Positions 1 through 33,656 of a stretch of DNA of 33,656 nt are shown piece by piece (positions within the stretch are counted from its first letter, which is position 1; every line of letters begins with the position of its first letter). The notes under the pieces are model-generated. The model ran no database searches and had not been told where the DNA came from. It saw only the letters and a program-made list of their open reading frames with translations. This stretch comes from Promethearchaeia archaeon (GTDB taxonomy: Archaea > Asgardarchaeota > Lokiarchaeia > Sigyniarchaeales > SOKP01): contig JAHQWI010000109.1 of the NCBI GenBank assembly GCA_029856085.1, positions 1-33,656 of the forward strand, written 5' to 3'. Position numbers and translations under genes: made by a program.

Positions 1-2916
1 ATTTGCAATACTGTTTCCTAAAGGAGAACCAAGTCTTAATTCAAGCTTTGCCCCACCAACAGGTTCGGCATCCCCAAAACTTAATACTGTGAACTCAACG
101 GTAGTTAATTCGGTTTGAACTGGAATTGTAGCATTTGTAGTACTTATATCTCCTGAAGCAAGGGAAATAATATTATCATAATAGTCAATATTTTGATAAA
201 ATACGGTATAGTTATACTCATATGGCGTAGTCTTCACCCAATAAAAGGATGTCTTTCCATCAGTGTCAATAGTACAATTTTGAAGTGGATCTGAACTATT
301 TCCAACTACTATCCAACCAGATTCAACGGGTAATCCATCAGCATCTATTACACTAAAATAATTCATACCCACATTACATTTGATATCGATTTCTTGAAAT
401 CCTTTATCTATTAGGATTGATTGAGATGTAGAATTCACAATTTCTGTGATTTGACCAATATCGGAAGTAATAGATGCTGTAAAATTGTATTCACCTTGAG
501 AAATGTTTGTAAAAATTACACTCCCGTTAGAATTAGTGATATCGCTTGTTATTAATTGGGTATTTTGATACATCGATATATTTACATTTGGTATTGGATT
601 GCCATCTACATCAATAGCATTAATCTGTGCTTCAAGAGACGCAACTTCTTTAGCAGACTGCTCCACTCCTACAGAGTAGAAGGAACTCGGATCATATTGA
701 TTATTAAATTCAGTAATGATCCACCCATCTGATCGAGCAATAGTGGAGACGCGAGCTTCATCTATTAATCCTTCAAAATTATCCCCCCCATCAGCTTTTT
801 CAGCAATACGGAAATTGTAGGGAGGATCATATTGTGATGGTGGAATTCCAGTTGTGTCTTCACCAACTATTGAACCATTGAGAAAGAATTTTGCATAATC
901 ACTTGGTTTATAGACGGCTACAGCATGATACCAATTTCCCAAAGATATCACCGGGCGTCCTACTTGTTGCCAAATTACTCCATCTGCAGAATAGCGAAAC
1001 TCAATCCAAGCAGTGGTTGCATCACGAGTATCAAAACTAATATCCCATCCACGATTTCCTGCTCCATCTGATTTACAAATTAGATATTCTTCCGTAATAG
1101 TACCTGTCGCCTTAAACCAAGCTTGAAAAGTTATTTCTCCTGTTATTTGCAGTTCTGGGGGATTTGAAAAATCAATATGATCATCAACTCCATCAAAATC
1201 TAAGGCACCCCCAATCATCCCAGAAACTTGGTCTGAAGTAGCCATAAAGCCAGAAGAAGAACCGTCGCTAGGATTTGTGGTACTATCTTTCATTTGTGGA
1301 GCAACTTCCGATGGATCCTCATTTAAATGCCAAATTCCTACATACCCGGAATCCCAAACATCAGAGGGATTCTGTCGTGAATCCATAGTCGAATTACTAT
1401 AATACATAGTTATGTTAGTATCGACTATTGTTGATAAATAGGGAATACGTACCCACGTTACCAATTCAGCTTGTGTACTACTATAAGTCTGATTAAATGA
1501 TTCAATCTGATGATCTACCCATTTCCCGTTAACAGAAAATGCAATATCATTCCCATTGACATTATGAACGTCATCATGTAAATCCTCATCAAGAATAGAG
1601 ATCAAAACTGGAAAATTAACATGACTTCCTGTTCCAGAAACCATTGTATGATCAATTGTTAGAATTTTATAATAATTAAAATAATCTGCGTTTGGTGGAT
1701 CTATAGATACTTGTCCTTCGACTCCAATTGAGTAAAATGCATCTGGATCGTTTTGATTATTATATTCTGTTCGCAACCAATTGTTTGATCTTACAACCGA
1801 GGATATTCTAACTTCATCTACTATCGCATCAAGTGGTCTAGCTCCTGTAGGACTATTTCCAATAGTTATTGGCCAACTATTTATACGTAATGAACCTGAC
1901 TTCCATGCATCAGTAGGTCCAACGGGATTTCCATTTAATACAAAACGAATATTTAATCCATCATATACTAATGTTGTTAAGTACCATGTGTTAATTGAAA
2001 GATCACCTGATGTTGCAACTGGTGTGATCGTGGTTCCAGAGCTATCACTAGTTCCTGTTTTAATTCTCCCTCTTAATCTATTTGGAGAAGTATTTGTTCC
2101 AAGCATCCAAACATGAGATTCTGTACTATCACTAGTACCTGAGTTTTTCGATAAAATACGAGCATCACCAACGGAAAATGATTCAAACCTTACCCATGAT
2201 TGAATAGTGATTTGTGTTCCAGACACGCTCCAAGTTCCTATATTTATATTATCTGTATTATCAAAAAGTTCAAAATCTTGCCCATCACCAACTTTTCCTG
2301 TAGCATCTACCGATCCTGTATTCGTTCCGTCTCTATTATTTACTGTTGAATCTAAGAAGTCATCGTGTAAATGATAAACTCCTTCATAATCATTATCCCA
2401 TACGCCACTTGGATTTTCCTGTGAACTCATTGTAGAATTACTATAATACATACGAATAATTGTATCTTGAGACGTTGAGAGATGTGAAATCTGAACCCAG
2501 ACAATCAATTGGGCATGTGTAGCACTATATGTTTGGTCAAAGAGTTCAATTTCATGATCTAACCATTCTGTACTGGTAGCAAACGCGATATCATCTCCAT
2601 CAGGTTGTACATCATATCGTAAATCTGTATCTAAAATAGAAATTAGCACTGGAAAATCATTATGGTTTCCAGTTCCCGCGACTTTAGTATTGTCAATTGT
2701 TATATTTTTATAGTAAGTGAAAAATTGAGCATTAGGGGGTCCATTAGATGCCGTAAGAATACGGTTTTCCTCATTGGAATCCTTTTCGTTGAAGTTTTCA
2801 CCTTTTTCTAGAAATCCAAGTAATGATGAATTGATTATTATCGGAATAATCAAAATAAAAATTAGTATACTAAGAGATTTCATCCGAATTTTTGATCTTT
2901 TTCTGTTAAATCTCAT
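1..2916 (-). CDS. Secreted DUF2341/LamG surface protein (C-terminus outside window)
   Basis: The minus strand is open without a stop from an ATG at 2916 down to base 1, giving 972 codons with the C-terminus beyond the window. Residues 1-12 are basic and 13-34 hydrophobic, which fits a signal peptide or N-terminal anchor. Two tandem units follow: a DUF2341-like block (about 66-180) with a LamG/concanavalin-like block (about 180-400), then the same pair at 411-530 and 530-752. Both DUF2341 copies share the phrases FPVLISILD and MYYSNSTM, and both LamG copies end in an Asp-Glu-x-Arg-[IV]-Ser strand. From 757 on there are at least two beta-rich Ig-like/carboxypeptidase-regulatory-like repeats. 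The mature protein is therefore predicted to be extracellular, rich in N-x-S/T sequons and probably carbohydrate-binding or adhesive. The domain names rest on remembered family patterns; the open frame is read directly. Confidence 0.85.
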   Translation of the reverse strand, partial: MRFNRKRSKIRMKSLSILIFILIIPIIINSSLLGFLEKGENFNEKDSNEENRILTASNGPPNAQFFTYYKNITIDNTKVAGTGNHNDFPVLISILDTDLRYDVQPDGDDIAFATSTEWLDHEIELFDQTYSATHAQLIVWVQISHLSTSQDTIIRMYYSNSTMSSQENPSGVWDNDYEGVYHLHDDFLDSTVNNRDGTNTGSVDATGKVGDGQDFELFDNTDNINIGTWSVSGTQITIQSWVRFESFSVGDARILSKNSGTSDSTESHVWMLGTNTSPNRLRGRIKTGTSDSSGTTITPVATSGDLSINTWYLTTLVYDGLNIRFVLNGNPVGPTDAWKSGSLRINSWPITIGNSPTGARPLDAIVDEVRISSVVRSNNWLRTEYNNQNDPDAFYSIGVEGQVSIDPPNADYFNYYKILTIDHTMVSGTGSHVNFPVLISILDEDLHDDVHNVNGNDIAFSVNGKWVDHQIESFNQTYSSTQAELVTWVRIPYLSTIVDTNITMYYSNSTMDSRQNPSDVWDSGYVGIWHLNEDPSEVAPQMKDSTTNPSDGSSSGFMATSDQVSGMIGGALDFDGVDDHIDFSNPPELQITGEITFQAWFKATGTITEEYLICKSDGAGNRGWDISFDTRDATTAWIEFRYSADGVIWQQVGRPVISLGNWYHAVAVYKPSDYAKFFLNGSIVGEDTTGIPPSQYDPPYNFRIAEKADGGDNFEGLIDEARVSTIARSDGWIITEFNNQYDPSSFYSVGVEQSAKEVASLEAQINAIDVDGNPIPNVNISMYQNTQLITSDITNSNGSVIFTNISQGEYNFTASITSDIGQITEIVNSTSQSILIDKGFQEIDIKCNVGMNYFSVIDADGLPVESGWIVVGNSSDPLQNCTIDTDGKTSFYWVKTTPYEYNYTVFYQNIDYYDNIISLASGDISTTNATIPVQTELTTVEFTVLSFGDAEPVGGAKLELRLGSPLGNSIAN

Positions 2917-2942
2917 CTTAATATCTTTTTCTCCAGATTTTT

Positions 2943-2950
2943 TTTATATA
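2943..2950 (-). promoter_or_regulatory. TATA-box-like element of the surface protein gene
   Basis: The minus strand reads TATATAAA here, followed by an A-run. It is centred about 30 bp upstream of the ATG at 2916, so a transcript starting about 26 bp downstream would have almost no leader. The call rests on sequence pattern and distance only. Confidence 0.4.
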
Positions 2951-3165
2951 TGGTATAAAAAATTAATTATAAATTAAGGTAATAATATAGGTATATATTT
3001 TTTTGCAGAATATTAAACATCTTAATATTCCTATATTATTTGAGAAATTCTATAATAAAATATTAGAAGAACTTTTTTAAAAAGAGATAGTTAAATTAAA
3101 ATACATAAAACTGATAAAATTATTATCACTTAAAAAATTACACTCAATTATTAAGGTGAATCATT

Positions 3166-4137
3166 ATTCTGAATTCATTAGGGGCTCGTTTACAAAAATT
3201 ATTGGAAAATTATATGCAAAGTATCGATGGGGTATTAGCTGTTACAATCTGTGATAGAGAAGGTTTGGTAATAACATCAGAAAGCAAAGAAGGTACGGAA
3301 GATGAGTCTGTAATGGGTGCTATTGCTGCTGCTGTAGATAGTTATATTGACAGAATTAAGCGTGAATTTAGTAGTGAAACAACGTTCTTTAATATTACCA
3401 CGATTAGTAATAAGAAATTCGCCTACTGTTCAAAAGGTTTACAGTCAATATTATTAACGATTTCGGATCTTACAACCTCTGATACTCAATTACGTGTTTA
3501 CTCAGAACATATAGCTAGTAAAGTTGAGTTATTATTGGAAGGAAACGAGAATGTCTCTCTTGAAGTTCCCGCAATTGTTAAAATATTATCAAAAACTAAA
3601 GACGGAAAAATCCCATCAGGCAATTTTTCAACGAAATTAATTTTATTAGGGAATTATAAGGTTGGTAAAACCTCTTTAATAACAAGGTTTGTAAAGAATC
3701 TCTTTCAAGAGAGTTATCATTCTACAATTGGGGTTGAGATTTCACAAAAAGACATGGAACTTGGTGAAAATACAGTCATCAATTTTGCGATATGGGATAT
3801 TGGTGGTCAAATAACACAGATGGCACCATATAGAAGAAGATTCTATGAGGGTGCTCACTCTGCTTTTATAGTATTAGATAGAACTCGCTCAGATAATCTC
3901 AAAAGTGTTGAACTTTGGCATAAAGAAATCATGAAATACGTGGGGAAGGAAATAAATACAATATTAGTGGGAAATAAATCTGATTTATCAGAAAACATCA
4001 TTATAAGTGAGGAGGAAATCAAAAGAGTTGCAGAGGAAAAGGGATTTCATTATATCCTCACTAGCGCAAAAACGGGTGAAAATGTGCATGATGCTTTCTT
4101 ATATATTGCATATCAATTTTTAGAATCTAAATCTTAA
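3166..4137 (+). CDS. Roadblock/LC7 domain fused to Ras/Rab-like small GTPase
   Basis: The N-terminal ~110 residues are a Roadblock/LC7 (profilin-fold) domain with the typical 'DGVLAV..DREGLVI' start. A Ras-superfamily GTPase follows. Counted from the TTG codon at 3202, the P-loop GNYKVGKT is at 150-157, switch I Thr is T175, the WDIGGQ G3 box ends at Gln203, NKSD is at 258-261 and SAK at 288-290. All G-box residues are intact, so GTP binding and hydrolysis are expected. Start choice: TTG 3202 is the first conventional start, but the family-like segment LGARLQKLLENY continues upstream in frame. An AGGTGA ribosome site at 3154-3159 lies 6 nt before an ATT at 3166, so I extend the gene to that ATT. 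Roadblock and small GTPases are hallmark Asgard proteins. The fusion puts a regulator-type platform on the same chain as its switch. The gene is monocistronic, and its neighbours do not inform its role. Confidence 0.9.
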   Translation: MLNSLGARLQKLLENYMQSIDGVLAVTICDREGLVITSESKEGTEDESVMGAIAAAVDSYIDRIKREFSSETTFFNITTISNKKFAYCSKGLQSILLTISDLTTSDTQLRVYSEHIASKVELLLEGNENVSLEVPAIVKILSKTKDGKIPSGNFSTKLILLGNYKVGKTSLITRFVKNLFQESYHSTIGVEISQKDMELGENTVINFAIWDIGGQITQMAPYRRRFYEGAHSAFIVLDRTRSDNLKSVELWHKEIMKYVGKEINTILVGNKSDLSENIIISEEEIKRVAEEKGFHYILTSAKTGENVHDAFLYIAYQFLESKS

Positions 4138-4147
4138 TTAATAAAGA

Positions 4148-4163
4148 TTTAGAAATTTCTAAA
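4148..4163. terminator. 16-bp perfect palindrome between convergent genes
   Basis: TTTAGAAATTTCTAAA is perfectly self-complementary. It begins 10 bp after the GTPase-fusion stop codon and is followed by A-rich and then T-rich sequence, in the 74-bp gap between convergent genes. It may be a transcript 3'-end hairpin or a dyad protein site. An 8-bp stem with no real loop makes the terminator reading weak. Confidence 0.3.
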
Positions 4164-4211
4164 AAAGAATATCTAATTAGATAAAAATTAAATTGTTTTT
4201 TAAACCCAATT

Positions 4212-5273
4212 TTAATCATACTTGAATTTCTCATGGTTAAGAATAAATTTATTCCTATTTTCGCTATAACTTTTTATAGAATATAATAATATATCTATTT
4301 CTTGTTTTGTAATTACAGGAAATTTATAGTGTATAGCATTATATTTAACGTCTTTAACTCCATTCTTATATCTTCTAATAAATTCAAGATGTTTGCTCAT
4401 CCTAATATAATTAATATCATTATTCAATTGCTTAAGTTTTCTTAAATTTCGTTTAAATATCTCCATAAATTCAGAGTTGATTTCATACCCAATTGAATTT
4501 CTTGTCGAAATCATCGCAGCTAATGAGGTTGTTCCAGTACCCCAAAATGGATCTAACACGATATCTTCGTATATTGAAAACATATTAATCAAACGATATG
4601 GCAATTCTAATGGAAATGCAGCTGATCGCTCCCTTAATTTCTTTTTATTATTATTACTCTTATTTAAATTCTGAGAAGTCCCTTTTATATCCTCCCATAC
4701 ATCTGAAAACCATTTATTCCTTTCCTCCCAAAAAAAAGCACTATTATATCTATTTTCCGATTTCGGGATTAGTTCTCGTTTAAAATCTCCTTTCCTAAAA
4801 ATTAAAATATATTCATGTTCAAGAGTAACATAGGCATTTGGAGGTAACATCCCAGAGCCTAAGAATTTATTAGGGCTATTTGTTGGTTTTCTCCATAAAA
4901 TACAAGGTAATTCAATAAAATCATTATTTAGGAAAAAATTAGATATTTTAACATGATTAGGAAATAATTGAAAATTTTTTCCAATTCTTCTTGTAGCATC
5001 TCCAATATTTACACAAGCTATTCCACTTGGTTTTAATACTCGTGATACTTCATTCCACACTTTATTTAACTCTTCATGCATCAAATTGAATGCTGTTTTA
5101 CCATCAACTGCTTCTAGGGCTTCTTTAATCTCAACATTTAAAGAAGAAAATAAAGAATCCCACATCTCAATCATGGGATATGGGGGTGATGTAACCATTA
5201 GGTTAACCGAATCGGACTCTAATTCACACATTTCAGATGAATCTCTAAAATATACCTTGTGAATCGTTTCCAT
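4212..5273 (-). CDS. Orphan DNA methyltransferase, N4-cytosine type
   Basis: This is an AdoMet-dependent DNA methyltransferase with the beta-class order: the catalytic motif comes first and the AdoMet-binding motif last. Catalytic motif IV is TSPPY at residues 28-32; an S-P-P-Y signature is typical of N4-cytosine methylases, whereas N6-adenine enzymes usually carry D/N-P-P-Y. The AdoMet loop is DPFWGTGTTS at 241-250, and IGYEI at 261-265 supplies the following acidic strand. FPLELPYRLI at 220-229 is the family's motif X-like helix. The central section (about 100-215), with an Asn/Lys-rich stretch near 203-213, probably carries target recognition. No restriction endonuclease or specificity subunit is adjacent: the neighbours are a GTPase fusion and a phosphodiesterase. 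An epigenetic or solitary role is therefore more likely than a complete restriction-modification system. The recognition sequence cannot be read from the gene. Confidence 0.85.
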   Translation of the reverse strand: METIHKVYFRDSSEMCELESDSVNLMVTSPPYPMIEMWDSLFSSLNVEIKEALEAVDGKTAFNLMHEELNKVWNEVSRVLKPSGIACVNIGDATRRIGKNFQLFPNHVKISNFFLNNDFIELPCILWRKPTNSPNKFLGSGMLPPNAYVTLEHEYILIFRKGDFKRELIPKSENRYNSAFFWEERNKWFSDVWEDIKGTSQNLNKSNNNKKKLRERSAAFPLELPYRLINMFSIYEDIVLDPFWGTGTTSLAAMISTRNSIGYEINSEFMEIFKRNLRKLKQLNNDINYIRMSKHLEFIRRYKNGVKDVKYNAIHYKFPVITKQEIDILLYSIKSYSENRNKFILNHEKFKYD

Positions 5274-5362
5274 TATCAGTTTCCTAGTTTCTTCGTTGAC
5301 ATTTAATGTATATGAATATTTTTTTAAAATTCAAATACTTTACATCAATATACTAATCAAAA

Positions 5363-5371
5363 TTTATATAA
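5363..5371 (+). promoter_or_regulatory. TATA box, probable leaderless promoter
   Basis: TTTATATAA is centred about 29 bp upstream of the ATG at 5396, with a purine-rich BRE-like stretch just before it. This is the spacing expected when transcription begins at or very near the start codon. No Shine-Dalgarno sequence precedes this ATG, consistent with a leaderless mRNA. Confidence 0.55.
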
Positions 5372-5395
5372 ATTATTATCAAATAATAGATAATT

Positions 5396-6928
5396 ATGAG
5401 CCGAAGTGCTAAGGTTAACCAAGTTATCTTAATTATTCTTGATGATGTACGGGCTGAACATTTATTCAAATGGGTGAAGGAAGGGAAACTCCCAAACATT
5501 GCTCAACTCGCTGATAATGGTGTTTCATGTCAAAATACTGTTACGTCATTTCCTAGTGTTACTTTACCTTGTTATGCAGACATTATAACTGGTTCTAATT
5601 CTGGATTTTTTCCCAAAGAAGGAAGTGGGGTCCCTAATTATCATTGGATAGATCGTACAGTTCCTCCCTCAGAAAAAAAGAAACCTCCTTTTATTCGCAA
5701 TTACAGTGAGCGACGAGATGTATTAAAAATAAACAAAGATATTGGTAAGCATGTTAAAACAATATTTGAACAAGCAGGAGATGGGAATTTTTTAAGCGCA
5801 ACCAGCTTTTTATATAGAGGTTCCACTTTCACCACTTCAAAAGAATTTAAACCAGAATTGATACTAAAAAGAATAGAAGATATTTATAAAAATCCTAAAG
5901 AAATTTTTTCTGATAACGAGGTTCCAAAAGTTTCAGTGGGATATATCCCTCATACTGACGAACTTATGCATGAAAAAGGATTTGATCATCCTGACTATAT
6001 TAATTTGGTATTTAGATGTGATAAGTTTATAGGCTCATTAATCAAAACACTTAAGGATACGGGATTTTATGAAAGTACTGCGATAGCTATTACTTCTGAT
6101 CATGGAAATTATAAAGCTCTGAATCTATTTGATCTTGAGCCTTTCTTTAAAGAAAAGGGATTAAAACCCTATAATCCCATAAATGGTTCAGGAAATTTTG
6201 ATGCTAATCTTGGAGGTGTAGGTTTTTTCAATTTTAAAGGTGATTCTTGGTTTCATCATCCCACAGTCAATCAGATGAAGGAGTATAACACAAATGAAAC
6301 AAGCACAACTAAGGTGAATTTATTTGAAATCCTTTGGGATATACCAGGAGTTGAATTAATGTATTATAAAGATGATAATAGTAACAGCGATAAGGGCCTT
6401 ATTCATCTAGAACGAAGAGATAAAAAAACTAAAAAAATCTCAAGAGGAAGAATAGAGTACTATGGGAATGGAAAACATCAGAAAACCAAATATGTATTTG
6501 ACGATGAAGATTTATTTGGATATGTGAATATTGAAAAATCAAGTTCAATTCTTGATAATAAAACTCATACTATTGACGAGTGGATTGAAGCAACTTATCA
6601 GACAAATTTTATAAATTTAGTAGATCAACTTCCACGTCATTTTAAAAACCCTCGTTCTTGTGATATAATGGTATCTAACACGGGTTTATATAGCTATAAT
6701 TATGAACATGGTCATACAAAAGGTATTTCCCTTTACTCTCATGATATTGCGAGTAGGGAATCTATGCTTGTACCATTAATCATAGGAGGATCACTTGAAA
6801 TTCCTAAACTAGAACTTTCTTACTGTAAAACTACAGATATTGTTCCCACCTTATTAGACTTATTAGGAAAAGTACCTCATTCAAGTGTAATAGGAGAATC
6901 TATATTGGATTACAAACAACAAAAATAA
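5396..6928 (+). CDS. Type I phosphodiesterase / alkaline phosphatase-superfamily hydrolase
   Basis: This enzyme is related to nucleotide pyrophosphatases/phosphodiesterases of the alkaline phosphatase superfamily, which use two metal ions and a Thr/Ser nucleophile to cleave phosphate mono- or diesters. The metal-site residues appear in order: Asp16 (ILDD), nucleophile Thr56 in FPSVTLPCY, Asp188 and His192 in HTDELMH, Asp235-His236 in SDHGN, and His440 in EHGHTKG. The set is complete, so activity is expected. There is no signal peptide or membrane segment, so it should be cytosolic. An insertion at about 245-430 between the last two metal motifs is long and may hold a substrate cap; at 510 residues the protein is larger than a minimal family member. 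It lies ~100 bp upstream of the mannosidase gene on the same strand, which hints at glycan or sugar-phosphate turnover. The substrate is unknown. Confidence 0.8.
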   Translation: MSRSAKVNQVILIILDDVRAEHLFKWVKEGKLPNIAQLADNGVSCQNTVTSFPSVTLPCYADIITGSNSGFFPKEGSGVPNYHWIDRTVPPSEKKKPPFIRNYSERRDVLKINKDIGKHVKTIFEQAGDGNFLSATSFLYRGSTFTTSKEFKPELILKRIEDIYKNPKEIFSDNEVPKVSVGYIPHTDELMHEKGFDHPDYINLVFRCDKFIGSLIKTLKDTGFYESTAIAITSDHGNYKALNLFDLEPFFKEKGLKPYNPINGSGNFDANLGGVGFFNFKGDSWFHHPTVNQMKEYNTNETSTTKVNLFEILWDIPGVELMYYKDDNSNSDKGLIHLERRDKKTKKISRGRIEYYGNGKHQKTKYVFDDEDLFGYVNIEKSSSILDNKTHTIDEWIEATYQTNFINLVDQLPRHFKNPRSCDIMVSNTGLYSYNYEHGHTKGISLYSHDIASRESMLVPLIIGGSLEIPKLELSYCKTTDIVPTLLDLLGKVPHSSVIGESILDYKQQK

Positions 6929-6949
6929 TTACTTCATTCTTTTCATATC

Positions 6950-6988
6950 ATTACTTTGGTATATCCAATTAATTTTTATTAAAGTAAT
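6950..6988 (+). terminator. Inverted repeat after the phosphodiesterase gene
   Basis: ATTACTTT (6950-6957) and AAAGTAAT (6981-6988) are perfect 8-bp complements separated by 23 nt and followed by CTTTT. The repeat lies just after the stop at 6926-6928. A transcript-end hairpin is plausible, though in archaea T-rich tracts alone often suffice. Confidence 0.3.
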
Positions 6989-7032
6989 CTTTTACAAACT
7001 CAAATATGATTTTCGGATAAATACTATTTATT

Positions 7033-7155
7033 ATGAAAGCTAATAATATTATAATCGTACCTGAAACTCATTGGGACCGTGAAACTTTATACAATTGATG
7101 TATAAAGCATGATTGGTATCTCCCATTTCAAGAGTTTCGGGCTAGGCTTATAATT
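7033..7155 (+). pseudogene. Detached 5' end of the GH38 mannosidase gene
   Basis: In the same frame as the mannosidase ORF, an ATG at 7033 begins a typical GH38 N-terminus ending in ETHWDRE (codons to 7083). GH38 enzymes continue directly as W-Y, but here ten extra codons intervene, with a TGA stop at 7096-7098. After them the reading resumes with WYLPFQEFR at 7114. The His and Asp of HWD are zinc ligands of the family. Without this segment the downstream ORF cannot build the normal active site. Either the gene is broken, or the 30 nt are removed or skipped during expression. Confidence 0.75.
7080..7112 (+). repeat. 30-nt insert with hairpin, bounded by TGA direct repeats
   Basis: TGA occurs at 7080-7082 and again at 7110-7112, exactly 30 nt apart. 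Between them CTTTATAC (7085-7092) and GTATAAAG (7100-7107) form a perfect 8-bp stem with a 7-nt loop that overlaps the in-frame TGA stop. Deleting 30 nt anywhere within the TGA repeat restores an open GH38 reading frame as HWDRDWY; deleting 7084-7113 restores the exact family motif HWDREWY. The element is too short for a known insertion sequence. Confidence 0.6.
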
Positions 7156-9852
7156 ATGATGGATAAATTATTAGAGATACTACAAACCGACCCAAATTAT
7201 AAAAGTTTCACATTCGATGGGCAAACTATTGTTCTCGAAGATTATCTAGAAGTGAGACCAGAGAGAGAAGGAGAGATTAAAAAGTACGTAAAAGAAGGAA
7301 GACTTTCTATTGGTCCTATGTATGTTTTACCTGATGAATTTTTAGTTAGTGGTGAATCATTAATTAGGAATCTTATTATAGGACATCAAATTGCGAGAAA
7401 ATTTGGAAGAGTTATGAAAGCGGGATATATCCCTGATCCCTTCGGACATGTAGCACAATTACCTCAAATTATACAAGGTTTTGAAATCCCATCAATATTA
7501 TTTTGGAGGGGCTTTGGAAATGAATTTAAGGACAATAATTTGAATATGGAATTTATTTGGAATGCACCAGGAAATGCAGCGTCACTTATAGGAATTCATT
7601 TAATATATGGGTATGGTTCATTAGAATCGCTAAATGGAAAATTAATTAAAGGACAATATAAACCAGCTCTCAGAAAAATCAAGTTAAGGGTAGAAAATTT
7701 TGAGAAATATATCGCAACTCCTAATGTACTCCTTAATAATGGTTCAGATCATCATGAAGCTCGCCCAGAAATTCCCGAAATAGTAAAGCAATGGAACATT
7801 CTACACCCTGACAAAAAATTAAAACAGGTTGATTTTGAACATTACATCAATAAGGTTTTAGAGTCAAATCCAAGATTAAAAGAATTTCAAGGAGAATTAA
7901 GAGGTGGAAGATATGCACATTTATTATCAGGAGTATTTTCCACACGAATGTGGATAAAACAAAGAAATACCGCAATAGAATACCTATATGAAAAATATTC
8001 AGAACCATTATCAACAATTTCATGGATTTTAGATAAACATAATGAATTTGTTTACCCAAAGGATTATATATTAGCGGGATTAAAGTGGCTTCAGAAATGT
8101 GCTCCACATGACTCAATTTGCGGATGTAGTGTCGATCAAGTTCACGATGAGATGAAAACTAGATTTGATTGGGCAGAACAAATAGGAAACGAAGTTTTCA
8201 AGAATTCATTTCTTTATTTATCCGATCTTATTAACATTGATAACAAATATAATGGTCAAAATACTTTATTAGTATATAATCCGCTTCCTTGGCAACGTAA
8301 AGATATTGTTGAATTTAATACAATTTCGCGGAAAACTAGTGGTGAAAAATTTCCATATAATCTCAAATTAATTGACTTTGAAGGAAAAGAAATTGAAGCT
8401 CAAAATCATGATGTTGAAGAGGAACCTAGATTTACACGAAAGTTAGGTGTTAGTCATAAATTTTCATTTTTAGCGGAAGTTCCTGCATGTGGGTATAAAG
8501 TCTATTATGTTCTTCCTGTTGATTCAGGTCATACTTCCCCTATTGAGAGTGAAATCTTTAAGATAACAAGAGATTTTTTAGAAAACAAATTTTATAGAAT
8601 TGATATAAAACCAGATGGTTTTATCACTGTTATTGATAAGGTTTCAGGAGTTACTTATGAAAAAATTTGTGAATTCGAGGATGTAGGAGACTGGGGAGAT
8701 GAGTACGATTTTTCTGGTCCCTTAGAAAACCAGACCAATTTAACCTATACCACAGAAGATGTTGCTGTGTTTGAGAGATCTGCGTATATAGATGGACCAA
8801 CTCAAAAAACTTATAAACTTAGATTAAATTTAAAGCTTCCTCACTCACTTACAGAAGATCGTTATAATAGGGAAGAGTGGCTTGTTGATAATAAAATAAC
8901 TATATATATCTCATTATATAAAGAGATTAAACGAATTCACTTTAAGATTGAACTTGAAAATAAAAGCAAAGACCATAGAATCCGTGTCTTATTTCCTACT
9001 AAAATAAAGGCTGACAGAGTTTATGCTGATGGTCATTTTTATGTTGTTCCAAGAATGGTCGAATTACCTAAAGCAGATGATTGGGTTCAAAAGCCTTTAC
9101 CTACAAATCACCAAAAGGACTTTGTGTCTGTTAGCGATAATTCAAGAACATTTGCGGTTATAAATAAAGGATTACCAGAATATGAAGCTGTCATTAAAGA
9201 AAATAACACAATAACTTTTGCTATTACTCTCCTGCGATGTATTGAATGGTTGTCTCGTGATGATTTTATGACACGTATGTCTCATGCAGGTCCAGGTTTT
9301 AACACCCCGGGTGCACAATGCCTTGGTAAACATAGCTTTGAATTATCGATTACTACTGAATCAAAACCAAACTGGTTAGATTCAGAAATACATCTAAGAG
9401 GTAAAGAATTTAATAATCCACTTAAACCTCTCTTTCCAGTTATGGTTCATGGTCCCTTAAGAGTTGCAAATAAAGTAATTTTAAGACCATCTGGAATCAT
9501 TTCTTACTTTAATAATATTAAAACGAAGGAATTAGATTCGTTTTTACCTCCTGTTTTAAGTTTTCTTTCAATTGATAATAAAAGTGTAGTTTTAAGTGCA
9601 TTAAAAAAGTCAGAGAAAGGGGATTACTTAATTATTAGAGTATATAATATATCCTCATCTTCTCAAAAGGCAACATTAACCTTTTTCAATAAGATTTCAA
9701 TGAATGACGTTAAACTCGTGAATTTTTTAGAAGAGGCACCTGAACATGAAATTAAGGCAAAAATTAATTCTTTTAATAATAACTTACTTGAAATTGTATT
9801 AGAACCACACGTAATTGCCACATTTAATATTGAACTTGAATTAAAAAAGTGA
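7156..9852 (+). CDS. Glycoside hydrolase family 38 alpha-mannosidase, N-terminus missing
   Basis: This is a retaining, zinc-dependent alpha-mannosidase of GH38. The nucleophile is the Asp in IPDPFGHVAQLPQ (Asp94 of this ORF), within the most conserved family block. Further matches are LLNNGSDH near 197, the helix around GGRYAHLLSGVFSTR, and HDSICGCSVDQVHDEM in the middle domain. The C-terminal half (about 390-898) is the beta-sandwich region with GDWGDEYDF and PGAQCLGKHSF. At 898 residues, plus about 31 lost from the front, it matches bacterial/archaeal MngB-like enzymes. The ATG at 7156 is the first after the interrupting insert and lies inside the first conserved helix, downstream of the HWD zinc motif. 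As annotated, the product should therefore be inactive. No secretion signal is seen. The body of the gene has no other stops or frameshifts, so decay, if real, is recent. Confidence 0.85.
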   Translation: MMDKLLEILQTDPNYKSFTFDGQTIVLEDYLEVRPEREGEIKKYVKEGRLSIGPMYVLPDEFLVSGESLIRNLIIGHQIARKFGRVMKAGYIPDPFGHVAQLPQIIQGFEIPSILFWRGFGNEFKDNNLNMEFIWNAPGNAASLIGIHLIYGYGSLESLNGKLIKGQYKPALRKIKLRVENFEKYIATPNVLLNNGSDHHEARPEIPEIVKQWNILHPDKKLKQVDFEHYINKVLESNPRLKEFQGELRGGRYAHLLSGVFSTRMWIKQRNTAIEYLYEKYSEPLSTISWILDKHNEFVYPKDYILAGLKWLQKCAPHDSICGCSVDQVHDEMKTRFDWAEQIGNEVFKNSFLYLSDLINIDNKYNGQNTLLVYNPLPWQRKDIVEFNTISRKTSGEKFPYNLKLIDFEGKEIEAQNHDVEEEPRFTRKLGVSHKFSFLAEVPACGYKVYYVLPVDSGHTSPIESEIFKITRDFLENKFYRIDIKPDGFITVIDKVSGVTYEKICEFEDVGDWGDEYDFSGPLENQTNLTYTTEDVAVFERSAYIDGPTQKTYKLRLNLKLPHSLTEDRYNREEWLVDNKITIYISLYKEIKRIHFKIELENKSKDHRIRVLFPTKIKADRVYADGHFYVVPRMVELPKADDWVQKPLPTNHQKDFVSVSDNSRTFAVINKGLPEYEAVIKENNTITFAITLLRCIEWLSRDDFMTRMSHAGPGFNTPGAQCLGKHSFELSITTESKPNWLDSEIHLRGKEFNNPLKPLFPVMVHGPLRVANKVILRPSGIISYFNNIKTKELDSFLPPVLSFLSIDNKSVVLSALKKSEKGDYLIIRVYNISSSSQKATLTFFNKISMNDVKLVNFLEEAPEHEIKAKINSFNNNLLEIVLEPHVIATFNIELELKK

Positions 9853-9906
9853 ATAAAGAGATGTGAAGTCAGAAACATACTACCAAAATAAGAATAAAAG
9901 AGTCAT

Positions 9907-11595
9907 TTATAGAAATCCATAAGAAGGGAAAAAGACAACAATCATCCACGAGTAGAAAATACTTATGAAAATCGTAGATCCTAATATATTACGCCCTGAG
10001 TTTATATAAACCCATGTAACTGTAATGTTTTGTATAATCGAGAAAATAACCCATGCTAGTAAATAAAGAGCATAAGGCGGTAAATATGCCAAATTGAGTT
10101 TCCCAACAAGTATAATTGAAACAATAAGAAAATTATCCATGAAAATTCCAATACCTACCATAGTAAAATATTCCTCATATTTATTTGAAGTTTTCAATCG
10201 ACCTTGAACATTCCTAAAATAGAATTCTCTAATCAGAAAAAAGGGGAAAGATAGTAGAGTTAATAATATCATTTTACCCGCACCTCTTATAGTTGGTAAA
10301 GTATTTTGTACGGACCAATGCCAAATTGCTGCTATTGACAATATTGATATCAAAGCGATACTAATTCCAAATAATATTGAACGACCAGGTTTTATTGAGC
10401 ACATTCTTTTAATCTTTATAAACAGATCTTTGAAATAGAACTGTTCCTCCCAGTTCAATAAAAGAAAATTATATATTATAAATGATCCAATTGCAGCTCC
10501 AATAATGAGTAACAAAGTTATGCTTGTTGTAGAAAAGGCGAAATCTTCTGTGGAAATGTGTGAAAGAGATAAAAAAAAGGTAATTTGAATTAGTTCTACA
10601 GGAATAGTATAGTATATTATTAATTTTCTTATCGAAGCTTTTCCTAATTCTTCTAATATATCTTTCTCAGGTAAAATTACTTTATGTTTAAGAAGATAAT
10701 TGCTAACATAAACAACCAATATTGAATTAAGTGCAATAACTGCTACAAGTGAAACATAAGAAAAAAATTGTAAAGCTGTGGCAGTTATGAAAATATCACT
10801 CCCCTTTTCCCCATGAAAAGCTTGTTCAAACCATTGAATTGTTTGATAGATGATAGCATAATCTACTACTTCAGTTAAATGTCCTGCAAATGGGCTAATA
10901 AAACCTTTAGTGTTATTTCCGTCATTAAAATCTCCATAATACAATTCTCCAACTTTTACATCTTCTCTTCCGGTATATGACTTTAAGACTTCAAGGATCT
11001 TTTCCTCAGTCAATCCAGGATCGTATCTCCCTGATGCTAAAAGAAAATTAGATATATCCATAATGTTTGGGGATACTGCTCCAATAGCTATAGTTGCATT
11101 AATTCTATCGGGGTAAGCTTGTGATAAATCTAGTGCTACATAAGCACCTAATGAATGACCGACAAGCCCAATTTCTGTAATGTACGATAAATCATATTCC
11201 AGGTAATCTATTGCTGCCTTCATATCTAGAATTAACTTACTACGGTAAAAGTACCCTCCAGAAGCCCCATGTCCACGAAAATCAATGTTTATGACCGTAA
11301 ATCCCCGTTTAACGAGTTCTATGCTTAAGGGCTGCATATTGAGCTTACTACCAAAAAAACTATGCCCCACTACTATTCCTCCATGACTTTTTTCTCCTTT
11401 TGGTGTATATTTATAAGCACTAATATATACTCCATCCTCCGACTCGAGTGCCAATGGTTTAATCGTGTATAAATTCTTCAATTCGGGAATAAAGGTTAAA
11501 ATAAGTAATGGAACTACACCAATACATAATATTGATATACTGATTAATAAACCTAATTTTTTCTTATCGGATCTTAAATTTTTTAAGGTTACCAA
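9907..11595 (-). CDS. Alpha/beta hydrolase fused to multi-pass membrane domain
   Basis: A single N-terminal membrane helix (about 15-36) is followed by a serine alpha/beta hydrolase (about 45-260). The nucleophile elbow is GHSLG at 146-150 (Ser148). An oxyanion-side segment GHSFFGS lies at 77-83, and FRGHG at 106-110 is typical of the fold. Candidate triad partners are Asp192 and His239. The C-terminal half (about 270-560) contains roughly seven hydrophobic helices with no recognisable motif. The positive-inside pattern is not clear enough to fix topology; the hydrolase domain is probably extracytoplasmic if the first helix is an anchor. The start ATG lies 186 bp from the divergent polyprenyl synthase. 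I cannot name a substrate: lipid, peptide or acyl esters are all possible. It is tail-to-tail with the mannosidase gene. Confidence 0.75.
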   Translation of the reverse strand: MVTLKNLRSDKKKLGLLISISILCIGVVPLLILTFIPELKNLYTIKPLALESEDGVYISAYKYTPKGEKSHGGIVVGHSFFGSKLNMQPLSIELVKRGFTVINIDFRGHGASGGYFYRSKLILDMKAAIDYLEYDLSYITEIGLVGHSLGAYVALDLSQAYPDRINATIAIGAVSPNIMDISNFLLASGRYDPGLTEEKILEVLKSYTGREDVKVGELYYGDFNDGNNTKGFISPFAGHLTEVVDYAIIYQTIQWFEQAFHGEKGSDIFITATALQFFSYVSLVAVIALNSILVVYVSNYLLKHKVILPEKDILEELGKASIRKLIIYYTIPVELIQITFFLSLSHISTEDFAFSTTSITLLLIIGAAIGSFIIYNFLLLNWEEQFYFKDLFIKIKRMCSIKPGRSILFGISIALISILSIAAIWHWSVQNTLPTIRGAGKMILLTLLSFPFFLIREFYFRNVQGRLKTSNKYEEYFTMVGIGIFMDNFLIVSIILVGKLNLAYLPPYALYLLAWVIFSIIQNITVTWVYINSGRNILGSTIFISIFYSWMIVVFFPSYGFL

Positions 11596-11781
11596 ATCTC
11601 TTTTTAATCCATATTTATAAAGTTATAACTTATCGTAAAAGAATTATCAAAACTCATAAAGTTTGAACTTTTCTATTAAATAAGAATATTGATAATTTGA
11701 AATTACTTATATTCTAGTAAAATCTTTGTTTTATAATTTAGAAGGGATATCATTATTAATCAAGACCAACGGTAATACCTA

Positions 11782-12849
11782 ATGAAACTTAATGAGTATT
11801 TAAAAGAATTTAAAGACAAGATCAACGATGCAATTAAATCTATTTATGACATGAAATTAAAAAATATAAAAAATAGATTTTTAGAAGATTATTATTCAGA
11901 ACTAAAAGATTATTTCCTAGCTGGGGGAAAAAGAATTCGTCCATTACTATGTATCGCTACTTACAATGCGTTCAATGAAAGAAGGGATGAAAGAATTGTA
12001 TTTCCTAGTGTGGGTACTGAATTTCTCCATAATGCGTCGTTAATACATGATGATATTATTGATAAGGATGATTTTAGAAGGGGAAAACCTGCATTCCACT
12101 TTAGATTTCGAAATTACCATGAAAAGTATGAATTAAAAAGGATGATAGCAACAGATTTCGGTAATTCTATAGGAATTATTGGAGGAGATTCAGCTTTTTT
12201 TTTAGGTTTAGAAGCTTACTTTTTTAACGATTTTAATATGGAATTGAACTTAAATGCAATAAAATATTATAAGCAAGCGTTTATAGAAATTGCTAATGGA
12301 GTTTTAATTGAAACTGATATGGTAAACCAAACAAATCTCACCCTTTCTGATTATATCGAAATGATTTCACTAAAAACCGGAGCCTTGATTGAGAAATCGA
12401 TTTTAATAGGAGCAAATTATGCAAGAGCAGCTGATGAGTGTATTAATGATCTTTCCATCTATGGTATAAATCTTGGTATCGTTTTTCAAATAACTGATGA
12501 TATTTTAGGTACATTTGGTGATGAAAAAGTAACTGGAAAACCAACAGATGGCGATATCCGAGAAAATAAATTAACTGCTTTAAAATTAATGGCCTTAGGC
12601 AATTTAGAAAACTCAAATAAAATGCGGCTTATTGAATTACTTGAAAATCCTAGTATGACTAATAATGATGTTCAGGAAGTTAAGGATTTGTTTATTAAAG
12701 CAGATGTAGTTAATTCATGCAAAGAATTAGCAAACGTATACTTTCAAAAAGCAAAATCATCTTTGGATAAATTGAAACCAACTATCAATCAATCTGAAGT
12801 AGAATTTTTTGAAAGTTTATTAAATTTTGTAGTGGAGAGAAATTTCTAA
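11782..12849 (+). CDS. Trans-polyprenyl diphosphate synthase (GGPP synthase family)
   Basis: This head-to-tail trans-prenyltransferase condenses IPP onto allylic diphosphates. Visible motifs are GGKRIRPLL at 48-56, the first Asp-rich motif DDIID at 90-94, Lys/Thr of the KTG segment near 198-200, and the second Asp-rich region DDILG at 239-243 followed by GDE and GKPTDGDIREN. The length (355) is normal. The fifth residue before the first Asp motif, which limits chain length in short-chain enzymes and is aromatic in many archaeal GGPP synthases, is Ala85 here, as in long-chain bacterial synthases. The product may therefore be GGPP for membrane lipids or a longer chain for a quinone. It sits at the edge of the mevalonate island and would consume the IPP and DMAPP made by the neighbouring genes. 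Confidence 0.88.
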   Translation: MKLNEYLKEFKDKINDAIKSIYDMKLKNIKNRFLEDYYSELKDYFLAGGKRIRPLLCIATYNAFNERRDERIVFPSVGTEFLHNASLIHDDIIDKDDFRRGKPAFHFRFRNYHEKYELKRMIATDFGNSIGIIGGDSAFFLGLEAYFFNDFNMELNLNAIKYYKQAFIEIANGVLIETDMVNQTNLTLSDYIEMISLKTGALIEKSILIGANYARAADECINDLSIYGINLGIVFQITDDILGTFGDEKVTGKPTDGDIRENKLTALKLMALGNLENSNKMRLIELLENPSMTNNDVQEVKDLFIKADVVNSCKELANVYFQKAKSSLDKLKPTINQSEVEFFESLLNFVVERNF

Positions 12850-12947
12850 AGAGAAACTATCCCCATATGATATTTTAATTTTTTCATTAATTTAATATGG
12901 AAAAAGATAAGAACTAAAAATCATAGAAGAATTATTAAGTTCAATAC

Positions 12948-12954
12948 TATAAAT
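12948..12954 (+). promoter_or_regulatory. TATA-like element before the UbiX gene
   Basis: TATAAAT sits about 37 bp upstream of the ATG at 12988. A start site ~26 bp downstream would leave a leader of roughly 10-15 nt. The support is pattern and spacing only, in an AT-rich background. Confidence 0.35.
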
Positions 12955-12987
12955 TTTCTTTTATTAAAACTATTGAGATAGAGTTAG

Positions 12988-13536
12988 ATGTTAGTAGCGA
13001 TTACCGGAGCCACGGGAGTCGATTTGGCAGTTAAATTTCTAAAAACACTGAGAGAAAAAAAGATTGAAATTGAACTTATCATCTCTAAAATTGCCGAAAA
13101 AATAATAGATATTGAAACGGATAATAAAATTTCTGATATTCGTAAAATAGCAGATAAAAACTATGATGTAGATAATTTATTATCTCCACCAGCAAGTGGT
13201 TCCTACAAGATAGAGAGTATGGTTATAATTCCTTGTTCAATGAAAACTTTATCAGCAATAGCAAATGGATATGCAAATAATTTAATTTCAAGGGCAGCAG
13301 ATGTAATGATAAAAGAAAAAAGGAAATTAATACTAGTCGTAAGAGAAACTCCTTTCAGTGCTATCCATCTTGAGAATATGCTTAAATTAGCAAGATTAGG
13401 AGTAATTATTTGCCCCCCAATCCCTTCATACTACATAAAACCTAAAAGCGTTGAAGAACTCATTGAATACACCATAGGAAGGATATTAGACCAAATTGGG
13501 ATTGAAACTAATATAAAAAGATGGGGGACAATTTAA
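12988..13536 (+). CDS. ubiX: UbiX-like flavin prenyltransferase
   Basis: The protein makes prenylated FMN by joining a dimethylallyl group to reduced FMN, the cofactor of UbiD-family decarboxylases. Family features are the N-terminal nucleotide loop ITGATG at 5-10 (usually GASG), ASGSY at 69-73, the block PCSMKTLSAIANG at 82-94, NNLISRAADV at 98-106 and RETP at 119-122. The length of 182 is standard. Its partner, the UbiD-type anhydromevalonate phosphate decarboxylase, lies in the same island at 18496-19806 on the opposite strand. That makes this copy very probably dedicated to the mevalonate route. The prenyl donor it needs (dimethylallyl phosphate or diphosphate) is itself a product of that pathway, so the island encodes a self-supporting loop. 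The cofactor role is family knowledge; the pairing is inference from context. Confidence 0.9.
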   Translation: MLVAITGATGVDLAVKFLKTLREKKIEIELIISKIAEKIIDIETDNKISDIRKIADKNYDVDNLLSPPASGSYKIESMVIIPCSMKTLSAIANGYANNLISRAADVMIKEKRKLILVVRETPFSAIHLENMLKLARLGVIICPPIPSYYIKPKSVEELIEYTIGRILDQIGIETNIKRWGTI

Positions 13537-13598
13537 GAAAGAAAAAGTTGATTATTCAGTTATTAAGATTTAAATGAATAAAGTAAGGGCAATTTTAA

Positions 13599-13994
13599 TT
13601 GAAAATGCTCCAAGATATTTGGATTCTGCATAAATCTGGAATAGTGATGTTTCATAGAGTATTCAATGAATCTGTATCCCCTCAAGCATTTGGCGCAATG
13701 ATGAGTGCGTTAAGTACTTTTGCCGAACAATTAGCTGATGGTGGATTATCCAATTTTGAATTAAATAATAAAAGATTTACCATAATTAAGAAACAAGATC
13801 TTAAATTTATTGCTAATTCGTTAAAACGATTTAATCAGAAAAAAATTAATCGTGAATTAGAAAAAGTTTCAAAAAAATTCTTGAAACTCTACTCTGAAAA
13901 AATAGAGGATTATAAAGGTCAAATTGGAGCGTTTACTCAGTTTGAAGAGATTATTGAGGATTCTTTGGAAGACAATCCACAACAATCCAGCTAA
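13599..13994 (+). CDS. Small longin-like (profilin-fold) protein, Asgard type
   Basis: The first ~70 residues read like a small longin/Roadblock-type sensor domain: a beta strand 'DIWILHKSGIVMF', an amphipathic helix 'FGAMMSALSTFAEQLADGG', then strands 'FELNNKRFTIIKK' and 'LKFIANS'. The remaining half is a charged helix pair and an acidic tail. I do not recognise a named family, and the fold assignment is by pattern only. The start is either TTG 13599 or ATG 13605; they differ by two residues. The stop is one base from the IPP isomerase stop on the other strand, so the two genes meet tail to tail. Longin and Roadblock domains act with small GTPases in eukaryotes, and this window has a Roadblock-GTPase fusion, but nothing here shows they interact. 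Why it sits in an isoprenoid cluster is unclear. Confidence 0.6.
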   Translation: MKMLQDIWILHKSGIVMFHRVFNESVSPQAFGAMMSALSTFAEQLADGGLSNFELNNKRFTIIKKQDLKFIANSLKRFNQKKINRELEKVSKKFLKLYSEKIEDYKGQIGAFTQFEEIIEDSLEDNPQQSS

Positions 13995-13995
13995 A

Positions 13996-15114
13996 TTATT
14001 GGTTTAACCATCTATACAATTCACCAAGAATAACATACTTATCTCTTTTACCTTTTAATTTAGCTATTTCATCTATATTCATTAACCATAGACATGAACG
14101 TAATTCTTTTTTTAAGGTCCTTATTTCTTTAATAGTGTGAGAAATAGAATTATCTTTTCTATCTTTCCATGCGGATTGGAGAAAGTTATAAGCAAAACCT
14201 CCTAAATCAGCACCTAATACAATAGATTTTGCAATATCAAGTCCAGTTCTTAAACCTCCCGTGGCAATTATTAGTTTTTGAGACACATTTCTAACATAAA
14301 TTATACTAATCGGTGTGGGGATCCCCCATTCCTTAAATACTTCAGCTGGATCTCGAGTATATCTTTGATTATTAAGATTTTTGCGTTTTGATTCAATTGC
14401 TGCGAAACTGGTTCCTCCAGCACCTCCAATATCAAACCCATCAAAACCAAGTTTATCAAGAATTAAAGCTAATTCCTGGTTAAATCCGGTTCCAACTTCT
14501 TTTGCAATTATCGGAATACTGTTTTTTTCCCGTAATTTTTGAAAGTTTTTACGGAAAAGTTTATATGAAAGATCTCCTTTATCTTGAACTAATTCATGTA
14601 AAACATTTAAATGAATTGCCATAACATCAGCATTTATCATCTCTATGCATTTGTTAAAATCCTCTAACTCAAAATTAAGGCTACTAACCTGCCCGATGCC
14701 AATATTTCCGATTATAGGAATAGTAGGGGCAACATCACGGGTAATTTTAAATGAATCTAATAATGTAGGATCTTCAAGTCCTGCACGCTGGCTTCCTACA
14801 CTCATTATAATATTTTCTTCTTCTGCAGCTTTAGCCAAAATTTCATTTATTTCTTTTGAGACAGGATGACCACCAGTAATCGCTGAGATACAAATGGGTG
14901 CTGAAATTTTTTTATCATAAAACTTCACTGAAAGATCAACTTCTTCAATATCGACATCTGGAATTGGATGGTGAATCAATTTTATATCACTAAAATAATT
15001 CCTAGAATGTTGTACGTCATGCTCTAAGGTTATTTTGAGATGTTCTATTTTTCTGTCCATTATCTCTTTAGAGTCATTCTCCTTTGGCATATTTTTCCTC
15101 TCCATTTGAGTCAT
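13996..15114 (-). CDS. fni: Type 2 isopentenyl-diphosphate delta-isomerase (FMN-dependent)
   Basis: The enzyme interconverts IPP and DMAPP using reduced FMN. Numbering from the ATG at 15114, the FMN/phosphate motifs are SAITGGH (77-83), SVGSQR (105-110), KEVGTGF (205-211), GAGGTSF (231-237) and GGLRTGLD (286-293). His168, Asn170 and Glu174 match the family's IPP/Mg site. However, the Gln normally just before that Glu (Gln160 in the Sulfolobus shibatae enzyme, as I recall it) is His173 here, which is unusual. Start: the ATG at 15090 (ninth codon) has a GGAGAGG ribosome site 6 nt upstream and is the better start; the ATG at 15114 has none. It is the last gene of the minus-strand operon, 19 bp after isopentenyl phosphate kinase (43 bp to the preferred start). 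Confidence 0.92.
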   Translation of the reverse strand: MTQMERKNMPKENDSKEIMDRKIEHLKITLEHDVQHSRNYFSDIKLIHHPIPDVDIEEVDLSVKFYDKKISAPICISAITGGHPVSKEINEILAKAAEEENIIMSVGSQRAGLEDPTLLDSFKITRDVAPTIPIIGNIGIGQVSSLNFELEDFNKCIEMINADVMAIHLNVLHELVQDKGDLSYKLFRKNFQKLREKNSIPIIAKEVGTGFNQELALILDKLGFDGFDIGGAGGTSFAAIESKRKNLNNQRYTRDPAEVFKEWGIPTPISIIYVRNVSQKLIIATGGLRTGLDIAKSIVLGADLGGFAYNFLQSAWKDRKDNSISHTIKEIRTLKKELRSCLWLMNIDEIAKLKGKRDKYVILGELYRWLNQ

Positions 15115-15133
15115 TTCACATAAAAAATTGTTT

Positions 15134-15955
15134 TTAATTATTTATTATATTTGTACAAGTTACTTTTTCATTTTTTAAAGAATTATATACATAATTTTCT
15201 TTCAATCCATTTATCAATTGTACAGGAACATTGAATTTACAAATCTGTTTTATAAAATCGATTTTACCTTCAATCCCACCTGTCACATCTATTTTTTTCC
15301 CCAAGTCCGCTAAGTCCAAGTCATCTAATTCACTTGAAAATATTTTAGAGGCCAATTTTATATTTTCATCCTTAGAATCTCCATCATTAATAAAAATTCC
15401 ATCGGTTTCAGTTGCAAAAATAACTTTTGAGACACAATATTTTTGTAAGTTCTCACATAACTCAGAAATGATGTGATCTCCTGAAATTATCGAAAATGAC
15501 CCTTGTTTATCAAAAATAATATCTCCATATAAAATGGGTAAGATATTAAGATCTAAAGTGGTTTCAATGATGTCAATAGATTTGGTAATGATATTTTCTG
15601 CGTTTTTTATAAAAATACTGGAGGGTTGGATTGATAAAACTGGATAATTTCGTTCTAAAAATAGGTTTACTAAATAAGAATTAAATTTAATCATAGCTTG
15701 ATGGGTTTCAGTTAATCCAAAAATTTGATTTGGTATAGATTTATCTAGCCCCTTCGAAATATTGTATTTTTTTGCTAGAGGATGCCCAAACGAGCCACCT
15801 CCATGAATCAATATTACTTTTTCGTTAGCATTAATAATTTGTTGAATTGTACTTTTAACAACTTCCTCTCTGATAAAAAAAGGTTGATTTTTATCAGTTA
15901 GTAAACTTCCACCTAGCTTTAATAGTAAGATTTCTTTCTTTCTTTTCAATTTCAA
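15134..15955 (-). CDS. ipk: Isopentenyl phosphate kinase
   Basis: This amino-acid-kinase-fold enzyme phosphorylates isopentenyl phosphate to IPP, the final kinase step of the archaeal route. The Lys-Gly-Gly phosphate loop LLKLGGSLLT spans 11-20. The signature HGGGSFGHPLA at 51-61 carries His58, equivalent to the substrate-binding His that separates IPK from other kinases of the fold. ILYGDI and SGDH are further family blocks. The length is 273, slightly above the usual ~260. It starts with TTG (15955, or a second TTG two codons on at 15949) just after a GAGAGAG stretch that can serve as ribosome site. It follows mevalonate kinase by 7 bp and precedes the isomerase, in the order of the reactions. 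With the dehydratase and decarboxylase upstream, it confirms the anhydromevalonate phosphate variant of the pathway. Confidence 0.92.
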   Translation of the reverse strand: MKLKRKKEILLLKLGGSLLTDKNQPFFIREEVVKSTIQQIINANEKVILIHGGGSFGHPLAKKYNISKGLDKSIPNQIFGLTETHQAMIKFNSYLVNLFLERNYPVLSIQPSSIFIKNAENIITKSIDIIETTLDLNILPILYGDIIFDKQGSFSIISGDHIISELCENLQKYCVSKVIFATETDGIFINDGDSKDENIKLASKIFSSELDDLDLADLGKKIDVTGGIEGKIDFIKQICKFNVPVQLINGLKENYVYNSLKNEKVTCTNIINN

Positions 15956-15962
15956 CTCTCTC

Positions 15963-16898
15963 TCATCCGATCATAGTTTTCCAGGCATTGTACCCTTCGC
16001 TTTCGATAGCATTAGCAATTTTTACTTGTATTTCTTCATTTTCCACCAAAGCAATAACCAAACCCCCTCGACCAGTCCCTGTCATTTTAGCACCAACAGC
16101 TCCATTCTGTAATGCTATTTCAACCAATTTATCATTCACTTCTCCTGAAACCGTAATTTCTTGGAGAAGTTTGTGGTTTTGATTCATTAGATCTCCTATA
16201 GTAATAATATCCCCATTAATTAATGCATTTTTAGCATCTTCTGCTAATTTTTTATATTCAGCAAAAATTTTTTCGAATTTAACGGGGTACTTTTCCTTTA
16301 AACGTCGAACATCAGCAACAACTTCTGTCGTTGATGCCGTAATTCCTGAATTTGCTATTATTAAAGACATCTTTTTTCGAGCTTGTAAAAGAACCATAGT
16401 ATTTTTACCTCCACTCATGTTTTTTTTAAACCAAATTAACCCGCCATAAGTGGAAGCTGTATTATCAATTCCAGAAGGGGTTCCGTGGTAAGATTTTTCT
16501 CCTTCATATGCCGCTTTATTTATTTTTTCATCGTCCAAATCAAGATTAAAAGTATCATTAAGGGCACGAGCTAAAGATGTGCATTGAGCAGCAGAAGCTC
16601 CAACACCACTTGCAGCAATTAGATTACCGCTAAATGTTATCTCAAGTTTTTGATTTTTGGTATCTATTTTTAAATAATCAATAACGTTTTGTACAGATTG
16701 CATCGCCTCATTATGTTTTTGCTTTTTATAACCAGGTGTTGCTGGTCTCTGATCATCAACCGTCCATCCATTTCCCTCAATAGCTTTAACATCCGCTGTT
16801 GTATAGGACCCTAACGCCGATGCTATTGCAGGTAGTCCATAAACTACAAAATGTTCACCGAACAAAATTGTCTTTCCGTATCCCTTTCCTGAACCCAT
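15963..16898 (-). CDS. mvk: Mevalonate kinase (GHMP family)
   Basis: The enzyme phosphorylates mevalonate to mevalonate 5-phosphate. N-terminal KTILFGEHFVVYGLPAIA (9-26) is the mevalonate kinase signature. The GHMP phosphate loop is ASGVGASAA at 96-104, PSGIDNTAS at 141-149 includes the catalytic Asp145, and GTGRGG near 276-281 is GHMP motif 3. The length of 311 is normal for archaea. No phosphomevalonate kinase or diphosphomevalonate decarboxylase gene follows, as expected if its product goes to the dehydratase encoded immediately upstream. The ATG at 16898 abuts the dehydratase small-subunit stop (TAA then ATG). A GGAGGT ribosome site lies inside the end of that gene, 7 nt before the start. 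Translational coupling is likely. Confidence 0.93.
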   Translation of the reverse strand: MGSGKGYGKTILFGEHFVVYGLPAIASALGSYTTADVKAIEGNGWTVDDQRPATPGYKKQKHNEAMQSVQNVIDYLKIDTKNQKLEITFSGNLIAASGVGASAAQCTSLARALNDTFNLDLDDEKINKAAYEGEKSYHGTPSGIDNTASTYGGLIWFKKNMSGGKNTMVLLQARKKMSLIIANSGITASTTEVVADVRRLKEKYPVKFEKIFAEYKKLAEDAKNALINGDIITIGDLMNQNHKLLQEITVSGEVNDKLVEIALQNGAVGAKMTGTGRGGLVIALVENEEIQVKIANAIESEGYNAWKTMIG

Positions 16899-17288
16899 TT
16901 ATTTTACCTCCACAGTTCCTTCTGAGCCATTGACGACGACAATTTGTCCTGTGTTTATGTTATTAATATCAATTCTATCAACACATGGGATTTCACTAAT
17001 AATACATCCTACTGCTATGATAGTATCAATCTGTTTAATAACAATTGCAGCGGGAGCTGTGTTATTTTTTTTCATTCTATACATTGTGTATGATCCTACT
17101 GTGGATCCTTTACCAGATGGGAAAACTAATACTTTTCCTGAAATTGATTTTCCCTCCAATTCGTGGCCTACCTCAACCACTTTACCTGTATCGGGATCAA
17201 CACCCCCATAAAATGAAATTCCATCTTTAGTAACAATCGCTTCTGCTTCAGCAATTCCTTTAAATATTTTTCTTCCCGATAACTTCAT
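16899..17288 (-). CDS. Phosphomevalonate dehydratase small subunit (aconitase X swivel domain)
   Basis: This is the small subunit of the iron-sulfur enzyme that converts mevalonate 5-phosphate to trans-anhydromevalonate 5-phosphate. It has the AcnX_S swivel fold, with PSGKGSTVGS at 57-66 carrying the family's active-site Ser (Ser62). The length is 129 residues. I place the start at the ATG at 17288: it overlaps the large-subunit stop (ATGA) and has a GGAGG ribosome site 7 nt upstream. An ATG seven codons earlier exists but lacks a ribosome site. The overlap suggests coupled, roughly stoichiometric synthesis of the two subunits. The homologous pair was characterised in Aeropyrum pernix. The assignment rests on the motif, the overlap and the surrounding mevalonate genes. 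Confidence 0.92.
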   Translation of the reverse strand: MKLSGRKIFKGIAEAEAIVTKDGISFYGGVDPDTGKVVEVGHELEGKSISGKVLVFPSGKGSTVGSYTMYRMKKNNTAPAAIVIKQIDTIIAVGCIISEIPCVDRIDINNINTGQIVVVNGSEGTVEVK

Positions 17289-18478
17289 CCTGTCGCCTCC
17301 TCGATGCATTCTTCAATTGACCCAATTTTTACTTTAAACTTATTCTTTGAACGCCCATAATAGCACGCTTTTGCTGAATCTACCATAATTCCCTTAAAAC
17401 GACCTTTAATAGGGGCTACAACACAGCAAGTATCTGCTGCAAATTTTGCTCCTGCATCTTCAATTATTTTAGAATAACCTGCCTCATCAGCAATTCTTTT
17501 TGTAGGTCGAGCAGTTGTGATCCAAAATTCTTTTTTTACTTTCTTTCCCTTCAATAAATTCGCAATCTTTCCTATTTCGTGAATTGAAGCATGGGGACAC
17601 CCTATACTAACAAAATCAATATTAATATCATCATCAATAAGTTCCAATCGCGTTTTATCTAGATTATCTTGATTAATTTCAAAAATAATATCACTTGGTT
17701 TCGGATATTTATTATACTCAGGAGTTATCCCTTCCATATGGAATAACGCTGTTCCACCATAAGTAGCAACAGAAGCACAAAATGATTTGAGTTCTTCAAC
17801 AGTTGCTCTGGAAATTCCAGTTATATAAGGGGTTTTCTTTCCTAATTCAACTAACTTATCTCCAATTATCTTCCCTAACACTCCAAATTCGTCTGTACCT
17901 TTCACTTGGGCATTAACTTTAACTAAAACTTCCCCGTGACGATTTTCATCCAAATGATACCCATATTTAGGGGTTTTCCCTATAATGGCTGACGCTAAAG
18001 CACTTGGGCCCCCCTCTCGATTAGTTCGAGCACCAATAACCGAATTAGCATAACAAACAGCACTACTTTCAGCCCAAGCAAGGTGTTGACCAAAATGAGG
18101 AGTATTTCCAATTAAGTAAGGTGTACAAGAACAGGTTGTTATAATTCCCATTTTAGCAAAAGCATCTATCGCACGATTCTGATTTTTAGCAAATTCTTTA
18201 TCTATCCCTAATGCCTGCCAATTTTCGCGATCCATTCCTGCGGGGTTTAATGTTGTTAACACTCTTACTTTACCATCTTCTGCCATTTCGCTTAAAAATT
18301 CCAATCCCGCTTCACCAAGATTAGCATAGGAAACTCCCGCTATTTGAACCCCAACAACATCTACCATGCATTCAGCATCAAAGATTTCACCTAATGTGGC
18401 TAAAATCTCCATAGATTTTTTAGCGGATTTTCCATACTTGCCATCCAGCATGTCTTGTTCTTCTGATGTCAACTTCAT
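17285..18478 (-). CDS. Phosphomevalonate dehydratase large subunit (aconitase X)
   Basis: This catalytic subunit of the aconitase X-type dehydratase works with the small subunit encoded just downstream. Length is 397. Candidate [4Fe-4S] ligands are Cys116 or Cys118 (TTCSCTP), Cys294 (SIGCPHAS) and Cys351 or Cys352 (DTCCVVAP), three separated cysteine positions as in the family. Other conserved stretches are the N-terminal MLDGKYG, NREGGPSALASAIIGKTP at 153-170 and the C-terminal KACYYGRSKNK. A TAGGAG ribosome site lies 9 nt before the ATG. The gene follows the UbiD-type decarboxylase by 17 bp, so adjacent genes encode consecutive steps: this dehydration, then decarboxylation to isopentenyl phosphate. 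Aconitase X also occurs as cis-3-hydroxyproline dehydratase, but the neighbourhood excludes that here. Confidence 0.93.
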   Translation of the reverse strand: MKLTSEEQDMLDGKYGKSAKKSMEILATLGEIFDAECMVDVVGVQIAGVSYANLGEAGLEFLSEMAEDGKVRVLTTLNPAGMDRENWQALGIDKEFAKNQNRAIDAFAKMGIITTCSCTPYLIGNTPHFGQHLAWAESSAVCYANSVIGARTNREGGPSALASAIIGKTPKYGYHLDENRHGEVLVKVNAQVKGTDEFGVLGKIIGDKLVELGKKTPYITGISRATVEELKSFCASVATYGGTALFHMEGITPEYNKYPKPSDIIFEINQDNLDKTRLELIDDDINIDFVSIGCPHASIHEIGKIANLLKGKKVKKEFWITTARPTKRIADEAGYSKIIEDAGAKFAADTCCVVAPIKGRFKGIMVDSAKACYYGRSKNKFKVKIGSIEECIEEATG

Positions 18479-18495
18479 TTCAATATACTCCTATA

Positions 18496-19806
18496 TTATA
18501 AATATTTGTTCACATCTACTTTAGGGAACTCTGCTATATCAAAACTTTTCCCTTTCACAACCAGTGGTTTGGTTAAATCAAACCCAATCTTCGTTGTCAT
18601 CTTGGTCCCTGGCTCAGCGCTTGGATCCAGGCTGCTTCCTGGTTCTTTATTTTTTACAATCATTCTGGTGTCTCCCTGAAACCGGGTGGCCATCGCCCAC
18701 TCTACAGATAAAGGATCATAAATATTAATGTCTTTATCAACAATATAAGCATGTTTACAGCTTGTATGCCCTGCAAAGGTTCCTTCTATTGCCTTTCTTC
18801 CATCTTCTTCCGATTTTTTATCAATTTGGACTATTGCATGCAACCAAGAAGACCCACCGGGACTAATATTTACATCCAAACACTTAACTCCTACTCCATT
18901 TACTTTATTGAAAATAGTGGGTTCCCTAGGCATACCCATCAATATTTTATGTTCAAGCGCCCCTGGTAATAAGGCTTGCCAAATCGCATCTTTTCTATGA
19001 GTAATTCTTTTAACTTCAAAAATAGGTTCCTCTCTGATTACATCATATGTCTCAGTCAGATCAACAAAAGGACCTTCAGCATGTCTTTCTTCAAAATATA
19101 CCCTTCCCTCTAAAACAAATTCCGCTTCTGCTGGTATTATAAGATCTACTGAGTTTGCTTTTACAACTTTAATTGGTTCTAGTGCATTAGCAATGTGTAA
19201 TTCATCAACACCAATATCAACAGAAGTAGCTCCAGCAATTAGAATGTTGGGAGTATTACCTATACAAAAAGCTACTTCTACTTCGCCATTTTTTTCTAAA
19301 AATTTATAGAAATGACGTCCTTTAACTATTCGAGTAGCAAATTTGTCTTTAGAATACTGCATTGCTCGATGAAAATCTAAGTTTTGCCCATAATCAGGAT
19401 CTCTTGTTACAACAACTGCAGAACTAATATAATTTCCACCATCTTTTTCGCAATGAAATAGAATGGGTATTTTATCTAAATCTATGTGTGATTCGATTAC
19501 TTCTTGACAAGGAGCATTAGACACAATTTCTGGTTCAGAACGTTCAGATATTGCTTTTGAAAGCATTGGTATGAGATCTGCGGGAGTCACACCGAAATAT
19601 GAAGCAATAACATTCTTTGTACAGAACACGTTACCTACAACGCGAAAATCTGATTCTTTAATATTATTAAATATTACAGGGGTCGGTTCAATCTCCTTTA
19701 AAATTCCAGAAATATCTAGTTTTTTAGAAACTTCTACATCTACCTTTCGGAGTATTCCTTCTTTATCAATTTGGTTTATATATTCTCTAAATCCCATAAA
19801 ACTCAT
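18496..19806 (-). CDS. UbiD-family trans-anhydromevalonate 5-phosphate decarboxylase
   Basis: This prenylated-FMN-dependent decarboxylase is predicted to convert trans-anhydromevalonate 5-phosphate to isopentenyl phosphate. UbiD-family signs are NLDFHRAMQ at 142-150 (metal/prFMN-binding Asn and His-Arg), ANALEPIKV near 207-215 with a conserved Glu210, and EGPFVDLTETY at 244-254, corresponding to the EGPFGEF block. The length of 436 fits the archaeal group, shorter than E. coli UbiD (~497). It is placed directly before the phosphomevalonate dehydratase genes with a 17-bp gap. The cofactor-making UbiX is in the same island. Substrate specificity is inferred from this context, since UbiD enzymes act on many acids. 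Two in-frame ATGs (19806 and 19797) are possible starts. The 81-bp gap upstream contains a strong inverted repeat. Confidence 0.9.
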   Translation of the reverse strand: MSFMGFREYINQIDKEGILRKVDVEVSKKLDISGILKEIEPTPVIFNNIKESDFRVVGNVFCTKNVIASYFGVTPADLIPMLSKAISERSEPEIVSNAPCQEVIESHIDLDKIPILFHCEKDGGNYISSAVVVTRDPDYGQNLDFHRAMQYSKDKFATRIVKGRHFYKFLEKNGEVEVAFCIGNTPNILIAGATSVDIGVDELHIANALEPIKVVKANSVDLIIPAEAEFVLEGRVYFEERHAEGPFVDLTETYDVIREEPIFEVKRITHRKDAIWQALLPGALEHKILMGMPREPTIFNKVNGVGVKCLDVNISPGGSSWLHAIVQIDKKSEEDGRKAIEGTFAGHTSCKHAYIVDKDINIYDPLSVEWAMATRFQGDTRMIVKNKEPGSSLDPSAEPGTKMTTKIGFDLTKPLVVKGKSFDIAEFPKVDVNKYL

Positions 19807-19841
19807 CTTCTATACATGTTTATCTTGATGATATGAATAAT

Positions 19842-19880
19842 AAAAGTGGTTTTTCTTAGAGGAGTTACAGAACCACTTTT
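19842..19880 (-). promoter_or_regulatory. 10-bp inverted repeat between HMG-CoA reductase and decarboxylase genes
   Basis: AAAAGTGGTT (19842-19851) and AACCACTTTT (19871-19880) are perfect complements around a 19-nt spacer, in an 81-bp gap inside the otherwise tightly packed mevalonate cluster. In transcript sense the repeat begins 7 nt after the reductase stop. It could be a terminator or processing hairpin separating an upper-pathway unit from the lower-pathway operon, or a dyad operator for the decarboxylase promoter. Confidence 0.45.
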
Positions 19881-19887
19881 TATAAAA

Positions 19888-21168
19888 CTAAAGGTTTTCA
19901 CCATCATTTATTTTTTGTAAAATTTCTTTTGCGTAATCAACTCTTATTTTTTTCTCTTCTATCATTTTTTTAGCAACTTTTTCTATTAATTCATCAGGTA
20001 CACCCGCGATCTTTGCTATGTTACGAGAATGAAGTGCCATATGACCTTTTTGAATGCCTTCCGAGGCTAAAGCCCTCAGTGCCGCAACATTTTGAGCCAA
20101 ACCAAGAGCGGCACCTACCTGTGACAGTTCACTTGCACTTTTTACATTTAAGATCTTCAAAGCTAATCGTGCCATAGGATGTATTTTCGTCATTCCCCCA
20201 ATAATTCCTAGAGCAAGAGGGACTTCAATTTCTCCAACCAGATTTCCCTTTGAATCTAATTCGAATTTAGTCAATGGAGAATATTTTCCACTTAAAGAGG
20301 CAAATGCGTGAGCACCTGATTCTATTGCTCGTGTGTCATTTCCAGTTGCTAATGTTAAGGCAACAATACCATTCATTATTCCTTTATTATGGGTGGTCGC
20401 ACGATATGGATCGGCTAAAGCAAATTCATACGCATTCAATATTCCTTCAACAACTTGGGTACCACCTAATAAATCTTTATCAAAAGTTGCTTTACTTTTA
20501 GCAATTCGATGAGTAGCTAGATTCGATAAAATACGTAGATAAATTTTTCCTTCAGTGACTTCTTCAATATAAGGGCTTACTGCTTCTGCCATTGTGTTAA
20601 CTATGTTGGCGCCCATGGCATCCAGAACATTAACCAACAAATGTATTATCAGCATCTTACCCCTTCTTGTATCTAATTCTCGAATTTCCAGATCAAGTGC
20701 ACCACCACCTAATTCGTTCAATAAAGGATCTTGCTCATTGGCAATTTTTAAAATTTGATCTTTATTATCTAAAATTTGTTTTCTTACATATTCAATATCT
20801 TGTATTTGTGTTATTTGAATCTGTGAAATCATAACTGATTTTACATTTTCTGAAAAAAAACCTCCATGTTTTCTAGCAAATTTAGCTGCATTTGAAGCTG
20901 CTGCAACAACGGAAGGCTCTTCAATAACCATAGGTATTATATAATCTTTATTATTAATTTTAAAATTGAAAGCTAAACCAAATGGTAGTTGATAGCTCCC
21001 AATGACATTCTCAATTAAGGTATCAATCTGTTTAGGAACAAAGTATCCTATATTTTGTAACAACTTAATCTCTTCTTCATTTAAGTTAATAATTTTCGAT
21101 ATTTTTTGCTGACGCTCTTCAAATGATAATTTGTAAAAACCAGAGATATCTGAACGCAATTCTTTCAT
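19888..21168 (-). CDS. hmgA: HMG-CoA reductase, class II
   Basis: The enzyme reduces HMG-CoA to mevalonate. The sequence is of the bacterial-style class II group: it opens with SGFYKLSFEERQ, has PMVIEEPSVVAAASNAA with the catalytic Glu83, and ends with a helical region ~426 residues in. The other catalytic residues fit the Pseudomonas mevalonii enzyme with a constant offset: Lys262 (HNKG), Asp278 (GNDTR) and His376 (KGHM). All are intact. Class II enzymes often prefer NADH, but the cofactor cannot be settled from the sequence. It has no membrane segments, unlike eukaryotic class I. It lies between HMG-CoA synthase (180-bp gap) and the lower-pathway operon (81-bp gap with a hairpin), so it may be its own transcription unit. 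Most archaea use class I; class II occurs in Archaeoglobus and Thermoplasmatales, where transfer from bacteria has been proposed. Confidence 0.93.
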   Translation of the reverse strand: MKELRSDISGFYKLSFEERQQKISKIINLNEEEIKLLQNIGYFVPKQIDTLIENVIGSYQLPFGLAFNFKINNKDYIIPMVIEEPSVVAAASNAAKFARKHGGFFSENVKSVMISQIQITQIQDIEYVRKQILDNKDQILKIANEQDPLLNELGGGALDLEIRELDTRRGKMLIIHLLVNVLDAMGANIVNTMAEAVSPYIEEVTEGKIYLRILSNLATHRIAKSKATFDKDLLGGTQVVEGILNAYEFALADPYRATTHNKGIMNGIVALTLATGNDTRAIESGAHAFASLSGKYSPLTKFELDSKGNLVGEIEVPLALGIIGGMTKIHPMARLALKILNVKSASELSQVGAALGLAQNVAALRALASEGIQKGHMALHSRNIAKIAGVPDELIEKVAKKMIEEKKIRVDYAKEILQKINDGENL

Positions 21169-21348
21169 ATTATAATTCTCACATCTAAAAATTAATAAAC
21201 TTTTCTATATTCTCTCTTATCTTTATTATTTATGGTGAAAAATGAAGATCTTAGATATGATTATTTCACTTTGTAAATAAATTTAAAATATTGCTATAAT
21301 CTTGATGTAAAATAACAAGGAGGGCTATAGAATTTAACTTATTAATCA

Positions 21349-23031
21349 TCATTTAAAAGGAACAGGAAGATCTTGGACTAGAAAATCCCTATTTATTAAA
21401 TATTTCTCGGGGATAGGAACATATATAGGACTCCAATTCAACAATCCTTTCGCATTGATGTTTTGCTCGTTTTCATTTTCAACTCTCCTTATTTCATATT
21501 CTAAAGATATACCTTTTGTTACATTGTCCGATACTCGTACTAAGTCTTTATGGAGATATGTTAGATCATTAGCGTCTGAATGAACGATTGGGTCGCTATC
21601 TAGCTTTGCAAAAAGAGGGAAAAATCGTTTAAGGTATCCTGAATGTCCCTTAGGACAATGATCCAATCCCTTAATATTAGGAATTATACACCCTTCATCA
21701 CAGAAAGAAAGCGTAAAGCCCCTATTGTTATTTTGTTCATGTTCAACAATATGACCCAATATTACTTGTGGTTTAATATTTCCATTCTTAATTAATTCGT
21801 ATTCCTTAATGCTTTTCTTCCTCTTTAAATTGATAAAATCGTTTATGTATGGTCCAGTTTGGATAACTTCTTTAAATCTATCTTGGATTTTTAGAAGACC
21901 AGATATACACGTAGCACCTGAGCCATAAGACCCAAAATAAATTATATCATTAACCTTTGCATAATTTTCGATTAAATATGCGATCTGTGCCCAGATTGCA
22001 GCGTTATACATGTTTCCAAAATACATTGGAACTTTTAATTGAGGAAGAACCCTTTCTTTCACATTTGAAATTAACCATTGTGAAACTTGTTTCAATCTTT
22101 TTGGAGTAAAACCGTATTCCTTTAGTTTCAAGTAGATAAATTCAGGTAGAACAATTACGTCGTGTAAAAAACGATCGAGTTTCTTAATTATTGAAGATTT
22201 AATCCCACTGTTTTCGATTTCGATTTTAGGTAATTCAGTAAGATGTTTCATCCAGCGTTTCAATATTATATGCTGCATTGATTTCAACGGGAGCTTGGAG
22301 TATGGCGCATGAAACGTGTAATAATCAGCATTGAAATCCCCAATATTCCTAATCAGGTCATCATAAGCTTGCAGTTGAAAGTTCAAATAAGTATCTTGAG
22401 AATAGCCCCCAAAAGCTCTAGCATTTTTATCATTAGGTGGTCTAAAGAAATCATTTACGTTACCCGAAACTTTGCCGAATTTTTTACTAAAAGTAGCAAT
22501 TCTCGGATTTCGTGAAATTACGATACCAATAGCTCCCGAGCCTTGCGTTGGTTCGCCAGGAGAACCTAAATGATATGAAGAAATATCCGCACTTATTATA
22601 AGAGCTTTATTTATAATCTCTTTTTCAATTAAAGCAATAGCATTAACAATTGCTAATGTACCCCCCGCACACGCATTATAAATGTCTTGAGTCATCGAAT
22701 TTGGAGAGATTTCTAACATTTCAGCAAATATATTCGAGATACTCTTAGCTGCATATACCTCTGTTTCCGTTCCAACAAATAGACCATCAATACTCTTAGG
22801 AGAGATACGTCCTCTTAGTAAAGCATTGTATCCTGCTTTTAATCCAAGTGAAATAATATCTTCATCTACGTCAGCGACTCGCATTTCTTTAGATAAAAGG
22901 CCTTTAGCATATTTTGCAGGATCTACCTTCCTTTCAATTGCAAGTTCCTCTAATTTTACAAAATGCAGAGGAGCATGAAAACCGATTGAGTCAATTCCAA
23001 TGTTAGTAAATAAATGATCGTCAGAAAGCAT
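21349..23031 (-). CDS. HMG-CoA synthase, long form with Cys-rich C-terminal extension
   Basis: This thiolase-fold enzyme condenses acetyl-CoA with acetoacetyl-CoA. The triad is Glu89 (GTETEVYAA), nucleophile Cys121 (YNACAGGT) and His241 (TFHAPYSK). PTQGSGAIGIVI, DFFRPPND and GNMYNAAI are phrases of the bacterial/eukaryotic HMG-CoA synthase group rather than the archaeal one, which has FACKAGT around the Cys. The helical insert at about 250-335 also recalls the eukaryotic enzyme. At 560 residues it is much longer than archaeal (~350) or bacterial (~390) forms. The extra C-terminus (about 405-560) contains Cys444, Cys448, Cys459 and His463, spaced like a small zinc site. Archaeal HMG-CoA synthase normally pairs with a DUF35 zinc-ribbon protein and thiolase, neither of which is in the window. 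The ATG at 23031 is the first start. It is divergent from the cis-prenyltransferase across a 405-bp gap. Confidence 0.88.
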   Translation of the reverse strand: MLSDDHLFTNIGIDSIGFHAPLHFVKLEELAIERKVDPAKYAKGLLSKEMRVADVDEDIISLGLKAGYNALLRGRISPKSIDGLFVGTETEVYAAKSISNIFAEMLEISPNSMTQDIYNACAGGTLAIVNAIALIEKEIINKALIISADISSYHLGSPGEPTQGSGAIGIVISRNPRIATFSKKFGKVSGNVNDFFRPPNDKNARAFGGYSQDTYLNFQLQAYDDLIRNIGDFNADYYTFHAPYSKLPLKSMQHIILKRWMKHLTELPKIEIENSGIKSSIIKKLDRFLHDVIVLPEFIYLKLKEYGFTPKRLKQVSQWLISNVKERVLPQLKVPMYFGNMYNAAIWAQIAYLIENYAKVNDIIYFGSYGSGATCISGLLKIQDRFKEVIQTGPYINDFINLKRKKSIKEYELIKNGNIKPQVILGHIVEHEQNNNRGFTLSFCDEGCIIPNIKGLDHCPKGHSGYLKRFFPLFAKLDSDPIVHSDANDLTYLHKDLVRVSDNVTKGISLEYEIRRVENENEQNINAKGLLNWSPIYVPIPEKYLINRDFLVQDLPVPFK

Positions 23032-23436
23032 AATTTGTATCTCGAGAAATATAAAATATTTTAACGTTTGATCAGTTAAATCTTTTTTTATTTATTTAAT
23101 TAAATGTTTTAGTTAAATTCTCTATTTAAACATAGACCATTGAAACATATTTTCAACAATTCAAACTCTTAAAAGTGTTAAAACTTAGATAAACGATAAA
23201 AATCATCAGAAATGATTTGGTATTTTCTTCCTAAAACATTCTTTAACTACCATAGGCATAACGAATGAACCTATTATAATACAGATCAGCAATATTTCAT
23301 ATCCATATAGACAGGAATTTTGTTTTAAATATAGAGAAGGCTTAGCATTAGAAATAATGATAAGTAAAACCATTTAGATAAATTTAATACCCTTAATGAT
23401 ATTATTAATATCAATTAACCTTTTCAAATTGTTTAG
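23032..23436. other. 405-bp divergent intergenic region
   Basis: This AT-rich spacer lies between the divergent HMG-CoA synthase and cis-prenyltransferase genes. On the minus strand it holds TATA-like TTTATATTT (23047-23055), centred ~20 bp before the synthase ATG, which would give a leaderless transcript. A minus-strand frame at 23206-23373 could encode a 55-residue peptide with one hydrophobic helix. I see no RNA gene. Confidence 0.4.
23206..23373 (-). CDS. Possible 55-residue single-pass membrane peptide
   Basis: A minus-strand ATG at 23373 opens 55 codons with a hydrophobic stretch EILLICIIIGSFVMPMVV followed by a basic tail CFRKK, the layout of a small membrane protein with its C-terminus inside. 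It has no clear ribosome site and no recognised family. Open frames of this length arise by chance in such AT-rich DNA, so the call is weak. Confidence 0.2.
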   Translation of the reverse strand: MVLLIIISNAKPSLYLKQNSCLYGYEILLICIIIGSFVMPMVVKECFRKKIPNHF

Positions 23437-24174
23437 ATGGTATCTACTCTAGAAGAATTAAAGGAAACAGCTAAAGATAAGCTACCCAAACATATTGGTT
23501 TAATAATCGATGGAAATCGTAGATGGGCTAAAAATAGAAATCTTGATATTAATTTTGGCCATTTAGTTGGATATGAAAACCTTAAAAAAAGGTTGTTTGA
23601 TTTCTTTGAAGCAGGAATCCATTATTTAAGTCTATATATCTTATCCCTTGAAAATTTAAGGAAGAGAAGTACTGAAGAGCTTGAATATATCTATAAAATA
23701 ATGATTAAAGCAGTAGATACAGTAGTAAATGAATCAATTGTTAAGGATGATAAAGTGAGATTTGATATTGTAGGCAGATTATCCTTGCTTCCTCCTAAAG
23801 CTAAGGAGAAAATCCAGCAATTAATAAATTTTACTAAGGATCACGATCAAAATTTTATAAACCTCTGTATAATGTATGATGGTCATGAGGAAATTGTAGA
23901 TGCTGTTAAGAAAATAATCAATGATGGAGTAAAACCAGAAAAAATCGATGCTAAATTGATAAAAGATTATTTATATACAAGGAATTTTCCTGCATTGGAT
24001 TATATTATAAGAACAGGAATGGACGATGGGGCTAGGATTTCTGGATTTTTACTTTGGGACTCTTCTTACGCTGAGTTCAAATTTAGAAACGACTTATGGC
24101 CTGATTATAATAAAGAGATGGTAATTCAGGACTTATTTGATTATACAAAAAGAAGTAGGCGCATGGGAAAATAA
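23437..24174 (+). CDS. uppS: Cis-prenyltransferase (undecaprenyl/dehydrodolichyl diphosphate synthase family)
   Basis: The enzyme adds cis-IPP units to an allylic primer to make the long polyprenyl diphosphate precursor of dolichol-type sugar carriers. The catalytic block HIGLIIDGNRRWA carries Asp25 and the DGNRRW motif. LSLYILSLENLRKRS is the next conserved segment (bacterial YAFSTENW). RTGMDDGARISGFLLWDSSYAEF is the C-terminal substrate/Mg region, slightly longer than the bacterial RTGGEQRLSNFLLW form. The length of 245 is normal. The gene lies at the outer edge of the mevalonate island, divergent from HMG-CoA synthase, so the cluster spans precursor supply and both cis and trans elongation. 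In archaea the product is expected to serve N-glycosylation of surface proteins such as those encoded elsewhere in the window. Confidence 0.92.
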   Translation: MVSTLEELKETAKDKLPKHIGLIIDGNRRWAKNRNLDINFGHLVGYENLKKRLFDFFEAGIHYLSLYILSLENLRKRSTEELEYIYKIMIKAVDTVVNESIVKDDKVRFDIVGRLSLLPPKAKEKIQQLINFTKDHDQNFINLCIMYDGHEEIVDAVKKIINDGVKPEKIDAKLIKDYLYTRNFPALDYIIRTGMDDGARISGFLLWDSSYAEFKFRNDLWPDYNKEMVIQDLFDYTKRSRRMGK

Positions 24175-24283
24175 ATTAGTAATAGCTTATTTTTCTCTTA
24201 ATCCTTTTTGAGATTAAACCTAAAAATAAATATCAAAAAGATCATTCATTGTTAAAAGAGACTTTATTTTTTTTGTTTATAAT

Positions 24284-26056
24284 ATGTCAAATTCAGCCAC
24301 CATTATCTCATTAAACATCACAAAATTTCCACAGAATCTTTTAATTCCTGATATGGATAATGATGTTTCACTTCAAGTAATTAACAATTCAGATAAATTA
24401 GAAAATTTTAAATTTGTTTTTGAAGGAGAAAATTTAGATATTAACTTAAAGTCAGCAGAATTAAAAGATCAAATTGAATTTGCCCCAAAGGAAACCAAAA
24501 ATATCGATATAAGGTTAAATCCAACCGCAAGTGGTTTCGGAAAATTAACCATAAATGTGTATTGGCTAAAGATTGTAGAATATACAGTTAAAGTGCAGAA
24601 AGTTAGAGAAATAGCACCAAAAAGTAAATTTTATAAGATTTTCGATAACTATAGGTTTAAAAGTGCAGAAAAGATTGACACGATGAATCCAAAAGAGTTC
24701 TTCCTAACTATGACATTAACCGAATTGCAGAAAATCGAAGAACAATTGGAAACAATGAGAAATAATTATAAATCAACATTATCCTTAGATTCAACCAGTA
24801 CAGAAGCATTTACAAAGGTTACAATTGAGGTTATTGATAAAACTATAAGACAATTGGCTAAAGGATATCTTTCAAATAAAAATTTACAGCTATCTTTAAG
24901 TTTAGCTTTAGAATTATCAGATCCAAATGAACAGCTCAAATTTTACATTAATTTAATAAGAGCTCATGCAATAGAAAATCTAAGCGAAGCACTTCAGATC
25001 ATTAGAAGCTTGAATGATTTAAATCTACAACAAAATCTATTAAAATTAGTAGTTTTTGACCAAATACCTGTTAACCCAATTCAAGCCTCCAATTTGACTG
25101 AAAATATTACTAACTTATCTGAAAAAATCAAACTATTATTCAACATCGCACAAGAGTTATATAATAACAATAAATCATCTGAATTGCTTACCGTTCTTAA
25201 AAGGATCATTGAGGTCCTCTTTAAATCACCCGAAATCAATAGTGAAGATAAAAAAGACCAAAAGCTTATTTATGATTCTCTTAAGGATGCAATAAATGGA
25301 ATAGCCGAAATTGAAAGCCCTGGAGCAGCCAATACTATTATTGAAGGAATAAGCAAAATAACGCTTAAGGAAAGAATAGCAAAAGATCTATTTGACATAA
25401 TTTATGAACTTGTGGATGAGATAAGAACAAAAATAGATTCCGAATTGATATTTTCTCAATATTTTCTACTTAATACTTATATTTCAAATATAAATAATGA
25501 AATTAAAAGTTTTAGCAGTATTGGTGGAAATGTAAGTAATAATATTCTTTCAGGAGATTTCAATTTTAAATTAGTCTTTCTATCTCTTTTTAGTTTTAAT
25601 TTTAGCATTTTTCCATTTATCGATCGTGTATATAATGACTTAAAATTTAATCTTAAAAAATCAATTGCATATTATATATTCCCTTCTGTCAATAATTTCC
25701 AGGATAATGAGTTAACTGTTCTTCAGAGGACATTAAACCAATTTTTTAATAACTTTGCGAATGTACCGAGCCAGTTACTTATATTTAATTTAGATTTTAT
25801 TCCCTATTTGGGAAAACCAACTGTTATTTTGTCATCCGAATCCCAATTAAATAATAATTTAAAATCTAAAATAGAAAAACTTGGAGATACTGTTAATTTA
25901 ATTATTGATGATTCAACGTTTAAAGGCGGCAAGATTTATGACAATCTCAAAAGTATAGTACCACCAAATAAATGTGAGATATTTAACTTAATCTTATCAT
26001 ATGAATTCATAAACGATTATAACGCGTTTATGGCATTTATCCAATCATTATTCTAA
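24284..26056 (+). CDS. Unrecognised protein: Ig-like N-terminus, long helical middle
   Basis: I do not recognise this 590-residue protein. Residues about 1-105 alternate hydrophobic strands (SLQVINNSD, NIDIRLNPTASGFGKLTINVYW) and look like an immunoglobulin-like beta sandwich of the kind that binds partners. About 130-345 is almost entirely helical, with Leu-rich amphipathic repeats spaced 35-40 residues apart, resembling a TPR-like solenoid. From about 370 to 590 is a mixed alpha/beta part with Phe/Asn-rich strands and no catalytic motif I can name. There is no signal peptide or membrane helix, so it should be cytosolic. It is the first gene of a plus-strand group: the ligase-like gene follows after 84 bp. 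A scaffold or adaptor role is the most that can be suggested. Confidence 0.7.
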   Translation: MSNSATIISLNITKFPQNLLIPDMDNDVSLQVINNSDKLENFKFVFEGENLDINLKSAELKDQIEFAPKETKNIDIRLNPTASGFGKLTINVYWLKIVEYTVKVQKVREIAPKSKFYKIFDNYRFKSAEKIDTMNPKEFFLTMTLTELQKIEEQLETMRNNYKSTLSLDSTSTEAFTKVTIEVIDKTIRQLAKGYLSNKNLQLSLSLALELSDPNEQLKFYINLIRAHAIENLSEALQIIRSLNDLNLQQNLLKLVVFDQIPVNPIQASNLTENITNLSEKIKLLFNIAQELYNNNKSSELLTVLKRIIEVLFKSPEINSEDKKDQKLIYDSLKDAINGIAEIESPGAANTIIEGISKITLKERIAKDLFDIIYELVDEIRTKIDSELIFSQYFLLNTYISNINNEIKSFSSIGGNVSNNILSGDFNFKLVFLSLFSFNFSIFPFIDRVYNDLKFNLKKSIAYYIFPSVNNFQDNELTVLQRTLNQFFNNFANVPSQLLIFNLDFIPYLGKPTVILSSESQLNNNLKSKIEKLGDTVNLIIDDSTFKGGKIYDNLKSIVPPNKCEIFNLILSYEFINDYNAFMAFIQSLF

Positions 26057-26139
26057 AAAATTAGTAATCTACCAAAATTATATAATAATAATTTATTATT
26101 TAGATATTATAAAAGTGGAAAAACAGGGGTAAAGCCTTA

Positions 26140-27810
26140 ATGGCGAAAGATAAGAAAAAGAAAGAAAAAAAAAAGAAGAAACCACAACAAGAAAATAACA
26201 CTTTTTCTCAATTAATAACTCAGAAAGGAAAAGGAAAAGGAAAAGCAGGTGCTCCTGTAGGTGTAGCATTAGGTCAACATATTGATAGAAGTGCTGATAA
26301 ACTATTTTTGGGAACAGATTATATGGAGGTACTTATACCTGAAAGACCTTGGGCTGAAATGCTAGCGGATATCGAGCATTGGACCCCACTACCTTATACT
26401 CATGGTATAGAAATGGAATTAATCATAGCAGATGACAATGGGAATTATCCACCTGGAGATGAAATGGTTTTTCGGATGAAAGAAATTGTCAAAGATGCTA
26501 TTAAAATTATGGATCAAATTCTTTACGATGGAAGAGAAGATTTTCTTCCAGTACCAGATTACATTAGGGAGAAAGTCTTAGCTAGACCCTGGGGGCGTGA
26601 GGATCTTGAAAAGGGTTATGCTATGGATATACGCTATGCTTTGGGAGATGCTTCTGTTGATATTGATACATTTGCTAGAGATGGAAATGTTACAGCAATT
26701 ACTTACATATTGGAGCTCGTAACTCCCCCCTGTGTTTATGTTGAAGAACTAGCATACTGGGGGAGCACTCTATTTTTATTAGCGAAAGCTACATTACCAA
26801 GAGATTTACATATAATTGCTTCTGCTATAAATCCCGCAACAAAGGAGTACATGAGAGGGGTTTCCCAGGCGGATCACAGTCATATTGGCACTTTTGAATC
26901 AGAATTAGAAAAGATTCAAGCTTACTGTATGATTCGTAATTTTATCCCTCATATCATTGCTCTTACATGCAATTCACCCATAATAAATAATAAGCCGACA
27001 GACGTCGTAAAAATCATTAATAACAGAATCACAGCACCAAATTGTGTTAGATCTTTGCGTTTAAAAAGCAATATTACAATGTTAAGCAATAATGATCCTA
27101 ATCATTTCATCCCTTATTTAACCTCATCTGATCAAAATTCGCAGAATTACTTCCTCCAAGTAGTGCAAAAAGCGAGTCTAGAAGACGGGCGTTTCCAAGA
27201 CGTGTTTCCTTTTACAGATTGGGGAACTATCGAAGTCAGGATTAGCGATGCTCAAATTTCAATCTGTCGTCGAATAGGGATAGGTATGCTAATTCAAGCT
27301 ATGTGCTATAAGGCTAAAAAACTTCTTCAAAATGGTTTCTGGGTACCTGATGCTGGTTCAGAAACTATAGCGTATAACCGGAAAGGAGCCATTGAAAGAG
27401 GATTAATATCTTTATTTAGACCTCAAAATGTTGATCGTGAAAAACTTTCACAATATGACCCTACATTCGCGGAACAATACTTAGGTCCGGTAGATCAACC
27501 TATAAGGTATATGATGCAAGCTGTTCAAAGAATGTTTTTCTATTTAAAAGATGTGTTAAAAGAATTAGGTTTTTTATATTCTCCATTTATGAAGCCTCTG
27601 TTACAGTCCGTTTTTGGAAATGTTTCTTATGCGGAGCCACCAATAACAGAGGCAGAATACCAGTTAAGCTTATATCAATACAAGTTGAACAACGGAGAAG
27701 ACCCTAGCATACTATATGATTTAATATATTTTACAATTCAATATTGCCAGGATCCTCTAAATAATCCACTTACTGGAGTATTAACTCTTCCTAAAGAAAT
27801 GAGAGATTAA
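26140..27810 (+). CDS. GCS2-like carboxylate-amine ligase
   Basis: This is a member of the glutamate-cysteine ligase family 2 group (glutamine-synthetase-like fold), which uses ATP to form amide bonds between a carboxylate and an amine. The metal/ATP-binding segments are recognisable: GIEMEL (89-94), LELVTPP with Glu192, QADHSHIGTFES with His246 and His248 (bacterial GxHxHVG), NSPIINN at 278-284, and TIEVRISDAQ at 363-372 with Glu365 and Arg367. The first 35 residues are a Lys-rich, low-complexity tail that may bind nucleic acid or membrane. At 556 residues it is longer than YbdK-type ligases (~370), with extra sequence between the first two motifs. Substrates cannot be read. It sits 30 bp before an amidohydrolase, which suggests a make/break pair acting on one amide-linked metabolite. 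An AGGGG ribosome site precedes the ATG. Confidence 0.75.
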   Translation: MAKDKKKKEKKKKKPQQENNTFSQLITQKGKGKGKAGAPVGVALGQHIDRSADKLFLGTDYMEVLIPERPWAEMLADIEHWTPLPYTHGIEMELIIADDNGNYPPGDEMVFRMKEIVKDAIKIMDQILYDGREDFLPVPDYIREKVLARPWGREDLEKGYAMDIRYALGDASVDIDTFARDGNVTAITYILELVTPPCVYVEELAYWGSTLFLLAKATLPRDLHIIASAINPATKEYMRGVSQADHSHIGTFESELEKIQAYCMIRNFIPHIIALTCNSPIINNKPTDVVKIINNRITAPNCVRSLRLKSNITMLSNNDPNHFIPYLTSSDQNSQNYFLQVVQKASLEDGRFQDVFPFTDWGTIEVRISDAQISICRRIGIGMLIQAMCYKAKKLLQNGFWVPDAGSETIAYNRKGAIERGLISLFRPQNVDREKLSQYDPTFAEQYLGPVDQPIRYMMQAVQRMFFYLKDVLKELGFLYSPFMKPLLQSVFGNVSYAEPPITEAEYQLSLYQYKLNNGEDPSILYDLIYFTIQYCQDPLNNPLTGVLTLPKEMRD

Positions 27811-27840
27811 CAATTATCTAAAAAAATTAAGTGAAAATTT

Positions 27841-29388
27841 ATGTTAACATGTACAATAGAACAAAATGGAAAAAAATCGGATGAACACATATTTATTATT
27901 AATGCACACTCGCATCTAGGTCAAGATGTGGATGGTGCTACAATGATGAATCCTTTGGCTCCAGGCGCCGGAACCTTTGATTTTTGGGGGAATGTCCAAG
28001 GGAGGATTAAGGCAGATTGGGAAAAAACTGGTGAACAATCTTTCACTACTTTCATGGATGGAAAAATTACTAAAATCTCATGGTCTTTTACTCCTTATCC
28101 TTTTACGGATAAATTATATATTGCTTTAGAAAAGCTTGGAAAAAAGCATTCTGATTTGAAAGATAAATCAAAATTTTATTCAATGATAGATCAAGGAGTA
28201 TGCTTTCCTTTTCAAGATGTGTTTCGTGATAAGCATCCAGAAGCGCTATATCGAGCAAGCAATATCAATGTTTCACGTTTTACAACTAGATTTCCTTTTT
28301 CTATGAAACTTATCGGCTATGGTCGCTGTGATCCGATGGAAGGAGAAAAAGCGGTTAATGAAGTAAGGTACGCTAGAGAAGTATTAGGACTTCGTGGGTT
28401 AAAGCTACATCCACGCTCCGAAGGATGGATCGATAAAATTAGCTCAGAAAAGGCTATTCAAGTTCTTATAGAAGCAGCTTCATTTTCTATGCCTGTGATT
28501 TTTGACACACGAGGAAGAGGTTCAATATTACAAATTGCTCAATTAATTGAATCAACTAGAAATGTATTAAAGTCAAAATATCCTGATTTACTACCCCATC
28601 TTAAAGTAATTATCGCTCATTTTGCTCAAGGGAATATTGATGATTATGATGTTTATAATGCAATAGTTCAGCCAAACACTTATGGAGATCTTTCAATGTT
28701 GCATGGTACGGGTGCTGGGAATTTTTTTGAAAGTTTTCGTAGATGGTTTCAATCTAATAACAAAAAAAGTGTAGATAATCGAGATTGGTCTGAATATCTC
28801 CTTTATGCTAGTGATTATCCCTATTTTGGGGATGTTCATGCTCAAAAATTGATGAAATATATTATTAATAAACAGTTCTTTGATACTGGGGGAACACTTG
28901 CAGATGTTAGAAACATCCTAGGGTTAAATCAGTTAAAAGTTTTACCAGAGTATAATCAACCTCAAAATCAAAAAGAATTAAAGAGTCCACCGAGTATAAC
29001 AGTTTCTAATCCCAATTATAAACTAAATAACGAAAGCACCTTTCAAACTATGATAAATTCTTTAGCTAAATTAATCATCGGCAACCATATTGATATTAAA
29101 AAATTTTGTTTGCAATTTAAAGATACTTGGGCAGTGTTTAACGATGATGTATTGTTAACAGTCATATCAAATAAAAATAAACAAGAAAGAAACATATTAC
29201 TGATGAATTTAATAAAAGACCAAATTTCAATTTTTGCTCCATTACAATCAAATATGGAATGGAAAAAATTTGGTTATAAATATTTTGACCCTATAGATAG
29301 AGCTTTCTTTGCTACTTTGTTTAAACAGAATTATTTATCTATGGATATAAATAAAACGGTAGAAACTTTTACACATATCTATACTTAA
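27841..29388 (+). CDS. Metal-dependent amidohydrolase (TIM-barrel)
   Basis: This protein of the amidohydrolase superfamily resembles the Amidohydrolase_2 branch. Metal-site residues occur in order: His23 and His25 (NAHSHLG), Lys188/His190 (GLKLHPR), His260 (VIIAHFAQG) and Asp325 (ASDYPYFGD). The set is complete, so hydrolysis or decarboxylation of a carboxylate or amide substrate is expected. The barrel covers about 15-370. A C-terminal tail of ~140 residues, helical and without motifs, is additional to the family. It has no secretion signal. It lies 30 bp after the GCS2-like ligase on the same strand, almost certainly co-transcribed. Such pairing suggests synthesis and breakdown, or sequential processing, of one compound. 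The substrate is unknown. Confidence 0.8.
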   Translation: MLTCTIEQNGKKSDEHIFIINAHSHLGQDVDGATMMNPLAPGAGTFDFWGNVQGRIKADWEKTGEQSFTTFMDGKITKISWSFTPYPFTDKLYIALEKLGKKHSDLKDKSKFYSMIDQGVCFPFQDVFRDKHPEALYRASNINVSRFTTRFPFSMKLIGYGRCDPMEGEKAVNEVRYAREVLGLRGLKLHPRSEGWIDKISSEKAIQVLIEAASFSMPVIFDTRGRGSILQIAQLIESTRNVLKSKYPDLLPHLKVIIAHFAQGNIDDYDVYNAIVQPNTYGDLSMLHGTGAGNFFESFRRWFQSNNKKSVDNRDWSEYLLYASDYPYFGDVHAQKLMKYIINKQFFDTGGTLADVRNILGLNQLKVLPEYNQPQNQKELKSPPSITVSNPNYKLNNESTFQTMINSLAKLIIGNHIDIKKFCLQFKDTWAVFNDDVLLTVISNKNKQERNILLMNLIKDQISIFAPLQSNMEWKKFGYKYFDPIDRAFFATLFKQNYLSMDINKTVETFTHIYT

Positions 29389-29433
29389 ACAGCTTAGTTT
29401 ACCAACAGAACTATTATATTAGTTAAAAGATAA

Positions 29434-29444
29434 TTTATATATAA
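29434..29444 (+). promoter_or_regulatory. TATA box before the coiled-coil protein gene
   Basis: TTTATATATAA lies about 58 bp before the TTG at 29497. With a start ~26 bp downstream, the leader would be about 30 nt and contain the ribosome-site candidate AAAGGGAT just before the TTG. This separates the gene from the ligase/amidohydrolase pair as its own unit. Confidence 0.5.
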
Positions 29445-29496
29445 GAACTTATAAAAAGATTTTACTTACTTAATTCACTCCCTAAAGGGATATAAC

Positions 29497-30555
29497 TTGA
29501 GAGGAATTGTAATTCTTAATTTAAGTGAAGGTTCTGAACCTACTATTGACATTCAATATCCAGAAAATATATGTGATGAACTGCAAATATCAACCTCAGG
29601 ATTGCTGAGCCTATTTGAACAACACAAAACCGTAAAAACTGGTCCTAACTATCTTGAAATGCAAATCAAGAGAAATGTTAGTGTGGCAAGTTTTTTTACG
29701 GGTCATAGCAATAGAAGCTTCCTCGGGAAACCAGAGCATTCTATAACAATCTTCCTCTCTGATGATGATACTCTTCCTAAAACTTTTAAGGGTCAAGTAA
29801 GACGCATAGCTTATGAATTATTACCCAAAAGGCAAGAACCAGATTTCTATGATCAATTTGTAAAATATTTTGAACTTCTAAAAAAAGGAGAATTAGATCC
29901 ATATTATCAACAAATGCGAGAGCTAACACAAGATTTGAGTTCTAAAAGAGAAAGGATTGATGATCTCGCACAAAAAGTTTCTTTGTTGGTATCTGATAGA
30001 TCTGATCACCTAAGGAATGTAGATGCCCTAAAAGATGAAATAAATGGCCTATATTCAAAAATGGACAATTGGTCTGGCCAAATGGCGGAGCTAAATGAAT
30101 ACAATGCAAGTTTGACTATGAAAATTAAGGATTTGAACAAATCATCGACTCAACATAAAAATGAGCTAACTCAAAGAGATGCACAAATTGCCAATCTAAC
30201 TACAATATTGAATGAAAAAAGTGAAATTGAAGAGGGTGCAGAAAAGTTACTTGATCAAATAAAAAGGATTAAATCTGAAGATCAAAACTTAAGTCAAGAA
30301 ATCTCAAAGTTAAATGAGACTAATAAAAATTTAAAATTTCAAGTGTTAAAAGCAAATCGGGAAAATGAGGCTCACTTAGATACAATTACTAATCTGAAAT
30401 TAGAAATGAGAAACCTAAGGCAACAGATTTCTTCTGAGAATAGCAGTAAAGGCAAGAAAAAAGATGAAATTGTTGAAATGAAAAAGGAATTCAAAGTCCT
30501 CAGAAGAGAAAGAGACCATTATAAAGAAATTGTTAAAAAGAATAAACTCCTTTAA
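29497..30555 (+). CDS. Longin-like domain with long C-terminal coiled coil
   Basis: Residues 1-115 form a compact alternating domain starting MRGIVILNLSEGSEPTIDIQYP, which resembles the opening strands of longin/profilin-fold domains. Residues about 135-350 are a continuous, highly charged coiled coil (Glu/Lys/Gln/Asn-rich with heptad Leu/Ile). A globular head on a ~200-residue rod recalls eukaryotic tethering or cytoskeletal adaptors. No membrane segment or catalytic motif is seen. The start is a TTG with GGGA 6 nt upstream; no ATG occurs in frame near the beginning. I do not know the family. A tethering or scaffold role is inference from architecture, made more interesting by the Roadblock and GTPase genes in the same window. 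Confidence 0.7.
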   Translation: MRGIVILNLSEGSEPTIDIQYPENICDELQISTSGLLSLFEQHKTVKTGPNYLEMQIKRNVSVASFFTGHSNRSFLGKPEHSITIFLSDDDTLPKTFKGQVRRIAYELLPKRQEPDFYDQFVKYFELLKKGELDPYYQQMRELTQDLSSKRERIDDLAQKVSLLVSDRSDHLRNVDALKDEINGLYSKMDNWSGQMAELNEYNASLTMKIKDLNKSSTQHKNELTQRDAQIANLTTILNEKSEIEEGAEKLLDQIKRIKSEDQNLSQEISKLNETNKNLKFQVLKANRENEAHLDTITNLKLEMRNLRQQISSENSSKGKKKDEIVEMKKEFKVLRRERDHYKEIVKKNKLL

Positions 30556-30652
30556 TTTAACCTTAAAATCTAAGTTTATTATTCAACCTTTAAAGAAATT
30601 GCTTCAACTTTCTAAAATATGAAAGTGGGAAAAATCATTCTATAATGTTTAA

Positions 30653-32431
30653 ATGAGAATGTTGTTTTCAGTAACATACAATCTATTAAAAAGGGTTGAA
30701 TCAAAATTGTATAAAAAAAACCAAAACTTAGCTATTTTTTCAGCTATATTTTTATTATGTTCAATTACGGCAATTACATTAGGTACAAATTTTCATAACT
30801 CAAATGAACCTTTAATTGAATATGATAAAGTATCATTGAAAACTTCAGGTACATTTTCTGATATTCAAATTGATGCACTCAGTCTTACCAACACCTCAAA
30901 TTCCGGTAATTGGACATGGGCAAAGACTACGGGTATTTGTATGGGATCTGGTACACCAGAAAGCCCCTATGTAATAGAGGATCATATTTTTGATAATTTA
31001 GGTGCATTTGACGACTGTTTAAGAATATTAAATTCAAGGGACTATTTTATCGTTAGAGAATGTACATTTAGAAATTCAGCGGACACAGAGGCTGGACTTT
31101 TTATATATAATACTACCAATGGCGAAGTCACTGATTGCTCAGCATATAATAATCTTAGAGGTATAGAATTAGTAAGTGTAAATAATACTGAAATTAGGGA
31201 TAGCTATATTTACAATAATAGTTATGGAATCTACATATCTGGTTCTCATTATAATACTATTTCTAATAATAATGGATCTGCAAATACTAATATGGGAATA
31301 GTTCTCACACAAAGTACTTTTAATACCATTTCCAATAACATCGCTAACGATAATCAAAACTTCCATGGAATATCGCTAAATTCAAATAGTAATAATAATG
31401 ATGTCATAGGTAATACTGCAAATGGCAATGGAGATTATGGAATTTATCTTGGTAACAGTCATAATAACACCATCTCTAATAATGATGCGAATGGCAATGG
31501 AGTAATTGGAATTTATATTAACAATGGCGATATGAACACAGTTTTATCAAATACGGCTAATGATAATGTATATGGAATTATTTATGATTCTTCTAGTGAG
31601 TATAATACAATCTCCAAAAACACTGTAAATTCCAATGATCTAACGGGTATAATTGGTTATAGTAGTGATAATAATTTGATAATTCAAAACACTGTAAGTC
31701 ATAACGGAGATTTTGGGATTTCCGTAGAAAATTGTGAGGATTCGACTGTATCCGATAATTTAGCTTACAACAATAGTTTCTGTGGAATTCACTTCGAAGA
31801 TAGCTTAAACATAACGTGTGTAGACAATACAGTTTATGAAAATACTTATGGAATATATGTATTTAATTTAGATGAATCTGTAATTGAAAATAACAATGCT
31901 CATCATAATGGCTTCGATGGTATAATAATAGATGGTGGTAGTCAAGTGAATATTATAAAGTCTAATCTTGCTCGATATAATAACTTAAGCGGAATTCATG
32001 TACTTAGTAATAATAATTTACTAATGGACAACATAGCAAGTTATAATGAAGAGCATGGAATCTTTTTAGAGTCATGCAATAATGTTGCATTAACAGGTAA
32101 TACAGCTAATAGTAACGAAGAGAATGGTATTCACTTACTCGATAGTAATTCAAACACTATCATTTCTAACACAGCGAATAATAATAAAAACGGAACATTT
32201 CTAGACAACAGTGATAATAATAAAGTTATTGATAATTATTTTGTAGGTAATGATGATTGCTACAACGAAACGGGAAGCTCAGGCAATATTTTTGAAAATA
32301 ATGTTTGTACTAGTACAGGTGGCGGTCTAGCAATAGATTTAAGTACTATTCTACTGATCCTTTGTATTATAGAAAGTGTAGCTCTCGCTGGTATTGTTGC
32401 CATATATTTCATGAGAAAGAGAAAATCCTAA
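30653..32431 (+). CDS. Membrane-anchored parallel beta-helix repeat protein (NosD-like)
   Basis: A surface protein with a hydrophobic signal-anchor at about 26-44 and a C-terminal membrane helix (about 566-587) followed by MRKRKS, which fixes the C-terminus inside. Between them are some 16-18 parallel beta-helix (PbH1) turns of 22-24 residues, repeating patterns such as NTISNN-A-NGN-YGI. Asn/Ser/Gly ladders and many N-x-S/T sequons are evident. Such NosD-like right-handed beta helices are usually carbohydrate-binding or -cleaving, or adhesive, and are numerous in Asgard genomes. No catalytic carboxylate set can be assigned. The first ~60 residues after the anchor are unique and include GSGTPESPYVIED, a usual lead-in to the helix. 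It is a single gene, followed by a run of ten T residues. Confidence 0.88.
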   Translation: MRMLFSVTYNLLKRVESKLYKKNQNLAIFSAIFLLCSITAITLGTNFHNSNEPLIEYDKVSLKTSGTFSDIQIDALSLTNTSNSGNWTWAKTTGICMGSGTPESPYVIEDHIFDNLGAFDDCLRILNSRDYFIVRECTFRNSADTEAGLFIYNTTNGEVTDCSAYNNLRGIELVSVNNTEIRDSYIYNNSYGIYISGSHYNTISNNNGSANTNMGIVLTQSTFNTISNNIANDNQNFHGISLNSNSNNNDVIGNTANGNGDYGIYLGNSHNNTISNNDANGNGVIGIYINNGDMNTVLSNTANDNVYGIIYDSSSEYNTISKNTVNSNDLTGIIGYSSDNNLIIQNTVSHNGDFGISVENCEDSTVSDNLAYNNSFCGIHFEDSLNITCVDNTVYENTYGIYVFNLDESVIENNNAHHNGFDGIIIDGGSQVNIIKSNLARYNNLSGIHVLSNNNLLMDNIASYNEEHGIFLESCNNVALTGNTANSNEENGIHLLDSNSNTIISNTANNNKNGTFLDNSDNNKVIDNYFVGNDDCYNETGSSGNIFENNVCTSTGGGLAIDLSTILLILCIIESVALAGIVAIYFMRKRKS

Positions 32432-32435
32432 TTAC

Positions 32436-32445
32436 TTTTTTTTTT
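32436..32445 (+). terminator. Poly-T transcription terminator
   Basis: Ten consecutive T residues begin 4 bp after the beta-helix gene's stop codon. T-tracts on the non-template strand are sufficient for termination by archaeal RNA polymerase. Confidence 0.55.
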
Positions 32446-32538
32446 ATTTAATTTAACATACATAAAGAATATTAAATACGATTTTAGAGAGGATAATTTA
32501 TAATTTAATAAGAGCTGATAAAAAAAGTAGTTTATTGT

Positions 32539-32994
32539 TTAATCAGGCGTAAGCTCGTCAAGGTCCGATAAATCTAAACCACTATCCATCATCTCTGGGC
32601 TCTCTGCTAAAAATTCCGAAAGTATCTCTTTTAATTCATCTCCCGATCTTTTTAGAATTAGTCTTATTAACCCAATGTTTATATCTGGATCGGAGATTAA
32701 AGTGAGTACACCTTTAGGACCGCAACTCGACGCAAAGATTTTCCCGCCCAAAAATTCTGAAGTAACTATCTCCAGATTACCAAGTTCTAAGTTCTTTCCT
32801 TGCTCTTCGCTTGCACAAAAAACTGCGCTCGCAATAGCACCAATCCCGTCAACATCGGCAGGGAAATAAGAAAATTTTGAAACACTTGCGATAGTAAGTC
32901 CTGTTCTATCAACTAAAATAACTTTTTTGATACCACTTTCACTTTTTATAATCTTACTTAGAATATTATCGAAGCTTTTGGTGTCAATACTAAT
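32539..32994 (-). CDS. Roadblock/LC7 domain protein, no canonical start codon
   Basis: The minus-strand frame is open from a stop near 33034 to the TAA at 32539 and encodes a full Roadblock domain: helix 'DNILSKIIK', strand 'GIKKVILVDRTGLTIAS', helix 'GIGAIASAVFCASEE', then 'LEIVTSEFLGGKIFAS' and 'GVLTLISD', with a helical, acidic tail. There is no ATG, GTG or TTG before the domain; the first (a TTG at 32751) would remove half of it. An AAAAAGGTG ribosome site lies 7 nt upstream of an ATT at 32994, which I take as the start, giving 151 residues. Roadblock proteins are GTPase regulators or scaffolds. The other Roadblock gene in this window shows the same ribosome-site-then-ATT layout. Alternatively the start has been mutated and the gene is decaying, but the coding part is intact. 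Confidence 0.75.
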   Translation of the reverse strand: MSIDTKSFDNILSKIIKSESGIKKVILVDRTGLTIASVSKFSYFPADVDGIGAIASAVFCASEEQGKNLELGNLEIVTSEFLGGKIFASSCGPKGVLTLISDPDINIGLIRLILKRSGDELKEILSEFLAESPEMMDSGLDLSDLDELTPD

Positions 32995-33186
32995 TGCAAT
33001 ACACCTTTTTAATTGATTTTGGTAATTTGATATTTAATGTAATAATATATTCTTCAATATTTAAAACTATTATAATCATTTGAATTTATAAAATTATCTT
33101 TTTAAAATCTTAGATGGGAAATTTAGGAAAAATCGTTTTTAAGGATAAAGCTTTAAAATCTACATATTAAATTCTTAACATTTTAT

Positions 33187-33369
33187 ATGAAAAATATTAT
33201 AATGCGGAACGAAATAGAAAAGAGATTACATAGAGTAATGATAAGAATATCCCAACAAGGCTATAAGTGTCCTTACTCAAAGGATTGCGATAGTTCTGAA
33301 AATAGTGCTAGATGTAATGTTTTTTATCATAAATGTTCCAAGTTTATAGATTTTAAATCACTTTCTTAA
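33187..33369 (+). CDS. Small Cys-rich protein, possible zinc-binding
   Basis: A 60-residue basic protein with an amphipathic N-terminal helix and a Cys-rich second half: Cys28, Cys34, Cys43, His48 and Cys50. The arrangement suggests one metal site, perhaps a zinc knuckle or, less likely, an iron-sulfur site. I do not recognise a named family. ATG 33187 or ATG 33202 could start it. It sits upstream of the dehydrogenase remnant on the same strand. Function unknown. Confidence 0.5.
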   Translation: MKNIIMRNEIEKRLHRVMIRISQQGYKCPYSKDCDSSENSARCNVFYHKCSKFIDFKSLS

Positions 33370-33398
33370 TAGGTTAGATAGGGTTTAGGTAATTAAAA

Positions 33399-33611
33399 AT
33401 GGATATGGGGTTAAAAGGTAAGGTTGCATTGGTTTTAGCATCAAGTAAAGGTTTGGGTCTAGCCTGTGCTAGAGGGTTTTACAAAGAAGGTCGGTTAGGA
33501 AATCCTGAAGAATTAGCAAATATAGTCGTATTTTTAACTTCAGATAAAGCTAGCTATATTACAGAAACAGTGATTCAAGTCGATGGGGATTTAGTCAAGA
33601 GAATATTTTAA
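33399..33611 (+). pseudogene. Short-chain dehydrogenase/reductase remnant with internal deletion
   Basis: The first ~31 residues are the N-terminus of an FabG-like SDR with the cofactor loop ASSKGLGLA. They are joined in frame at 'YKEG|RLGNPEE' to the family's C-terminus (RLGNPEELANIVVFLTSDKASYIT). A normal SDR has ~180 residues between these parts, including the Asn-Ser-Tyr-Lys catalytic set, all absent here. The usual closing TGTVIQVDGG reads TETVIQVDGD, which also suggests loss of constraint. A catalytic role is excluded. The frame is still open for 70 codons, so the deletion was in frame or is recent. Confidence 0.8.
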
Positions 33612-33656
33612 AAGCATTATGATATATATATGTTAATTTTTTTTATAGTACATAGT

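Follow-up and report, generated by a model that had tools for sequence, protein, structure and literature searches.

A 30-nt insert in the GH38 mannosidase gene of a Lokiarchaeal genome is very probably a bulge-helix-bulge mRNA intron

Why does a GH38 alpha-mannosidase gene whose remainder is undamaged carry a stop codon in the middle of its HWDREWY motif? The gene starts at an ATG at position 7033 on the forward strand (as do all gene and intron coordinates of this locus) of the window, the whole 33,656-nt stretch of Lokiarchaeal DNA that was analysed. Re-reading of the frame gives MKANNIIIVPETHWDRE, then the ten codons TLYN*CIKHD and then WYLPFQEFR, all in one frame, as an earlier note on this DNA had described. 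Among 30-nt excisions starting at positions 7055-7109, only the removal of 7084-7113 (ACTTTATACAATTGATGTATAAAGCATGAT) regains HWDREWY, and the insert of 30 nt that splits HWDRE|WY is confirmed. Exon 1 (7033-7083) comprises 17 codons and includes the HWD motif, which we take to be the zinc-binding site of the enzyme; exon 2 (7114-9852) begins with WYLPFQEFR and runs for 912 codons with no stop before 9852, in keeping with the earlier view that the rest of the gene is undamaged. Splicing would give a frame of 929 aa. The GH38 N-terminal, middle and C-terminal Pfam domains all lie 3' of 7156 (7156-9849), the N-terminal starts of intronless relatives resemble exon 1, and the intact protein of the intronless sister genome G014 (L004) has matches to solved GH38 enzymes. 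Elsewhere in the genome of the window (L002, contig C132, 16070-16894) there is another, more distant N-terminal match to GH38, which scores 47 bits and is free of stops.

Two other regions of the window were annotated in passing. Positions 11782-23031 hold an isoprenoid cluster with HMG-CoA synthase, HMG-CoA reductase, AcnX, UbiD, a flavoprotein (UbiX-like), a GHMP kinase, an AA-kinase family protein, an FMN enzyme and a polyprenyl synthetase, resembling the archaeal mevalonate route via AcnX. Positions 3202-4137 encode a Ras-type small GTPase after a weak N-terminus resembling Roadblock/LC7, the Roadblock match being below cut-off.

The insert and its borders can be drawn as a bulge-helix-bulge (BHB) structure, in which the exon strand CGUG (7078-7081) pairs with the intron strand CAUG (7108-7111) to form a central helix of 4 bp. 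This helix is flanked by two 3-nt bulges, one at each border of exon and intron: AAA (7082-7084) on the 5' side and AUU (7112-7114) on the 3' side. The 8-bp stem and 7-nt loop first reported for the insert are really a perfect 9-bp inner stem, formed by CTTTATACA (7085-7093) and TGTATAAAG (7099-7107), and a 5-nt loop, AUUGA (7094-7098), that contains the in-frame TGA (7096-7098). The TGA repeats said to flank the insert do occur, at 7080-7082 and 7110-7112, but they sit within the conserved CGUG/CAYG helix and its bulges. According to Yokobori 2009 (PMC2738675), predicted BHB cuts fall between bulge residues 2 and 3; this rule places the cuts at 7083/7084 (AA^A) and 7113/7114 (AU^U), and therefore predicts exactly the 30-nt excision that restores HWDREWY.

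The pairing of the window insert in the BHB register was matched by none of 20,000 letter shuffles and an insert occupies the same site in seven further genomes, so that the insert is beyond chance. The outer exon-exon helix of a full hBHBh' form can be only weak in the GH38 introns. Unconstrained folds of a 57-nt stretch contain the central helix in five of the eight introns (it is missing in G000, the genome of the window, and in G070 and G030), and the window copy folds at -11.4 kcal/mol when unconstrained versus -9.7 kcal/mol as a BHB. As modelled, the GH38 intron is a relaxed BHB, and the cbf5 BHBs treated in PMC2738675 are mostly unconventional as well. Between positions 6800 and 7400, Rfam searches at E-values up to 1 recovered neither a group I nor a group II intron; the sole match, RAGATH-25, had an E-value of 0.16, scored below the gathering threshold and fell outside the insert.

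The recurrence of the insert was established by a motif scan of 83 genomes of the class for HWDRE not followed by T, which returned 23 matches in 19 genomes. In eight of these a GH38 gene is interrupted by 30 nt at the site seen in the window, and the remaining 15 are not readable as this GH38 gene. Besides G000, the bearers are G030, G060, G063, G070, G071, G072 and G080. All eight inserts contain in-frame stops (TGA, TAA or TAG), and exon 2 of the other seven bearers has 908-915 open codons. The CGUG/CAYG helix, with bulges AAA and AWU, is present in all eight, its intron strand reading CACG in six, and the introns are identical to one another at 19-30 of 30 positions. A narrower pattern applied to 227 genomes of the phylum recovered six of the eight bearers and none outside the class; because it demands CACG, the two CATG copies escape it. 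Eight contigs came up when the GTDB contigs were scanned. Seven of them are Lokiarchaeal (MAG records CSMAG_2412, LW40_45, E44_bin85, 33X4, bin22, CSMAG_2237 and HM4_B22) and correspond to the other seven bearers already counted, not to independent copies. The eighth, from a Methanoplasma MAG (L081), has a frame open through the site and was taken as a chance match, and the GH38 gene of G025, for which a TAG had been reported, reads as an open 910-aa frame. Within its own genome, the window copy is the sole zero-mismatch match to the stem pattern; three other places match it with 3 mismatches, fewer than in a reversed control.

In the alignment of the eight introns, 95.2% of 104 cells are paired, and none of 500 shuffles, whose mean covariation score was 0.129, reached the observed score of 0.277. 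Both sides have changed at five of the nine inner pairs, a number attained by 3 of 500 shuffles; the further pair types number seven, which is not above shuffles, 74 of 500 having as many. Judging from this alignment, the inner stem is kept by compensatory change. In the central helix, changes are confined to one side (G.U vs G-C), and its exon strand is apparently constrained too: GACCGTGAA is found in 8/8 bearers versus 0/60 intronless HWDREWY sites from 43 genomes, and CGTGA at 5/60 of the latter, these counts not being independent because the sequences are kin.

BHB geometry, covariation and recurrence thus support an option that the earlier note had raised, a tiny mRNA intron, its BHB type not being named there, and we consider it highly probable that the GH38 insert is an intron of the archaeal BHB type, 30 nt long and situated in a protein-coding mRNA. 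The CGUG of exon 1 and the CAUG of the intron would form the 4-bp helix that separates the two 3-nt bulges; each bulge would be cut between its nucleotides 2 and 3 by the tRNA splicing endonuclease, and RtcB would join the exons to give HWDREWY and a 929-aa GH38 enzyme. The data come from metagenome-assembled genomes (214 contigs), and the record title of one bearer, HM4_B22, gives a coverage of 1.3, which might point to an error of sequencing, assembly or binning. The seven other bearers, however, are seven MAGs with different isolate names and title coverages of up to 100 where given, and the insert variants covary, leaving an artefact with a next to negligible probability.

The same insert could instead be a palindromic micro-insertion that stops GH38, the protein being lost or starting at the ATG at 7156. 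The in-frame TGA and the 898-codon frame opened by this 3' ATG are consistent with such a pseudogene, as is the dN/dS of exon 2 between G000 and its intronless sister G014, which at 0.216 is the highest of nine pairs. Between bearers, however, the ratio is 0.127 (G070-G080) and 0.138 (G070-G071); the remaining pairs of a bearer and its sister have values of 0.126-0.162, and two intronless pairs have 0.135 and 0.102. Furthermore, the insert is kept in eight genomes with open exons of 908-915 codons, its stem has undergone compensatory changes, and a protein starting at 7156 would lose the HWD motif. A pseudogene is accordingly improbable, and the eight bearers, their open exons and the two between-bearer ratios contradict the idea that a fresh insertion has killed the gene. 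On these comparisons, the GH38 gene is evidently maintained while carrying its putative intron.

Inserts of similar size interrupt the gene for RtcB, the tRNA-splicing ligase, which is present in 8/8 bearers and was found split in one of them, G072. In G072 (L205), 29 nt interrupt GGVGY|DINCGV (site A) and shift the frame; this insert has a central helix UUGG/CCAA, bulges AUA and AAA and an inner stem of 9 bp, and its predicted BHB cuts give back the GGVGYDINCGV motif. A 29-nt insert occupies the same site in G026 (L253), which belongs to another genus. At a second site, LPD|AHQGYG (site B), a 30-nt insert with an in-frame stop is found in G161, G162 and G163 (L256-L258), which form one genus related to that of the window only at phylum level, and in G047 (L254). 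The 29-30-nt RtcB inserts therefore occupy two sites in at least six genomes, and both interrupted motifs are, we presume, part of the active site. The site B copies fit the BHB less perfectly: the central helix has 4/4 pairs in G161 and G162 and 3/4 in G047 and G163, and the inner stem has 9/9 pairs in G047 and G163, 6/9 in G162 and 4/9 in G161. For each of the 14 GH38 and RtcB inserts, the observed in-register pairing was reached by 0-19 of 20,000 letter shuffles. The RtcB of G047 resembles those of G161-G163 more than those of G030 and G052, and it may be misbinned or transferred. RtcB matches were obtained in 75/83 genomes of the class and in at least 207/227 of the phylum. Five genomes (G093, G114, G115, G116 and G117) show, among the matches listed, two RtcB matches with reduced best E-values, resembling split genes; in G093, G114, G115 and G117 the best E-values are about 1e-139 to 1e-147, a pattern like that of the split genes in G072 and G026. 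In G118 (L259), RtcB is free of inserts and has one in-frame TAA, either a point stop or an error of sequencing, and this gene was not counted.

The splicing endonuclease (PF01974) was matched in 82/83 genomes of the class, with two or more matches in 68. Five of the eight bearers have two matches, and G000, G030 and G072 have one each; in G000, an 80%-complete genome, the single paralog is of the higher-scoring type, and in G030, among the matches listed and judged by score, only the lower-scoring type is seen, both genomes being incomplete MAGs. In four endonucleases compared by eye, the three higher-scoring ones keep the Tyr, His and Lys that we take to be the catalytic residues, and the lower-scoring one is without the His. 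The coexistence of types with and without this His suggests a heteromeric enzyme, the endonuclease type that PMC2738675 ties to unconventional cbf5 BHBs.

Comparison of six tRNA genes of G000 with the BHB grammar gave two candidate introns and one poor candidate, the other three genes having none. The candidate intron of tRNA-Lys(UUU) (L167, contig C195) is 30 nt long, with a 10-bp inner stem and 3/4 pairs in its central helix, and that of tRNA-Arg(GCG) (L169, contig C65) is 26 nt long, with 4/4 central pairs; both sit away from the anticodon loop in a layout like that of the mRNA introns. ARAGORN accepts the joined tRNA-Lys and tRNA-Arg, but it also accepts a worse tRNA-Lys candidate and the unspliced tRNA-Arg, so the tRNA introns lend support and are not proof.

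The inserts in RtcB and tRNA genes also bear on the translational bypass that the earlier note had put forward, in which the ribosome would hop from GAA (7081-7083) to GAT (7111-7113) past the stop-holding hairpin. In phage T4 gene 60, a stop and a hairpin lie between take-off and landing sites, and the GH38 insert likewise has a hairpin around its stop, with take-off and landing in one frame. Nevertheless, these codons mismatch in seven of the eight genes (GAA/GAT, as against GAA/GAA in G030), the 29-nt RtcB insert at site A shifts the frame, a bypass would have no need for a conserved exon-intron helix or for bulges at the exact BHB cut sites, and the same layout occurs in the two tRNA introns of G000. 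We thus disfavor bypass, which these observations make very improbable.

Scanning for additional introns did not clearly yield more matches than controls. An ab initio scan with a loose grammar returned about as many matches as its control, another scan returned 226 versus 182 on one strand of 380 kb, and a strict grammar gave 13 coding-consistent matches, seven of them known introns, versus 12, 8, 6 and 5 with wrong bulge sizes. A codon-scored scan of 1.18 Mb yielded 11 matches (seven known) versus 2-10 in six controls, and a long-ORF scan of 1.17 Mb yielded 11 (two known) versus 3-9 in four controls. The scans do not show absence, because the codon-scored scan missed the RtcB introns and the long-ORF scan missed the GH38 introns.

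The distribution of the GH38 intron is patchy. On a tree of exon 2 from 46 of the 48 proteins collected (G002 and a second G071 copy, both short, were omitted), its presence in eight bearers requires at least seven changes. Six of the eight adjoin intronless relatives, the join of G071 being weakly supported, and the bearers G070 and G080 pair together. G000 is identical to G070, a member of another genus, over 65 nt, made up of 24 nt at the end of exon 1, the whole 30-nt intron and 11 nt at the start of exon 2, yet between +91 and +690 of exon 2 it differs from G070 at 170/600 positions and from G014 at 17/600. Moreover, the intron is absent from all 15 of 18 same-genus relatives of G000 that have a readable site, the other three being without such a site. 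Given this identity, the G014-like exon 2 and the intronless relatives, the intron probably came to G000 by recent horizontal transfer with short co-converted flanks; it would have reached this genome from another genus, through gene conversion of a short tract. With 19-30 of their 30 positions identical, the introns appear to be homologous, and PMC2738675 describes losses among cbf5 introns, so vertical inheritance with loss in the intronless relatives can also be envisaged; its absence from the same genus and the 65 nt shared with G070 next to a divergent exon 2 make this unlikely. Raised local divergence from the sister (p<0.05) is weak evidence here: it is seen in three of the eight bearers (G000, G060 and G063; G030 has 0.078) and not near the intron in G071, G070, G080 or G072, and we do not rely on it as a sign of conversion because it also appears in 2/11 intronless pairs.

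Asgard lineages are relatives of the eukaryote ancestor, and GH38 and RtcB genes in several of them appear to need tRNA-type mRNA splicing. Gene callers would label such intron-bearing genes broken. Because the copies are patchy and apparently transferred, they allow intron gain in protein genes to be followed; in the case of RtcB, the mRNA would need its own product, so that self-dependent splicing becomes testable. We tentatively propose, at a little short of even confidence, that Asgard archaea harbor a class of horizontally mobile BHB mini-introns, 29-30 nt long, which insert at codons of conserved motifs in protein genes and are passed on by conversion of short tracts, with no endonuclease encoded in the intron. 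Under this proposal, an RtcB mRNA that carries such an intron has to be joined by the very ligase it encodes, which might set up a feedback loop on splicing capacity. In the literature searched, with subscription papers and preprints mostly outside reach, no title or abstract opening among the papers listed announced Asgard mRNA introns; the limited reach of this search means that novelty is not proved.

Among known systems, non-canonical archaeal tRNA introns share the layout of the 30-nt and 26-nt candidates of G000, whereas the GH38 host RNA is an mRNA whose reading frame must be restored exactly. The BHB in the 5' UTR of the HVO_1309 mRNA of Haloferax, an endonuclease substrate according to a 2020 paper (PMC7714728), resembles the GH38 intron in being an mRNA substrate of the splicing endonuclease, as proposed here, but lies in an untranslated region and not in a coding one. 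By that paper's account, just one further BHB intron, in the mRNA of cbf5, had been reported from archaea by 2020. This intron interrupts the cbf5 pre-mRNA in Crenarchaeota (Watanabe 2002, as cited; Yokobori 2009, PMC2738675), with some lineages lacking it, and agrees with the GH38 and RtcB inserts in that its cuts are predicted to fall between the second and third bulge nucleotides. As described in PMC2738675, cbf5 introns have a common origin with losses, in contrast to the signs of inter-genus transfer in the GH38 introns. The host genes of the inserts are GH38 or RtcB and not cbf5, in another phylum, and the inserts are only 29-30 nt long; they are best read, from their sequences, as BHB mRNA mini-introns of 29-30 nt in Asgard archaea, in genes other than cbf5.
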